Source of the DNA: Methylotenera oryzisoli
Lineage (GTDB): Bacteria; Pseudomonadota; Gammaproteobacteria; Burkholderiales; Methylophilaceae
Direction of reading: 5' to 3'
NCBI RefSeq assembly: GCF_004661485.1
Contig: NZ_PQVH01000012.1
Location: 1 to 64,000, forward strand
DNA length: 64,000 nt
The notes beneath the pieces were generated by a model that saw only the letters and a program-made list of their open reading frames with translations, did no database searches and was not told the DNA's origin. This document shows, one piece after another, positions 1 to 64,000 of this stretch (positions are counted from its first letter, which is position 1; every line of letters begins with the position of its first letter). The position numbers and the translations under genes are program-made.

Positions 1-44
1 GTGATTAAGAGTAGTCTGTGATTAACTGTTACGCTACGCCAAAC

Positions 45-728
45 CTACTGAACCAGCGTACCAAACACCTTTTTCAGCAAATTGCTTGCTTGCCCGACTG
101 GGTCTTTACGGATAGCGGCTTCTTCTTTCGCCATCATCAAATAAACGCCATCTAGTGTTTTTTGGGTGACATACTGTTCTAGGTTGGATTGTTCTTTTTT
201 AACCACCCCATACTTGCTGCCCATCTCTGCAAATTTATTATATTGCTGAGCAAGCTGCACGTTCTCTGTGGCTTTTTTCACAATTGGTAAGAACTTTTCA
301 GCCATCGGTGCTGAGGTGGTTTTTTTAAAATATTGTGTCGCAGCATCATCACCGCCAGCCAATATGGCTTTGGCATCCGCAACACTCATTTTTTTAACTG
401 AATCAACCAGCAAGGCTTTAGCTTCCGGGACGGCCGCTTCTGCTGCGCGATTCATTTTAAGCACCAGTTCGTCAGCCTGCTTACCCATACCAAACATGCG
501 CATGGCTTTTTCAGCTTTTTGCAATGTTTCTGGCAGCGGAATTTTAACTTCCTTGTTGCCGAAGAAGCCGTCTGTCGCACTCAGTTGGCCAACAGCCTTA
601 CCCGCAGCCTGAATCAGTGCCTCTTTTAGCCCACCGCTAGCTTCTGCATTGCTAAGGTCACTCACGCTTAAGGCATTGGCATGCGTCGCGAATAATATAA
701 AACTAAAAAGTGCCACTAGGTAGCGCAT
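45..728 (-). CDS. DUF4197 family secreted protein
   Basis: Protein of the DUF4197 family, which has no known function; its length fits the family. Counted from the chosen ATG, the first 19 residues (MRYLVALFSFILFATHANA) form a signal peptide, so the mature helical, Ala/Lys-rich protein should be periplasmic. Two in-frame ATGs compete. The one at 740 has GGGAT upstream, but that lies in a small hairpin (ATCCCA-GT-TGGGAT, 746-759). The one at 728 has GGAG six bases upstream and places the signal peptide at the very N terminus, so I prefer 728. It stands alone, 130 bases downstream of glycogen phosphorylase on the same strand, and the neighbours give no functional clue. Family assignment is from recognition of the sequence. 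Confidence 0.85.
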   Translation of the reverse strand: MRYLVALFSFILFATHANALSVSDLSNAEASGGLKEALIQAAGKAVGQLSATDGFFGNKEVKIPLPETLQKAEKAMRMFGMGKQADELVLKMNRAAEAAVPEAKALLVDSVKKMSVADAKAILAGGDDAATQYFKKTTSAPMAEKFLPIVKKATENVQLAQQYNKFAEMGSKYGVVKKEQSNLEQYVTQKTLDGVYLMMAKEEAAIRKDPVGQASNLLKKVFGTLVQ

Positions 729-857
729 AGACTTCTCCATTCATTATCCCAGTTGGGATTAAAAAATTAACCTTACAATTCTAATTGCATAGTATGACAA
801 TTAATTGATGTTAACAATACAACCCAATGAATGCCTATGCGCCAGCCTGCTAGCAAT

Positions 858-3389
858 TTATTTTTTGGCTTTAGCCTTTGTTTTAGTCTTGGCTTGCGGC
901 GTCACATGCCAAATTTCCTTGGCATAATCAGCAATTGCACGATCACTTGAAAACTTAGCCATATTCGCTACGTTTAAGATCGCCATACGCGTCCAGTCAT
1001 CTGGCTTTTGATATAGCTTACCTACGCGCTCCTGTGCTTCGATATAGCTAGCATAGTCTGCCAATAACAAGTATTGATCGTTATTGAGCAAATTATCCAC
1101 AATCACTTTATAACGGCCCGGCTCATCAATAGAGAAATAGCCATCTGCAATCATGTCCAGCACGTGCTTAAGCTCTGGGTTGCTATTGTAATAATCACGC
1201 GGTTGGTAACCACTTGCTTTCACTTCAGCTACTTGCGGGGTCGTTAAACCAAAGATGAAGATATTTTCATCGCCAACTTCTTCTTTAATTTCCACGTTAG
1301 CACCATCTAACGTACCGATAGTAAGTGCGCCATTCAAAGCCATTTTCATATTGCCAGTACCACTAGCCTCTGTACCTGCAGTAGAAATCTGCTCAGAAAG
1401 ATCACTCCCTGGGAATAAAATCTCAGCAGCTGAAACTTCGTAATTTGGGTAGAACACTACCTTCAGCTTATCGCCTACCGCAATGTCTTCATTCACAATG
1501 GTGGCAACATCATTAATCAAACGAATAATATGCTTTGCCATCCAGTAACCAGGCGCAGCCTTACCGCCAAAAATAATGGTACGTGGCGTAATATCTTTAT
1601 CACCACGACGAATACGGTTATAAAGGGTAATCACGTGCAGCACGTTAAGTAGCTGACGTTTGTATTCATGAATACGCTTAATCTGTACATCAAACAAGCT
1701 ATGTACATTTAATTTAACTCCGGTCTTCGCCTCAATTTTTGCAGCTAACCTTTGTTTGTTGGCAAGCTTCACTTGCGCAAATGCTTTTCTAAAGTCAGGG
1801 TCATCCGCCAGTGGCGTGATTTTTTTAATTTGCGTCAGATCTTTCTTAAAGCCAGAGCCAATCGCCGCCTCGATTAAGGCCGTTAAACCAGGGTTTGCCT
1901 GATTTAACCAGCGACGTGGGGTAATACCATTGGTCACATTCGTCAGTTTGCCTGGGAAAATGCGGTCAAAGTCAGCGAACAGCGTGCTTTTTAGCAACTC
2001 ACTATGCAGGGCGGCTACGCCGTTGACGGTGTGACTGCCAACCACAGCCAAATGCGCCATACGTACGCGGCGACCGTGATCTTCATCAATAATTGATACA
2101 CGTCTTAACAACTCAGCATCACCTGGGAAGTGGTGGTTAACCATGTGTAAGAACTCATGATTAATTTGATAAATAATTTCCAAATGACGTGGCAGCAAAC
2201 GGCCAAAAAGGTCCACGGTCCAAGTCTCTAGCGCTTCTGGCATTAAAGTATGGTTAGTGTAAGCGAAAATCTTAACAACCAGTTCCCAAGCAAAAGCCCA
2301 AGGTAATTGATGTACATCTACCAATTGATACATCATTTCTGCCACCCCTACAGACGGGTGTGTATCATTGAGCTGAATCGCTATTTTTTCTGGCAGAATT
2401 TTCCAGTCATCTTGTGTTTTGATCTCATGTGTACTTAAGAAGCGACGCAAAATATCTTGAATAGAAGCAGAAACAAAGAAATACTGCTGTTTTAAGCGCA
2501 GCTCTTTACCCAGCACTGATGTGTCATTTGGGTAAAGTACTTTTGAAATATTCTCGGTCGCATTACGCTCTTCTACCGCTTTTTCGTAATTCCCGTCATT
2601 GAAATGCCTTAAATCAAACTCACGCGCGGCTTTAGCTGACCATAAACGCAAATTATTGACAGTATCTGTACCATAGCCAGGCACCGGCACATCGTAAGCC
2701 ATCGCAATTACATGCTCAGCATCCACCCAGTGCTGAACCTCCTCACCCTGATCGTTCGGATACTTAACCACATGCCCGTGAAACTTGATGTTATAAGTGG
2801 CTTCAGGACGTTGGAACTCCCAAATATTGCCATAGCGCAGCCAATTATCTGGGTTTTCCACCTGCTGACCATTTTCGATGGATTGCCTAAACATCCCGTA
2901 TTCATAACGAATGCCGTATCCAGCTGCTGGAATGTCCATTGTCGCCATTGAGTCAAGAAAACACGCAGCCAAACGGCCTAAACCGCCGTTACCTAGCGCA
3001 GCGTCTGTCTCAAACTCTACCGCATTCTCCAAATCACGGCCCAATGCAGCCATCCCGTCTTTAAGCTCTTCATTAATGCCCAAATTTAGTGCGGCATTGC
3101 TCAGCATGCGCCCAATCAAAAATTCTAATGACAAATAGTAAACTCGCTTAGGGTCATCGCGATAATAAGACTCCGCCGTCTGAACCCAACGCTCTACGAC
3201 ATGATCACGCACGCTATAACTAGCGGCGTCATACCAGTCACGGGGCGTCGCAGCCTCACTGGTCTTGAAGCTAGAGAATATCAAATGATTTTTCAAAGCC
3301 TGCTGAATTGGCCCGAGTTTAGGGATTGCAATCGACTTAGCTTTGACTGTTTTCTTAGGTTTAGCTTTAGTTTCGGCTGGAGTTTTCAT
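858..3389 (-). CDS. glgP: glycogen/alpha-glucan phosphorylase
   Basis: Phosphorolytic cleavage of alpha-1,4-glucan to glucose-1-phosphate, a cytosolic PLP enzyme of glycogen breakdown. At 843 residues it has the usual length. The pyridoxal-phosphate lysine motif EASGTGNMKMALNG is intact, with the Schiff-base lysine at residue 682. Other family blocks are visible, such as YLSLEFLIGR, GNGGLGRLAACF and AIQLNDTHPS. Both termini carry Lys/Ala-rich tails (KAKPKKTVKAK at the start, KTKTKAKAKK at the end) that are not part of the catalytic fold. No other glycogen gene (glgA, glgB, glgC) is in the window, so it appears as an orphan here. Transcribed separately from htpG, which has a terminator between them. 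Confidence 0.97.
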   Translation of the reverse strand: MKTPAETKAKPKKTVKAKSIAIPKLGPIQQALKNHLIFSSFKTSEAATPRDWYDAASYSVRDHVVERWVQTAESYYRDDPKRVYYLSLEFLIGRMLSNAALNLGINEELKDGMAALGRDLENAVEFETDAALGNGGLGRLAACFLDSMATMDIPAAGYGIRYEYGMFRQSIENGQQVENPDNWLRYGNIWEFQRPEATYNIKFHGHVVKYPNDQGEEVQHWVDAEHVIAMAYDVPVPGYGTDTVNNLRLWSAKAAREFDLRHFNDGNYEKAVEERNATENISKVLYPNDTSVLGKELRLKQQYFFVSASIQDILRRFLSTHEIKTQDDWKILPEKIAIQLNDTHPSVGVAEMMYQLVDVHQLPWAFAWELVVKIFAYTNHTLMPEALETWTVDLFGRLLPRHLEIIYQINHEFLHMVNHHFPGDAELLRRVSIIDEDHGRRVRMAHLAVVGSHTVNGVAALHSELLKSTLFADFDRIFPGKLTNVTNGITPRRWLNQANPGLTALIEAAIGSGFKKDLTQIKKITPLADDPDFRKAFAQVKLANKQRLAAKIEAKTGVKLNVHSLFDVQIKRIHEYKRQLLNVLHVITLYNRIRRGDKDITPRTIIFGGKAAPGYWMAKHIIRLINDVATIVNEDIAVGDKLKVVFYPNYEVSAAEILFPGSDLSEQISTAGTEASGTGNMKMALNGALTIGTLDGANVEIKEEVGDENIFIFGLTTPQVAEVKASGYQPRDYYNSNPELKHVLDMIADGYFSIDEPGRYKVIVDNLLNNDQYLLLADYASYIEAQERVGKLYQKPDDWTRMAILNVANMAKFSSDRAIADYAKEIWHVTPQAKTKTKAKAKK

Positions 3390-3499
3390 TTTAGATAATC
3401 TTAAATTATTGAATGGTATTGTTATTTTAGCAAAAATTGAGCCAGCTTTATGACCGTTCTTTGAAAGTTACGCTGTGCATAGCAGTTTAGAACAGCAAT

Positions 3500-3535
3500 A
3501 AAAAAACCGCCGAGCTTACGCAGGGCGGTTTTCTA
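3500..3535 (-). terminator. intrinsic terminator downstream of htpG
   Basis: AAAACCGCC (3503-3511) pairs with GGCGGTTTT (3524-3532) around a 12-base loop. Read on the minus strand the stem runs into seven T residues, a classical Rho-independent terminator 20 bases after the htpG stop. It separates htpG from glgP. Confidence 0.85.
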
Positions 3536-3550
3536 TTTAACAACAATAAG

Positions 3551-5452
3551 TTAGCTAATTAAGCTATTCATGCGCTTAACAAAACTAGCTGGGTCTTCCA
3601 AAGTACCGCCTTCTGCCAACAGTGCCTGATCAAACAGCACATGCGTTAAATCGGCAAACACTGTCTCTGCAGACTCAGCTTCCAGACGTTTTACCAATTT
3701 GTGACTAGGGTTAATTTCTAAAATTGGCTTACTTTCTGGCGCATTTTGACCAGCCGCTTTCAAAATACGTGCTAAGTTGCCAGACAAATCTTGCGCATCG
3801 CTCACCAAGCATGCAGGAGAGTCTGTTAGGCGATGGGTCACGCGCACGTCTTTTACCTGGCTACCCAATGTTTGCTTGATTTTCTCAACCAAGGTTTTTG
3901 ATTCTTCTTCGATTTTCTTCTGAATCTCTTTCTCAGTTTCAGATTCAAGCTTACCTAAGTCCAAATCGCCCTTAGCGATAGATTGTAGTTTTTTACCTTC
4001 AAACTCTGTCAGGCTACCGAGCAACCACTCATCCACGCGGTCGCTCATCAACAACACTTCAATACCTTTTTTACGGAAAATCTCCAAGTGCGGGCTGTGT
4101 TGCGCGGCTGCAAAGCTGTCGGCAGTAATGTAATAAATCACATCCTGCTCAGCTTGCATGCGTGCAATATAGTCTTTAAATGACACATCTTGCACATCAG
4201 TATCAGCTTTAGTTGACGCAAAACGCAATAAGCCAGCAATCTTCTCTTTATTCGCAAAGTCCTCGCCTGGGCCTTCTTTAAGTACACGGCCAAACTCTTG
4301 ATAGAACTTAGCGTAATCTTCAGGCTTGTTTTCAGCCATGTCTTCTAATAAACCCAGCACTTTCTTCACAGAACCAGCTTTAATTGCATCGACATCACGG
4401 CTTGATTGTAAAATTTCGCGCGATACATTCAACGGTAAATCAGAAGTATCAATCACGCCACGTACAAAACGCAGATATTGAGGCATCAACTTCTCAGCGT
4501 CTTCCATAATAAACACGCGTTTAACGTATAGTTTAATGCCATGACGACGGTCTCGATCATACAAGTCAAACGGGGCTTTACTAGGCACGTACAATAAAGA
4601 AATATACTCTTGCTTACCCTCTACACGGCTATGCGTGTAGGCGAGCGGATTTTCAAAATCATGTGACACATGTTTATAAAACTCTTGGTACTCTTCTTCC
4701 GTAATGTCGTTTTTACTACGTGCCCATAATGCAGATGCCCTGTTTACGGTTTCATCTTCATCGGTTGCCACCTCAGCACCATCTTTCCATTCAGATTTCT
4801 TCATCACGATTGGCAACGTGATATGGTCTGAATATTTGCGGATGATGGTTTTAAGTTTCCAGTCACTTAAGAACTCATCTTCACCTTCACGTAAATGCAG
4901 CGTAATTTCCGTGCCACGGCTAGCTTTATCTGCGGCTTCAATCGTAAAGTCACCCTCACCTGCTGACTCCCAGCGCACAGCTTCAGTTGCACCGGCACGG
5001 CGTGTAGTCAGGGTTACTTTGTCTGCAATGATAAATGCTGAGTAAAAGCCCACACCGAACTGACCGATTAAATTGGCATCTTTAGCCTGATCACCAGTTA
5101 AGGCGTTAAAAAACTCTTTAGTACCAGATTTAGCAATAGTACCGATGTTTGCAATCACCTCATCGCGGCTCATGCCGATGCCATTATCGGCAATGGTGAG
5201 GGTACGTGCTTCTTTATCAAAAGCAATGCGAATTTTTAACTCGCTGTCATTTTCATAAAGTGCGCCGTTTGCTAACGCTTCAAAACGTAATTTATCTGCC
5301 GCATCAGATGCATTTGAAATCAGCTCACGCAACACAATTTCTTTGTTGCTGTATAAAGAGTGAATCATCAACTGCAAGAGTTGTTTCACCTCAGCCTGAA
5401 AGGCCATTGACTCTTTTGGATGAATTTCTTGTTGTGCTGTCGCAGTGGACAT
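3551..5452 (-). CDS. htpG: molecular chaperone HtpG (Hsp90)
   Basis: ATP-dependent Hsp90-family chaperone, 633 residues, cytosolic. The N-terminal GHKL ATPase motifs are all present: [25 protein letters not shown] and [11 protein letters not shown]. They are followed by the middle domain (IEEEY...[20 protein letters not shown]) and the C-terminal dimerisation domain. The start ATG at 5452 has AGGAG about ten bases upstream. A sigma-32-type promoter lies at 5493-5520, so heat induction is expected. Divergent from ppx, closed by a strong terminator. Confidence 0.98.
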
Positions 5453-5492
5453 AAATTAAGCTCCTAAAGTTAAGAATAAAACAATAGTAGCT

Positions 5493-5520
5493 ATGTGGGG
5501 ATTAGCCTTAGATTTTCAAG
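5493..5520 (-). promoter_or_regulatory. sigma-32 heat-shock promoter of htpG
   Basis: On the minus strand CTTGAAA (5520-5514) is followed after 13 bases by CCCCACAT (5500-5493). The sigma-32 consensus is CTTGAAA-N11-16-CCCCAT-T. Predicted transcript start is near 5487, about 35 bases before the htpG ATG. Position and family fit well. Confidence 0.8.
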
Positions 5521-5564
5521 CGATAAGCCTAACGACTTGGTTAAATTATTATTCAAAACAGCCA

Positions 5565-5590
5565 ATGTCATGAAACTTTCAAACTATAAT
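5565..5590 (+). promoter_or_regulatory. possible Pho-box-like element and -10 upstream of ppx
   Basis: ATGTCAT-GAAA-CTTTCAA (5565-5582) resembles two Pho-box repeats (CTGTCAT-N4-CTGTCAC); the second repeat matches at 5 of 7 positions. A TATAAT sits at 5585-5590. The gap between box and -10 is only a few bases, while PhoB-activated promoters usually have about 11, so the arrangement is not canonical. Tentative. Confidence 0.3.
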
Positions 5591-5649
5591 CACAAAATAA
5601 ACAGTATTATTGTTTCACATAAAACTCGCTCAAAAAAACTGCATCCCTT

Positions 5650-7173
5650 ATGAACAATCAATCAAATAGCTCCCCCGCAGATAAAGCCCTGCTAGCGGCA
5701 ATTGACCTTGGCTCCAATAGCTTCAGGCTTGAAATTGGCCGACTAGATAGCGGCCATATTGAGCGTGTAGAGTACATCAAGGAAGCTGTCAGACAAGGTG
5801 GCGATTTAGATGAAGACCGCAATCTAACTACCGAGGCGATAGAGCGTGGTATTCGTTGCTTATCTAGGTTTGGTGAACGCTTACAAGGTTTTGACGCGGC
5901 TCACGTGCGTGCCGTTGCAACACAAACCTTGCGTGAGGCCAACAATCGCGACTACTTCCTAAAGCTCGCAAAAAAGGCGCTTGGCTTTGAAGTAGAGGTG
6001 ATTTCTGGCGTGGAAGAAGCTCGCCTGATCTATCAAGGGGTGAGCAGATTTTTGCCGCAATCAGATGAAAAAAGATTAGTGATAGACATCGGCGGACGCT
6101 CAACCGAGTTCATCCTTGGTCGTGGCTTTGAGTCAACCCAAACCGCATCTCTGCACGTGGGCTCTGTAGCGTGGGCACTTAAGCATTTTGCAAATGGCGA
6201 GTTTACTGAAAAAGCATTTACCCGCGCTGAAATTTCGGCTGAGTCTATCTTTGAAACCCTAGGCAATCACTTTAACAGCACACACTGGGATGTGGCTTAC
6301 GGCGCTTCTGGTACGGTGGGGGCAGTAGCAGACGTTCTGGTGCAATATGGCAAACCAGCAGATGCTGTCAGCAAAGAAAGTTTATATTGGCTAAAAGAAG
6401 AGCTGCTCAAAGCAAGGTACGTAGATAAGCTGCGCTTGAATGGCTTAAAAGAAGACCGCAAACCAGTCATTGCTGGCGGCCTTTCTGTACTAATTGCTGT
6501 TTTTGAGTTTCTTAACATAGACACCTTAAACGTGGCGAAAGGTGCGTTAAGACATGGCCTGCTGTACGACATGCTGGCGCGTGAGAACGATATGCTGGAT
6601 CTTCGCAATTCATCGATTCAGCGTTTAGCGCGCAAATTTGACGTAGACGAAACGCATGCTAATACAGTTGCCGAAGTTGCCGAGAAGTTATTTGAAAAGA
6701 TAAGCGATAGCACTACTTTTGCAGACGGCGAATACTTTAAACACGCACGTAAATTACGCTGGGCTGCACAACTGCATGAAATTGGCGGCATTATCTCACC
6801 GGTAGATGCTCACCTGCATGGTGCGTACATCCTAGACCATACCGAGCCTGTGGGCTTTTCGCAAAGTGAACTGCATTGCTTAAGCTTAATCATCTTAGGT
6901 CATCGCGGTAAGTTAAAGCGACTGGAGGCTGACTTCTCAGACCGCGTGCTAGTGATGCAATTAATTTGTATGCGACTAGCTGTTATCTTATGTCATGCAC
7001 GACAAATGCCAAACTTACGCGGCATACAATTGGCGTTAAATAATAATGGCTTTAAGCTCTCTCTACCAAAATCATGGGCAAGCAAGTATCCACAATCTCA
7101 CTACCTGCTGGATGAAGAGACACTTGCATGGCAGAAAATAAACTGGCATTTTGAGCTAGTAAATACTATATAA
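5650..7173 (+). CDS. ppx: exopolyphosphatase (Ppx/GppA family)
   Basis: Processive hydrolysis of terminal phosphates from polyphosphate; a GppA-like pppGpp phosphatase role cannot be excluded. The actin-like ATPase fold is signalled by AIDLGSNSFRLEIGR near residues 17-31 and by VIDIGGRSTEFILG further in. The C-terminal half carries an HD-like domain (AAQLHEIGGIISP, ILGHRGKLKRL). 507 residues is the usual long-form Ppx length. No clear Shine-Dalgarno precedes the ATG at 5650. It is divergent from htpG. Polyphosphate kinase and SixA lie 3-5 kb away on the opposite strand, so both arms of polyphosphate turnover are in this neighbourhood. Confidence 0.93.
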   Translation: MNNQSNSSPADKALLAAIDLGSNSFRLEIGRLDSGHIERVEYIKEAVRQGGDLDEDRNLTTEAIERGIRCLSRFGERLQGFDAAHVRAVATQTLREANNRDYFLKLAKKALGFEVEVISGVEEARLIYQGVSRFLPQSDEKRLVIDIGGRSTEFILGRGFESTQTASLHVGSVAWALKHFANGEFTEKAFTRAEISAESIFETLGNHFNSTHWDVAYGASGTVGAVADVLVQYGKPADAVSKESLYWLKEELLKARYVDKLRLNGLKEDRKPVIAGGLSVLIAVFEFLNIDTLNVAKGALRHGLLYDMLARENDMLDLRNSSIQRLARKFDVDETHANTVAEVAEKLFEKISDSTTFADGEYFKHARKLRWAAQLHEIGGIISPVDAHLHGAYILDHTEPVGFSQSELHCLSLIILGHRGKLKRLEADFSDRVLVMQLICMRLAVILCHARQMPNLRGIQLALNNNGFKLSLPKSWASKYPQSHYLLDEETLAWQKINWHFELVNTI

Positions 7174-7200
7174 AACTGTCACAAAAAATTCATTTGCGTT

Positions 7201-7240
7201 CCAAAATAAACGGTATAAACTGTTTATATCGTTTATTTGG
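7201..7240 (+). repeat. long palindrome overlapping the 5' region of the H1-like gene
   Basis: CCAAAATAAACGGTATAAAC (7201-7220) is mirrored, after a single T, by GTTTATATCGTTTATTTGG (7222-7240), with one mismatch and one extra A. The right arm ends at the Shine-Dalgarno (GGAG, 7239-7242) of the gene starting at 7250. There is effectively no loop and the sequence is A/T-rich, which argues for a dimeric-protein operator rather than an RNA terminator. Confidence 0.6.
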
Positions 7241-7249
7241 AGTGTAACC

Positions 7250-7744
7250 ATGTCAAAAATCAATTCAATTCAGGCTGAAGCGTTAAAATCAACAGCTGAA
7301 AAAGTAACAAGCACAGAAACAAACAAACCTGCTGCCAAAGTAGCACCGGTGAGCAAACCGGCTGTAAAACAAGCCGCAGCGAAAGTTGTAGCTGCTAAAC
7401 CTGCCGCAGCAAAAATAACAGCCGCTAAACCGGCAGCTAAAGCGACTGTAAAAACCAGCGTAACCAGCACCAAAAAAACTGAAAAAACCGCTGAAAAAAC
7501 CAAAGTGTTAAAAGAAAAAACGCCAAAACTAAAAATGGAGCGTGATAGCTTCACAATGCCTAAAACTGAGTACGCGCAATTTGCGGTGCTTAAAGAGCGC
7601 CTCACTAAATTGGGTCAGCCAGCTAAAAAGAGTGAGTTACTACGCGCAGGCATTATGCAGTTAAGTGCCATGACAGACGCCGCATTAAAAGCAGCGATGA
7701 GTAAAGTGCCTGCCATTAAAACTGGCAGACCTAAAAAGAAATAA
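7250..7744 (+). CDS. Lys/Ala-rich histone H1-like protein
   Basis: Basic protein of 164 residues with two parts. Residues about 20-95 are low-complexity Lys/Ala/Pro/Thr repeats of the form AAKPAA, like the tails of histone H1-like bacterial proteins. Residues about 97-164 form a conserved-looking globular module (ERDSFTMPKTEYAQF, KKSELLRAGIMQLSAM) ending in KTGRPKKK. A nucleic-acid-binding, nucleoid-associated role is inferred from composition and the GRPKKK AT-hook-like end; a polyanion such as polyphosphate could equally be the ligand. GGAG lies seven bases upstream of the ATG. The promoter region carries a long palindrome, so autoregulation is possible. It follows ppx by 76 bases on the same strand. 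I know no characterised member. Confidence 0.7.
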   Translation: MSKINSIQAEALKSTAEKVTSTETNKPAAKVAPVSKPAVKQAAAKVVAAKPAAAKITAAKPAAKATVKTSVTSTKKTEKTAEKTKVLKEKTPKLKMERDSFTMPKTEYAQFAVLKERLTKLGQPAKKSELLRAGIMQLSAMTDAALKAAMSKVPAIKTGRPKKK

Positions 7745-7912
7745 ACGCATACTGAAGGTTGTTTCGCGTCACTGCTGGTGAGAGTAAGGCGCTGGCCATG
7801 ACGCGATACATCAAAGCGATGCGTTAATGATCTACTTCTATAGAACAAGCACTACCATAGTGATGCGCTCTAGAGTTGAAGGCACTCCACAGCGCTGACA
7901 ACACGTATACTG

Positions 7913-7945
7913 AAAAACCACACTGACCAGTTAGTGTGGTTTTTT
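7913..7945. terminator. bidirectional terminator between convergent genes
   Basis: AAAAACCACACT (7913-7924) pairs with AGTGTGGTTTTT (7933-7944), loop of eight bases, with T runs on both strands. It can end the H1-like transcript on the plus strand and the peptidase transcript on the minus strand. The stop and last codon of the peptidase gene lie inside the stem. Confidence 0.85.
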
Positions 7946-8878
7946 GGCCTTATAAGCGTTAACTTCATCCACTGTTTTCATGACCTCAGCACGGAGTACC
8001 GGGTCTGACTGTGCGAGCTGCAAAGCTTTTTCGGCCGCCTCTTTGGCTGCTACAGGCTCACCTTGAAGCAATAACACACTTGCCAAATTATTATAGGCAG
8101 CGGCAGCGTTGGGATAGGCAATCGTCGCATTACGGAAAGCATTAATCGCATGAGAATAATGACCTAAGGCGTAAGCACTATTCCCTAAGCCCATCAGCAA
8201 TACCAAATGATTAGGCCAGCGTTTAGCGGCCACATCATATGCCAAATAGACATCTGCCTTATTTGCATTGCTCTCAAAAGCCACTATCGCTTTTGCAACC
8301 GCATCCGGATCATCCGCTTTAGGTAAGCTGCCTGGCTTTAATGCCACAAACGCCCAATATCCACTGCGTGCCCAAGTGCGCTGAAATGCGCTCAAGCTCA
8401 TTTCAAAGCGTTCGAAAGTACCCGAGCGCAACCAAACTAGCTCACGGTCAAGACTGTATCCAACGACTACGGCGTAATGCCAAGAGGGCACCCAAGATAA
8501 GCCTAGATTCTGCATCACCACCACCACATTGCCGGCTGCAACCTCTTCCAGCACCGCATCAAGCTTAGGCGCCAACTTTACCGACAAAGCCCCATGCCTA
8601 CGTGCGGCAGCTAGCATTTCAATCTGCAAACTACCCTTGCGAGCTGGAATGTAAACCTCTGGTACCAGCTGATCTGGTGTCACGCGAATATCAACGGCAT
8701 TGAGCGCAGTTGCTAATGCGGCCGGCCCACAGTGATATTGCGATTGAGGAAAGAACGGGGTCTGGGTCAGCTCATGCTGCCTAGGAAGTGATGGGTTTTG
8801 TACTGCCTCACGCACACCTGTTGCAGCACAGGCATTGAGTAATAAACAAAAAGCCAGCATGATTAACTTACGAAACAT
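7931..8878 (-). CDS. C39-like cysteine peptidase lipoprotein with TPR (PA2778 family)
   Basis: Predicted lipoprotein with a papain-like C39-type peptidase domain followed by TPR repeats, matching the PA2778 family of uncharacterised proteins. Counting from the ATG at 8878, the lipobox LLNAC puts the lipidated cysteine at residue 17. The catalytic cysteine is C50 in QYHCGPAALATAL and the histidine is H134 in SWHYAVVVGY. Residues about 200-300 contain TPR-like helices (YLAYDVAAKRWPNHL, AAAAYNNLASVLLLQG). An upstream TTG at 8899 is also in frame, but the ATG puts a short, typical lipoprotein signal at the N terminus. The PA2779-type gene ends upstream of 8923 and is probably co-transcribed. C39 peptidases usually cut after double-glycine leaders; no exporter is present here, so the substrate is unknown. 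Confidence 0.85.
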   Translation of the reverse strand: MFRKLIMLAFCLLLNACAATGVREAVQNPSLPRQHELTQTPFFPQSQYHCGPAALATALNAVDIRVTPDQLVPEVYIPARKGSLQIEMLAAARRHGALSVKLAPKLDAVLEEVAAGNVVVVMQNLGLSWVPSWHYAVVVGYSLDRELVWLRSGTFERFEMSLSAFQRTWARSGYWAFVALKPGSLPKADDPDAVAKAIVAFESNANKADVYLAYDVAAKRWPNHLVLLMGLGNSAYALGHYSHAINAFRNATIAYPNAAAAYNNLASVLLLQGEPVAAKEAAEKALQLAQSDPVLRAEVMKTVDEVNAYKAKKPH

Positions 8879-8922
8879 GCTGGCTTCTCGCTGTAACAAA
8901 ACCTGACTAAGCTAATACACGA

Positions 8923-9321
8923 TTAGCGAATAGAACGTGTAAATGGATACACTTTAGTAAAACCAAGGATATCAGTAAGCAAGAGCACTAAGAACACTAA
9001 AATAATAGCGCCAATAATACCGCTACCAGCTGGTGCATTTTCGATCTGTGTCGCCATCGTGCTTGCTTCTTCATCAGTGAGCGAAGCAACACGACTGCGT
9101 GCTTGTGCTGGGTCAATCCCATGTTCAATTAACGCAGCTTGTACATCCTGACGAGACAAGGCAGTGATGATGCGCGCACGGTCTTGGTCAGCTGCGCCTG
9201 AGAAAACACTCTCCGCAACTTGCGCCGAGCTAATCATAGCCGCCTGCACTGTCTGCACAGAGCCTGTAAATAAAATTGAAGCTGCAAGAAATGCACTGAA
9301 AAAACGTTTAACAAAAATCAT
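8923..9321 (-). CDS. PA2779 family membrane protein
   Basis: Small protein of 132 residues with an N-terminal signal (cleavage likely near VQAA, residue 28), a predicted helical middle (residues 30-95) and one C-terminal membrane segment, IIGAIILVFLVLLLTDILGF. It ends with the basic tail FTRSIR. Recognised as the PA2779 family, whose gene is habitually next to the PA2778-type peptidase, as here (44 bases to that ATG). Function unknown. AGSG just before the membrane segment is a small-residue site that a C39-like peptidase could cut, but that is only a guess. Confidence 0.8.
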   Translation of the reverse strand: MIFVKRFFSAFLAASILFTGSVQTVQAAMISSAQVAESVFSGAADQDRARIITALSRQDVQAALIEHGIDPAQARSRVASLTDEEASTMATQIENAPAGSGIIGAIILVFLVLLLTDILGFTKVYPFTRSIR

Positions 9322-9525
9322 GGCAAGTACCCCTTATCATTAAAATTGAGTCTAAAAGATGGCTTCACCTGCACAGCCCACAAGAACTAACGACTACAGA
9401 CTGTCGATTAAGGCAACCACGTACGAGTATTAAATATGCCTACAGAATCAAAATAGCACAGTTAAATAATTGTGTATAGCCATATGCATGACGAACAGCT
9501 TAGAGAGATACAGTATTTGACTTAA

Positions 9526-9999
9526 TTAAAAACCAGGTTGCTTGACGGCTTCAATGTAGTAATGTGAAACGCCATCTAACTTACGCTGCTTTAGCCACCA
9601 AATAGCTCCCTTCTTTACCACACATGCGCTTTGATGGAAGCCTAGCAGTTTAGCAATGAATAAACCAAGGTTAGGCTGATGCCCAACTAGTATGATAGTT
9701 TGCGTGTCGTCCTGATTGTCGATTTCTTGCGTCATGCGACCCACATGACTATCCAAGCTTAAGCAGTCAGCAATTTTAATTTCCATCTGATTTAAATCAT
9801 GCAAAGCATCTGCTGTTTGCAGGCAACGGCGTGCTGGGCTGCATAGCAACTCGGTATGCTCCGGCAAGTGTTTATATAGCCATTTTGCTATTCTGCCAGC
9901 ATCTTTACGACCACGCTTGGTGAGTACACGGTCTCGGTCATGACCGCTCTCACTTTGCGCTTCAGCTTCGGCGTGTCGCCAAATGATTAAATTTGCCAT
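9526..9999 (-). CDS. sixA: phosphohistidine phosphatase SixA
   Basis: Histidine phosphatase of the branch-1 (RHG) superfamily, 157 residues. The catalytic arginine and histidine are R8 and H9 (WRHAEAEA), with the second histidine in ILVGHQPNLGLF. SixA removes phosphate from phosphohistidine, classically on ArcB-type HPt domains or the nitrogen PTS. It lies 19 bases after ppk on the same strand. Ppk1 itself works through a phosphohistidine, so a functional link is tempting but unproven. The 200 bases downstream (9322-9525) hold no gene or clear terminator. Confidence 0.9.
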   Translation of the reverse strand: MANLIIWRHAEAEAQSESGHDRDRVLTKRGRKDAGRIAKWLYKHLPEHTELLCSPARRCLQTADALHDLNQMEIKIADCLSLDSHVGRMTQEIDNQDDTQTIILVGHQPNLGLFIAKLLGFHQSACVVKKGAIWWLKQRKLDGVSHYYIEAVKQPGF

Positions 10000-10018
10000 G
10001 ATTGATTAACCAGCTTAA

Positions 10019-12094
10019 TTAATCCGTATATTTATGCAGTAATTGCAGTTGCGCACTATTAATACGCACTGGCTCACCGGGCTTGGCTTTATGTGCTTGT
10101 GCCGCGATAGGTTGATAGCTGCCATCCGCATTTAATATCCATGCATCATGATTATCTTCCAGATACATTTGGCAGCACTCTTGCAAAATCCGTGCACGAT
10201 TTTTTGCATCTGTAATCGGCCACGCAATCTCAACACGGCGCATCATGTTGCGGTTCATCCAATCGGCACTGGATAGCCACATATGCTCGACCTCTGCGAT
10301 TTTGAAATAAAACACGCGCGAATGCTCAAGCAAGCGACCAATCACTGAACGTACACGAATGCGTCCATTCAGGCCTGGCGCATCAATCGGCAATATACAC
10401 GCACCACGCAGAATCAAATCCACCTCCACCCCGGCACGCCCAGCCTTCACTAACGCCTTTACGAGAACCTCATCCGTTAATGCATTCATTTTTAAAATAA
10501 TAGAGGCAGGCTGCCCGGATTTGGCACACATTTCTGCGGCCCTAATCTTAGCCAACATTTGTTTGTGTAAGTTAAACGGCGCAACCAACAGTTTTTGCAT
10601 ACGAGGCAATTTGACCTGGCTCGCAATATGCCTAAACAAATGCTCCATATCACGGGTAATCTGCGCATCTGCGGTAAGCATGCTAACATCGGTATAGAGG
10701 CGTGCTGTTCTTGGGTTATAGTTGCCGGTTGAAACATGCCCATAGTACTGAAGGCCGTTGGTTTCACGGCGCATTACCAGTAACATTTTGGCATGGGTTT
10801 TTAGCCCCACAATGCCATAGACCACTTGAGCGCCCACTGACTCTAAATCCTCTGCCCAGTTGATGTTTGCCTCTTCATCAAACCTGGCCTTAAGCTCCAC
10901 CACGGCCATCACCTCTTTGCCACGGCGCACTGCTTCTTGCAGCAACTTAAGCATACGCGGGTCAGAGCCAGTGCGATAAATAGTTTGCTGGATAGAAAGC
11001 ACATCTGGGTCATGCACAGCTTCACGCAAGAAATCAATCACAGACTCAAAGCTCTCGTAAGGCTGATGGATAAGAATGTCGCGCTGTTTGAGCTGTGAGA
11101 AAAATGACTGATTAGACACTAACTGCTGACTTATCTGCGGCTCATGCGGTTTAAACTTGAGGTGGTCACCTTCAGCTAAATCTGCCAACTGCATCAAGCG
11201 TGCTAAATTAACTAAACCATTCACGCGATAAAGCGACTGTTTAGGCAAATCAAATTGTTGCAGCAACAGCTTGGCTAGTTTTTCATCACAACCATGTGAC
11301 ACCTCTAAGCGCACCGCCTCACCAAAATGCCGTTGTACTAAACCTTTTCTTAAGGCTGTACGCAGATTTTTTACATCTTCTTCATCTACTGCCAAATCAG
11401 AGTGCCGAGTTACCCTAAACTGTGAGAAACATAGCACCTCTCGGCCAGTAAATAAGCTAGCCAGATGCGCGCGAATAACACTAGAGAGCGACACAAATTT
11501 TTGTTGCTTACCACTTAAGTGCTTAGGCAGTTTGATTAAGCGAGGTAACGCTCTCGGCACCTTCACAATTGCAATATTATTATTGCGGCCAAATGCGTCG
11601 GTACCGCCCAGTGACACAATAAAATTTAAAGATTTATTGGCGACTTGCGGAAAAGGATGGGAGGGATCAAGTGCGACGGGTACCAATAACGGGCGCACAC
11701 TAGACTCAAAGTAACGTGCGACCCAACGCTTTTGCTCCAAGGTACGCTCAGCGTTAGACACCAGATACACACCTGCACTGGCTAGAGCGGGCATTAAATC
11801 TGTATTAAAAATCTCGTACTGTTTTTCTACTAACGTATGGGCAACTTTGGATATTTCCAAATAGCTCTGTACGCTGATATCAGTCTTCTTTTCATTGTCA
11901 CGCATGGCATCCACATGCGGTGCGGCGCGTACTTCAAAAAACTCATCTAGATTAGAGGACACAATGCAAAGAAAACGCAAACGCTCTAGTAGAGGATACT
12001 CCGCATTTTGTGCAAGACTCAATACACGTGCATTAAACGCCAATATACTGATATCTCGATTAAGTAATTTGAGAGGTGAGTTAACTGAACGCAT
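10019..12094 (-). CDS. ppk1: polyphosphate kinase 1
   Basis: Reversible synthesis of inorganic polyphosphate from ATP; usually membrane-associated. 691 residues, the normal length. The N-terminal domain starts with LLNRDISILAFNARVL and the SSNLDEFFEVRA segment. The phospholipase-D-like C-terminal halves contain the autophosphorylated histidine motif GLKTHAKMLLV and a second conserved histidine in LEHSRVFYF. No good ribosome-binding site precedes the ATG at 12094. It probably forms a two-gene unit with sixA. The exopolyphosphatase gene is 5 kb away. Confidence 0.97.
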   Translation of the reverse strand: MRSVNSPLKLLNRDISILAFNARVLSLAQNAEYPLLERLRFLCIVSSNLDEFFEVRAAPHVDAMRDNEKKTDISVQSYLEISKVAHTLVEKQYEIFNTDLMPALASAGVYLVSNAERTLEQKRWVARYFESSVRPLLVPVALDPSHPFPQVANKSLNFIVSLGGTDAFGRNNNIAIVKVPRALPRLIKLPKHLSGKQQKFVSLSSVIRAHLASLFTGREVLCFSQFRVTRHSDLAVDEEDVKNLRTALRKGLVQRHFGEAVRLEVSHGCDEKLAKLLLQQFDLPKQSLYRVNGLVNLARLMQLADLAEGDHLKFKPHEPQISQQLVSNQSFFSQLKQRDILIHQPYESFESVIDFLREAVHDPDVLSIQQTIYRTGSDPRMLKLLQEAVRRGKEVMAVVELKARFDEEANINWAEDLESVGAQVVYGIVGLKTHAKMLLVMRRETNGLQYYGHVSTGNYNPRTARLYTDVSMLTADAQITRDMEHLFRHIASQVKLPRMQKLLVAPFNLHKQMLAKIRAAEMCAKSGQPASIILKMNALTDEVLVKALVKAGRAGVEVDLILRGACILPIDAPGLNGRIRVRSVIGRLLEHSRVFYFKIAEVEHMWLSSADWMNRNMMRRVEIAWPITDAKNRARILQECCQMYLEDNHDAWILNADGSYQPIAAQAHKAKPGEPVRINSAQLQLLHKYTD

Positions 12095-12197
12095 GATGTT
12101 TTTTTAATTAATTATTTCATTCAGCATAATTGTCAATTGTGACAGTATCATGAAAATTCACAAATGCCATCAATGCCAAGCTGGCATCCATGCTCAC

Positions 12198-13742
12198 TTA
12201 AATCTCATCAAGCGCATTTAGAACCTGCTGGGCTTTGTGTTGAATCAATGTCTTTTCTTCATCGTTAAATCTGTTTAGATTTTTAACCATTAACAACGTT
12301 CTTGGATTATTGAGCAACACTTGCTCATGCTTGATGAGAAAGTTCCAGTATAGCGTGGTCACTGGGCAAGCCTTTGCAGAAGTTTTCAGGTCTGGCTGAT
12401 AGCTGCAACTATTGCAGTAATTGCTCATGCGCTTAATATAAGCACCACTGGCAATATAAGGCTTGCTTGTGAATCTTCCACCGTTAGCATGTAAAGCCAT
12501 CCCCACCACATTGGGCAACTCAACCCAATCTACTGCATCGACATAGACCGCTAAATACCAATCTGCTACTTGTTTTGGCTCAATTTCCGCCAACAAACCG
12601 AACATACCCGTGACCATTAGGCGTTGAATATGGTGCGCATACCCATATTGCATCGTCTGCTTTATGGTTTGACGCATACAGTTCATATTGGTTTTACCTG
12701 TCCAGTACCAATTGGGTAAGTCTCGCTGATGTGCATAATGGTTAGCCTCCGCCATTGCAGGCATATCTAGCCAATATAGGCCTCGAATAAACTCTCGCCA
12801 TCCTAATATCTGTCGAATAAACCCCTCTACGCTGGCTAAAGGTAAATTATCTTTTACATAAGCTTGCTCTATAGCCTCAATCACCTCTTTTGGGTGTAGC
12901 AGTTTTAAATTGAGGGGTGAAGCTAATAATGAGTGCCATAGAAACGCACCTGAGGCTAAGTCACTTTGCCACATTGCATCTTGATGCGTGCCGAAGTCAA
13001 CTAACTTAGTCGCTATAAAGTGTTGCAAAAATAAGAGTGCCTGCGCCCGTGTGACAGGCCAACAGAAATCATCAATCCTACCTGGGTGCTCCGGAAAGAG
13101 CCGCTCAACATCCGCAAACACTGCTTGAGTAATCGGGTCTATCTCGAATTCAGGAACTGCAGGAATGTTTTGTGGACCATCCTTACTAAAGGATTTCCGG
13201 TTTTCGTGGTCATAACTCCACTTTCCACCAACAGGCTCTTCACCAGCCATTAACACGTGATAGCGTTTGCGCATGTACCGATAGAAATACTCCATGCGCA
13301 GCTGCTTACCTTGTCCAGCCCAACGCTTAAAGTCAGCCTGACTACATAAGAAAAACGTATCATCACGCACGATCAACCGTTTATTTAATGTTGATGCACA
13401 ATCCTCTAGCGCTTTTAAAACCCGATAATCCCCTGGCTCACAAACAATGATTTGTTGAGGGTCATATTCTGAGAGCAAAGCTAACCATGCACTGGCTAAA
13501 TCAACATGCTCATGATCACCCAGCTTTAAATAGCGCAATGGGTAATGCTGGCTTTGCAAGGTTTGTGCAAAATGGCGCATCGCAGATAAAAATAATGCAA
13601 TACGCGCTTTGTGTGACCATACGTGCGTCGACTCATGCTGCGCCTCAACCATCAGCACTAGATCCTGCTCGCAGTCAAATCCTTCTAATGCTGGATTATC
13701 CAGATTGAGCTGGTCACCCAATATCACGATCACATTTCTCAT
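12198..13742 (-). CDS. Fe-S bacterial cryptochrome/photolyase (PhrB type)
   Basis: Light-dependent DNA repair flavoprotein of the FeS-BCP (prokaryotic 6-4 photolyase) group, 514 residues. The start MRNVIVILGDQLNLDNPAL is typical of this branch. Four cysteines expected to hold a [4Fe-4S] cluster are C355, C443, C446 and C459; their spacing is the same as recalled for Agrobacterium PhrB (C350, C438, C441, C454). The FAD-binding region (ASVEGFIRQILGWREFIRG, ADWYLAVYVDAVDWVELPN) is intact. The start codon overlaps the stop of the DUF2256 gene (TAATG), suggesting translational coupling. It follows tpiA on the same strand. Confidence 0.93.
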   Translation of the reverse strand: MRNVIVILGDQLNLDNPALEGFDCEQDLVLMVEAQHESTHVWSHKARIALFLSAMRHFAQTLQSQHYPLRYLKLGDHEHVDLASAWLALLSEYDPQQIIVCEPGDYRVLKALEDCASTLNKRLIVRDDTFFLCSQADFKRWAGQGKQLRMEYFYRYMRKRYHVLMAGEEPVGGKWSYDHENRKSFSKDGPQNIPAVPEFEIDPITQAVFADVERLFPEHPGRIDDFCWPVTRAQALLFLQHFIATKLVDFGTHQDAMWQSDLASGAFLWHSLLASPLNLKLLHPKEVIEAIEQAYVKDNLPLASVEGFIRQILGWREFIRGLYWLDMPAMAEANHYAHQRDLPNWYWTGKTNMNCMRQTIKQTMQYGYAHHIQRLMVTGMFGLLAEIEPKQVADWYLAVYVDAVDWVELPNVVGMALHANGGRFTSKPYIASGAYIKRMSNYCNSCSYQPDLKTSAKACPVTTLYWNFLIKHEQVLLNNPRTLLMVKNLNRFNDEEKTLIQHKAQQVLNALDEI

Positions 13743-13906
13743 TATTTTTTTGCGCTTTGCTTACATGCAGTTGAACAGTATTTAACAGAATCCCAATTTT
13801 TAGACCATGACTTACGCCATGTCATGGTGCGTCCACATTGCACGCAAATTTTGCTAGGAAGCTTAGACTTATTACCTTTAAATGATAGATGGGTGACCTG
13901 AGACAT
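13742..13906 (-). CDS. DUF2256 zinc-ribbon mini-protein
   Basis: A 54-residue protein translated here directly from the sequence. It begins MSQVTHLSFKGNKSKLP and ends KQSAKK, with two cysteine pairs, C21-x2-C24 and C44-x3-C48, as in a small zinc ribbon. The segment TMTWRKSWSKNWDSVKYC carries the W/K-rich core of DUF2256, a family commonly adjacent to photolyase/cryptochrome genes. The TAA stop shares bases with the photolyase ATG (TAATG). The start is the ATG at 13906; CTAG rather than a good Shine-Dalgarno precedes it. Function unknown; a partner or RNA/DNA-binding role is inferred from context only. Confidence 0.85.
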   Translation of the reverse strand: MSQVTHLSFKGNKSKLPSKICVQCGRTMTWRKSWSKNWDSVKYCSTACKQSAKK

Positions 13907-13943
13907 CTAGCAATGACTGCGGCTGTGACTATAGGTTCACTAT

Positions 13944-14750
13944 TTAGGTTGACTGCTGATGTGCTTCTAAAGCCAAACTATTAGCAATTCGGCAAATTTC
14001 AGTAAATGATTCTGCCACTAATGCAGAGCGACCAAGCAAAGCGCCATCAATATCTGGCATTTCTAACATTGCATATGCGTTATCAGCACTTAGGCTTCCA
14101 CCGTAAATAATCCTTACACGCTGCGCAAATGCAGGGTCTCTTGTCGCAATCAGTTGACGAATGTAAGCATGCATAGATTGTGCTTGTTGCGGGCTTGCAT
14201 GTTGTCCAGTGCCAATCGCCCAAACTGGCTCATAGGCCACGACCATATTGCATTGTTTGGCACGTACAAACGCATCATCATCCAAGCTGTGCAACATGTT
14301 GAGCACTTGCTTCTTAACGGCATCTTCAGCAATGCCTGCATCACGCTCAGCTTGGGCTTCACCTACACAGTAAATCGGTGTCAAACCGCCTTCTAATGCC
14401 CTTAAAAGACGCTGAGCGGTCACTTCATGGCCTTCTAGTCTTAACATGCGCCGCTCAGAATGAGCAAGAATCACAAAACGACAACCAAACTCTGCGATCA
14501 TCGCGGCTGAAATACAAGAGGTGTAAGCACCTTCATCATATTGACTCACATTCTGCGAGCCCCAAAGAATATTACTCCCAGCTAGCAGTTGTTGAGCTTG
14601 AAATAAATACACATAAGGCAAACATACTGCAAAATCTATTGCATTCAGGCCTTTAAGGTTCGTTATTAACTGTAGTAATAAACCATGATTCCCTGCGAGA
14701 GTTCCATGCAACTTCCAGTTGCCTACAACCAAGTTGCGTCGAGCGTTCAT
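13944..14750 (-). CDS. tpiA: triosephosphate isomerase (divergent copy)
   Basis: Interconverts dihydroxyacetone phosphate and glyceraldehyde-3-phosphate. Catalytic residues are in place: N11 and K13 (NWKLHG), H97 (LAHSERR) and E174 (AYEPVWAIGTG), with the phosphate-binding IIYGGSL near residue 214. The sequence departs from the usual family in conserved spots: the GHSERR glycine is alanine, and the normally TGE-containing segment reads AYTSCISAAM. This may be a second, specialised TIM serving the fbp-fba set rather than the housekeeping copy. It starts six bases after fba, with its Shine-Dalgarno (AGGAT) in the fba 3' end. Confidence 0.93.
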   Translation of the reverse strand: MNARRNLVVGNWKLHGTLAGNHGLLLQLITNLKGLNAIDFAVCLPYVYLFQAQQLLAGSNILWGSQNVSQYDEGAYTSCISAAMIAEFGCRFVILAHSERRMLRLEGHEVTAQRLLRALEGGLTPIYCVGEAQAERDAGIAEDAVKKQVLNMLHSLDDDAFVRAKQCNMVVAYEPVWAIGTGQHASPQQAQSMHAYIRQLIATRDPAFAQRVRIIYGGSLSADNAYAMLEMPDIDGALLGRSALVAESFTEICRIANSLALEAHQQST

Positions 14751-14756
14751 ATTTGG

Positions 14757-15800
14757 CTAATCCTTAACATAGCGCGCAGCCATGTACTCCATTGATACCA
14801 CTTTAATCTGACTGGCACGCCCTGCACTGCCAAATGCCTCAAAACGATCTTTACATAACTGCTGTGCTGCCAAGATAGCAGATTTGAAATAGATTCGTGG
14901 ATCAAACTCTTCTGGATGCAAAGCCATGCTTTCCCTAATCGCAGCAGTCATGGCTAAACGTATATCCGTATCGATATTGACCTTTCTCACACCATTTCTA
15001 ATGCCTTCTACAATTTGCGATACAGGCACCCCATAGGTTTCTTTGATTCTTCCGCCATATTTCCGAATCATCTCCAATGAGGCTTGAGAAACGCTGGAAG
15101 AGCCGTGCATCACTAAATGCGTATTAGGGATTCGCGCATGAATCGCTTTAATGCGATCAATAGCAAGCGTATCGCCTGTGGGTGGTCTGCTAAACTTATA
15201 AGCGCCGTGACTCGTACCAATCGCAATGGCTAAAGCATCTACTTTAGTCGCAGCCACAAAAGCCGCCGCTTCATCAGGGTCTGTTAGTAATTGTGATTCG
15301 CTCAATATCCCTGTCGCACCACTGCCATCCTCATCACCAGCCTGGCCGGTTTCTAAAGAACCTAAACAACCCAGCTCGCCCTCCACAGAAACGCCCACGG
15401 CATGCGCAAACTCTACTACGCGTTTAGTGACATCTACATTGTATTCATAGCTAGCTGGGGTTTTAGCGTCAGCCAATAATGACCCATCCATCATCACACT
15501 AGAAAACCCACTGCGGATTGCCATTTGGCACACAGCAGGCGATGCGCCATGGTCTTGATGCATACAAATAGGGATATGTGGGTACTGCTCAATGGCCGCT
15601 TCAACCATTTTTCTTAAAAATGGCTCACCTGCATAGCCACGTGCACCTGCGGATGCTTGCAAAATAACAGGGCTATCTACCTCGTTTGCAGCGAGCAAAA
15701 TGGAGTGTATCTGCTCCATATTATTGATATTAAATGCCGGCAATCCATAATCATGCTCGGCGGCATGGTCTAGTAACTGCCTTAAAGAGATCATCGCCAT
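14757..15800 (-). CDS. fba: class II fructose-bisphosphate aldolase
   Basis: Zinc-dependent aldolase joining or splitting triose phosphates and fructose-1,6-bisphosphate; 347 residues, the subtype (CbbA-like) seen in Calvin-cycle and methylotrophic bacteria. Metal-binding and active-site motifs are visible: [30 protein letters not shown] and MHGSSSV, and the nucleophile-loop [15 protein letters not shown] near the C terminus. Placed between fbp (50 bases upstream) and tpiA, so the operon runs as a gluconeogenic and sugar-rearrangement module, which suits ribulose-monophosphate assimilation. Confidence 0.96.
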
Positions 15801-15850
15801 AGAGCACCCTTTTATGACAACTCAGTTAAAAATAACTTACTGTAAAACCC

Positions 15851-16837
15851 TCAGCTTTGGTGATACTGCTCAATTAAATCAACTTCGTTGATAGAGCCTA
15901 ATATAGCAGGTACGCGCTGATGAATCTGTAAGGGCTGTAAATCTAATACGGATGCACGAGCAGTACTGGCTTTTCCACCTGCCTGCTCAATCAACATACC
16001 CATGGGGCTCACTTCATATAATAATCTTAATCTACCGGCTCTATCTGTTACTTGGTGATCTTTTGGATAAAGAAATACGCCCCCTCGCATTAATATGCGG
16101 TGGATATCTGCCACCATGCTCGCCATCCAGCGCATATTAAAATTACATTGCCGCACCCCTTCTTCACCAGCAAGACAATCAGCAATATATTGCTGCATCG
16201 GCGCCTCCCAAAAACGTTGTCGGCTAGCGTTAATCGCAAACTCTGGGTAATGTGCTGGAATCTTTAAATCAGGATGCGTTAATTCAAATACTTTGGTATC
16301 TGGGTCTAAGGTAAAAGCATGTGTGCCAGCACCGGCTGAAATCACTAGCATGGTCGCAGGCCCATACAACACATAACCAGCGGCAATCTGACCAATGCCT
16401 TGCTGCAGAAAAATTTCATCACTGCGTACAGCATTGGGTGGTGCAGGTAGTATAGAGAAAATAGAGCCAACCACGCCGTCCAACGCAATATTGGAAGAGC
16501 CATCCAGCGGGTCAAAACACACTAAATATGGTGCATCTGGGATGTGGTCTGAAAAATAATGGGGAGAAGCTAACTCTTCTGACACTGCACCAAAAACCAC
16601 TTTAGTGCTTGATAGGCAATCAATAAAAATATCATGGCTACTTATATCTAACTGCATTTGAGCTTCGCCCTGCACATTGATACTGTTGAGCTGTTGACTA
16701 ACACCAGCTAACTTGCCTTTCGCAACTAGGGCCGCAATTTGCTTGCCGGCCTCAGCAATGCTCAAGATCAACTCAGATAGCTGGCTGGAGTGATTTAGCG
16801 TAGCGCAAGACTGATTTAAGAAGTCGCTTAAATTCAT
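15851..16837 (-). CDS. fbp: fructose-1,6-bisphosphatase, class I
   Basis: Hydrolyses fructose-1,6-bisphosphate to fructose-6-phosphate in gluconeogenesis and sugar-phosphate recycling; cytosolic, 328 residues. The metal and phosphate-binding motif FDPLDGSSNIALDG is intact. KDHQVTDRAGRLRLLYEVSPMGMLIEQAGGKAS matches the substrate-binding C-terminal region. AGAGG lies upstream of the ATG at 16837. First gene of the fbp-fba-tpiA unit, which continues to DUF2256 and the photolyase on the same strand. Confidence 0.97.
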   Translation of the reverse strand: MNLSDFLNQSCATLNHSSQLSELILSIAEAGKQIAALVAKGKLAGVSQQLNSINVQGEAQMQLDISSHDIFIDCLSSTKVVFGAVSEELASPHYFSDHIPDAPYLVCFDPLDGSSNIALDGVVGSIFSILPAPPNAVRSDEIFLQQGIGQIAAGYVLYGPATMLVISAGAGTHAFTLDPDTKVFELTHPDLKIPAHYPEFAINASRQRFWEAPMQQYIADCLAGEEGVRQCNFNMRWMASMVADIHRILMRGGVFLYPKDHQVTDRAGRLRLLYEVSPMGMLIEQAGGKASTARASVLDLQPLQIHQRVPAILGSINEVDLIEQYHQS

Positions 16838-16897
16838 TTAGCTTTACCTCTCTATGATTACATTCAAGCTATTATGTGTACTGTCATCTGTCAATTA

Positions 16898-16914
16898 ACC
16901 ACAGTGACTGTGGT
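16898..16914 (-). terminator. hairpin after the lepA-tcdA operon
   Basis: ACCACAG (16898-16904) pairs with CTGTGGT (16908-16914) around TGA. It lies 43 bases beyond the tcdA stop. Only a broken T/A run (TTAATTG) follows on the minus strand, so termination efficiency is doubtful. Confidence 0.35.
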
Positions 16915-16956
16915 CATGTGCGACTTGCTAAACATTCAGACAGATTAGGTCAGCCA

Positions 16957-17766
16957 TCACTTCGATAATAAAGCTTTAAGCGCAAAAGCCGTTGCAGCAA
17001 AACCAAATGGGGCGGTTACGCATACACTAGAACCATAACCAGCACAGTTAAGACCTGTCACCCCAGCGTTTGACGCTACATCGCACGCGCTATCTGGCTT
17101 AATCACTTCTTCATCAGAGTAAACTGCCTGTATTCCAAACTTATCAGATTTTTTTGAATTAGTAGCTTTAGGAAACTGATAATCTCGGCGCAACTGGTTA
17201 CGCACTTTCGCCAATAAGCGGTCACCAGACACATGTGCCAAATCAGCCACTTGAATACGTGTAGGGTCTAGTCTACCCCCGGCTGCACCGACCGTGACTA
17301 GCGGCAGTTTGTGTTGACGACAATAAGCCGCTATCGCTATTTTGGCTTTAGCATCATCAATGCAATCAATCACATAATCATATGCACTGCTTAACATCAC
17401 ACTTACGTTTTCAACGGTCACAAAATCTTCAATTTCATGCACCTGTGCAAATGGGTTAATACTCAGGATACGTTCGCGCATCGCCGTCACTTTAGCCTTA
17501 CCAAAGGTATGATCTAAGGCATGTAACTGACGGTTAACATTAGACTCGGCCACATTATCCAAGTCTATTAAAGTAATGGTTCCCACCGCATTACGCGCTA
17601 ATGCCTCAGCAGCCCAACTGCCAACACCACCAATACCAATCACACAAATATGCGACGACTGCAGCTTAGCTAAACCATCGGCACCGTAAAGCCGGGCCAC
17701 GCCACCAAAACGGCGTGCAACGTCTGGTGTATTTAGATCATCAACTGAACTTAGTGTGACAGCCAT
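16957..17766 (-). CDS. tcdA: tRNA threonylcarbamoyladenosine dehydratase
   Basis: ThiF/E1-like enzyme (TcdA/CsdL) that cyclises t6A37 of tRNA to ct6A using ATP; 269 residues. The nucleotide-binding motif GIGGVGSWAAEALARN and the following TLIDLDNVAESNVNRQ are typical of the family. DYVIDCIDDAKAKIAI follows as expected. The start overlaps the end of acpS by one base, so it belongs to the lepA-acpS operon and is its last gene here. Confidence 0.92.
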   Translation of the reverse strand: MAVTLSSVDDLNTPDVARRFGGVARLYGADGLAKLQSSHICVIGIGGVGSWAAEALARNAVGTITLIDLDNVAESNVNRQLHALDHTFGKAKVTAMRERILSINPFAQVHEIEDFVTVENVSVMLSSAYDYVIDCIDDAKAKIAIAAYCRQHKLPLVTVGAAGGRLDPTRIQVADLAHVSGDRLLAKVRNQLRRDYQFPKATNSKKSDKFGIQAVYSDEEVIKPDSACDVASNAGVTGLNCAGYGSSVCVTAPFGFAATAFALKALLSK

Positions 17767-18143
17767 CAGATTTCCAGCACTACAAATGCAGCAGCCAAGT
17801 TTTTCTCATCACTAATGCTAATGTGCGTTTTACTGATATTTTTTGAAGCCAAGAATGCTTGTAGCACCGGTGCCAACACCAAAATAGGCTTACCTAGCTC
17901 GTCATGAGAAACTGCAATATTTTGTAAAGTAGCAGGCGCACGCAACCCCGTACCTAGCGCTTTAGAAAAAGCCTCTTTTGCCGCAAAGCGTTTTGCTAAG
18001 AAACGTGGCTTAATATTAGATTTCTGATAACTTGGCATTTCACTTTCAGCCAAAATCTTTTTTGCAAACATATCGCCAAACTCTGCTATAGAGTCGTTAA
18101 TACGTGCAACTTCAACCACATCGGTACCGATTCCAAAAATCAT
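17766..18143 (-). CDS. acpS: holo-[acyl-carrier-protein] synthase
   Basis: Transfers the phosphopantetheine arm of CoA to acyl carrier protein; 125 residues. The magnesium-binding GIGTDVVEVARI at the N terminus and the RFAAKEAFSKALGTG motif are intact. Lies 28 bases after pdxJ, the usual proteobacterial pairing. Confidence 0.96.
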   Translation of the reverse strand: MIFGIGTDVVEVARINDSIAEFGDMFAKKILAESEMPSYQKSNIKPRFLAKRFAAKEAFSKALGTGLRAPATLQNIAVSHDELGKPILVLAPVLQAFLASKNISKTHISISDEKNLAAAFVVLEI

Positions 18144-18171
18144 TGATTACCTTTTAACTATGACCAAAGTG

Positions 18172-18900
18172 CTACTTCGGTGCAAACTCTTTCATCAAAG
18201 ATTTCATTTCACGTACCGCATTATCCCAACCCACAAATAAGGCATGCGCCACAATCGCGTGACCTATATTGAGCTCTTCAAATCCATACATGCGAGCAAC
18301 GTGGTGCACATTATGATAATGCAGGCCGTGACCAGCATTCACAATTAGATGTGCATCCTTAGCATGATGCAGCGCTCGCTCGATACGATCAAGCTCTGCA
18401 ATCTGCGCACGCTCGATTTCGGCATCGGCAAAAGTACCAGTATGCAATTCAATCACCGGCGCTCCTGTTTTAACCGCCGCATCAATCTGCGCTAAATCCG
18501 GTGCAATAAACAATGACACACGAATACCTACATCACTTAGTTTCTGTACGGCATGTTTAACTTTGTCAAAATGGGCAATCACATCTAACCCACCTTCAGT
18601 GGTGCGCTCTTCACGACGCTCAGGCACTAGGCATACATCCTGCGGCATCACTTTAATCGCGATATCCAGCATTTCATCCGTCACCGCACATTCCAGGTTC
18701 ATTTTGGTTTGCAGTAAGGGGCGCAATGCAAAAATATCTGCATCTTGCATATGACGGCGATCTTCACGCAGATGTAAAGTAATGCTGTCTGCGCCAGACT
18801 GCTCGGCGCGCAAAGCTGCCTGTACTACACTAGGATATTTAGTGCCACGTGCCTGACGGATTGTTGCAACGTGGTCAATATTGACACCCAATTTGATCAT
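18172..18900 (-). CDS. pdxJ: pyridoxine 5'-phosphate synthase
   Basis: Condenses 1-deoxyxylulose-5-phosphate with 3-amino-2-oxopropyl phosphate in vitamin B6 synthesis; TIM-barrel enzyme, 242 residues. [20 protein letters not shown] at the N terminus, [14 protein letters not shown] and [11 protein letters not shown] are hallmark segments. Between recO and acpS, as in many proteobacteria. Confidence 0.97.
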
Positions 18901-18975
18901 GCGTTTATCACCTTTTAAATCAAAATATTATGGCAGCTTACCCACCGCTAGCATTGAGTTGCCTCAAGAAACTGG

Positions 18976-19710
18976 TTAATACCCTTGCAATTCAATCAGT
19001 AATTGCCGCGTATGTAGTGGCTTGTCACCCAAATAATGCGCTAACAAATAACGCATCAACTGCTTGCTCTGTTGCTGTGTCTGTTCATCGCTGTAATCGT
19101 CATTCAACATATCGATTAAGGTCTTGCCCGAAAGTTGCACACCATTTTCATAACGTGCCAAAGTACCGCGTATTGGATACGCGCCATGCTCTGCCTCATA
19201 ACGATAATGTTGCTGCATTAGAATCGGTGCATTATTGGCATCTTGTTGCAACGGTATAGCATAGCCAAGTTCTTGCAAAAACTTTAACTCAAAACGACGT
19301 AGTGTCGTAGCTAGATGCTGCTCACTCGCCAGCGCTTTTAGCGTATCCGCGTAATATGCAAACAAAGCCTCATGCGGATCTTCACGCGGCAGCAGCCTTA
19401 GTAATAACTCGTTCAGATAGAAGCCGCACATCAGCGCCTCTCCCTGTAGCAACAGTAAGCAGCCGTTCCACTCTAAACCATGCAGTGTTTTAAGCTCCAA
19501 TTTACCAGACCATGTTGCCAACATCGGCTGAAAAGCCTGCAACATACCGCGCATCGCTGAGCGTGGGCGTCTTGCCCCTTTCGCGGTGGTGGCAACGCGT
19601 CCAAACTCACGTGAAAACAGCTCAACTACCAAGCTGGTTTCTTTAAACGGGTAGGTATGCAGTACGTAAACGGACTGATTATCTTGACGATGAGAACTGA
19701 CTGACGCCAT
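18976..19710 (-). CDS. recO: DNA repair protein RecO
   Basis: Recombination mediator helping RecA load on SSB-coated DNA; 244 residues. The N-terminal OB fold is seen in QSVYVLHTYPFKETSLVVEL and ATTAKGARRPRS. The helical C-terminal part follows (CGFYLNELLLRLLPREDPH, RRFELKFLQELGYA). It lacks the zinc-finger cysteines that some RecO proteins have. It follows era by 115 bases in the conserved rnc-era-recO order. Confidence 0.95.
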   Translation of the reverse strand: MASVSSHRQDNQSVYVLHTYPFKETSLVVELFSREFGRVATTAKGARRPRSAMRGMLQAFQPMLATWSGKLELKTLHGLEWNGCLLLLQGEALMCGFYLNELLLRLLPREDPHEALFAYYADTLKALASEQHLATTLRRFELKFLQELGYAIPLQQDANNAPILMQQHYRYEAEHGAYPIRGTLARYENGVQLSGKTLIDMLNDDYSDEQTQQQSKQLMRYLLAHYLGDKPLHTRQLLIELQGY

Positions 19711-19825
19711 AAGGTCTATTCAACCACCACGATGCAAATACTCTCGCTAATGATATTTATCTCAAACAGCATCAACGTGCACCGCTCCCTCAAAAAAACA
19801 GACAACCTGCCCCAAGAGTCGCAGA

Positions 19826-20755
19826 TTAATAACCTAGCGATTTTAATGCGCGAGCATCGTCTGCCCAGCCGCCTTTAACTTTCACCCATGTCTCTAGGTA
19901 AACTTTACCGCCAAACAGTTTTTCCATGTCTTGTCTGGCTTCGGTGGAGATTTGCTTAAGCTTCTCACCATTTTTACCAATCAACATTGGTTTTTGGCTA
20001 TCTTTATCAACAATGATGGCACAGAAAATTCGGCGCAACTTGCCTACTACTTCAAACTTTTCAACTTCTACTGCTACTGAATAAGGAATTTCATCACCTA
20101 GCAGTCTAAATATCTTCTCACGCACCAGCTCTGCCGCCAGAAAACGCTCGTTCTTATCGGTCAACTCATCTTCAGAGTAAATCGCCTCTTGCTCAGGCAA
20201 ATAGTTACGGATAGATTTCAATAACTCATCTAAGTTAAGGCTCTTTTTCGCACTAACTGGCACGATTTCTGAAAATGGAAATTCCAAGTCAAAGTCTTGA
20301 ATCAACGGTAGCACATTGCCTTTATCACCCATTAAATCCAACTTATTCACCACCAAGATAGTCGGTGTTTTATCAGACAATAACTGTAATACCTTACGAT
20401 CCGCATCACCTAATTTCATGGGTTCAATCACAAACAGAACCACATCCACTTCTGTCAGCACTTGAGTGACCGTTTTATTCAGGCCTTTATTCAGCGCATT
20501 GAGATGCTTTTGCTGAAAACCTGGCGTATCAACAAATAGATACTGTGTATCATCTGTCGTGTGTATGCCCAGTAGGCGATGGCGTGTGGTTTGCGCTTTA
20601 CGTGAAGTAATAGCGAGTTTCATCCCTAAAATATGATTTAGCAGCGTGGACTTACCCACGTTAGGGCGCCCGACAATTGCCACTGTACCGCACTTAAAGG
20701 GGCCGTCGAAAGCAGTGACTGCTTTCACTTCAAGCTCTTGATTAATATCTGTCAT
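19826..20755 (-). CDS. era: GTPase Era
   Basis: Essential GTPase that binds the 3' end of 16S rRNA during 30S assembly; 309 residues. G motifs are GRPNVGKST (G1), DTPG (G3), NKLD (G4) and SAK (G5). The C-terminal KH domain holds [12 protein letters not shown]. The N terminus carries about 20 extra residues before the G domain ([18 protein letters not shown]). Start overlaps the rnc stop by four bases (ATGA). Confidence 0.97.
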
Positions 20756-21444
20756 TTTTTAGCTTTTCCAATATGGAGTTTATTTAACGCAAGCAAAGCA
20801 AGTTCTGCTGCCTGCTGTTCAGCAATGCGACGGCTTCTGCCTTCGCCTACTGTGCGAATTTGATGTTTTTCCACTAGGCACTCCACCACAAACTTCTGCT
20901 CGTGTGCTTCACCGCTAGTGTGTGTGACCGTATATTCAGGGACGGCGATTTTTCTACTTTGCAATAATTCTTGCAATAAAGATTTAGGGTCTTTGTCTAT
21001 CACTTTAGGGTCTATAGTTTCTAGCTTGCCCGCGTATAAACCCAAGACAAAACTTTGTGCTGCATCGAAACCACCATCAAGATAGACGGCACCGATAATG
21101 GCCTCCAACGCATCTGCCAATATAGAGGGTCTGCGCCAGCCTGCACTTTTTAGCTCACCTTCACCCAGCAACAATGCATCGCCAAGGTTAAGAGATAGTG
21201 CGATTTCTGACAAGGTCGCTTCTTTTACCATTTGCGCGCGCAGACGACTTAAATCACCCTCGGCCAGTTTGGGGAAACGTTGATACAACTGGTGTGCAAT
21301 AATGAAATTCAGAGCTCCGTCACCCAAAAACTCAAGACGTTCATTATTTTGGCCCGCATAACTACGGTGCGTGAGTGCTTGTGTTAACAAGCTTTCATTC
21401 ACAAATTGATGCGACAAGCGCCTTAATAACTCTTGTTTAGACAT
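20752..21444 (-). CDS. rnc: ribonuclease III
   Basis: Double-stranded-RNA endonuclease for rRNA and mRNA processing. The catalytic signature [16 protein letters not shown] and the second acidic site [15 protein letters not shown] are present, followed by a C-terminal dsRNA-binding domain ([15 protein letters not shown]...[17 protein letters not shown]). In-frame GTG codons at 21453 and 21450 and a TTG precede the ATG at 21444; GGTGG upstream supports the ATG, giving MSKQELL. Overlaps era by four bases. Confidence 0.96.
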
Positions 21445-21489
21445 CAACACCACCAGAAGTTAGCTGCTTATTCAAATATCTTAAATACA

Positions 21490-21897
21490 CTACTTACCAT
21501 CACTACGTGCTGAAAAGTCTATCAGCACACTTACATTACCCATAATTGGCTTAACAACCTCATATGACACAGACACTACCGCACTTCCATCAGGCGTTTT
21601 TTCTATCACTAGGTCTGAGCCTTTTACCGTATCGACATAGGCAACTGAAGCGCGTTTTTCAAACGAGTCTTTAATTTCTTTATTGCTCATCGTACCTAGA
21701 GATTCAGACTGCATAGCTTTTAGCACTTTTTTGACTGACATAAACTCTATATAAGCCGGTGCTACTTTCATTACGATCAAAGCAACAAACACAACGAAGG
21801 CACCAACGATAAGCATGCCTAACAAGGTAGCGCCTTGTTGTTTCTTAACCGCTTGCATATGCATTAATTTATTTACCATGTTTATCTCCATACTCAC
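21490..21897 (-). CDS. DUF4845 membrane protein
   Basis: Unknown-function protein of 135 residues with one N-terminal membrane segment (GATLLGMLIVGAFVVFVALIVMK) preceded by KKQ, resembling a type II signal anchor of pilin-like proteins. The periplasmic part (KVAPAYIEFMSVKKVLKAM) is characteristic of DUF4845. Commonly sits between lepB and rnc in betaproteobacteria, as here (37-base and 36-base gaps). Confidence 0.88.
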   Translation of the reverse strand: MSMEINMVNKLMHMQAVKKQQGATLLGMLIVGAFVVFVALIVMKVAPAYIEFMSVKKVLKAMQSESLGTMSNKEIKDSFEKRASVAYVDTVKGSDLVIEKTPDGSAVVSVSYEVVKPIMGNVSVLIDFSARSDGK

Positions 21898-21934
21898 TCA
21901 AGTTAGGACAGCCATATTTAGCAAAACCAAATAA

Positions 21935-22714
21935 TTAATCTATTTTATTACCGATTCTAGAACCCTGATCAAAGTTCATCCAGATAAAAAACGCCTTGCC
22001 GACTAGATTTTTCTCGGGCACAAAACCCCATACTCGGCTATCTGAACTATTATCCCGATTATCCCCCATCGCCAGATATTGTCCATCTGGTACCGTGATT
22101 TCTTCACCTTCTGCAAATTTAGCACCTATCGTGTCTTGGTCATAATTACCAACCACGTCATGTACCAAAATATCATGCTTTTTACTGCCTAATTGCTCGT
22201 GGTATTGCTTAGCTTGCACCACATTAAGCCCAGACATCACATACTCATAATAACCCGCACTTTCAACGGCAATCGGCTGTCCATTAATCGTGAGGCGCTT
22301 ATCTTGATACCCTACTTTATCACCAGGCAAACCGACTACACGCTTAATGTAATCAATTGATGGGTTAGGTGGGTAATGGAACACGATCACATCACCGCGG
22401 GTAGGTTTGTTAACCGCCAAGAAAGTGTTGTTTAAAATAGGCACGCGCAGGCCATAAGTAAATTTATTCACCAAAATAAAATCGCCTGCCAATAAAGTTG
22501 GCATCATCGAGCCTGACGGAATCTTGAAAGGCTCAACAATAAATGAGCGGACCAAAAACACCACCAAGATGACGGGGAAAAAGCTTTTAGCGTACTCGAC
22601 TAAGACAGGCTCATCCGCCCCTGCAGGGCGTTTTTTACTCAATACTAAAATATCAAATAGCCATATCAAGCCGGTAACCAGCAGTACGACTATCATAAAA
22701 AGCGCGAACATCAT
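21935..22714 (-). CDS. lepB: signal peptidase I
   Basis: Membrane serine peptidase removing Sec and Tat signal peptides; 259 residues. Two N-terminal membrane segments (residues about 2-22 and 44-62) precede the catalytic serine in KIPSGSMMPTL and the lysine in DYIKRVVGLPGD. The box-E motif MGDNRDNSSDSR is intact. Downstream of lepA by 18 bases in the classical lepA-lepB pair. Confidence 0.97.
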   Translation of the reverse strand: MMFALFMIVVLLVTGLIWLFDILVLSKKRPAGADEPVLVEYAKSFFPVILVVFLVRSFIVEPFKIPSGSMMPTLLAGDFILVNKFTYGLRVPILNNTFLAVNKPTRGDVIVFHYPPNPSIDYIKRVVGLPGDKVGYQDKRLTINGQPIAVESAGYYEYVMSGLNVVQAKQYHEQLGSKKHDILVHDVVGNYDQDTIGAKFAEGEEITVPDGQYLAMGDNRDNSSDSRVWGFVPEKNLVGKAFFIWMNFDQGSRIGNKID

Positions 22715-22732
22715 GGCGTTTTACCTTTTTTC

Positions 22733-24526
22733 TTATTTATCTTCTACTCTTAAAATTGCTAAGAATGCTTCTTGCGGAATCTCAACACTACCCACTTGCT
22801 TCATGCGCTTTTTACCCTCTTTTTGCTTCTCTAGCAACTTACGCTTACGGGTAATATCACCGCCATAACATTTTGCAATCACGTTCTTACGCATTGCTTT
22901 TACTGTTTCACGCGCAATGATGTTAGCGCCGATAGAGGCTTGAATCGCCACATCAAACATCTGACGCGGGATTAATTCGCGCATTTTTGCTGCCACTTCA
23001 CGTCCACGGTAAACACTGTTACTACGGTGCACGATCAGACTTAATGCATCTACGCGCTCACCGTTCACCATGATATCCAGTTTAACCAAATCTGCCGCAC
23101 GGAACTCTAAAAACTCGTAATCCATACTTGCATAGCCGCGCGATACAGACTTCAAGCGGTCAAAGAAGTCTAACACCACCTCATTCAATGGCATTTCATA
23201 GCTCAGCATCACCTGACGGCCCATATACTGCATATTGCGTTGAATACCGCGCTTACCGTTACATAAGGTCATCACTGGGCCTACATAATCCTGAGGCATC
23301 AGTAAATTCACCACAATCATCGGCTCACGAATCTCTTCAATGCGTGACGGTTCTGGCAAGCGTGATGGGTTCTCAATTTGCACCACCTCACCATTTTTGA
23401 GCAGCAGTTCATAAACCACCGTTGGTGCTGTGGTAATGAGGTCCATGTCATATTCACGCTCTAAACGTTCTTGCACAATTTCCATATGCAACAAACCTAA
23501 GAAGCCACATCTAAAACCAAAACCTAATGCCGTTGAATTTTCCGCTTCAAACAACAAAGACGCATCATTCAAACTCAGCTTTTCTAGCGCGGTACGCAAA
23601 GCCTCAAACTGATTTGACTCAACTGGATACAAACCTGCAAACACTTGCGGTTTAACTTCTTTAAAGCCTGCCAGCGGCTCTGTTGCAGGCTTCCCAGCCA
23701 AAGTCACCGTATCGCCCACCTTAGCTGCAGCCAGTTCTTTAATACCGGCAATCACAAACCCTACTTCACCGGCTGACAATGATGTTTTTTGTAGAGACTT
23801 TGGTGTAAACACGCCCACCTGCTCGCACAGATGCTCAGAACCCGTCGCCATCAGGCGGATTTTATCCTTAGGTTTAAGTGTACCGTCCATCACACGCACT
23901 AGCATCACTACGCCCACATAGTTATCAAACCAAGCATCAATGACCAATGCTTTGAGTGGCTTAGTGGCATCGCCCACAGGCGGTGGCACTTTGGCAATCA
24001 CTGCCTCTAATACATCGCGTACACCTACACCGGTTTTAGCAGAGCAGCGTACGGCTTCTGACGCATCTACGCCAATCACATCTTCAATTTCCTGAATCAC
24101 ACGATCAGGGTCTGCTGACGGCAAATCAATTTTATTCAGTACTGCAGTCACTTCAACGCCTAAATCTAATGCGGTGTAGCAGTTAGCCACGCTTTGTGCC
24201 TCAACGCCTTGGCTGGCATCTACAACCAGCAACGCACCTTCGCAGGCAGAGAGTGAACGCGAAACTTCGTAGCTAAAATCCACGTGGCCCGGAGTGTCAA
24301 TTAAGTTCAGGTGGTAAATCTGTCCATCATCCGCCTTATATTCCAAAGCCGCCGTTTGCGCTTTAATCGTAATACCACGCTCACGCTCAATATCCATAGA
24401 ATCAAGCACTTGTGCTTCCATCTCACGATCTGCCAAGCCACCACACATGTGAATAATCCGATCGGCCAGAGTGGATTTACCGTGATCGATGTGAGCAATA
24501 ATGGAAAAGTTACGAATGTTTTTCAT
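22733..24526 (-). CDS. lepA: elongation factor 4 (LepA)
   Basis: Ribosome-binding translational GTPase, 597 residues. G1 is [10 protein letters not shown]3 DTPGHVDF, G4 NKIDLP. The LepA-specific C-terminal domain ends with [20 protein letters not shown]. The start ATG at 24526 has no obvious Shine-Dalgarno. The 190 bases upstream contain an unusual hairpin with a duplicated arm. First gene of the lepA-lepB-DUF4845-rnc-era-recO-pdxJ-acpS-tcdA series. Confidence 0.98.
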
Positions 24527-24565
24527 GTTTAATTTTTAATAATGACTAAATTGACGGCGAACGAA

Positions 24566-24636
24566 CTGTTCAGATAACAATAAAAGCGTGCTTAACAATA
24601 AGGGCGCACTAGGCGCCCTTATTGTTAACCGAACAG
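24566..24636 (-). repeat. hairpin with a duplicated arm between mucD and lepA
   Basis: A perfect 16-base stem, TTAACAATAAGGGCGC (24592-24607) with its complement at 24613-24628, loop ACTAG. One arm is partly duplicated: TAACAATAA occurs at 24575-24583 and again at 24593-24601, while only one TTATTGTTA (24619-24627) is available. CTGTTC (24566-24571) and GAACAG (24631-24636) flank the whole. Without a T run it is a poor canonical terminator for mucD; alternative pairing in the lepA leader is possible. Confidence 0.6.
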
Positions 24637-24713
24637 CTCGGATTTTACAGCAAATTCAAAGTATTAACATCTATAGATTCATGCTTACTGTTGAATTATG
24701 CGATGAAATGATT

Positions 24714-26123
24714 TTACTTAGCACTTGGAATTTTAACCGGCACATACAAGGTGCTCTCACCACGCAATACCAACAAAGCGATAGTTTTGCCGGTACCAAA
24801 ACCAGCTAACTGCTTGTTAAACTGCTCAAGGCTTTGCACTTCAGTATTGTTCAACCCCAGTATCACATCACCGCGCCTGATGCCTGCTTGCGCTACAGCA
24901 CCTAGTGCATCCATTACCAAAAGACCATTCTTTCCATTCAGTTTTTTCTTTTGTTGCGGCGTCAGTTCTTTTAAGATTAAACCAACACGATCCGCATCCT
25001 GCTTCACCGGTGGCTTATTCGCCTGTGTAGCCTCAGACCCATCTGAAGGCATCTCGCCAATCGCCACACTTAAGGTTTTATCATTACCCTTACGTAACAC
25101 CTCCACTGGCACTGCCTTACCCGGCTTAGCAGCACCAACGGCACGTGGCAAATCGGAAGAATTTGCGATTGGTTTGCCGTCAAATTTAATGATGACATCA
25201 CCAGCTTCTACCCCGCCTTTATCAGCAGGTCCGCCTTTTTCCACAGCAGCAACCAAAGCACCGTTGGTATTTTTCATCCCAAACGATTCAGCTAACTCCT
25301 TACTCAACTCTTGAATCACAACACCCAACCAACCTCTAGTTACCTTACCTGAAGCCTTTAATTGGTTAGTGACTTCAAGCGCCACGTCAATCGGGATACT
25401 AAACGACAAGCCCATAGAACCGCCGCTTCTGCTATAAATTTGTGAGTTAATACCCACAACTTCACCCGCTAAATTAAACAAGGGCCCTCCAGAGTTACCT
25501 GGGTTAATCGCCACATCAGTCTGTATAAATGGTACAAAGTTCTCTTGCGGCAAAGCCCTGCCCTTTGCGCTCACAATACCTGCTGTCATGGTGTTTTCTA
25601 AGCCAAATGGTGAACCGATTGCAGCTACCCACTCACCAACCTTTAACTTGTTTGGATCACCAATCACCACTTTAGGCAAACCAGTAGCCTCAATTTTAAC
25701 CAGGGCAACGTCGGTACGTTTGTCCGCACCGATAATCTTAGCTTTGAACTCACGTTTATCTGATAACTTAACAATCACCTCATCAGCGTCGGACACCACA
25801 TGTGCGTTGGTTAAAATATAACCATCGCTGCTGATCACAAAACCAGACCCTAGAGACTGCGATTTGTACTCTGGCTGTGCGCCGCCATTTTGGCCAGGAA
25901 AATTAGGGATACCAAAGCGTTTAAAGAACTCCTGCATTTGTTCATCACCCAACATGCCAGGAAGCTGCGCAGGACTGGTGCGCATATTTTGCGTAATGCT
26001 GATATTCACTACTGCAGGTCCTTGCTTCTCTGCCAACTCAGTAAAATCTGGCAAATCCTTAGCGTTCACATTCACTGCAGAGCATAAAATAAATATAACT
26101 GCAGCAAGCCAACTTCTCATCAT
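24714..26123 (-). CDS. mucD: periplasmic serine endoprotease, DegQ/MucD family
   Basis: HtrA-type protease and chaperone for misfolded envelope proteins, 469 residues. Signal peptide in the first 21 residues (SAVNVNAKD boundary). The catalytic triad lies in TNAHVV (His), RTDVALVKI (Asp) and NPGNSGGPL (Ser). Two PDZ domains follow (about residues 265-355 and 375-465). Last gene of the rpoE-rseA-mucB-rseC-mucD unit, so probably induced by sigma-E under envelope stress. Confidence 0.96.
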   Translation of the reverse strand: MMRSWLAAVIFILCSAVNVNAKDLPDFTELAEKQGPAVVNISITQNMRTSPAQLPGMLGDEQMQEFFKRFGIPNFPGQNGGAQPEYKSQSLGSGFVISSDGYILTNAHVVSDADEVIVKLSDKREFKAKIIGADKRTDVALVKIEATGLPKVVIGDPNKLKVGEWVAAIGSPFGLENTMTAGIVSAKGRALPQENFVPFIQTDVAINPGNSGGPLFNLAGEVVGINSQIYSRSGGSMGLSFSIPIDVALEVTNQLKASGKVTRGWLGVVIQELSKELAESFGMKNTNGALVAAVEKGGPADKGGVEAGDVIIKFDGKPIANSSDLPRAVGAAKPGKAVPVEVLRKGNDKTLSVAIGEMPSDGSEATQANKPPVKQDADRVGLILKELTPQQKKKLNGKNGLLVMDALGAVAQAGIRRGDVILGLNNTEVQSLEQFNKQLAGFGTGKTIALLVLRGESTLYVPVKIPSAK

Positions 26124-26190
26124 CTACTCACCCCACTTAAATGTTTGAAAAAAATCCGTTTAAATTTGCAAAATTCAATTAGTTAATGCC

Positions 26191-26658
26191 TCATTCATCA
26201 TTGTCTACATCATCGGCATGGCGCAACACTACGGCCTGATATTGGTAAGCGCCGCTGCCGACAGCAGACGACCCGCGCCCCACGAGATGCCATTTAACCC
26301 AGACAAATCCTATGCATAAGCCCAATATGGCTGCTAACATCACGTACAACTGGTTGTTAAATAAAAGCTCGGTCATCACTGAGAAGAAAATCAGACTGAG
26401 TAGCGGTATCACATATAACAGAAAGACTGATCGCAATGCTACACGTTCATCAATACCAACCACTACACTGTCGCCAACCTGCGCATTGATGGTATTTTCC
26501 GCTAGAAATGTGTGACTTTTATGACCAAGCATTTTGCCCCAAGTTGCATTGCCACAACCACGGCGCTGGCCACAGATGCCACATGCCGTCCTGCGCTCTA
26601 TTTCCAGCTCAGCTACGCCCTGCTTGCATCGAATCACTACTGCGTGTTCTTCTATCAT
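26191..26658 (-). CDS. rseC: RseC/MucC-type sigma-E regulator
   Basis: Inner-membrane protein of 155 residues with an N-terminal cysteine cluster (TACGICGQRRGCG) and two membrane segments (VFLLYVIPLLSLIFFSVM, LYVMLAAILGLCIGFVWV). The family modulates sigma-E activity and SoxR reduction. It lies between mucB and mucD. Confidence 0.92.
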   Translation of the reverse strand: MIEEHAVVIRCKQGVAELEIERRTACGICGQRRGCGNATWGKMLGHKSHTFLAENTINAQVGDSVVVGIDERVALRSVFLLYVIPLLSLIFFSVMTELLFNNQLYVMLAAILGLCIGFVWVKWHLVGRGSSAVGSGAYQYQAVVLRHADDVDNDE

Positions 26659-26684
26659 AATGACGAGTAAAACTGACCTGACGA

Positions 26685-27680
26685 TTATTTACCAATGACT
26701 ACCGCATTTGCAATTTGCACCACGGTCGCCTCAGGCACCTCGCCGACAGCGGTCACAAGATAGCCGTTATTCACCCCGGCATAAAAACTGGTATAGCCGC
26801 TTGAGGCCAAGGCCACTTTAGTTTTACCGCTTTTATTGGTAGGTTCAATAAACAATGAAACCGAAGCTAAGCCATCTGAAAAAATCATATGCATCACCGG
26901 ATAAGGTTTACCGGGTACCATACGCACAATTTGATCTACCTTACGATAGCCGGCGGGCAGTTCTTTAATTTCCCAAGTGACCGATAATTTACCATCAGGT
27001 AAAATAACAGGCTCATCTGCCATCACGTAATTCTTTTTGCTATCAATACGTGGCGTAAACCAATCCAGTGCAACTGAATTCAATAGCGACACACGATTAA
27101 AACCGATGCTTTCAATAATTTCACTGCGCTGATTGAACCTTACGGACTTTAGTAACAACCCATATTCGTCGTCTATCCAGAATTTATAGCTATAACGTAG
27201 TCTATCTTTGGGCTCTAAAAACAAAATCTGCGCCTGACGATCTGCCACACGCTCATGCGTGCTTAAATGCACGGTGTAATTCTCTTTAATTGCATCAAAA
27301 TTTAGCGGCAACATGGCTGGAAACATATTTTGACCGCGTTTCTTTTCAATGACTATTTTTTCATTTTTTGCATTGTAAATAACCAGATTGCTGCCTTGAC
27401 TCAACACTTCACGTGACGCGCCATCCAGCACCACATTACGAGAAAACTCGTTTCTGCCATCAAATAAATGTGTGATTTGTACAGCTTTGGCCTGCTGGCC
27501 GGTTTGACAGACGAAAACGCCTTCATAACTTAAAGCGCGCGCCGCAACAGCTGCTTTTTGCAACATTACCCATAACTCATCATCGGTAGCCGCATGACCA
27601 GCAAAACTTGTTACACATAAGACAAATAGCGTAATCCCTGCGAGGGGTTTAGCCAAAAAAACGCGACTACTTGAAATCAT
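26685..27680 (-). CDS. rseB: sigma-E anti-sigma partner MucB/RseB
   Basis: Periplasmic sensor that binds RseA and protects it from DegS; 331 residues. Signal peptide ends near FAGHA, residue 30. The LolA-like N-terminal domain (SYEGVFVCQTGQQAKAVQI) and the smaller C-terminal domain (LPAGYRKVDQIVRM) are recognisable. Start overlaps the rseA stop by four bases. Confidence 0.95.
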   Translation of the reverse strand: MISSSRVFLAKPLAGITLFVLCVTSFAGHAATDDELWVMLQKAAVAARALSYEGVFVCQTGQQAKAVQITHLFDGRNEFSRNVVLDGASREVLSQGSNLVIYNAKNEKIVIEKKRGQNMFPAMLPLNFDAIKENYTVHLSTHERVADRQAQILFLEPKDRLRYSYKFWIDDEYGLLLKSVRFNQRSEIIESIGFNRVSLLNSVALDWFTPRIDSKKNYVMADEPVILPDGKLSVTWEIKELPAGYRKVDQIVRMVPGKPYPVMHMIFSDGLASVSLFIEPTNKSGKTKVALASSGYTSFYAGVNNGYLVTAVGEVPEATVVQIANAVVIGK

Positions 27681-28165
27681 TCTGAATAATTCACTGATTG
27701 AATATAGTATGAACTCGTTGAAGGTGCTAATGACTGATGTGCCATTAGGTACTCATTGGGGATAGACTCACTGGTAGTGGTTGCTTTAGCGACTTCTAAG
27801 GTTGCTGATGGATTAGGTTGAGATTGCTGCTGTAGCGCCAGCCAGCCTACGACCATAACAGCGGCAAATGAGGCCGCAATTGACCAACTAGCAGGTAACT
27901 TATCTTTCAGCGCCTCTGTTTTCGCACCACTTACCACCTTTGATGCGCTAGGAGCCAATACTGTAGGCTCCTGTTCAATCTTTTGCATGAGCTTTTGTTT
28001 AAAGCCTGCACCAAGCGCCACATCACCACGCATCGCATCGCCAATGAGGTGGTACTGATGCCAAGTTTGCGAAGCTTGCCTACTGGTATGGATGGATGCG
28101 ATCAGATGCTCGGCATCTTCAACTGCAATTTCATCATCCATTAAAGCAGAAATTTGTTCACTCAT
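27677..28165 (-). CDS. rseA: anti-sigma-E factor RseA
   Basis: Membrane anti-sigma factor of 162 residues. The N-terminal cytosolic RseA domain begins MSEQISALMDDEIAVEDAE, with WHQYHLIGDAMRGD further on; one membrane segment (SWSIAASFAAVMVVGWLAL) lies near residues 94-112 and a periplasmic tail follows. Encoded 55 bases after rpoE; stress proteolysis should release RpoE. Confidence 0.94.
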   Translation of the reverse strand: MSEQISALMDDEIAVEDAEHLIASIHTSRQASQTWHQYHLIGDAMRGDVALGAGFKQKLMQKIEQEPTVLAPSASKVVSGAKTEALKDKLPASWSIAASFAAVMVVGWLALQQQSQPNPSATLEVAKATTTSESIPNEYLMAHQSLAPSTSSYYIQSVNYSE

Positions 28166-28220
28166 TATTCACTCCTAATACACTACAAACAACGCATCGA
28201 TACATTGGGTGCATGATTCA

Positions 28221-28979
28221 CTACCAGCGTTTATTTTCTGGCGTATCCAACAAAGGTCTTAACTTCAGCGCAATTGTCTCGCGTGCCCTGAAAATTCTTG
28301 AGCGCACGGTACCAATTGGGCAACCCATGATGGTCGCAATCTCTTCATAGCTCAAACCTTCAATTTCACGCAAGGTAATGGCTGTTTTCAACTCTTCAGG
28401 CAAGCCCTCAACCGTATCATTGACCGTTTGCGCAATCTGCTTGGTCATCATGCTGGATTCAGGCGTTTCCGTAGTGCGCAACTCATCACCACTGTCAAAA
28501 TTTTCAGCATCTTCGATTTCAATATCGGTAGATACCGTTGGACGGCGCCCCATAGAAACCAAGTAGTTCTTTGCCGTATTAATACCAATACGATACAACC
28601 AAGTATAAAAAGCACTGTCGCCTCTGAAGTTCGGTAATGCGCGATAGGCCTTGATGAAGGACTCTTGCACCACATCTTCAATTTCAGCTTGGTCGCGAAT
28701 CATACGCGACAGCAAGCGCGCTAATTTGCGCTGATATTTATCAACAAGCAAACCAAACGCACGCTTGTCCCCGCGTTGCGCACGCAACACAAGCTCGTGA
28801 TCGATCTCACGATTACCAGAAATCGGCGCAGTAGACACTAATTGCAACCCTTCTGTCGGCCCCACTTTAGCCTGTCCAATTTTATTTTCAGCTCTCTCAC
28901 TTCTGTAAGTATAACCTTGGCTAGCGGGTTGAATGAAGTTAAATTGGGCTAATTCCTGAATTTTACTGGGTTGTATCAT
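28221..28979 (-). CDS. rpoE: RNA polymerase sigma factor RpoE
   Basis: ECF sigma-24 factor for envelope stress. Region 2 is visible in AEIEDVVQESFIKAYRALP and FYTWLYRIGINTAKNYL; region 4 in LPEELKTAITLREIEGLSYEEIA and GTVRSRIFRARE. The ATG at 28979 with GGAGG eight bases upstream gives 252 residues, about 50 more than the usual RpoE. A second start, GTG at 28838 with GAAGGG nine bases upstream, would give the normal length of about 205 residues. Both are supportable. A sigma-E-like promoter lies at 29072-29101, so autoregulation is likely. Divergent from nadB. Confidence 0.95.
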   Translation of the reverse strand: MIQPSKIQELAQFNFIQPASQGYTYRSERAENKIGQAKVGPTEGLQLVSTAPISGNREIDHELVLRAQRGDKRAFGLLVDKYQRKLARLLSRMIRDQAEIEDVVQESFIKAYRALPNFRGDSAFYTWLYRIGINTAKNYLVSMGRRPTVSTDIEIEDAENFDSGDELRTTETPESSMMTKQIAQTVNDTVEGLPEELKTAITLREIEGLSYEEIATIMGCPIGTVRSRIFRARETIALKLRPLLDTPENKRW

Positions 28980-29071
28980 TGCGTTTGCCTCCACAGCTTA
29001 AAATTTTTCATTTAAATAAAATTAAACGATTACTTTATTTATATTTACAATGTTATTTCTATTGCCTTTTA

Positions 29072-29101
29072 TAAAGACCGCGATACACTCTCAGAAGTTC
29101 C
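29072..29101 (-). promoter_or_regulatory. sigma-E autoregulatory promoter of rpoE
   Basis: On the minus strand GGAACTT (29101-29095) is an exact sigma-E -35. TCTTTA (29077-29072) sits 17 bases later, against the usual 16-base gap to TCTGA/TCTAA. The start would be near 29064, leaving a leader of about 85 bases before the rpoE ATG. The exact -35 and its position before rpoE support the call; the spacing is one base long. Confidence 0.6.
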
Positions 29102-29140
29102 TAACAATTCAATCCTCCTCCACATAAATCCTTGTAAATT

Positions 29141-30778
29141 ATGCAGCAATTTGATGTTTTAATTATTGGCAGTGGCCTTGCGGGGCTGTCGCTTGCACTA
29201 CGAACTGCCGATCATAAAAAAATCTGCTTGGTCAGCAAACGTAGCATTAACGACACGGCCAGCAATTGGGCACAAGGCGGCATTGCAGCTGTACTCAACA
29301 ACGATGATTCATTAGACGCGCATATCCAGGACACATTAATCGCAGGTGCTGGCCTCTGTGATGAGGCTGTGACCAAAAAAGTAGTGGAACACGGCAAAGA
29401 AACCGTAGAGTGGTTAATAGAACAAGGCGTGAAATTTACACGTGAGCACAATAACAGCAATTATCATTTAACCCGTGAAGGTGGGCACAGTCACCGCCGC
29501 ATCATCCACGCAGCAGACGCAACCGGCAATGCGGTGCAAACCACACTGGCTGAGCAAGTCAGACAACATCCGAATATCACGCTACTTGAGAACCATATTG
29601 CCGTCGATTTAATCACGACGCATAAAGTTAAAAACCTCAACCCAAAAATTGCCAATGACAATGCATGCCTCGGCGCATACGTGCTAGATAATAGTACGGG
29701 AAAGGTCATGACGATTGGTGCGCATAATACGGTTTTAGCTACAGGCGGCGCAGGCAAAGTATACCTTTATACCACCAACCCGGATGTGAGCACTGGTGAT
29801 GGCATTGCAATGGCATGGCGCGCCGGTTGCCGCGTTGCCAATATGGAGTTTATTCAATTCCACCCCACCTGCCTATTTCACCCTCATGCGAAATCTTTCT
29901 TGATCTCTGAAGTTGTGAGAGGAGAAGGCGGCCTACTCAAGCTGCCAGATGGCACTCGATTTATGCCGGACCACGACCCGCGTGCAGAACTGGCACCCAG
30001 AGATGTTGTAGCGCGCGCGATTGACTTCGAAATGAAAAAACGCGGGCTGGACTGTGTCTATCTAGACATTTCACACAAGCCGCTCGACTTTATACGAGAA
30101 CATTTCCCTAATATCTATAAACGCTGTTTAGAGCTTGGCATAGACATCAGCAAGTCTCCCATCCCCGTGGTGCCTGCAGCACACTACACCTGCGGCGGCG
30201 TGATGACCGATGACAAAGGCCAAACCGATGTTAAGCATCTATATGCAATTGGTGAAACCTCTTGCACTGGCCTGCATGGCGCTAATCGATTAGCTAGCAA
30301 CTCACTGCTAGAGTGCTTGGTGTTTGGCAAAGCAGCGGCTGAGGATATTCTAAATCAGGTACAACATACTGCGACTCACCTGCCATATTGGGATGAAAGC
30401 CGTGTCACTGACGCGGATGAGGAGGTGTTAATTACCCATACCTGGGATGAGCTACGCCGATTTATGTGGAACTACGTTGGCATTGTACGCACCGATAAGC
30501 GCCTCAGCCGAGCGCTACACCGTATTCATATGCTGCGTGATGAAGTACATGAGTTTTACAGTAATTTTAAAATCAGTAACGACTTAATAGAACTACGTAA
30601 TCTGCTGCAAGTAGCAGAGCTGATTGTATTAAGCGCGATTGAACGCAAAGAGAGCCGTGGCTTGCATTACAGTAAAGACCACCCCAATTTAGATGAAGAA
30701 GCAATACCAACGGTACTGGAACCATCTAACTACTACAGCCTGCTAGATCGAGAGCATGGGCTCAATCATCAGCATTAA
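29141..30778 (+). CDS. nadB: L-aspartate oxidase
   Basis: FAD enzyme converting aspartate to iminoaspartate in NAD synthesis; 545 residues, cytosolic. The FAD-binding [17 protein letters not shown] opens the protein. [25 protein letters not shown] and [11 protein letters not shown] are succinate-dehydrogenase-family active-site blocks, and [21 protein letters not shown] is conserved. Often next to rpoE in betaproteobacteria, divergent as here. No good Shine-Dalgarno directly before the ATG. Confidence 0.97.
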
Positions 30779-30856
30779 AACGTTCGCACGCGACGTGCAA
30801 GCACCTCGTAGCCAACCACACCAGAGCATAACAAAATATCGTTACCTAAACAAAAT

Positions 30857-30885
30857 CTGACTTTAATCTGAATACTCCGTATAAT
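30857..30885 (+). promoter_or_regulatory. candidate sigma-70 promoter of rhlE
   Basis: TATAAT at 30880-30885 is preceded after 17 bases by CTGACT (30857-30862), four of six matches to TTGACA. It predicts a 5' leader of about 155 bases before rhlE, a length often seen for cold-induced helicase mRNAs. The 270-base gap between nadB and rhlE holds no gene. Confidence 0.45.
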
Positions 30886-31048
30886 TCACAATATTCCCTG
30901 CGCAAACCAATCAGCGTAGCGGTCTTAAAATATTAAATCTTTCCTGATTTACACAATCACGTTAATGATTTTTACATATGCCTACCTCGATTGGTGTTGC
31001 TTCACAAAGTAATAGGTCGGCTTAAAATTCCAAGCTGAGGCTATCACT

Positions 31049-32554
31049 TTGACTATTGAAACAACAAACACACTTACATTTAACACACTAGGTTTATCTG
31101 ATCCTATATTACGCGCTATTCATGATGCTGGATACACAGCACCTACCCCGATTCAGGCAAGTGCCATTCCACTCGTATTAACTGGTGGTGACTTATTAGC
31201 TGGCGCACAAACCGGCACGGGTAAAACCGCAGGCTTCACTCTGCCAATCTTGCACTTGCTCAGCCAAAAGCCGCTCACAGAAGCTGCTAAAAGCCGCCCA
31301 CGCTGCTTAATGCTATCACCTACACGTGAACTTGCCGCACAAATTGAGGAGTCAGTAAAAGTGTATGGCAAATACCTGCCATTGACCTCTACCGTGATTT
31401 TTGGCGGCGTTAATGCAAACCCACAAATTGCACGCATGAAAAAACCACTCGATATTTTAGTGGCGACCCCAGGCCGTCTGCTGGACCATGCGAATCAAAA
31501 AAATGTGGATCTGTCTGGTATTGAGATTTTAGTATTAGATGAAGCCGACCGCATGCTGGACATGGGCTTTATTCGCGATATTAAAAAAATACTGGCTATG
31601 TTACCTAAGCAACGCCAAAACCTACTATTTTCAGCCACCTTCTCAGAAGAAATTAAAGCATTGGCAGACGGCTTATTGCACAACCCGGGCTTTGTTGAAG
31701 TGGCGCGCCGCAATACCGCCTCTGAATTGGTGGAACAAACTGTACACATGGTGCCACAAGCACATAAGCGTGATTTAGTGACGCATCTGATTAAACATCA
31801 CGACTGGAAGCAAGTGTTAGTATTCACTCGCACCAAGCACGGCGCTAACCGCTTAGCTGAAAAACTAATTAAAGACGACATTCAGGCTGCAGCGATTCAT
31901 GGTAACAAGAGCCAAGGCGCTCGCACCAAAGCGCTTGCACAATTTAAAGACGGCACGATGCGTGTGCTAGTAGCAACCGATATTGCAGCACGCGGTTTAG
32001 ATATTGACCAATTGCCACAAGTGGTAAACTTTGAATTACCAAATGTACCGGAAGACTATGTACACCGTATTGGCCGTACAGGCCGTGCTGGCAGCAGCGG
32101 TGCAGCAGTTTCTTTGGTCGATAGAGAAGAAATTAAACTATTAAAAGACATTGAAAAACTCATCAAGCGCGAAATCCCAAGAGTGAGCGTGGAAGGATTT
32201 ACGCCAGCGGCTAATCCTGAGCCAGAGGCACCACGTGCCCCACGCCCGCAACAAGGCCAACGTCGTAAACCACAGGAAAACGGCAGACAAGCTGCACCAC
32301 AAAAAAACGGCTCCATAGCACAGGGCCAACAAGCTAAACGTACGCCAACAGCACCAGCGCAGCCTCGTTCACAAAAGCCAATGTCTGAGGCAGCTAGACA
32401 TCAAGCCATGCCGCAAGCTGCAATCTTTGCGCCGCAGCCAACTAATAATGGTAATCGTGGTAATAGCAACCGTAGTCATGCACCGCGTGGCCAGCAAAAT
32501 AGAGGCACGGCAAACTCAGGCAGCCAGCACAGATCCGGTGGCAGAGCTCGCTAA
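31049..32554 (+). CDS. rhlE: DEAD-box RNA helicase, RhlE type
   Basis: ATP-dependent RNA helicase of 501 residues. Motifs in order: Q motif with [10 protein letters not shown], motif [10 protein letters not shown], Ia [31 protein letters not shown], then [12 protein letters not shown] and [10 protein letters not shown]. After residue 385 comes a tail of more than 100 residues rich in Pro, Gln, Arg, Asn and Gly, typical of RhlE and probably RNA-binding. The start is a TTG with GAGG eight bases upstream; no ATG fits the conserved N terminus. Confidence 0.95.
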
Positions 32555-32574
32555 AGCAAGCCAATATATAAACG

Positions 32575-33036
32575 ATGAAGATTTGGGTAGATGCCGATGC
32601 CTGCCCAGTTGTGATTAAAGAAATTCTATTTAGAGCAGCTGAGCGCACCAAAATTACGACAACACTCGTCGCTAATCAGTTTTTACGCACACCGCCTTCT
32701 GCCTATATTAAAACCATACAAGTACCCAGTGGTTTTGATGTAGCAGACAATCACATTGTGCTCGCGCTAACAGCGGGAGATTTAGTGATTACGGCGGACA
32801 TTCCACTTGCAGCACAAGTTGTGGAAAAAGGCGCTTATGCCCTAAATCCACGCGGCGAGCTCTATACCGAGGCCAACATTAAAGAGCGCTTAAGCATGCG
32901 CAACTTAATGGAAGAGCTACGTAGTAATGGTGTAGAAATCAGCGGGCAAGCTGCTTTCAACCAAGGTGACAGACAAGCGTTTGCTGCATCCCTAGATAGA
33001 CTCATCGCTAAACACCTGAAGAACGTACAAACCTGA
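32575..33036 (+). CDS. YaiI/YqxD family protein (DUF188, UPF0178)
   Basis: Conserved protein of 153 residues, predicted PIN-like nuclease fold. Hallmarks are [18 protein letters not shown] at the N terminus, [24 protein letters not shown] in the middle and LDRLIAKHL at the end. Function not established. It starts 20 bases after rhlE without a clear ribosome-binding site, so it may be translated from the rhlE message. Confidence 0.92.
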
Positions 33037-33127
33037 AAATAAATATTGCTTGTATTTAAGCAATTTCAAAAATTTAGATTAAAATTTCAACATTATTTTT
33101 TAAAAAACCTAGGTAGAGGATTTCACC

Positions 33128-33607
33128 ATGCAAATTGCAATGAACACTGTTGTCACAATGACTTACGAACTTAAAGATGCTGATGGCAACGTGCTTGAAT
33201 CTAGCAATGATCCAGTAGCATACCTACATGGTGGTTATGACAATATTTTCCCAAAAGTTGAAGAAGCAATGCACGGCAAAAACATCGGTGATGTAGTGAC
33301 CGTGGATTTGCAACCAGTAGATGCTTTTGGTGAATATGATGAAGAGCTAGTGCAAATTGAACCAGCAAGTGCTTTCCCAGCTGCAGAATTAAAAGTAGGC
33401 ATGCAATTTGAAGGTGAAGATGAAACTGGCGACGTTGTGCTATACACCGTAACCGAAATTGCTGACGGCAAAGTGATTGTTGATGGCAACCATCCATGGG
33501 CTGGTGAGCGCGTTGTGTTCACAGCAACTATTACAGACGTACGCAGTGCAAACAAAGAAGAAGTTGCACATCAGCATGTACACGGTGCAGGCGGTCACCA
33601 CCATTAA
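33128..33607 (+). CDS. slyD: FKBP-type peptidyl-prolyl isomerase, SlyD-like
   Basis: Cytosolic prolyl isomerase and chaperone of 159 residues. The FKBP fold (TMTYELKDADGNVLESS) is split by the IF insertion (VDAFGEYDEELVQIEP) as in SlyD. The C terminus is a short His cluster (HQHVHGAGGHHH), a reduced version of the metal-binding tail that SlyD uses in nickel handling. GAGG lies upstream of the ATG. Confidence 0.93.
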   Translation: MQIAMNTVVTMTYELKDADGNVLESSNDPVAYLHGGYDNIFPKVEEAMHGKNIGDVVTVDLQPVDAFGEYDEELVQIEPASAFPAAELKVGMQFEGEDETGDVVLYTVTEIADGKVIVDGNHPWAGERVVFTATITDVRSANKEEVAHQHVHGAGGHHH

Positions 33608-33641
33608 TCATTAGCCACTAGAAATTATCTAGCGCAGATTA

Positions 33642-34163
33642 ATGCAGCCGCTTTTGCTTAACATGATAGCCTGTGCATTGCTATGTAATGCACAGGCTGC
33701 ATTTAGTGCAACGATGTATCGTTGTGGTAATAGCTTTCAGGATACGCCGTGCGTTAACCATAGCTACAGCAAAACCTTGAACACTGCAGCCAAACCAGCT
33801 AATGGCAGTGAAGCAACGAAAGACCTATCCCCCTATGTTGTGGATGCAGGCTGCAAACAACGTGGTGATGCTGCAAAAAAAATCATGTGGCAGCGTCAGG
33901 TAGGCAAAACAAAAGAAGAGCAATTAGAAGCCGCGCAAGATACGCAAACACATGCACTAGTCAGCGAAGTTTATCAACATCGCGGCACTATTTTAGAAGT
34001 CAGAAACAGCATCGAACAAGCCTGTATGCAGCAAAAAGAGCAAGACCAGCTTGCCGAGCAACTATTATTAGCGGCAAAGAAGCTGAAGCAACGTAATGGT
34101 TCACCAGCCTCAGCTGGCCCATCTGGCGCTGCGTCTGAACAGACCACCTCCAACAAACCCTAA
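33642..34163 (+). CDS. secreted protein with DUF4124-like N-terminal domain
   Basis: 173 residues. The first 23 (CALLCNAQAAFSA) form a signal peptide. TMYRCGNSFQDTPCVNHS right after it is the DUF4124-type motif YRC-x7-PC, with two cysteines that could pair. The rest (residues 60-155) is charged and Gln-rich, probably helical or coiled coil. Function unknown. Starts 34 bases after slyD on the same strand. Confidence 0.65.
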   Translation: MQPLLLNMIACALLCNAQAAFSATMYRCGNSFQDTPCVNHSYSKTLNTAAKPANGSEATKDLSPYVVDAGCKQRGDAAKKIMWQRQVGKTKEEQLEAAQDTQTHALVSEVYQHRGTILEVRNSIEQACMQQKEQDQLAEQLLLAAKKLKQRNGSPASAGPSGAASEQTTSNKP

Positions 34164-34331
34164 AAACAACTGACTCAAATCAAACCGCGCATTTACCAAC
34201 TAACTTGCGCCCAAACTAAATACCAGCATTTGGCCCAGGCCTTGAAACTAGCACTCGCTGAACACGCCGATAGCAAGCTAAGTTAGATGCTTTTAAAGAT
34301 ACATTAACGTGACAAGGAAGCGCATTAGCAC

Positions 34332-34946
34332 ATGAATATCTCAGATCAATCAAAGTTTGACCAAGCCATCGCACGCTTTGATGCATTTAATGCCCTAGAC
34401 CCAAACTTTGAAGAGGTAGCAGGAGAAAGTCAGCCTAAGGAGTTGCTTTATGCACGCCGTATGACGGAGATGCTTAAACGCTACAGCGCAGGAGCATCCG
34501 AGGCATTATTACTCGCAGCAAGGTGCCAGCATATTGGCCGCTGGAAAACGCCACGCAGTGACTATCCGATGACCAAGCCAGGATACCACCAATGGCGCAA
34601 TGCCCTGAAGTCATTTCATGCAGATACCGCACGCAGCATTCTGAATGAACTTGCCTATGATGTGGCAGTGATTGACCATGTGTGTGCATTAGTCAAAAAG
34701 GAGCTACCAAGATCCAACCCGGAAGCACAAACCCTTGAAGACGTAATCGTATTAGTATTTCTTGAGCATTATCTTGCACAGTTTGTTGCAACGCACAGCG
34801 ACTATGAGCAATCAAAATTTGTAGATATTTTAGTCAAATCTCTGATGAAAACCTCGAAAGAGGCACATCAATTTATTTTGTCGATGACCACATTGCCAGC
34901 TGCACTCGCCCCATTGGTAAAACAATTAGTAACAGAGCGCTTTTAG
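34332..34946 (+). CDS. DUF4202 domain protein
   Basis: Unknown-function cytosolic protein of 204 residues filling the whole DUF4202 domain (FDQAIARFDAFNALDPN, RRMTEMLKRYSAGASEALL, HIGRWKTPRSDYPMTKPGYHQWR, VIVLVFLEHYLAQF). HIGRW and FLEHYL carry conserved histidines in an all-helical, HD-like arrangement, so a metal site is conceivable but not shown. Convergent with nasA across a strong terminator. Confidence 0.85.
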   Translation: MNISDQSKFDQAIARFDAFNALDPNFEEVAGESQPKELLYARRMTEMLKRYSAGASEALLLAARCQHIGRWKTPRSDYPMTKPGYHQWRNALKSFHADTARSILNELAYDVAVIDHVCALVKKELPRSNPEAQTLEDVIVLVFLEHYLAQFVATHSDYEQSKFVDILVKSLMKTSKEAHQFILSMTTLPAALAPLVKQLVTERF

Positions 34947-34986
34947 CTAGAGCAGGCAATGCTCTCAGGCATTGCCACGACACAAT

Positions 34987-35020
34987 AAAAAAGCGCACTA
35001 CATAGTAGTGCGCTTTTTTT
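34987..35020. terminator. bidirectional terminator between DUF4202 gene and nasA
   Basis: AAAAGCGCACTAC (34989-35001) pairs with GTAGTGCGCTTTT (35005-35017) around ATA, with A and T runs on both sides. It can end both the plus-strand DUF4202 message and the minus-strand nitrate operon. Confidence 0.9.
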
Positions 35021-35068
35021 CTATCTTGAGCGCTTAAAAACTAGTTCAACGTAGGGCAAAACTTACCC

Positions 35069-37786
35069 TTAATGCTTAGCGTGTATGCGCACCAACTGTT
35101 TTAACTCTGGCACACATGAACCACACTGTGTACCGCATTTGAGCTTGTTCTGCAATGTCAGCAAATCTGCACCCAATTGAATATTGTCGATAATTTCGTT
35201 CTCTGCAACATCTAGGCAGTTACATACGATTTTACCACGGCTACGCTGACCAGCCGGTGGCGCACTCAATGGTGCCAATGCCCAGCGACGTAACTCAGGG
35301 CTAAACTCTCCAGTCCCCATCACATCTTTAAGCCAAGCTGTGGCTAGCGTTTCGCCCACTAACCTGACCCCAGTCACTTCCGCTTTATTCTCCAGATTAG
35401 TTTCCACTAAGATACGCTTACTAATACCGCGTTTAGCATCCAGATAGTTAAGTAATGGTGCGTCACCTGTCATGCCCAACAGCGCATCTATATCTTGAAT
35501 CACTTGTTCATCAGGGGCTTCTGTGTGTGCAGCCCTTAGGATAAGCATGCCACAATGGGTTTCGGTCTCGCGGCCAAACAGCCCGCAGCTGGCATATTCA
35601 AAATGCGACAAGAAGCTTCTTATTTGCTGCATCACATCCAAGCTATGGATAGTGCGCATTACCGTCATACGCCAAGGCAGCTCAAGTTTCTCAAGCTTAA
35701 TCGCAGTGTGCTTAAGTTCCGGCTGCTTAGAAGTTTTGTCATAGTTTGGCGGCATTAATGCATTCACACCTAAACCGTGCATAGACTGACTACCCCAATG
35801 CATCGGGATAAAGGTCTGAGATGGTTTCACCTCGTCTGACAGTTGAGCCGGCAAGACTAAACTACCGCGTTTATTGCTGACTCTGACAATATCTCCGTTT
35901 TTAATAGAGCGTCGCATCATGTCGTCAGCACTCATCTGAATCACTGGCTCTTCCGCATGGTTAAAGAGCTGGGCAACATTACCAGTGCGGCTCATGCCAT
36001 GCCATTGGTCACGCAGACGCCCTGTGAGCAAATGTAATGGGTAGCGCGCATCTGTTTTATCGGCAGTGCCTTTATATACTGCATTTACAAACTGCGCTTT
36101 ACCATCGGGCTTTTGAAACACGCCATCGGCATACAGGCGTGCTTTACCTGTAACATCACCCTCTTTAAATGGCCATTGCTGCGGACCTTGCTCGTTGAGC
36201 AATGCATAACTCAAGCCGGTAATATCCAGATCACGCCCGCGTGTGGTTTCGCGGTGCTCATTAAAGATTTGCTCAGTGGTAGTATAAGGAAATAGTGCAC
36301 TGTTTTTTGCGAGTCTTCGCTCCAGACGCTGCGCAAAATCCACCACGATTTCCCAATCATGGCGCGCTTCTGCTGGGATGGCAACCGCTGGATTCACTCG
36401 TGTGATACGGCGTTCAGAGTTTGTGACCGAACCCTCTTTTTCACCCCAGGTGCTTGCTGGTAGCAGTACATCGGCATATTGACCAGTTTCAGTATTATTG
36501 AATGCATCTTGCACCACCACGAACTCAGCAGTATCTAATGCTTCCAGTACGCTATTCAGATCCGGCATGGAGTGCGCAGGGTTAGTACAAGCAATCCAGA
36601 TAGCTTTAATACTGCCCTCTTTGACTGCATCAAACATTTCAATGGCAGACTTACCGGGTGCTTCTGGCACACTTTCCACCCCCCACAATTTAGCTACTTC
36701 AGCGCGATGCTCTGCATTGGCTAAATCACGGTGGCCTGATAGCAGCGTAGCCATACCGCCCACCTCACGTCCGCCCATGGCATTAGGCTGACCAGTTAAG
36801 GAAAACGGTCCAGCACCAGGCTTACCAATTTGTCCTGTAGCCAAATGTAAGTTGATAAGCGCTGCATTCTTCTCGGTGCCGTGGATAGACTGGTTTAAGC
36901 CCATGCAATACATAGAAAGGCTTGGGCCTTTACCAAACCACTTGGCCGCAGTGATGATATCTGCTTCTTTAATACCGCAAATATCCGCCACCATTTTAGG
37001 TGTGTATTCGCGTACGGTTTCTTTTAGCTCGGCAAAACCATTGGTATAAGCCTCGATATAAGCATGATCCAGCATGCCTTCCCACAACATGACATGCAAC
37101 ATGCCATTAAATAGCGCAACATCAGTACCCGGTAAAATAGCCAAATGTAAATCGGCAGCCTTAGCTGTGTCAGTTTGGCGTGGATCAACCACCACTATTT
37201 TTAAATTAGGATTTTTTTCTTTCGCCGCTTCAATACGGCGATAAATAATCGGATGCGCAAATGCAGTATTTGAGCCTGCAATCAGTAAGCATTCCGTATG
37301 ATCAATATCCTCATAGCAGGCTGGTGGCGCATCTGCACCTAAAGTCACTTTATAACCAGCGACAGCGGATGACATGCATAAGCGCGAATTAGTATCTACG
37401 TTATTAGTACCAATCAAGCCCTTAGCCAGTTTGTTAAATACGTAATAATCTTCAGTGAGTAATTGCCCGGAAAGATAAAAAGCAACGCTATCAGGACCAT
37501 GTGTTTCTATTGTTCTCGCAAACTTCTCAACCGCTAGGTCGAGCGACTCATCCCATGTCGCACGCTTGCGTGGTAAATCGCGATTGGTGCGCAGCTCAGG
37601 GTAAAGCACGCGATTATCCAGCTTGGCTGAAAGGTGCAGCGTCGAACCTTTGGTACACAAACGCCCAAAGTTTGCCGGATGCTGCGGATCACCTTTAACA
37701 TCGATAATTTTGTCGTTTTCAGAATGAATAATCACCCCGCAGCCAACGCCGCAGTAACAACAAGTACTTTTAGTTTGCTTAATCAA
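35069..37786 (-). CDS. nasA: assimilatory nitrate reductase catalytic subunit
   Basis: Cytosolic molybdopterin enzyme reducing nitrate to nitrite for assimilation, 905 residues. The N-terminal [4Fe-4S] motif is CCYCGVGCGV followed by LCTKGS. The molybdopterin domains contain NTNSRLCMSSAV, with the molybdenum-ligand cysteine, and the dinucleotide-binding DQWHGMSRTG. The C terminus adds a BFD-like [2Fe-2S] domain with CNCLDVAENEI and CGTQCGSCVPEL, expected to take electrons directly. Five bases after nirD; last gene of the nirB operon, ended by the terminator at 34987-35020. Confidence 0.97.
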   Translation of the reverse strand: MIKQTKSTCCYCGVGCGVIIHSENDKIIDVKGDPQHPANFGRLCTKGSTLHLSAKLDNRVLYPELRTNRDLPRKRATWDESLDLAVEKFARTIETHGPDSVAFYLSGQLLTEDYYVFNKLAKGLIGTNNVDTNSRLCMSSAVAGYKVTLGADAPPACYEDIDHTECLLIAGSNTAFAHPIIYRRIEAAKEKNPNLKIVVVDPRQTDTAKAADLHLAILPGTDVALFNGMLHVMLWEGMLDHAYIEAYTNGFAELKETVREYTPKMVADICGIKEADIITAAKWFGKGPSLSMYCMGLNQSIHGTEKNAALINLHLATGQIGKPGAGPFSLTGQPNAMGGREVGGMATLLSGHRDLANAEHRAEVAKLWGVESVPEAPGKSAIEMFDAVKEGSIKAIWIACTNPAHSMPDLNSVLEALDTAEFVVVQDAFNNTETGQYADVLLPASTWGEKEGSVTNSERRITRVNPAVAIPAEARHDWEIVVDFAQRLERRLAKNSALFPYTTTEQIFNEHRETTRGRDLDITGLSYALLNEQGPQQWPFKEGDVTGKARLYADGVFQKPDGKAQFVNAVYKGTADKTDARYPLHLLTGRLRDQWHGMSRTGNVAQLFNHAEEPVIQMSADDMMRRSIKNGDIVRVSNKRGSLVLPAQLSDEVKPSQTFIPMHWGSQSMHGLGVNALMPPNYDKTSKQPELKHTAIKLEKLELPWRMTVMRTIHSLDVMQQIRSFLSHFEYASCGLFGRETETHCGMLILRAAHTEAPDEQVIQDIDALLGMTGDAPLLNYLDAKRGISKRILVETNLENKAEVTGVRLVGETLATAWLKDVMGTGEFSPELRRWALAPLSAPPAGQRSRGKIVCNCLDVAENEIIDNIQLGADLLTLQNKLKCGTQCGSCVPELKQLVRIHAKH

Positions 37787-37791
37787 ATCAA

Positions 37792-38106
37792 TTACTCTTT
37801 TAATTCTAAATAAACTACGCCATCTTCAATCTTAGTATTAAAACATGCAGTCTCGCCTACATCTGGTTCATCCGCTTTACCATCCACCAGGCTGATTTTC
37901 CAGCTATGTAATGGGCAGGCAATTCTGTCACCGTACACAATACCTTCTGACAATGGGCCACCTTTGTGTGGGCAGCTATTGTTCACAGCGTAGATACGGT
38001 CATCTTCTAAACGAAACACGCCGATATCAACCTCTTTGCTACGCACAACACGTGCGCCTAATTTAGGGATTTCTTCAAGAGGTGCAACTCTTACCCAATT
38101 ACTCAT
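37792..38106 (-). CDS. nirD: nitrite reductase small subunit (Rieske type)
   Basis: 104-residue Rieske-like subunit of NADH-dependent assimilatory nitrite reductase. The cluster-binding motifs CPHKGGPL and CPLHSWKI both retain Cys and His, so it may hold a [2Fe-2S] centre; many NirD proteins lack these residues. It is separated from nirB by the transporter and kinase genes and lies directly before nasA. Confidence 0.95.
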   Translation of the reverse strand: MSNWVRVAPLEEIPKLGARVVRSKEVDIGVFRLEDDRIYAVNNSCPHKGGPLSEGIVYGDRIACPLHSWKISLVDGKADEPDVGETACFNTKIEDGVVYLELKE

Positions 38107-38134
38107 TTTAGTCCTACCTTTATATCAAGTTAAA

Positions 38135-39829
38135 TCATGAAACAGCTAATAAATAAATCAATAAAAAATTGAGGATTAGCGAAAATATCGCTATCCATTG
38201 CCATTTAACCAGCCTAGCCCGTGCAATCAATGGTGTACGGGTTGGCGGCAATATTGGCTTTAACTCACCATGCTCCAATGCCAGCAACATTTCTTCAGCA
38301 GTTTCAAAGCGCTGTTTAGGGTCTGTTGCAATTGCTTTTAAAACAATGTTCTCTAACCAGTACGGAATATCTGGACGGTATCTGGTTGGGGCCGTTGGGC
38401 TGCCAAATTTTGGATTCTGAAAAGGCTCTATTTCACCATGCGGATACTTACGCGTCAGTAAATGATACAACGTAACGCCTGCCGCATAAATATCACTCTG
38501 CGGCGTTGCCACTTCACCTGCAAATAATTCTGGCGCCATATAACTAGGTGTGCCCGGGTTTTGTACTACATCCGACTTAGTGGTCTGCATGCTTAAAGCA
38601 ACCCCTAAATCTAAAATACGCAGCCGCTGGTCACTACCTTGATGCACATTAGCAGGTTTAATGTCTCGGTGCACAATATTTAAACGATGCAACGCGCCAA
38701 TACCACGCATCATATCCACACCTACTTTACCGATACCGGCCACCGTAAAATGATGCCCGCTATCTAAACGCTGTTGCAACGTTGAGCCTTCATGCCAGCT
38801 CATTACGTAGTAAAGCTTGCTACGCTTTTCTACAGAAACCGGGAACACTTGCGGTACATATTGGGAAACAACACGCTTAGCCAGCCACTCTTCATTCAAC
38901 AGGCCATTACAGCTCTCGGTATCTGTCGCCAGTGCTGGCTGCAAGGTTTTCAGCACAAAAAACTGTTTGGTCGCCGTGTGCCTGACTTTATACAGCAGAC
39001 TGGCACGCGACTCGTACATGACCTCAAGCACTTCAAAATCATCAATCAGGTCACCCACATTGAGCTTATCTGGCACAGTGAGATGTCTACCACCGGCTAA
39101 TAATTCAAGCAAAGTGTCTTCACCCAAGGCGGTCACGCGTAATGCTACTGCGGTAGAGTTATCTTGACTGCCTTTTTCAATGGCCGCTTTCGTTAGATGA
39201 TCGCACATCATCTGCGGGTTGTTGTATAGGCCTAACACTTTATGGATGGTTTGCTCACCAACGCTATCCCACACACCATCGCTCATTAAAGCAAACACAT
39301 CGCCTTCTTGCAGAGCACCTTCAGAAAAATCAACCTCAAGATGCCGATCCAGCCCAACTGCGCGCTTTAATACATGGCGCATATCAGGCCTATCCCACAC
39401 ATGATCGGTAGTCAGTAGCTTTAATGCGCCATTACGTAATAGGTAGATACGTGTATCACCAACATGCGCAGCGTAGTAGCGCTGACCGCGCAACACGAGC
39501 AAAGACAAGGTGGTCGCCATGCCAGCCATAGCACTGTTGGCATTAGCCTGTGCAATTAGCCAGCGGTTAGCGGCGCCCAACACTTTATCTAAAGAAGTAA
39601 AAGGCTCCCAGGTATCCGGCGTGGCGTAGTAATCTGTAGTGACTGTACGTACCGTCATCTCAGAGGCTTCACCACCACCAGCATTGCCACTTACGCCATC
39701 GGCGATGGCGAAAAGTGCACCCTTCACACTTAATTGCTCACCTGATGGCGTTACCACTCCAACATAATCTTCATTACGTGTTCTAGGCCCAGTTAGGCTA
39801 GACTGACCAACAGTGAATTTAAGTGACAT
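38135..39829 (-). CDS. PP2C phosphatase-Ser/Thr kinase fusion with C-terminal membrane anchor
   Basis: One 564-residue polypeptide with opposite activities. Residues about 1-240 are a PP2C-type phosphatase (AIADGVSGNAGGGEAS, HVGDTRIYLL, LMSDGVWDSV). Residues about 265-525 are a Hanks-type kinase: catalytic loop IVHRDIKPANVH, metal motif DLG rather than DFG (RILDLGVAL), activation segment GTPSYMAPE. It ends in one membrane segment (WIAIFSLILNFLLIYLLAV). Genes of this type recur in nitrate-assimilation operons, and this one lies between the nitrate transporter and nirD. Regulation of nitrate uptake or reduction by phosphorylation is inferred; substrates are unknown. Confidence 0.9.
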   Translation of the reverse strand: MSLKFTVGQSSLTGPRTRNEDYVGVVTPSGEQLSVKGALFAIADGVSGNAGGGEASEMTVRTVTTDYYATPDTWEPFTSLDKVLGAANRWLIAQANANSAMAGMATTLSLLVLRGQRYYAAHVGDTRIYLLRNGALKLLTTDHVWDRPDMRHVLKRAVGLDRHLEVDFSEGALQEGDVFALMSDGVWDSVGEQTIHKVLGLYNNPQMMCDHLTKAAIEKGSQDNSTAVALRVTALGEDTLLELLAGGRHLTVPDKLNVGDLIDDFEVLEVMYESRASLLYKVRHTATKQFFVLKTLQPALATDTESCNGLLNEEWLAKRVVSQYVPQVFPVSVEKRSKLYYVMSWHEGSTLQQRLDSGHHFTVAGIGKVGVDMMRGIGALHRLNIVHRDIKPANVHQGSDQRLRILDLGVALSMQTTKSDVVQNPGTPSYMAPELFAGEVATPQSDIYAAGVTLYHLLTRKYPHGEIEPFQNPKFGSPTAPTRYRPDIPYWLENIVLKAIATDPKQRFETAEEMLLALEHGELKPILPPTRTPLIARARLVKWQWIAIFSLILNFLLIYLLAVS

Positions 39830-39901
39830 ATTTTACTTTGCTACTAAGCTTGATGCCTTGGGTTATACCTTACTTTAGCGTTTATAGCTTACTTTGCCAG
39901 C

Positions 39902-41107
39902 TTATACCTTAGCAGTTGTTGCTGCGCCCCAAGTTGTACGCCAGCGTGTTTTAACACCGGTTAAGCCCAATACCGCTAAAGCAGCCAGCCCTGCAAAAAT
40001 CAATATACCTACTTGATAATTACCAGTTGCTTGCTTAATGAAGCCTAAACTTGAAGCGAGGTAGAAACCACCTACGCCACCTGCCATACCGACCAAGCCA
40101 GTCATCACACCAATTTCTTTACGGAAACGTTGTGGCACTAACTGGAATACCGCACCATTACCCATCCCCAAGATTGCCATGGTTGGAATAATGACCATTA
40201 GCGCTGATTGATATGTTGGCTGACCGAAACTCATGATTACCAACAAAATTGCAGCTAGTATATACATGGTTAACAAAGTGCGGATACCACCAACGCGGTC
40301 AGCTAACCAGCCACCTAATGGACGCACAAGTGAACCTGCAAACACGCATGCAGCCGTACAGTAACCAGCAACTACTGGGCCTAATGCATACAAATCATTA
40401 AAGTAAATAGTTAATGATGAAGCTAAACCTACAAAACCACCAAAAGTAACGCTATAGAAGAACATGAACCACCAAGCGTCTTTGTCTTTAAGGATCAACA
40501 GGTATTGGCTTAATGATTTTGCAGGTGGTGCATCCGGTGCATCTTTAGCAAAAACGATATAAACAAACATAGCGATGCCTAATGGAATCAACACTAGGCC
40601 AAATACATTATTCCAGCCATAAGCAACTGCCAAGCTAGGCGCAAACAATGCCGCAAATACAGTACCTGAGTTACCAGCACCGGCAATCCCTAAGGCTGTG
40701 CCTTGATGCTCTGGCGGATACCAGCGGCTAGCCAAAGGCAAAGCCACTGCAAACGCTGCACCAGCAAAGCCTAAACCCAAGCCCAGCATTAACGCATGCT
40801 GAAATGTTTGTAAGCCGTGCAACCATGCAGCAAGCAAGCTTGCAATCACAATCACTTGGCCAATTAAACCTGCCATTTTAGGTTTAATTTGATCAACCAA
40901 AACACCCATCACAATACGCAACAGGGCGCCTGCCAGCACAGGTGTTGCCACCATCAGGCCTTTTTCAGCCGGAGTAAGCTGCAGGTCGGTCGCAATTTGC
41001 ACTGCTAACGGGCCTAACATGACCCATACCATAAAGCTTAAATCAAAATATAAAAAGGATGATAGCAAGGTCGGGGTATGACCTGATTTCCAAAAACTAG
41101 ACTTCAT
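39902..41107 (-). CDS. nasF: nitrate/nitrite MFS transporter (NarK/NasF family)
   Basis: Twelve-helix major-facilitator protein of the nitrate-nitrite porter family, 401 residues, inner membrane. The nitrate signature glycines appear in ALGIAGAGNSGTVFAA and VGMAGGVGGFYLAS. Expected to bring nitrate into the cytosol. A second, ABC-type nitrate importer is encoded 5 kb away, so uptake looks duplicated. 30 bases after nirB. Confidence 0.94.
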   Translation of the reverse strand: MKSSFWKSGHTPTLLSSFLYFDLSFMVWVMLGPLAVQIATDLQLTPAEKGLMVATPVLAGALLRIVMGVLVDQIKPKMAGLIGQVIVIASLLAAWLHGLQTFQHALMLGLGLGFAGAAFAVALPLASRWYPPEHQGTALGIAGAGNSGTVFAALFAPSLAVAYGWNNVFGLVLIPLGIAMFVYIVFAKDAPDAPPAKSLSQYLLILKDKDAWWFMFFYSVTFGGFVGLASSLTIYFNDLYALGPVVAGYCTAACVFAGSLVRPLGGWLADRVGGIRTLLTMYILAAILLVIMSFGQPTYQSALMVIIPTMAILGMGNGAVFQLVPQRFRKEIGVMTGLVGMAGGVGGFYLASSLGFIKQATGNYQVGILIFAGLAALAVLGLTGVKTRWRTTWGAATTAKV

Positions 41108-41137
41108 TATGTCGTTTCCTAATCTTTAAACAAAATA

Positions 41138-43567
41138 TTACACAGTAATTGTTTCATATTCTTTATGTTGTTCACGGTTGTTCACGCGTTCAGCCCAAGG
41201 GTCAGATGCACCTTGCAGCGCATAAATCAAGCGTTCGTACGCAGCTTTACGACCTTCTGCGTCTTCTAGCACACGTTGTTTCACGTATTCTAGACCGACA
41301 CGTTCAATCCAATGCACGGTACGATCCAAATAGCGCGCTTCTTCACGGTAAATCTGGATAAATGCGCCAGAGTACTCCATGACTTCTTCTGAAGTTTTCA
41401 CTTTACACAAGAAGTGCGCAGCTTCGGTTTTAATACCGCCATTACCGCCTACGTAAATTTCCCAACCTGAATCTACACCGATAATACCAACGTCTTTAAT
41501 GCCAGATTCAGCACAGTTACGTGGGCATCCTGAAACCGCAAACTTCACTTTATGTGGTGCCCACATATGGTCGAATGCTTTTTCGATATCAATGCCTAAT
41601 TGGGTAGAGTTTTGTGTACCAAAACGACAGAACTCAGAACCAACACAGGTTTTAACCGTACGGATACTCTTACCGTAGGCATAACCTGATGGCATGTCTA
41701 AGTCTTTCCACATATCAACCAAGTCGTCTTTTTTCACGCCTAGCAAGTCAATACGTTGACCGCCGGTTACTTTCACCATAGGCACTGCGTACTTATCTGC
41801 AACATCCGCAATTTTTCTAAGTTGGTCTGGTGTGGTTACACCGCCGTACATACGTGGAATCACTGAATATGTACCATCTTTTTGGATGTTTGCATGTACA
41901 CGCTCGTTGATGAAACGTGATTGTGGATCATCCTTCGCCTCGTGTGGCCATGTTGAAAGCAAGTAATAGTTAAGCGCTGGACGGCAAGTTGCACAGCCGT
42001 TTGGTGTAGACCAAGCCATGCCTTGCATTGCATCCGGGATGCTCAAGTATTTATGGGTACGGATTTCCGCACGCACTTCTTCGTGGTTCTTCGTGGTACA
42101 TCCACACACTGCCTTGCTGGTTGATGGAGGGGCATACCCGCCACCTAAAGTAGAAGCAAGAATCTGCTCAACCAAGCCTACGCAAGAACCACAGCTAGAA
42201 CCAGCTTTGGTTTGTTTTTTCACATCATCGATAGTGAATAAACCTTTGTCCTGAATTGCTTTAACGATGGTACCTTTACATACCCCGTTACAGCCGCACA
42301 CTTCCATCTCGTTGGTCATGGCTGCTGCTTTGTCCTGGCCTTGATGACCAGTATTGCCAAGGCTATCTTGACCAAACATCAAATGGTCACGAATCTCATG
42401 GATTGCCTTGCCATCTCTAAGCATTTGAAAATACCACGAACCATCCGTGGTATCCCCATAAAGCACGCTACCAACGATTTTGTCATTTTTGATGATGAGC
42501 TTTTTGTAAACCCCACCAACTGCGTCGTGCAAAACAATCTCTTCCGTATCACTACCACCCATAAAGTCACCCGCACTGAATAAATCGATGCCTGTTACTT
42601 TAAGTTTAGTAGATGTTACTGATCCTTTATATTGGCCTATGCCAAAGTTAGCCAAGTGCGTTGCGCATACTTTAGCCATTTCAAATAATGGCGCGACCAG
42701 ACCGTATGAAATACCGCGGTGCGCTACACACTCACCCACTGAATATACGCGTGGGTCATAAGTTTGCATGGTGTCATTAACCACAATACCTTTATTACAG
42801 TAAATGCCAGCTGATTCCGCTAATGCATAGTTAGGACGGATACCAACCGCCCAAACTACTAAGTCTGCCGGGATTTCTTGACCATCGCTGAATCTCACTG
42901 CCTTCACGCGGCCTTTGTCATCTCCAACTAACTGCTCTGTATTTTTATTCAACAAGAAATTCAAACCTTTAGCTTCAAGGTTTTTTTGTAGCATACCGCC
43001 CGCAGTTTTATCTAACTGACGCTCTAACAACCACTGATTCTTGTGTACAACTGTGACTTCCATGCCTTGAATTTTCAAGCCATTTGCAGCCTCTAAACCT
43101 AATAAACCACCACCGATCACCACTGCATGCTTGTAGACTTTAGCAGCCTCAATCATGTCATTGGTATCTTTAATATCGCGGTAGCCCAGCACGCCCTCAA
43201 ACTCATTACCTGGGATTGGCGGCATAAACGGCTTAGAGCCTGTTGCAATTAATAGTCGATCATAGCTAGCGCTCACGCCATCTTCCGTATAAACCACACG
43301 GTTTTTACGATCAATCTTGTTCACCCGCGCACTCGTGTGCAGGGTGATATTGTTCTCTGCATACCATTCTCTGGTATTTAAAATGATGTCATCAATCGTT
43401 TGCTCGTTTGCAAGCACCGGAGACAACATAATGCGGTTGTAATTAGGGTAAGGTTCATCGCCAAACACGGTGATATCGTAAAGATCGGGCGCTATTTTCA
43501 GCAACTCTTCCACTGTACGCATCCCGGCCATACCGTTACCAATTACTACTAATTTCATCTTTTGCAT
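41138..43567 (-). CDS. nirB: assimilatory nitrite reductase large subunit
   Basis: Cytosolic NADH-dependent siroheme enzyme reducing nitrite to ammonium, 809 residues. Order of parts: FAD/NADH oxidoreductase (VVIGNGMAGMRTVEEL, ATGSKPFMPP, VVIGGGLLGLEAANGL), BFD-like cysteine clusters (CGCNGVCKGTI...SSCGSCVGLV, then CGC...CATC), then the siroheme/[4Fe-4S] domain with TCVGSEFCRFGTQ and VSGCPRNCAESG. First gene of nirB-nasF-PP2C/kinase-nirD-nasA. A sigma-54 promoter is predicted 45-60 bases upstream. Confidence 0.98.
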   Translation of the reverse strand: MQKMKLVVIGNGMAGMRTVEELLKIAPDLYDITVFGDEPYPNYNRIMLSPVLANEQTIDDIILNTREWYAENNITLHTSARVNKIDRKNRVVYTEDGVSASYDRLLIATGSKPFMPPIPGNEFEGVLGYRDIKDTNDMIEAAKVYKHAVVIGGGLLGLEAANGLKIQGMEVTVVHKNQWLLERQLDKTAGGMLQKNLEAKGLNFLLNKNTEQLVGDDKGRVKAVRFSDGQEIPADLVVWAVGIRPNYALAESAGIYCNKGIVVNDTMQTYDPRVYSVGECVAHRGISYGLVAPLFEMAKVCATHLANFGIGQYKGSVTSTKLKVTGIDLFSAGDFMGGSDTEEIVLHDAVGGVYKKLIIKNDKIVGSVLYGDTTDGSWYFQMLRDGKAIHEIRDHLMFGQDSLGNTGHQGQDKAAAMTNEMEVCGCNGVCKGTIVKAIQDKGLFTIDDVKKQTKAGSSCGSCVGLVEQILASTLGGGYAPPSTSKAVCGCTTKNHEEVRAEIRTHKYLSIPDAMQGMAWSTPNGCATCRPALNYYLLSTWPHEAKDDPQSRFINERVHANIQKDGTYSVIPRMYGGVTTPDQLRKIADVADKYAVPMVKVTGGQRIDLLGVKKDDLVDMWKDLDMPSGYAYGKSIRTVKTCVGSEFCRFGTQNSTQLGIDIEKAFDHMWAPHKVKFAVSGCPRNCAESGIKDVGIIGVDSGWEIYVGGNGGIKTEAAHFLCKVKTSEEVMEYSGAFIQIYREEARYLDRTVHWIERVGLEYVKQRVLEDAEGRKAAYERLIYALQGASDPWAERVNNREQHKEYETITV

Positions 43568-43611
43568 GTTTTCACCATCAATTAATCTAAATTGTCACTC
43601 TGCTCACATAT

Positions 43612-43630
43612 AGGCAGGATTCATGCCAAG
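43612..43630 (-). promoter_or_regulatory. sigma-54 promoter of nirB
   Basis: Minus strand CTTGGCATGAATCCTGCCT: GG (43627-43626), ten bases, GC (43615-43614). It matches TGGCACG-N4-TTGC except at two positions. The predicted start near 43602 gives a leader of about 35 bases to the nirB ATG. Confidence 0.6.
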
Positions 43631-43728
43631 TTTCATATTTTAGTAAAATAATTTTTATTATTAAAAACAATTACTTATTTTTTTGCGTTAATAACCACTT
43701 TTTAAAAGCAGGCTCTCTAACAGTGCTA

Positions 43729-43760
43729 ATGCACCATTATGGGATTCCATAATGGTGCAT
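43729..43760. promoter_or_regulatory. palindrome with NtrC half-sites upstream of nirB
   Basis: ATGCACCATTATGG (43729-43742) is perfectly mirrored by CCATAATGGTGCAT (43747-43760), four bases between. The outer parts TGCACCA and TGGTGCA are exact NtrC half-sites, about 100-130 bases upstream of the sigma-54 promoter, a usual enhancer distance. The half-sites are farther apart than the canonical N3 core. It lies 45 bases beyond the porin stop, so a U-less terminator or mRNA-stabilising hairpin is the alternative. Confidence 0.5.
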
Positions 43761-43804
43761 GATATTTTACGCACTGATTCTAGGCAATATCACTTAATGC
43801 GATA

Positions 43805-45250
43805 TTAAAATGTGTACATTGCAGTAACCCAAACGATTTCTTTATCACCTTTACGGGCAGCGCCTTTTAGGTTGTTACCGTATACATCACTTTCATTAAA
43901 GTTAGCATACTCAACCTTACCTAACAGATTGTTATTTAATGGATATGTTGCACTCACATCAAACTCTGTACCGTATTGGTCGCCAAATTTACCATTCATA
44001 GATTGATATTTTTCATCAGACTTGAACAAGTGATATTCAGCATAAAGTTTTACTTTATCAATGGCACCAGCAACGGTCACAAACGTATCTTCAATACCTT
44101 GACGTGGAGTCACTAAGAACTGATCAGCCCAACCTTGGAACAAATGGTTGGTGCCAAGTGGTGTTTGGAATGCGTATTTACCATCATTGCTAGAAAGCTT
44201 TTCATGATCCAAGCGCACTGACCATGCACCATATGCTGCACCACCGCCTAGTTTGAAATAATACGCATCAATTAATGAGCTACCACCACGGTAATCTGTT
44301 TGTTTTGCATACTCTGCTGTGTATAGCACTTTCCAGTCTGGGTTAATCGGACGCACACCATCTAAACGCAAACCGAAAGTTTTGCTGCTTGCGTCAGTTT
44401 TAGATGGTTGAAAGTTAGATCCACTCGCAGGGATATCCGCACTACCGCCCAAGCCGTTGCCACCTTGCGCTGCTGTACCTACTGAATTTGGATTACCGCC
44501 GTTTTGTGCCAAGTTTTCAACATCTACCAAGTAGCCATAACCTACTACTGATTCAGATGGTGAAATGCGATATTTCGCATTCAACACTTCAATATTGCCA
44601 CGACGGTCTTTAGTGGTAATTTGACGCACGTTATCAAAGTGCGCGGCAAACAACTCTACATCTGGAATGCTTTTGTTTAATACAGAAGCACCATCAAACA
44701 CTTGCATGTTTTGTCTAAAGCCAATGTCACCGATAAAACGCACGTTATCCAAGTTCAATTGTTGGCGACCTAAACGCACTTTAGTGTTTTTAATGCCAGT
44801 CCAATCCACAAAAAGCTGATTAATATCGGTAAAGCCAGGGTCTACAATGTTAGGGTACTGTGCCTTATCTGCACTTGCGCTGGCTGTGCCATTGTTATGC
44901 TCTGGCGTATTGTATCTGCGGTCGTTAAAGTTATCGTTAAACTCATGTACGTCTGTAATTTGCGCACCGATACTGAAGTTTTTATATGGTGCAGTTTGCC
45001 AGCCAATCAAGCTGCGTAATGTAAAAGCTTCGCCGGTGTCCAGCTTCTTACCATTGGCCTTAAATGCCTCTTGATTGACATTCTCGTAACGTAAACGAAA
45101 GTTAGTCATTTGCTTACCTTCTTTGATTGAATCCAAGAAGGTATATTCTGCAACCTCATCTTCTGCGAAAGCAGCTTGCCCCATACCAGCCAAAGCTAGC
45201 GCGGTGCAAGCCATGACCATATTTTTCTTAAATATTGCTTTAGTTTTCAT
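43805..45250 (-). CDS. outer-membrane porin, alginate-export family
   Basis: Predicted beta-barrel of 481 residues, assigned to the alginate-export porin family. A signal peptide covers residues 1-29 (ALAGMGQAAFA-EDE). The strand-rich body ends KEIVWVTAMYTF, with the C-terminal phenylalanine typical of outer-membrane barrels. I chose the ATG at 45250, which has GGGAT upstream and starts the signal peptide; the frame is open farther upstream. It is the last gene after nrtA-nrtB-nrtD, so passage of nitrate across the outer membrane is more likely than alginate export, though not proven. Confidence 0.85.
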   Translation of the reverse strand: MKTKAIFKKNMVMACTALALAGMGQAAFAEDEVAEYTFLDSIKEGKQMTNFRLRYENVNQEAFKANGKKLDTGEAFTLRSLIGWQTAPYKNFSIGAQITDVHEFNDNFNDRRYNTPEHNNGTASASADKAQYPNIVDPGFTDINQLFVDWTGIKNTKVRLGRQQLNLDNVRFIGDIGFRQNMQVFDGASVLNKSIPDVELFAAHFDNVRQITTKDRRGNIEVLNAKYRISPSESVVGYGYLVDVENLAQNGGNPNSVGTAAQGGNGLGGSADIPASGSNFQPSKTDASSKTFGLRLDGVRPINPDWKVLYTAEYAKQTDYRGGSSLIDAYYFKLGGGAAYGAWSVRLDHEKLSSNDGKYAFQTPLGTNHLFQGWADQFLVTPRQGIEDTFVTVAGAIDKVKLYAEYHLFKSDEKYQSMNGKFGDQYGTEFDVSATYPLNNNLLGKVEYANFNESDVYGNNLKGAARKGDKEIVWVTAMYTF

Positions 45251-45305
45251 GTTAATAATCCCTTTTAAATTAAAAAATTTAGTGTTGAGTGCTTGAATAC
45301 TAGTT

Positions 45306-46115
45306 TTATGCTGATTTCTTAGCATGACGCTCATACAAAAATCGTAATACTTCACTGCGCAGGTGGTTATATTCTTTATCTTCTGCTAATGCCAAACGCG
45401 CTCTTGGACGTGGTAAATTAACCTCCAAAATTTCACCAATAGTAGCACTTGGACCGTTAGTCATCATCACCACGCGGTCTGACAACAGCACAGCTTCGTC
45501 TACATCATGCGTTACCATCACTGCAGTGCAGCCTGATTTCGCCATGATCTTCATCAGTTCATCTTGCAAGTTAGCACGGGTCAATGCATCCAGTGCGCCG
45601 AATGGCTCATCCAATAACAGCACCTTTGGTTCCATGGCTAAGGCACGTGCAATACCAACACGCTGCTTCATACCACCAGAAATTTCATTAGGGCGCTTGT
45701 CACTAGAATGTGTCAAACCAACCAGCTCAATCGCGGCATGAGTGCGCGCCTCAAGCTGTGCTTTAGTTTCGTTTTCAAATACACGCTCTACTGCAAGGTA
45801 CACGTTCTCAAAACAAGTGAGCCATGGCAATAATGAATGATTTTGAAACACAACCGCACGCTCAGGACCTGGCCCTGCAATTTCACGGCCAGCGCAAAAG
45901 ATCAAGCCATCTGTTGGGTGAAGCAAACCTGCTATTAAATTTAAAACCGTAGACTTACCACAGCCTGAGTGCCCAATGATTGAAATGAATTCGCCTTCTT
46001 TAATATTTAGATTAATACCCTTAAGTGCATTGAATGTGCCTTTTTTAGTGTTAAAAGTCATATTCACATGCTCTAACTGTACGTATTTATCGGTGTTTGC
46101 TTTTTCCATGATCAT
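45306..46115 (-). CDS. nrtD: nitrate ABC transporter ATPase
   Basis: ATP-binding subunit, 269 residues, of the NrtD/TauB/SsuB group. Walker A is GHSGCGKST, the signature EISGGMKQRVGIARAL, Walker B LLLDEPFGALD, H-loop MVTHDVDEA. Encoded 24 bases after the permease, forming the nitrate uptake set nrtA-nrtB-nrtD. Confidence 0.94.
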   Translation of the reverse strand: MIMEKANTDKYVQLEHVNMTFNTKKGTFNALKGINLNIKEGEFISIIGHSGCGKSTVLNLIAGLLHPTDGLIFCAGREIAGPGPERAVVFQNHSLLPWLTCFENVYLAVERVFENETKAQLEARTHAAIELVGLTHSSDKRPNEISGGMKQRVGIARALAMEPKVLLLDEPFGALDALTRANLQDELMKIMAKSGCTAVMVTHDVDEAVLLSDRVVMMTNGPSATIGEILEVNLPRPRARLALAEDKEYNHLRSEVLRFLYERHAKKSA

Positions 46116-46139
46116 TCCTAAAGGATATATTTAAGTGCG

Positions 46140-46982
46140 TTACTCGTAACTAAATCTTTTGGCGATTTGTGTGAGTGCATACTCAAGTAACAAACCAACA
46201 ATACCTACGATAAAAATTGCGATGATGATATGTTCCACATTTAAATTGTTCCACTCATCCCACACCCAGAAACCGATACCCACACCGCCCGTCAACATTT
46301 CAGCTGCCACAATCACTAACCATGCCACGCCGATAGATAAGCGCACACCTGTCATCATGTAAGGCAACACAAACGGGAACAGTATTTTGGTTACGATTTT
46401 CCACTCACTTAAGTTCAATACTTTGGCAACGTTCATATAGTCTTGTGGCACTTTATTCACGCCAACCGCCGTATTGATAATCATCGGCCATACTGCAGAA
46501 ATAAAGATTACCCATATCGCCGCAGGGTTTGCTGCTTTAAACACCAGCAAGCCAATCGGCAACCATGCCAGCGGCGAGACTGGACGTAGCAAACTGATGA
46601 CTGGTGCGGTCATTCTTGCAACAAACTCAAAACGACCGATGATAAAACCCAGTGGTATGCCAATGATTGCTGCCAGGCCAAACCCCAAACCAACGCGTTG
46701 CAATGACGCCAGGATATTCCAACCCACCCCTTTATCATTGATGCCATGGTCATAAAACGGATCACTAAACAACTCAACGGCAGAAGCCCAAGTTTTAATT
46801 GGTCCAGGCAACTCTGGTGTGTGTTCAGCAATCATGGCCCAAATAACAGCCAACAAGAACAAACCAAAGATAGGTGGCAATATCCATCTAAAAAAGCGAT
46901 ATGCCTGAACATTTAAACTACTTGAACTGCCGAAAGTGAAACATTTAGCAATAGGCATTAATTTATTTACAGTATTTGTCAT
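46140..46982 (-). CDS. nrtB: nitrate ABC transporter permease
   Basis: Inner-membrane permease of 280 residues with about six membrane helices. The EAA-type loop that contacts the ATPase is around VAKVLNLSEWKIVTKILFPFVLPYMMTG. FIIGRFEFVARMTAPVISLLRPVSPLAWLPI is typical of the NrtB/SsuC branch. Confidence 0.94.
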   Translation of the reverse strand: MTNTVNKLMPIAKCFTFGSSSSLNVQAYRFFRWILPPIFGLFLLAVIWAMIAEHTPELPGPIKTWASAVELFSDPFYDHGINDKGVGWNILASLQRVGLGFGLAAIIGIPLGFIIGRFEFVARMTAPVISLLRPVSPLAWLPIGLLVFKAANPAAIWVIFISAVWPMIINTAVGVNKVPQDYMNVAKVLNLSEWKIVTKILFPFVLPYMMTGVRLSIGVAWLVIVAAEMLTGGVGIGFWVWDEWNNLNVEHIIIAIFIVGIVGLLLEYALTQIAKRFSYE

Positions 46983-47027
46983 TTCAATTCCTTAAGGCGC
47001 AACTCTATTGATGCTGTGTTTTATGGC

Positions 47028-48332
47028 TTACGCTTTAATCTTAAATGATGCAGCATAAGCAGCTGGGTTAGAGCCATCCCACACTACGCCATCCATTAAC
47101 TTACTGCTGCGCATTGTGCTTTTAGGCACGCTGATACCCAATTGCGATGCAGCTTCAGTATAAAGTTTGGTTTGGTTAACTTTGGTAGCAACCGCTAAGT
47201 AGTCAGGGTCTGACTTGAGCAAGCCCCAACGTTTATGCTGTGTTAAGAACCACATACCATCAGACAAGAATGGATAGTTCACTTTGCCATCATCAAAGAA
47301 CTTCATGTAGTTAGGATCTTTCCATACTTTACCGTTGCCATTGTCGTAGTCGCCTACAAAGCGGCCAGCAATCACTTGCTCTGGCGCATTCACATATGCC
47401 TTACCTGAAATCAACTTAGCAACTTTTGCACGATTCTCTGCAGCATCGATATAACGACAAGCTTCAAGAATTGCCATCATGATGGCGCGTGCTGTATTTG
47501 GGTTCTTCTCTACAAACTCTGCGGTAGCGCCCAAAACTTTTTCAGGGTGATCTACCCAAATATCTTGTGTAGTAGCAACAGTAAATCCAACTTTGTCGAA
47601 AATTGCCCTAGCGTTCCATGGCTCACCCACACAGTAACCATCCATGTTACCAATACGCATATTGGCAACCATTTGTGGTGGAGGCACTACGATATTTTTA
47701 ACGTCTTTTACCGGATGAATGCCATTAGCAGCTAGCCAGTAGTTAAGCCACATTGCATGGGTACCAGTCGGGAAAGTTTGTGCGAAGGTATAGTCACGGT
47801 TTTCGTTATCAAGTAAACGTTTTAAGCTCTTACCATCTTTCACACCTTTGTCTTTAAGCTGGTTAGAAAGCGTAATACCTTGACCGTTATGGTTTAAGCC
47901 CATCAGCACTGTCATATCTTTTTGTTGGCCGCCGATACCAAGCTGAACACCGTACACCAAGCCATATAGAATGTGCGCTGCATGCAACTCACCATTAGCT
48001 ACTTTATCGCGCACAGCAGCCCAAGACGCTTCTTTTGAAGGGGTAATTTTGATGCCGTATTTCTTATCAAAACCCATTTCCGCAGCTACGATAATCGGTG
48101 CGCAATCGGTAAGAGGAATAAAACCAATTTTCACCTCTTTGATTTCCGGTGCGTCAGAACCTGCTGCGTATGCCTGTGTACGGATGCCGTTTGGTACTAA
48201 ACCCATCATTGCTGCTGCCCCTAATGCGCCAACTGCACTCATTTTAAAAAAGTCACGGCGTGCTGGATCAACCACCACATTTGGTTGCTGACCTAATTTT
48301 CCCGCCTTATTACTTGTATTGTCATTGCCCAT
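47028..48332 (-). CDS. nrtA: nitrate ABC transporter substrate-binding protein
   Basis: CmpA/NrtA-type binding protein, 434 residues from the ATG at 48332, which has AGGAG nearby. A twin-arginine signal is visible: R25-R26 in ARRDFFKMSAVGALGAAAMMG, with export expected after TQAYA. Binding-domain segments include KIGFIPLTDCAPIIVAAEMGF and GNMDGYCVGEPWNARA. The frame is open upstream, but that part would cross the leader terminator and lacks a signal. Expression is predicted to depend on NasT-mediated antitermination in the leader. Confidence 0.95.
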   Translation of the reverse strand: MGNDNTSNKAGKLGQQPNVVVDPARRDFFKMSAVGALGAAAMMGLVPNGIRTQAYAAGSDAPEIKEVKIGFIPLTDCAPIIVAAEMGFDKKYGIKITPSKEASWAAVRDKVANGELHAAHILYGLVYGVQLGIGGQQKDMTVLMGLNHNGQGITLSNQLKDKGVKDGKSLKRLLDNENRDYTFAQTFPTGTHAMWLNYWLAANGIHPVKDVKNIVVPPPQMVANMRIGNMDGYCVGEPWNARAIFDKVGFTVATTQDIWVDHPEKVLGATAEFVEKNPNTARAIMMAILEACRYIDAAENRAKVAKLISGKAYVNAPEQVIAGRFVGDYDNGNGKVWKDPNYMKFFDDGKVNYPFLSDGMWFLTQHKRWGLLKSDPDYLAVATKVNQTKLYTEAASQLGISVPKSTMRSSKLMDGVVWDGSNPAAYAASFKIKA

Positions 48333-48374
48333 CTTAGCTCTCCTAAAATAATCCAAACAATCTAAAAAATTTAT

Positions 48375-48442
48375 AAAAAAAAGGCGTCTGATAAGTTGAA
48401 CCAACTCATCAATAAAGAGTTGATTGCTTATCAAGACGCCTT
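48375..48442 (-). terminator. leader terminator between nasT and nrtA
   Basis: On the minus strand GGCGTCTTGATAAG (48440-48427) pairs with CTTATCAGACGCC (48395-48383), 13 pairs with one bulged T, and is followed by eight T residues (48382-48375). An inner stem CAACTC/GAGTTG closes the apex. It lies about 40 bases before the nrtA ATG, so it works as an attenuator as well as the end of a nasT-only transcript. Confidence 0.9.
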
Positions 48443-48449
48443 TGTCTTG
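48432..48449 (-). promoter_or_regulatory. ANTAR-target hairpin P2 overlapping the terminator
   Basis: Minus strand CAAGAC-AAAGGC-GTCTTG: a six-pair stem with a hexaloop having A at position 1 and G at position 4, the pattern known for ANTAR-protein RNA targets. Its loop and 3' arm are part of the 5' arm of the terminator, so the two structures exclude each other. Confidence 0.8.
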
Positions 48450-48462
48450 TATTACTTGATCT

Positions 48463-48478
48463 GAGCCTCCATTGGCTC
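48463..48478 (-). promoter_or_regulatory. ANTAR-target hairpin P1
   Basis: Minus strand GAGCC-AATGGA-GGCTC: a five-pair stem with a hexaloop, again A1 and G4, located 13 bases before P2. Paired hexaloop hairpins are the substrate of NasR/NasT-type antiterminators. Confidence 0.8.
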
Positions 48479-48492
48479 GTATTTACTGCTAG

Positions 48493-48539
48493 AGCACTTG
48501 CGTAGACTGCCCATCATTGGGCGTTTATACGCAAGTACT
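48493..48539 (-). promoter_or_regulatory. extended leader hairpin with a third hexaloop
   Basis: Minus strand AGTACTTGCGTA (48539-48528) pairs with TACGCAAGTGCT (48504-48493), 12 pairs with one G-U. Inside it, GCCC-AATGAT-GGGC (48522-48509) is another hexaloop with A1 and G4. It lies just after the nasT stop. A third ANTAR-like loop is more than the usual two. Confidence 0.65.
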
Positions 48540-48577
48540 GCTTAATTCTTAATACATAACTCTGCTTTTATATCCGG

Positions 48578-49153
48578 TTAAAGTAGCAACTCTGCCGCTT
48601 CAACAATTTGTGTCGCTAAAGATCCGATGCGCGTGTGCTTTTCCATCGCCATCTTTCTTAACATGCTATAAGCCTCGTTTTCATCCACGTTGCGCTGCTT
48701 CATGATTAAACCTTTTGCACGCTCAATTACTTTACGCTCGCTTAGCTTGGTGTTTGCCTCTTGCAAGGCAACACGTAAATTCTTAAATTCTTCAAACCTG
48801 GCCACCGCTGCATCAATCACAGGCTGCAAGCGCTCATTGGGTAAAGCACCTACTACATAAGCACATACACCTGCCTGCGTTGCCAATTTAATCTGTTCTT
48901 TATTACCATCATGGGTAAACATCATCACAGGGCGAGGATCATTCATCGTCATCACACAAATATTTTCCAATGTGTCACGACTTGGCGAGTCCGTATCAAT
49001 CACCACAACGTCCGGCTGGAGCTTGCTGCATGCGTCATTCAAATTGATGGTATCTCTCAGATGCGCGATTACATCGTAGCCACTATCAATCAAAGATTGC
49101 TTAAGTGGCTTAATGCGCTCCAAATTATTATCAACTATCATTACTTTTAACAT
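48578..49153 (-). CDS. nasT: ANTAR-domain antiterminator NasT
   Basis: 191-residue regulator with an N-terminal receiver-like domain (VMIVDNNLERI, acidic residue D53 in VVIDTDS) and a C-terminal ANTAR RNA-binding domain (KVIERAKGLIMKQRNVDENEAYSMLRKMAM). The conserved Lys-Pro of true receivers reads GALP, so phosphorylation is doubtful; NasT proteins are usually controlled by the nitrate sensor NasS instead. No stand-alone nasS is in the window. It sits at the head of the nrt genes and its RNA target lies immediately downstream. A near-perfect sigma-54 promoter precedes it. Confidence 0.95.
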   Translation of the reverse strand: MLKVMIVDNNLERIKPLKQSLIDSGYDVIAHLRDTINLNDACSKLQPDVVVIDTDSPSRDTLENICVMTMNDPRPVMMFTHDGNKEQIKLATQAGVCAYVVGALPNERLQPVIDAAVARFEEFKNLRVALQEANTKLSERKVIERAKGLIMKQRNVDENEAYSMLRKMAMEKHTRIGSLATQIVEAAELLL

Positions 49154-49187
49154 AGCGGCTTAAGACTCTATCAGTTGAGCTAATATA

Positions 49188-49204
49188 AGCAATAGCTGTG
49201 CCAA
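49188..49204 (-). promoter_or_regulatory. sigma-54 promoter of nasT
   Basis: Minus strand TGGCACAGCTATTGCT (49203-49188): GG at 49202-49201, ten bases, GC at 49190-49189, almost identical to TGGCACG-N4-TTGCW. Predicted start near 49178, about 25 bases before the nasT ATG. Confidence 0.8.
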
Positions 49205-49289
49205 CTATGCCAAACAATTATAAATGCTTGTTTTTAATAGAATCTACTGTTTTAGGTGCGCTAGGAAACAACTTAAAAATTAGGAGTTC

Positions 49290-49304
49290 GCACAAATAAA
49301 GTGC
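49290..49304. promoter_or_regulatory. NtrC-type site upstream of nasT (proximal)
   Basis: GCAC-AAATAAA-GTGC has the NtrC half-sites at the canonical seven-base spacing. It lies about 90-100 bases upstream of the -24/-12 element. Confidence 0.6.
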
Positions 49305-49351
49305 GTATGCACGCGCTTGTACCAAGATGAAGCACTATTGATGACTAGTGC

Positions 49352-49364
49352 CACCATCATGGTG
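49352..49364. promoter_or_regulatory. NtrC-type site upstream of nasT (distal)
   Basis: CACCATCATGGTG is a perfect palindrome with the NtrC core spacing (CAC-N7-GTG), lacking only the outer G and C. About 155-165 bases upstream of the sigma-54 element. A looser pair, GCACTA (49332-49337) and TAGTGC (49346-49351), lies alongside. Confidence 0.55.
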
Positions 49365-49424
49365 TACACATACATTTGCGCTCCAAGATGCAGGTGAATA
49401 AGACTAGGAAAGCAAACGTACGCT

Positions 49425-52052
49425 TTAAGCTTGAATGGTGGCTTCTTTTAGACGATACAGCATATCTAACGCCTGCTTAGGCGTGAGATCGTCAACTTGC
49501 AGCGACTCCAATTCTGCCAATACTGGGTGTAATGGCGCATCTGCCGCTTGCTCATTCACCATAAACATATCAACCTGCGGCACGGCAGATGCATCTTGAT
49601 TGGCTACTTGATTGAGCTCTAACTGAGCAAGCTTTCTTTTTGCTGCACTAATAACGGGCTTAGGGATGCCCGCCAACTGGGCAACTTGCAAACCATAGCT
49701 TTGGTTGGCAGCACCCTCCTCTACCTTATGCATAAATACAATGGTGTTGCCATGTTCAACTGCATCCAAGTGCACGTTGGCGGCATATTTAAACTCATCC
49801 ACAATCCGCGTCAGCTCGAAATAATGCGTAGCAAATAAAGTATAGGCGCGGTTTTTCTCTAACAACTGCTTAGCAACTGCCCAAGCCAAACTCAAACCAT
49901 CAAATGTAGAGGTACCACGGCCAATTTCATCCAGCAACACCAAACTCTTATCAGTGGCGTTATGGAGGATGTTGGCAGTTTCTGTCATCTCCACCATAAA
50001 AGTGGAGCGCCCGCCCGCCAAGTCGTCCGATGCCCCAATTCGCGTCATGATGCGGTCGATTTCACCAATCTTCACGCTCGTCGCCGGCACATAGCAGCCA
50101 CAATACGCTAATAACACAATCAATGCGGTTTGCCGCATAAAAGTAGATTTACCACCCATATTCGGACCGGTAATTAACAGCAGTTGGCGGTAAGGGTTAA
50201 GCACAACATCATTGGCGATAAACGGCTGGCCTGATGCCTGCAAAGAAATCTGCTCAACTACAGGATGACGGCCGTTCACCACCTCTAATCCAGCTTCTGT
50301 GGTGAACATAGGCGCCACATAATTTAAGCTGATGGCTCGCTCGGTAAAGCAGCACAACACATCTAGCGCCGCTACTGCACCCGCATTAGTTTGTAATGCT
50401 GCGATATATTGCCCAAGCTCAGCTAGCACTTGCTCATACAGCATTTTTTCACGTGCCAATGCACGGTCATTCGCGCTCAGCACTTTATCTTCAAACGCTT
50501 TCAGTTCAGGCGTGATAAAGCGCTCTACATTTTTCAGGGTCTGGCGACGCCTGTATTCTGCGGGGGCAGACTCAGCCTGTGCGCGGCTCATTTCAATATA
50601 GAAGCCATGCACACTGTTATATTCCACTTTCAGGTTGGCAATGCCTGTACGTTCTTTTTCTGCGGCCTCAAAGCTCAGTAAAAACTGACCATGATTGGTT
50701 TGTATCGCTCGTAGTTCATCCAGCTCTGCATCATAACCATCTGCAATCACACCGCCTTCACGCAGCACCACACTAGGCTCCGCTTTAATGGCAGTGATTA
50801 ATAAGCTCAGCACCGCTGCTGGCGGAATTAAATTAACCGCCAAGGTTTGCAGCAAGCTAGCCGACTGTGGCTCAAGCTGTGCTTGTAATAAAGGTAATTG
50901 CTGCAAACTCACAGCCAATCCAGATAAATCTCTAGGGCGTGCCGTTTTAAGTGCAACGCGCGCAGTGATACGCTCAATATCCGCGACTGATTTTAATGTC
51001 TGCCTCAGACTTAAAAATTGGTTGGTTTGTGTGAGGTCAGCAATCGCCTCATGTCGCTTCATTACCAGGTTACGGTCTTGCAAAGGGTGGTGCAGCCAAT
51101 GACGCAATAAGCGCGCGCCCATCGCCGTCTGCGTAGTATTCAATAAAGAATACAAAGTGGGGCTTGCCTCGCCGCGCAAGGTCATATCAATTTCCAGATT
51201 ACGTCTGGTTGCCGCATCCAGCTGCAAGTAAGCACTAGTAGTTTCTACACTCAAGGCATTAATATGGGGCAAAGTGGTGCGTTGCGTATGCTTCACGTAG
51301 TCTAGCAAAGCACCCGCGGCACAAATAGCGGGCAGCATATCTGCGCAGCCAAAGCCATTCAGGTCATAAGTATTAAACTGCTTAGTCAGGGTAGAAAACG
51401 CACTATCAAAATCAAACTGCCACGTACTCAAGCGCCGCTTAGCCACTTTACTTGCACTCAATGCATGATGCTGAAAATCATCGGCAAGCAGCATTTCGCT
51501 GGGGGCAATCCGCTCAATCTCCTGCGCTAATAAACCGACTGCAATTTCGCTCAGAATAAAGCTACCGGAGGCTAGATTTAATCGTGCCAAGCCGACAACG
51601 CCATCCGCCTGAAAAATACTGAGCAATTGATTATCACGAGACTCATCTAACAGTGCGGCATCGGTAAGCGTGCCGGGGGTAAGAATCCGCGCTACTTCAC
51701 GCGCCACAGGGCCCTTGGTAGTTGCCGGATCCCCCACTTGCTCACAAATAGCAACTGCCTCGCCCATTTTGGCAAGCTTGGCTAAATATTGCTCGGCTGC
51801 ATGATACGGCACGCCAGCCATTTTAATCGGCTGCCCGTTACTGCTACCACGATGCGTTAAGGTAATGCCCAGCAATCGCGAGGCTTTTTCGGCATCTTCA
51901 AAAAACAGCTCGTAAAAGTCGCCCATGCGATAGAACAGCAACATATCAGGATGTTGTGCCTTTAAGCCGAGATACTGGCGCATCATGGGAGTGTGGCTCT
52001 CTAAGTTTGGCACTGAAGCGTTAGCAGCCTGCGGAAGTGGTGCAATAGTCAT
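49425..52052 (-). CDS. mutS: DNA mismatch repair protein MutS
   Basis: Mismatch-recognition ATPase, 875 residues. The N-terminal mismatch-binding motif is [22 protein letters not shown] (Phe-x-Glu as FYE). Walker A is [14 protein letters not shown]; Walker B with the signature lies in [16 protein letters not shown]. The C terminus ends in a short helical segment. Upstream of nasT on the same strand but separated by the 270-base regulatory region. Confidence 0.98.
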
Positions 52053-52183
52053 TCAACAATTCACAGATTTTAAGTAAGTTAGATTTTAACCTATCACACG
52101 TAAATGACAGCATTAAACTCATGGTGAATCTAGGTGATTAATGTATATCGCATTAAAAAACCGACACCAAGACCAATTATTAA

Positions 52184-52229
52184 ATGTCACCAAACTGTCA
52201 CGCGCATGTCACATTGGCGCGTCAATATT
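52184..52229 (+). promoter_or_regulatory. three-repeat Pho box upstream of the EAL-GGDEF gene
   Basis: ATGTCAC-CAAA-CTGTCAC-GCGC-ATGTCAC (52184-52212): three seven-base repeats at an exact 11-base period, matching the PhoB target CTGTCAC-N4-CTGTCAC. AATATT, a possible -10, begins 11 bases after the last repeat (52224-52229), the spacing of PhoB-activated promoters. The gene starts at 52262. Confidence 0.7.
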
Positions 52230-52261
52230 GCTACCCATGATAAGACGATCCAGAGGTCTAA

Positions 52262-54085
52262 ATGAGTACAGTGAGTAATCCGGCATGGATGACGGAACTC
52301 GGCCCATGCGCCAATGAAGCTGCTTGCTTGCATCTACACGACATTATTCAAAATAGGCAGCTCACTGCTGTTTTTCAGCCAATACTTAATATGCAGCAAG
52401 GCAAGTTTATTGGTTACGAAGGCCTAATCCGCGGGCCAATCAACAGCACGTTACACTCCCCCATGGCTTTGTTTGCAATGGCCAGAAGTTGTGGCTTGGT
52501 GACAGAGTTGGAATATCTTTGTCGCCAGACGGTGCTGGAATCATTTGCTAGGCAAAACCTGCCGGGCAAGATATTTCTTAACATTAGCCCGGATATCTTA
52601 TTACAAAAATACTCAAAATCTGGTGAAACTCTGAAATATATGGAGGCATTAGGCCTAAAGCCTAGCCAGGTCATCATTGAGTTAACAGAAAACGCACAAA
52701 CGCTGGATTACCAATTGATGCGTGATGCCACGCATCACTATCGGAACATGGGATTTGAAATCGCCATCGACGATCTGGGCGAAGGTTTTTCCGGGCTGCG
52801 CTTATGGTCAGAAATCCGCCCTGACTACGTCAAGATTGATAAGCACTTCACACAGAACATTCACCTAGACCCGGTAAAACTACAGTTTGCACGCTCTATT
52901 CAGGAAATCGCCGAGAAATCAGGCGCCCAAGTAATTGCGGAAGGGATTGAAACCCATGAGCAACTGATGGCAATCCGCGACTTAGGTATTGCCTATAGTC
53001 AGGGCTACCATATTGCCAGACCACACCCAACACCTATACGAGAAGCATCATCTGACATTAAAAACTCTTTAGTCAGATTCGAATTTGAGCGTGAAAACCT
53101 ACTACAAAATCGCGCAACTGTTGAAAAACTACTGAAATATTCTGCCCCAGTCAGCCCGACTTGCCTGAACGAAGATGTATTTAAAATGTTCGATGAGAAT
53201 CAGGAGATTTACTCCATCCCCGTCGTACTGGATGGTCGACCGATTGGTCTGATTAATCGTAGCATCATGATTAACGATTACGCGCGCCCTTTCCGCAGAG
53301 AACTTTATGGGCAGCGCCCATGCGAAATGATGACAGACAAGTCTGCATTAATTGTAGACAAAGACACTAGCCTCAAAAAATTAAGCGATTTAATCCTGCA
53401 AAGTAAACCACACCACCTATCTGCCGGCTTTATTGTCACTGACAATGGCCAGTACGCGGGCATGGCAAGTGGGCATGACTTACTCAGGCTTATCACCAAA
53501 ATGCAGATAGATACTGCACGCTACGCTAACCCGCTTACTTTACTGCCGGGCAACGTACCGATTAGCGAACAAATTGATAGCTTGTTGCAATCAGGCACAC
53601 AGTTTGTGGCCTGCTACTGCGATCTTGATTACTTCAAACCATATAACGATGTATATGGCTACAAAAAAGGCGATGAAGTAATCCAGAGAACCGGCCAGGT
53701 GCTAGCAGATGCCTGCGGTCCTTACGACTTTGTCGGCCATATCGGCGGTGACGACTTTATCATCCTGTTTCAGAGTAAAAACTGGGAAAGTCGCTGCCAT
53801 ACGCTGTTATCCCAGATTGCTAAAGTGTCTCCTATGTTTTACTCGGATGCTGATCAAAAAAGCGGCGGCATCATCACGCAAGACCGTCAAGGTGAGCAAC
53901 GCTTTCATCCCTTTGTCAGCCTATCGATTGGCGCCTTAATTGTAAATTCCGCGCTCTACCACTCACATCACGAGGTTTCCACCGCGTGTGTCAACGCCAA
54001 AAAGCAAGCCAAGGAAATTGCAGGCAATAGCCTGTTTATAGAACGCCGCAGCCCTCACGAATCCGTTATAGAAATGGCAGCGTGA
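52262..54085 (+). CDS. EAL-CBS-GGDEF cyclic-di-GMP protein
   Basis: 607-residue cytosolic protein. Residues about 20-265 are an EAL phosphodiesterase domain: YEGLIRGP in place of EAL, catalytic-type ELTENAQ, IDDLGEGFSGL, KIDKHF and EGIET. Residues about 290-425 look like a CBS pair (IPVVLDGRPIGLINR, AGFIVTDNGQYAGMASGHDLL). Residues about 440-600 are a GGDEF domain with HIGGDDFI, a conservative change of GGDEF. Key EAL residues are kept, so both activities are possible, with CBS domains perhaps sensing adenine nucleotides. AGAGG precedes the ATG. No membrane segment. A Pho box upstream suggests phosphate control. Confidence 0.9.
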   Translation: MSTVSNPAWMTELGPCANEAACLHLHDIIQNRQLTAVFQPILNMQQGKFIGYEGLIRGPINSTLHSPMALFAMARSCGLVTELEYLCRQTVLESFARQNLPGKIFLNISPDILLQKYSKSGETLKYMEALGLKPSQVIIELTENAQTLDYQLMRDATHHYRNMGFEIAIDDLGEGFSGLRLWSEIRPDYVKIDKHFTQNIHLDPVKLQFARSIQEIAEKSGAQVIAEGIETHEQLMAIRDLGIAYSQGYHIARPHPTPIREASSDIKNSLVRFEFERENLLQNRATVEKLLKYSAPVSPTCLNEDVFKMFDENQEIYSIPVVLDGRPIGLINRSIMINDYARPFRRELYGQRPCEMMTDKSALIVDKDTSLKKLSDLILQSKPHHLSAGFIVTDNGQYAGMASGHDLLRLITKMQIDTARYANPLTLLPGNVPISEQIDSLLQSGTQFVACYCDLDYFKPYNDVYGYKKGDEVIQRTGQVLADACGPYDFVGHIGGDDFIILFQSKNWESRCHTLLSQIAKVSPMFYSDADQKSGGIITQDRQGEQRFHPFVSLSIGALIVNSALYHSHHEVSTACVNAKKQAKEIAGNSLFIERRSPHESVIEMAA

Positions 54086-54205
54086 TTAGCAACACATCAT
54101 GACAGGATTCGCAGAACAAAAACAGAAGTCAGAACATAGCGCATGTGTTTTTCGTCAATCAGCGCTATTCCATGTTTGTTATACAAATAATAAAAAAGGT
54201 GTGCA

Positions 54206-57200
54206 ATGAAAGAAAATATCACGTTAACGCAAATTGAACGAGAGATTAACGAATCAGTTTCCATCGTCTTAAAAACTGATTTAGAAGGAAAAATTATCTA
54301 CGTAAACCGTGACTTTATAGAAGTGACCGGTTTCAACGAGCAAGACCTGATAGGCAAAAAGCAAAGCGTTATCCACCACCCAGAGATGCCGAAAGAAATT
54401 CTCACCGATATATGGATGACACTACAAAGTAAAAAGCCATGGATAGGTGTGGAACAAGGGCTGTGCCAAAACGGCGATCATTTTTGGGTATATTCTTGTG
54501 TCACCACAGTGCGTGAGCATGGCAAAGTAGTTGGCTATATGTCTGTCAGCACCAAAGCCAGCAAAGCACAAGTTGAGAAAGCCCGTGCGCATTACCGCGC
54601 CATCAAGCATGAAGAGCGCTGGCATACCGCGTTACTGAGAAGATTTAAAGAGTTTACCAACCGTATTACGATTAACAATAAAATTGCCTGCATTTTTATT
54701 ATGGTGGCATTAACCACCTCTATGCTAGGTTTTAGTGGCATTTCTGGCATTAAAGAAAGCAACCATGGCCTAGAAAGTGTCTACAAGAACAGAGTGCTGC
54801 CGTTAAAGCAATTAAAAGTGATTAATGATATGTTCAGCACCAATATTGTTAGCACTGGCCAGAAACTGCAAAGAGGCATTATCACTTCTGCCGAAGCTGC
54901 CGCCAATGTTGATCAGGCACTGCTGGTATTAGACAAAGAGTGGAAATCCTATTTAGCCAGCCCGCATGCAGAAACAGAATCAGCATTAGCCGCTGAGATT
55001 CAGCCTTTATTTGATACTGCGCTTGAGTCTGCGGTGTTACTGCAAGGCATTATCCGTAGCGATGATATTGAACGCTTGATGACATTTAATACTTCAGATG
55101 TATATAAAGCGATAGACCCACTGACTGAAAGCCTGAACAAACTGAGTAGCCTACATTACGCAGGCGTGGCCGCAGAATACGAAGTGACACAAGCCAACTA
55201 TATCAAACATAGAAACTATGCGATTGCATTTATTGTTGTCGCCCTCATGATATGCGGCTTACTGGGCTGGAACCTGAACCGCTCCATTATTCCGCGTTTG
55301 CGTGCGATTGGTAGCAATCTGCGTGAAAGTGCAGAGGAAATGAATAACAAGCTGGTACCAAGGTCTGAGCACAGGGATGAGCTAACCGATGTAGTGGATG
55401 CCTATCATGCACTCAAAACCAGACTGGATTTTGACCACAAAGAGGCTGTCAGTAGCATTCAGCGTATTAAAGCCACACTAGACCAAGCATCGATTGCCGT
55501 TACCTTATCTAATCGCGATAATCGTCTCATCTATATGAACCACGCGGCAAAAACCTTGTTTGAGCAAATGAGTGTTGGCATTCAGAAATATCACCCTGCG
55601 TTCGCTTTAGACAAAATGATGGGCGAGAATCTAAGCCAGTATCTGGAAAATGCAGCAGACCGTGAACAGTTTGCTACTGAAATCAGTCGCCAGAAAATCA
55701 TAGATACCACTATGGCCGAGCATCACCTGCAATTAGTGGTTAGCCCGGTATATGATGAAACAGATGGTTATGCATTAGGCAAGATGACGCAGTGGAGCAA
55801 CCGCACTGCCGAAGTCATTGCAGAGAAAAATGTGGCCGAGCTTATTAAGCAGGCTGTTGCAGGTAACCTGAGCGAGCGCATTGATACCAACACATTGCCT
55901 ACTGGTGTGATTAAAGACATCAGCAGCGGCATTAACCAACTGCTAGATGCCATTATCACCCCGCTCACAATGGCGGCAAATTATGTGGACAATCTCTCTA
56001 AAGGCATCATCCCATCTGAAATCACCGATCACTACCAAGGTGACTTTAATATCATCAAAAACAACTTAAATGCCTGCGGCCTTGCCATCAAAGCGCTGGT
56101 GGCAGATGCCAACCTACTGGCAAAAGATGCAGAAGCAGGTGCCTTAACTACCCGTGCCGATGCTTCAAAACATTTAGGTGAATATCGCAAAGTAATTGAA
56201 GGCCTGAACGCCACATTGGACGCTATCGTCACACCATTGAACATGGCTGCCAGCAACCTGGAGCACATTGCACGTGGCGAGATTCCTGAAAAAATCACCG
56301 CCAGCTTTAATGGAGACTTTAATAACATTAAAGACAATCTGAACACCTGCATTACCTCTATTAATGCGTTAGTCAGTGATGTGAACATACTATCTAATGC
56401 CGCGCATGATGGCCGGGTTTCAGTGCGTGTAGATGCAAGCACGCACTTAGGTGACTTTAGAAAAATTGTAGAAGGCGTGAATGAAACCTTAGAGATGATT
56501 GTTGGCCCGATTGCTACAGTGAAAGCCTCAGTAGAAACCATTAATACCGCCGCAGCAGAAATCACCTCAGGCAATAATGACCTGTCAGCGCGTACTGAAA
56601 AACAAGTATCCAGCCTAGAAGAAACGGCAGCCAGCATGGAAGAGCTAGCTTCAACCGTGAAACGTAATGCAGATAACGCTAAGCGTGCCAACCAGTTGGC
56701 GCTGAGCGCTTCAGGAGTGGCAGTAAAAGGTGGTGCGGTTGTTTCAGACGCAGTGATTACCATGAGTGCCATTAACGAAAGCGCACGAAAAATTGAAGAC
56801 ATTATCAGCGTGATTGATAGTATTGCCTTTCAAACCAATATTCTCGCGCTCAATGCCGCAGTTGAAGCAGCCAGAGCAGGTGAACAAGGCCGTGGTTTTG
56901 CTGTGGTTGCCGGCGAAGTAAGGAGCTTGGCACAGCGCTCAGCCAGCGCAGCGAAGGAAATCAAAGCGCTGATTAATGACTCGGTGAGCAAAACTTATGA
57001 AGGCACCAAGCAAGTAGAAAATGCAGGAAAGACCATGGAGGAAGTCGTATCCTCTGTACAGCAGGTAGCCGATATCATTAGCGAAATCGCAACTGCCTCA
57101 GCAGAGCAAAGTACGGGTATCGACCAAGTCAACGTAGCGATAACCTTAATGGATGAAGCCACACAGCAAAATGCATCACTCGTAGAAGAAGCAACCGCTG

Positions 57201-57400
57201 CGGCTGAATCACTGCTAGAGCAAGCCAATGCCTTGGCAGATGCTGTCAGCGTCTTTAAGTTAGATGAGGCAAATATCACGTTCACCGACAATGTGATTAA
57301 AATGCACCCAGTAGCCAAACCGCAGTTAATCAGCGCCAACAAACAAGAAGCCAGAGTCAAGGTCGCAGATTATGGCAATGCACATTGGGATCACTATTAA
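54206..57400 (+). CDS. PAS-containing methyl-accepting chemotaxis protein
   Basis: 1064-residue receptor. Order: Aer-like PAS (residues about 10-120), membrane segment ([20 protein letters not shown], near 165), periplasmic helical sensor, second membrane segment ([18 protein letters not shown], near 350), HAMP, second PAS (about 430-540), HAMP-like modules, then the signalling hairpin with [20 protein letters not shown]. Two and a half copies of a 91-residue module lie between PAS and hairpin. It ends NAHWDHY, without a CheR-binding NWETF tail. AAGGTG precedes the ATG. No che gene is in the window. Confidence 0.93.
55949..56494 (+). repeat. tandem 273-base coding repeat in the chemoreceptor gene
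   Basis: Units begin at 55949 and 56222, with a partial third from 56495, a period of 273 bases or 91 residues. Aligned landmarks are [14 protein letters not shown] versus [27 protein letters not shown] versus [13 protein letters not shown], and [18 protein letters not shown] versus [18 protein letters not shown]. The units look like linked HAMP modules. The copies have diverged, so the duplication is not recent. Confidence 0.85.
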
Positions 57401-57472
57401 CTGCTAGATGCGCTGCCGCCCCTGCCTGCCACTTGCAATATTGACAGTAGTTGGCTTACAACGGCAACGCCC

Positions 57473-58351
57473 TTATTTTTTGGTACTGGGGTGAACAATC
57501 ACCGCACAGGTCATCCCAGCTACCAGTGTCAAATCTTTAGGGATACTATCCAAACTGATACGCACCGGCACCCGCTGTGCTAAGCGCACCCAATTGAAAC
57601 TAGGGTTAACATTAGCCAATAAACGCACATCGGTTGGGTTATCTCTATCGGTGATCCCGTGCGCAATACTTTCAACACGCCCATGTAACACACGATTGGA
57701 ACCAAGCAATTTAACTTCTGCAGGGTCACCGATTTTGATAAGAGCTAATTTATGCTCTTCAAAGTAGCCATAAACCCAAAATGAGTGCTGATCAATCACT
57801 GCCAATTTAGCTACACCAACCTGTGCAAAATCACCAGGACGTACCAATAGATTAGACACCCAGCCATCCACCGGAGAGCGTACGATAGTACGTTCTAAGT
57901 TCAGCTTAGCTTGGTCAAGTTGCGACAATGCGGCTTCATACTCAGCCTTGGCGCTGATGGCAACCATATCGGTATCTTCTCTGTTTTCTCGCGAAATCAC
58001 TTGGTCATCCAGCGCCGCACGGCGTGATGCCTGACCACGCTTCATATCCAGCATCGCTTTACGCTGACTCACCATTGCCTTGGCTTGGTTTAGGGCATGT
58101 TGATAATGTTCGCTATCAATGCGGAATAGTACGTCTCCACGATGCACCAGCTGGTTGTCGTGCACGGCAACCTCGGTGACCAAGCCTGCTACGTCTGGTG
58201 CAATATTCACGACATCTGCCCGCACTCTGCCATCACGTGTCCACGGCGAGTCCATATAACGTACCCAAAGCATACGTCCTAGCGCAATAGCAACCACCAC
58301 CAATAGCAACGTGATGGAGACCCTAATGAGCGTTTTATTCAGACCTTTCAT
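57473..58351 (-). CDS. membrane-fusion protein of an AaeA-like efflux pump
   Basis: HlyD-family periplasmic adaptor, 292 residues from the ATG at 58351, which has AGGAA upstream. One N-terminal membrane anchor (ITLLLVVVAIALGRMLWV) precedes DGRVRADVVNIAPDVAGLV and the biotinyl-lipoyl-like part (VHRGDVLFRIDSEHY). IVRSPVDGWVSNLLVRPGDF follows the hairpin. The frame is open 28 codons upstream through the DUF1656 end, but that extension has no anchor logic. Links the FUSC pump to the outer-membrane channel. Confidence 0.92.
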   Translation of the reverse strand: MKGLNKTLIRVSITLLLVVVAIALGRMLWVRYMDSPWTRDGRVRADVVNIAPDVAGLVTEVAVHDNQLVHRGDVLFRIDSEHYQHALNQAKAMVSQRKAMLDMKRGQASRRAALDDQVISRENREDTDMVAISAKAEYEAALSQLDQAKLNLERTIVRSPVDGWVSNLLVRPGDFAQVGVAKLAVIDQHSFWVYGYFEEHKLALIKIGDPAEVKLLGSNRVLHGRVESIAHGITDRDNPTDVRLLANVNPSFNWVRLAQRVPVRISLDSIPKDLTLVAGMTCAVIVHPSTKK

Positions 58352-58362
58352 GGTGATTCCTT

Positions 58363-58578
58363 TCAGTAGATGCAAAGCCCAAGTACGGCAAACAGGCAAA
58401 TGAATAATGCGAGCCGAAACAGGGCCGGGTACCATAGATAACGGTAAATTTCATAACGTACAAATATCCAATCCAGTATTAATGAAGCTATCCCCGCAGC
58501 GATAAAAGCAAATAGCAGGCTGGGAACAAGCGCATCTAACAATGCAACTTCAACTGGCAGTGCAATTTCTACGGGCAT
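58363..58578 (-). CDS. DUF1656 small membrane protein (AaeX-like)
   Basis: 71 residues with two membrane helices (LLFAFIAAGIASLILDWIFV, LFRLALFICLFAVLGLCIY). DUF1656 proteins accompany AaeA/AaeB-type pumps. It lies between the FUSC gene (2-base gap) and the adaptor gene (11-base gap). Role in the pump unknown. Confidence 0.9.
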   Translation of the reverse strand: MPVEIALPVEVALLDALVPSLLFAFIAAGIASLILDWIFVRYEIYRYLWYPALFRLALFICLFAVLGLCIY

Positions 58579-58580
58579 AG

Positions 58581-60755
58581 TTAATGTTTCTCCAATGTTG
58601 CCTGCGCGCCAGCGACAAGAACAGATTCTTCATCCAGTAGTGCACTGCGAATAAAATGCAGCATTACCGTGATTTTGTGCTGGTTAGCTTGTGGTAAATT
58701 AAAGTCTATATTGGCCTGACTAATTTCTGCCATGGCATGATCAATCGTGCTAATCGCCTGTATACGTGAGGCTTCAGAAGGCGCGTCGTATAATTGGGCA
58801 ACAGACTCCAGACCAAGCGACAACATCTTGCTGATGTAAGGGTGCTCCACCATCTGCAGATATTCGCGCAGTGCAACCACGGCATGGCCGATTTCTAAAG
58901 TGGATAACAGCCACTCAATCACAACACGGTCTTCTTTATCTCCAATACGCTGTGCACTGCCAGCGCGTTGCACCAGCTCACGTGCACCAGTTTCCAGACG
59001 ACTGCGGCGCAAGGTTACCGGGTCACGGCAAGCCGCTACCACCAGATTACGCAAGGATTTTGCAATACGCTGACGTGACCAGCGACTACTGCTCAGGTCG
59101 ATTAATCCATACATGATGCCTGAGATTAGCACGGCTAATAAATCCGCAATCGCATCATTGATAAACGTCACCGGGTTGCTGTTATATGCGCTATTAAATC
59201 CAATATGCATCAGATACACCATAAACACCCCTGCCCCCACAATGGCAGTTGCCGGTCTGGTTGTGAACCATGCTGCAATGATAATCCCGGGGGCAACAGC
59301 AACAGCCAGCATCCAAAAACCATGTGCCTGTGTCAATAAGTGAAAATTGCAGAAGTACGCCAATAATGTGCCGATGATGGCGCCGATCATAAAGTTCTTG
59401 ATAGTACGCGTTGGTGACGGAGTGGTTGCAAATAACGTACTTGAAATAACACCAAGCGTGATGGCTTCTACGCCAGAGCGCCAATCTGTCAATATCCACA
59501 ATGCGGACAGAATTGCTAATGACAAGGTGCCACGTACCCCCGCTAAACTAACTGCTAGTGGGTCAAAATGCATTTCCAGTTTTGGCGTCTGTGCTATTTC
59601 GGTGACAGCAACATTACTATTCTGAGCCGCCGCGAGTGAAGCATAAGTACTGGTATAAACATAAAGCTCATCTGTTAGGCGTTGCAGTAATTCGCAGCCG
59701 GTTTCAAAGTCTAGACGCTCAGTTGCGCCGACATCAGCCCTTAACCGTGTACGCTCAGTATGAATATTGGCAGAAAATTGATTGCGGAAAGCCGAAAGCT
59801 GCCGGCTCACTATCATCGCTTCTTGCTCTGTTTGTGCACTGCGGCCCTCTACCATGATGGCGGCGCTTAAAGACTGGTAAACCCTTTGCAATGCATCACT
59901 GACCTGCGGTTGCGTAATATTGTGCTGACGCCGTAGCAGTTGCTCAAAAGCATGGAAACTGGTTGAGACCTCCATAAACTCATTGTTCATCCGGCTTAGT
60001 TTTTGTCTATGCAGGCGTGACTTGTCGTTCTCCATGCCGGCTGAAGCTTGAAACGACTCTAAACTGAAAATATCACCCAGAAAACGTAGCAAAGTGGGCG
60101 TTGAGGTAGTCGAGGCAACGGGTTTCACTGCGGCAGTTTGCATCAAATCTGAAAAATCTTTAAATCTCCTCCGTATAGCCGCCAGCATGACATCCCACAT
60201 GCGTTGTGGAAAAATCAAATCACTGACTAGTGTTGCACAAATCAGGCCTATCAATATTTCAGAGATACGGGTTACGCCTATATTAAAGGTCAGTTCCGGG
60301 GTAAGCGTAGAAGGCAAACCAACAATACATAGCGTATATCCTGCCAGCACAAAGGCATAGGACTGGTAGTTACGAAATATCATGGACCCTGCCGTACATA
60401 GACCTATCCACACGCCCATACATACCAAGAACAGTATGCGCTCCTGCGCAAATAGCGCTACCAGTAGAAATGACACCAAAATACCGACACTGGTGCCTAA
60501 AAAACGATAATAGCTTTTGGCAAACACCATGCCAGAGCGAAACTGCATCACAATCGCCACCGTCATCATAGCCGTGCGTGGCTGGTCTAACTCAAAACGT
60601 AATGACAGCCACATTGCCAGCAGGCATGCCAGCAGTACCTTAAAGATGTAGGCAATCATCGGCGCATCTTCTGCCAGCCATTCACGCCACGCAGCCTGTA
60701 ATAAAATCAGGTCGTTCGCTTTGCGATTAATGATGAAATTCGGGATCAATCTCAC
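58581..60755 (-). CDS. FUSC family inner-membrane transporter (AaeB-like)
   Basis: 724-residue efflux protein, probably for aromatic acids or similar small compounds. Two membrane-helix blocks (about residues 35-190 and 415-560) flank cytosolic helical regions, the pattern of AaeB/FUSC proteins. GVRGTLSLAILSALWILTDW and TAIVGAGVFMVYLMHIGF are typical. Second structural gene after the outer-membrane channel. Confidence 0.92.
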   Translation of the reverse strand: MRLIPNFIINRKANDLILLQAAWREWLAEDAPMIAYIFKVLLACLLAMWLSLRFELDQPRTAMMTVAIVMQFRSGMVFAKSYYRFLGTSVGILVSFLLVALFAQERILFLVCMGVWIGLCTAGSMIFRNYQSYAFVLAGYTLCIVGLPSTLTPELTFNIGVTRISEILIGLICATLVSDLIFPQRMWDVMLAAIRRRFKDFSDLMQTAAVKPVASTTSTPTLLRFLGDIFSLESFQASAGMENDKSRLHRQKLSRMNNEFMEVSTSFHAFEQLLRRQHNITQPQVSDALQRVYQSLSAAIMVEGRSAQTEQEAMIVSRQLSAFRNQFSANIHTERTRLRADVGATERLDFETGCELLQRLTDELYVYTSTYASLAAAQNSNVAVTEIAQTPKLEMHFDPLAVSLAGVRGTLSLAILSALWILTDWRSGVEAITLGVISSTLFATTPSPTRTIKNFMIGAIIGTLLAYFCNFHLLTQAHGFWMLAVAVAPGIIIAAWFTTRPATAIVGAGVFMVYLMHIGFNSAYNSNPVTFINDAIADLLAVLISGIMYGLIDLSSSRWSRQRIAKSLRNLVVAACRDPVTLRRSRLETGARELVQRAGSAQRIGDKEDRVVIEWLLSTLEIGHAVVALREYLQMVEHPYISKMLSLGLESVAQLYDAPSEASRIQAISTIDHAMAEISQANIDFNLPQANQHKITVMLHFIRSALLDEESVLVAGAQATLEKH

Positions 60756-60757
60756 AG

Positions 60758-62278
60758 CTATTTATGCTCCGTCACTGTGGAGTTAGCAGGCAAGCTTTGC
60801 TCTACGCCTTGCTCATCGAAGTGATAGCCATCAGTGCCATTTACAATAGTGCCGCCGCCAAGTGCGCGCATCAGGTTAGCATAACCATCCAGCCATACCG
60901 CCTCTAATTGAGTCGCGATTTCCTGCTGCCTTAACACGATTGCATGGGTATCGAGCACATGTTGATAGTTAGTCAAACCAGCGTGATAGCTTTTCTCCGC
61001 CAGCGTATGGGCCTTATATGCGGTTGCGAGCGCAAGTGCTACGTCCTTGCGCTGTTTAATATTGGATTGCAATATCACCAACTGATCAGACACATCCTGT
61101 AAAGCACGAATCACCGCTTCGTTATAATTTTCAACGGCAAGATCATAGGCCGCTGTTTTTGCAGATAAATTACCGCGGCGACGCCCGCCGTCAAATATTG
61201 GTAGAGAAACTGCCGGCCCTACACCAGCAATGCCAGCCGCACTGGACAAGAGCTGGCTGAATCCAAGCGCCTGAAATCCAACAAAAGCTAGCAGGTTAAT
61301 GTTTGGATAGAACGCAGCTTTTGCACCCTCAATATTGTGTGATGCCGCCTCTACGCGCCACCTGTAGGCCAATACATCTGGGCGGCGTCCGATTAAATTC
61401 GCAGGTAATTGGTCTGGCAGGCCAACTAAATGATCAAGTGACATTTTGGGGCGCTGTATCATTTCACCCGCACCAGGGCCTTGACCAGATAGCGCGGCCA
61501 GCTGATGACGTAATAAATCAATACGTGTGTTAATGGCCTCTATGTGGGCGTGGGCGGTTGGCAATGGGGTCTCGGTTTCGATGACTTCCATCTGCGTGCC
61601 AATGCCGGCAGCTAATGCACGACGCGCAATTGCAGTTCGCTCCTTCAACTGCGCTTGATGCTCTTCGGCAATGTCGCGTGCCTCAAACTCCATGGCTAAC
61701 TGCACATAGCTACGGATAATTGCAGACTCCAGCCCCAATTTCACCTGTTGCATTTCAGCCGCTACCGCCTTGGATTCATCAAGTGAACCTCGCCAAATAC
61801 TTTCTTGGCGCCCCCATAAATCTAAATCGTGAGCAAGCGAAATTGCCGCCTTGTTGTTCCAATCAGTATGCCCGCCCCATGGAGGAGGTATAAACTGCAA
61901 CTCAGTAAAACGCTCACGTATCACAGAAACATTTCCGCTAATGTTAGGTAGTGTTTCTGCGTGCATACTATCGGCAATGGCCTGGGTAAGCGCTACTCTG
62001 GCTTTTGCCGCATTGAGCGTAGGACTACCTTCTACTGCTTTTGCAATCAGGCTATCTAACTGTGGGTCATGATAGATTTTCCACCAATCCTCTTTAGGCC
62101 AGGCAATATGTGCAGCAGCAGTAATCGCCTTGCCTGTGTTCAGACTTTCTGGCTTTACTAGCTCAGCTTGCGGCGAGATACCGGACATACTTACACATCC
62201 AGCTAACAAAATCAGGCTAAAGCCTAAGCCTAATTTAGACAGAGATTTAGATACAACCGCAAGCTTTGGTGTGGTCAT
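60758..62278 (-). CDS. NodT-type outer-membrane efflux lipoprotein
   Basis: TolC-like channel of the NodT family, about 506 residues. Lipobox LLAGC (C28 from the ATG at 62278) follows a basic, hydrophobic signal. Repeated channel segments are LDSLIAKAVEGSPTLNAAKARV and the second-half YNEAVIRALQDVSDQL. GRRPDVLAYRWRVEAA is the family hallmark. A TTG at 62323 with AGGA eleven bases upstream is an alternative start that would add 15 residues; the ATG lacks a clear Shine-Dalgarno but gives the cleaner signal peptide. Two bases before the FUSC gene. Confidence 0.92.
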   Translation of the reverse strand: MTTPKLAVVSKSLSKLGLGFSLILLAGCVSMSGISPQAELVKPESLNTGKAITAAAHIAWPKEDWWKIYHDPQLDSLIAKAVEGSPTLNAAKARVALTQAIADSMHAETLPNISGNVSVIRERFTELQFIPPPWGGHTDWNNKAAISLAHDLDLWGRQESIWRGSLDESKAVAAEMQQVKLGLESAIIRSYVQLAMEFEARDIAEEHQAQLKERTAIARRALAAGIGTQMEVIETETPLPTAHAHIEAINTRIDLLRHQLAALSGQGPGAGEMIQRPKMSLDHLVGLPDQLPANLIGRRPDVLAYRWRVEAASHNIEGAKAAFYPNINLLAFVGFQALGFSQLLSSAAGIAGVGPAVSLPIFDGGRRRGNLSAKTAAYDLAVENYNEAVIRALQDVSDQLVILQSNIKQRKDVALALATAYKAHTLAEKSYHAGLTNYQHVLDTHAIVLRQQEIATQLEAVWLDGYANLMRALGGGTIVNGTDGYHFDEQGVEQSLPANSTVTEHK

Positions 62279-62335
62279 CACTTTGTTGATTGTGCTATTA
62301 GATATTAGAAATGTAAATTTCAATTTTGTTTGGTT

Positions 62336-62349
62336 CCTAACTAATTAGG
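62336..62349. promoter_or_regulatory. small palindrome before the efflux genes
   Basis: CCTAA-CTAA-TTAGG lies between the marR stop (62364) and the channel gene. Together with TGGTTCCT, which also occurs in the marR promoter (minus strand), it could be a second binding site for the repressor. Weak evidence. Confidence 0.3.
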
Positions 62350-62363
62350 CAAAAAAAATATCG

Positions 62364-62867
62364 CTACTTCATTAGATCTACATTGGCTGCCAATGATTTT
62401 AAGCTATTAAGCATTGCCGCTCGTTCGGTATCGCCTAGCACCGTCATTAAGGCATGCACCTTTTGATGGTAATCCGGCATCACATCATCCAGTTTTTGCT
62501 GCCCTGCTGGTGTAAGTTTAATTAAAAATTTGCGGCGGTCTACGCTATCCATAAAGCGCGAAATTAGCCCTTCGCGCTCCAGATTATCAATAAATCCTGT
62601 CATTGTGGCTTTGGTCACCCCCACCTTTTCAGCAAGCTCGGATGGCGAAGAAGTTAAATCATCCTGCCGCATTAGCAATACTAGTATCCACCAACGCCCT
62701 TGCAGCAAACCGTGCTGGCCAAGCAACTTATCCAAAGCATCAGAAATATCCGAACATGCACGCAACAAGTTGGCAAAGTCAGAAATGGCGTGCGTATCCG
62801 CATCTGGATAGCGTTCCGCAAATTTTTCCAAACTTTTGATTGTCGGTAAATCTTTAAGTAGCAACAT
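62364..62867 (-). CDS. MarR family transcriptional regulator
   Basis: 167-residue winged-helix regulator. The DNA-binding part is SSPSELAEKVGVTKATMTGFIDNLEREGLISR, followed by the wing DSVDRRKFLIKLTPAGQQKL. First gene of the marR-channel-FUSC-DUF1656-adaptor unit; probably represses the pump until a ligand, likely an aromatic acid, binds. The ATG at 62867 has no ribosome-binding site and the promoter places the transcript start within a few bases, so the message may be leaderless. Confidence 0.92.
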   Translation of the reverse strand: MLLLKDLPTIKSLEKFAERYPDADTHAISDFANLLRACSDISDALDKLLGQHGLLQGRWWILVLLMRQDDLTSSPSELAEKVGVTKATMTGFIDNLEREGLISRFMDSVDRRKFLIKLTPAGQQKLDDVMPDYHQKVHALMTVLGDTERAAMLNSLKSLAANVDLMK

Positions 62868-62907
62868 AGTACGGACAATGATATTAAGGAACCATACTAC
62901 ATGTCAA
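62867..62907 (-). promoter_or_regulatory. promoter and operator of the marR-efflux operon
   Basis: Minus strand TTGACA (62907-62902), 18 bases, TATCAT (62883-62878). The predicted start is near 62871, three to four bases before the ATG. An inverted repeat, TAGTATGG (62899-62892) with CCGTACTA (62874-62867), one mismatch, straddles the promoter and fits a repressor operator. Confidence 0.6.
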
Positions 62908-63166
62908 GCATAATTTAAAAAATCAAAAAGTGCTGAATCATCTAAATTGCCAGCGCAGAAAACGGACAAGATGAGAGGAGAGATGAAGAATGAGCTCGAT
63001 AAGGCTAGACAAAGGCTAAAACAAGCTTGACTTAGCCATAAATGCCGAACATGAGGCAGGCATACGCTTAGCACTTTAGCATTACTATCAACAACCTCTG
63101 GCAAGTGAGTACTTACCGTTACAAAAATGGCTGACGCCATACCACAGCATAAAAATCAGGGCTGGC
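62908..63166. other. intergenic stretch without a supported gene
   Basis: Between the marR promoter and the Gcr-family gene I see no gene, RNA or repeat. A short minus-strand frame across it has no ribosome-binding site and no recognisable domain. Confidence 0.6.
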
Positions 63167-64000
63167 TTAACCTGCCTGCGTCGGCTCTTTTGGTGGCAAA
63201 TTCTCAGGCGGCAAATCTTTAGGTGGCAAAATAAATTCTATCGGGTGCTGATTTAAGCGGCTAGCTAGATTTTTTAGCAATAAACGCCAGTCATTAAAAC
63301 GCACCTTTCTCGACTTCATAGCGACATACAGTGCCAAACTAAAGCTCACCATCAAGTTACCTAGGCCAATCAGCGCAAGCCCTAGTGCAGCACAAGCAAC
63401 CACTTGCCAAGTCAGCATAAAGTCTAAACTAAAGCTGGCAAAGCCCACAAACGCAGAAGAAAACGAAATATGCCGGATATCAATCGGCAACCCCAACAGC
63501 ACTCCGACTGAGCCCATGCCGCCCAACAAGCAGCCGAAGTAAAAATTACCGGCCAACGCACCTAGGTTATGCTCTACATAATGCGCTACCCGCGCTAAAC
63601 GCTCTACTCCCAAAAGCCGCTGCAACCAGCGCACTGCCTTCAGGCGCTGTGGAATCTTGTTATAAATAGCCAAGTTATCGTGATAACCTGAAATTAAACC
63701 AGCTAAAAACAAGCAGACACCGGCGATTCCCGCATAAAAGAATGCGCCGCTGGTCACAGGATGAATGTCACGCAGCAATTGATGCGCTTTCTCAGGCGTT
63801 ACAAAGTGCTGCCCGGATAAATAAAACACAGCCCAAGACAGCAGCATTGCCATCGGGATCGCCACCACTACATTACCAAATATAGCTACGGCCTGACTAC
63901 GCATGGTATTGGTCACAGTAGTCACTAAATTATGCATGTCTTTGGTTTTGCCATCCGAGGCATTATCAATCGTGGCAGCAATCGCGGCGGCAGTCATTGC
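63167..64000 (-). CDS. Gcr-family 'site-specific recombinase' membrane protein, 3' part
   Basis: The C-terminal 278 or so codons of a longer gene whose start lies beyond base 64000. The protein matches the Gcr/PF10136 family, annotated as site-specific recombinase, but what is visible is a polytopic membrane protein: AIPMAMLLSWAVFYLSG, GAFFYAGIAGVCLFLAGLISGY, FYFGCLLGGMGSVGVLLGLPIDIRHI, and MLTWQVVACAALGLALIGLGNLMVSFSLALYVA. There is no recombinase active site in this part. It ends in a proline-rich tail with three variants of PPKDLPP/PPENLPP/PPKEP. The 5' truncation is due to the window edge. Confidence 0.85.
   Translation of the reverse strand, partial: AMTAAAIAATIDNASDGKTKDMHNLVTTVTNTMRSQAVAIFGNVVVAIPMAMLLSWAVFYLSGQHFVTPEKAHQLLRDIHPVTSGAFFYAGIAGVCLFLAGLISGYHDNLAIYNKIPQRLKAVRWLQRLLGVERLARVAHYVEHNLGALAGNFYFGCLLGGMGSVGVLLGLPIDIRHISFSSAFVGFASFSLDFMLTWQVVACAALGLALIGLGNLMVSFSLALYVAMKSRKVRFNDWRLLLKNLASRLNQHPIEFILPPKDLPPENLPPKEPTQAG

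Follow-up and report, generated by a model that had tools for sequence, protein, structure and literature searches.

A putative three-hexaloop ANTAR attenuator between nasT and nrtA in Methylotenera oryzisoli and its relatives

How might an RNA leader with three ANTAR-type hexaloops, rather than the usual two and no more, control the nitrate assimilation genes behind it? The question is posed by the 245 bases (48577-48333, minus strand) that separate nasT from nrtA in Methylotenera oryzisoli, within the 64 kb stretch of DNA analysed here (hereafter, the window; Table 1). The leader is like the dual-hexaloop attenuators of EutV (E. faecalis eut) and NasR (Klebsiella nasF), as described in the literature (PMC3369931, PMC8934654, PMC7496416): P1 and P2 have six-base loops with A at position 1 and G at position 4 (A1/G4) over a C:G closing pair, the second of these hairpins overlaps and excludes an intrinsic terminator, and an ANTAR protein is encoded in the genome. 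It is unlike them, as described there, in having a third hexaloop (P0, the first to be transcribed, on a long stem) and in a regulator gene that, judged by its promoter, would be the first cistron of the same transcript.

Table 1. Features of the nasT-nrtA locus and leaders matched by the covariance model in the window genome. Genes from nrtB to the nitrate reductase carry the names that we take them to have.
Feature	Position	Strand	Basis or remark
Sigma54-type -24/-12 box TGGCACAGCTATTGCT	49188..49203	-	score 15/16; 34 nt between box and nasT start
nasT, receiver + ANTAR protein, 191 aa	48578..49153	-	Pfam Response_reg and ANTAR
P0, long-stem hairpin, third A1/G4 hexaloop AATGAT (48518-48513)	about 48493..48539	-	sequence, minimum free energy, kept in relatives
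P1, hairpin GAGCC[AATGGA]GGCTC	48463..48478	-	sequence, minimum free energy, covariation
P2, putative antiterminator hairpin CAAGAC[AAAGGC]GTCTTG, excludes terminator	48432..48449	-	sequence, folding
Intrinsic terminator, 5' arm = P2 loop + 3' arm	48375..48443	-	ends in eight T (48382-48375)
nrtA, nitrate-binding protein (NMT1_2)	47028..48332	-	first gene past the attenuator; start codon by sequence
nrtB-type permease	46140..46982	-	ORF; presumed from position and family
nrtD-type ATPase	45306..46115	-	ORF; presumed from position and family
Outer-membrane porin-like protein	43805..45250	-	ORF; presumed; behind nrtD in relatives
nirB-type nitrite reductase large subunit	41138..43567	-	ORF; presumed; in relatives' clusters
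NarK/NasA-type nitrate transporter	39902..41107	-	ORF; presumed from family
PP2C-phosphatase/Ser-Thr-kinase fusion	38135..39829	-	ORF; presumed from family
nirD-type small subunit	37792..38106	-	ORF; presumed from family
Assimilatory nitrate reductase, molybdopterin type	35069..37786	-	ORF; presumed from family
nrtA leader			101.6 bits
Leader before CheW-domain protein (cache-like part below its cut-off)			82.6 bits
Leader before PilJ-HPt-HATPase kinase, then CheY and CheX			73.0 bits
Leader before PAS-GGDEF-EAL protein (C8)			70.9 bits

The original prediction had proposed folding this leader, and its minimum free energy (MFE) structure reaches -79.2 kcal/mol, compared with -50.2 kcal/mol for shuffled sequences (z = -6.64; none of 200 shuffles as good). 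P2 alone yields -6.9 kcal/mol versus -32.7 kcal/mol for the stretch with the terminator, so that the terminator would win without help; to judge from the letters they share, P2 and this strong terminator are mutually exclusive. The three predicted A1/G4 hexaloops can be read directly, and two structural details had to be redrawn. The terminator does share the loop and 3' arm of P2 and runs into eight T, but in the MFE structure it has 10 + 6 pairs, a single bulged U and an apical hairpin of its own, where a plain 13-pair stem had been proposed. Likewise, the 12-pair lower stem of P0 is present, but internal loops lie above it and the MFE structure draws AATGAT as a tetraloop (ATGA) closed by an A-U pair; hence in the window genome the hexaloop and the tetraloop are close alternatives for P0. 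Such A-U closing is impossible in 31 of the 52 P0 loops of the family, where the sixth base is C or A. An Rfam scan of the 64 kb window returned no family at its gathering score. A mechanical open reading frame (47028-48434) begins inside the leader (overlap 48434-48333; the likely nrtA start is 48332), and an automatic gene call could thus hide the terminator.

We sought NasT in 187 genomes of the same family (window genome included). Some match at 0.001 was present in 125 of them, many being merely other receiver or ANTAR proteins, and the leaders found behind full-length NasT number 65 (own locus included; G115 and G133 contribute two each). Among relatives that bear a name, this NasT is present in Methylotenera mobilis 13, M. 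versatilis 7 and many Methylotenera MAGs. The P2 core was recovered in 63/65 leaders and P1 in 59 of those 63; with two of the 59 regions too short, P0 was testable in 57 leaders (2/65 being without P2 core and 4/63 without P1). The MFE structure of the region upstream of P1 contains an A1/G4 hexaloop in 52 of the 57, compared with a mean of 3.2 (maximum 10) in 100 sets of dinucleotide-shuffled regions, and these 52 leaders sort into 35 forms that share less than 80% identity across 22 bases. Judged by these sequence comparisons, the third hexaloop is a real extra conserved hairpin, beyond chance, and the NasR/NasT attenuation layout with one additional hexaloop holds in the family as had been predicted. 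The regions without P0 by the MFE test are those of L039, L051, L053, L062 and L064. Three of the four leaders that precede a gene for a signal-less NrtA-like protein (L060, L061, L065) lack any upstream A1/G4 loop; the fourth (L064) has one.

A strict test of terminator-P2 overlap was passed by 43/65 family leaders (40 of the 43 with the P2 loop AAAGGC); among the 22 misses, L023 and L057 are without P2 core and the rest were read by eye only. The terminator pairs are kept in 41 of the 42 leaders of an alignment (A1), the segment of the remaining row stopping short. Relatives thus conserve both the loops and the overlap, a point on which the original prediction had staked itself. Because the 42 rows of A1 were chosen from the 52 leaders already having P0, the invariance of the P0 A1/G4 positions within it comes by selection, the unselected count being 52/57. 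Without a structure as input, RNAalifold recovered P0, P1 and the terminator, and 10 of the 17 pairs show double changes; the named P0+P1+P2 structure has 93.9% paired cells, versus 82.8% when shuffled and 24-48% when slid, and a covariation of 0.405 versus 0.205. Most A1 rows show the common form CC[AANGNN]GG for P0 and P1.

Farther afield, two A1/G4 loops lie upstream of P2 in six of nine leaders of a neighbouring family (f15), and likewise in one leader (L089) of another family; most other order-level leaders show at most one, and a P2 with terminator was not found in 10 of the 51 order-level leaders read (a few places counted twice). Some sister genera carry nasR (NIT-ANTAR) in place of nasT, and 16 of 17 of their leaders with this P2 have one upstream A1/G4 loop or none, a count in which the MFE may hide a loop because those leaders are longer. 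In one genome (G040, 76% complete and absent from the list of genomes with PF13379 matches at 1e-20; L144/L058) the order is nasT-leader-porin-nirB, with neither nrtA nor nasS in the stretch.

NasT is the sole ANTAR match in the window genome. Its receiver plus ANTAR architecture is that of the NasS-NasT systems; it is without the NIT domain that defines NasR (NIT-ANTAR) and that is present in the NasR of L143. Seven of the eight EutV RNA-contact residues compared are identical in the alignment (Arg142, Lys143, Lys149, Glu160, Tyr164, Arg168 and Met172), and Lys147 is replaced by Arg; the residue list comes from the literature, and the offset of two between the numberings was set by us. In the receiver domain, as read off the alignment, the Asp is kept and the conserved Lys is Gly, and phosphorylation by a kinase is disfavoured as the NasT switch for this reason. 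The original prediction was right that the regulator gene lies directly upstream on the same strand, but the layout itself is not new: in P. denitrificans a receiver-ANTAR NasT is likewise encoded upstream of the hairpin leader of nitrate assimilation genes, with a hairpin region of ~200 bp and nasA downstream of nasTS (PMC3795266, PMC5424462). The window genome is unlike that system, as described there, in that NasS was not found in it and in its extra leaders before chemotaxis-type and GGDEF-EAL genes.

Which promoter feeds the leader? The box before nasT is the only match of at least 15 on both strands of the window (all boxes being scored against what we take to be the sigma54 consensus), and rpoN is found in the genome. 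Across the family, a box scoring at least 14 occurs within 250 nt before nasT in 63/65 loci and within 250 nt after it in one (L024), whereas 65 of 2000 pieces of 250 nt drawn at random from these loci, real nasT boxes included, score as high. Simple scans of the minus strand of the nasT-nrtA gap in the window detected neither a sigma70-like site nor a sigma54 box, and a separate nrtA promoter there was rejected. NtrC-like palindromes (TGCACY-N5-RGTGCA, at most 3 mismatches) number 74 in the window, fewer than the 105 expected by chance, so that no NtrC site is claimed. At nasR loci the box follows the regulator gene in 18/19 cases and precedes it in 1/19; it precedes P2 in all 17 loci where P2 was found, and is also present in L143, where P2 was not. 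Since the box stands before nasT and after nasR, nasT would appear to lie on the very transcript under its control, unlike nasR. The predicted readthrough out of nasT's own transcript, by which (considering 63/65 loci with a box before and 1/65 after nasT) the nrt genes are probably reached, is supported by the location of the single strong box. In L143 itself (G079, 1614-3918) nasT is interrupted by an in-frame stop, and nasR, a kinase and nrtA come after it, which looks like a regulator swap in progress.

A covariance model built from the 42 leaders recognized four places in the window genome at 7.5e-9 or better, the next match having an E of 0.36. A P0 hexaloop precedes the CheW gene in the window genome and in G114, as well as the GGDEF-EAL gene of G157 (the MFE closing the loop by A-U in both G114 and G157); the PilJ leader has a 7-base P0 loop in the window genome and in G109, and the C8 GGDEF-EAL leader of the window genome has no P0. 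Sigma54 boxes stand at the PilJ (16/16 in the window genome and G109) and GGDEF-EAL (15) targets; the CheW gene has none. The PilJ kinase occurs in 8 of 52 same-genus genomes, window genome included, and in six of the eight its set lies inside the nrt operon, in the one-strand order nasT-leader-nrtA-nrtB-nrtD-porin-PilJ kinase-CheY-CheX (nirB comes next in 4/6; in G133 and G115 no nirB lies within 1.6 kb beyond CheX). The window genome is not among the six: there (L154:4249-7206) and in G109 the PilJ set lies outside the operon, with its own model match and box. The PilJ domains of the chemoreceptor McpN bind nitrate, and nitrate lowers the mcpN transcript (PMC6381276). By analogy, the PilJ protein of the window genome may bind nitrate, and the direction of control of its set would be opposite to that of mcpN.

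Only G114 carries a true orthologue of the CheW gene (83%), and the leader is present there too; other matches to the gene are 34-36% identical and without a model match. Beyond these, a GGDEF-EAL gene in G157 and a formate/nitrite transporter gene in G043 are further targets. With a further match at 1e-6 or better in 3 of 26 relatives (looser filters), the spread of extra targets is patchy; weak leader copies may be missed, since only some first-look candidates were scored. Adjoining the CheW target (L153:7653-10808, minus strand) is what appears by eye to be a second PAS-GGDEF-EAL-like protein, its N-terminus resembling that of the C8 target. A cobalamin riboswitch (L192:72-295) lies ~4.6 kb from the CheW-gene leader of G114.

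The closest Rfam entry that we compared is the narK RNA (RF03032), against which the window leader scores 20.5 bits (gathering score 43.2). In kind, they share a box of sigma54 type and two A1/G4 hexaloops, the first in a hairpin; the second reads CGAC[AAAGAC]GUCG in RF03032 and is absent from its structure line; the window leader is unlike RF03032 in its subthreshold score, in the box standing before nasT and in the presence of P0. Among 30 loci scanned, one gathering-level match was obtained (L134:4313-4250, minus strand), between divergent nasT and nrtA, and its sequence contains the box and the two loops, the second of them overlapped by a terminator. On the strength of the consensus and of L134, the narK RNA seems to combine a sigma54 promoter with an ANTAR attenuator of the dual-hexaloop type. 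A blast of the narK consensus in plasmids gave no match, and a narrow literature search on the narK RNA found nothing.

What, then, would NasT respond to? A PF13379 search of the window genome (rated 100% complete) did not find NasS, the cytoplasmic, signal-less NrtA-like protein that usually partners NasT and senses nitrate for it; it found only NrtA (364.8 bits), whose twin-arginine (Tat) signal was judged by eye, and one protein at 38.1 bits, whereas in other genomes five signal-less NasS-like proteins encoded behind nasT reach 223-325 bits. Signal-less NrtA-like proteins (by eye) lie right behind nasT in four family and five order-level loci. In the four family loci (L060, L061, L064, L065) the protein takes nrtA's place, is 65-68% identical to the window NrtA and likely is NasS; no nrtB or nrtD was seen in the stretch read. 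NCBIfam did not separate NasS from NrtA. A quick tree of 78 of 123 proteins (signals judged by eye, short ones removed; loci L001, L002, L042, L072, L074, L075 and L088 left out as repeats, broken or partial) requires three or more switches between the signal-less and the Tat-signal state and places 8 of 9 signal-less ones in the Tat-NrtA group, which, with its long branches and weak forks, makes it only a hint. As NasS was not found, nitrate control of the window NasT is an assumption drawn from relatives. Because Tat substrates are already folded when they are exported, the NasS-like NrtA, with its twin-arginine signal, could serve as the first candidate nitrate sensor for NasT, although this is a guess.

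We consider it quite likely that the leader attenuates transcription in a NasT-dependent manner and offers three ANTAR docking loops, with P2 locking away the terminator, on a sigma54 transcript that begins at nasT and is controlled together with related leaders. In this scheme, sigma54 RNA polymerase would transcribe nasT under nitrogen limitation, with or without nitrate, and would by default stop at 48375. Active NasT would bind the hexaloops as they emerge (P0, then P1, then P2), P2 would be held folded with the 5' arm of the terminator locked away, and the polymerase would read on into nrtA, nrtB, nrtD and the nitrate genes behind. The CheW-domain protein, the PilJ-HPt kinase/CheY/CheX set and the GGDEF-EAL protein would come under the same NasT control through their leaders. 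P0 most likely acts as a further docking site, which would raise the local occupancy of NasT before P2 appears; it is not universal (absent from five of 57 regions and from the C8 leader, and replaced by a 7-base loop in the PilJ leader). Published accounts differ on whether ANTAR proteins need one hexaloop or two, the 2012 model having a hairpin pair and the 2022 structure a single hairpin as the minimal site (PMC3369931, PMC8934654, PMC7496416); for NasR, binding to a single hairpin is about twelvefold weaker than to the pair (PMC7496416).

The same sources state that two loops suffice for NasR and EutV (PMC7496416, PMC8934654), and the loop of P0 lies 16-59 nt past the nasT stop in 47/52 leaders, both as expected if P1 and P2 were the whole working target and P0 a stable hairpin that does not bind NasT and serves either to keep ribosomes off the leader or to guard the nasT message against decay. 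A stability hairpin, however, needs no A1/G4 loop, and in the family leaders it is the loop of P0 that is kept while the stem varies; moreover, P0 also precedes targets with no nasT in front and thus cannot be a feature of the nasT 3' end alone. We rate a purely protective P0 as distinctly improbable. Far less probable still is that an ordinary nasT terminator stands here among chance hairpins, with an nrtA promoter in the gap: a terminator is indeed present behind nasT, but conservation, shuffles and covariation oppose chance hairpins (the grounds on which the plain terminator was rejected), the gap offers no sigma70-like site on the coding strand, and 64/65 loci are without a sigma54 box of at least 14 in the 250 nt after nasT.

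The absence of a NasS-like gene beside the Tat-signal NrtA, together with a receiver that has lost its conserved Lys, would also suit a NasT that is always active, in which case nitrate would play no part and the operon would answer to nitrogen limitation only, through sigma54. Under such a regime the family-wide terminator and docking loops would be idle, and the signal-less NrtA-like proteins of the four family and five order-level loci occupy precisely the position expected of a sensor; we regard a permanently active NasT as unlikely, and retain the attenuator that depends on active NasT as our reading.

Searches on ANTAR hexaloops, on chemotaxis or nitrate antitermination and on NasT with c-di-GMP named, in the available parts of the texts, no triple hexaloop or such targets, which is not proof of absence. 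What appears new, from sequence comparison, is a variant: the third loop, the arrangement, in almost every nasT locus of the family, of regulator gene and downstream leader on what appears to be a single sigma54 transcript, and the wider set of targets. A bolder version, to which we would give a minor though real chance, has a triple-hexaloop switch bound in order by one NasT dimer per loop, a NasT without NasS that is gated by the cytoplasm-folded Tat substrate NrtA, and a methylotroph regulon in which nitrate uptake is joined to c-di-GMP signalling and to chemotaxis that senses nitrate.

The function of the attenuator, its targets and their regulation are, throughout, predictions from sequence. 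Considering that three loops are kept in the family and that natural cases with two and one exist, the number of loops is directly testable, and the missing NasS poses a clear question of how nitrate is sensed. The PilJ set appears as a module that sits within the operon in some genomes, and elsewhere, with its own switch and promoter, in others. If the functions predicted from sequence hold, a single RNA switch would, by way of the extra targets, couple signalling genes to nitrate assimilation.
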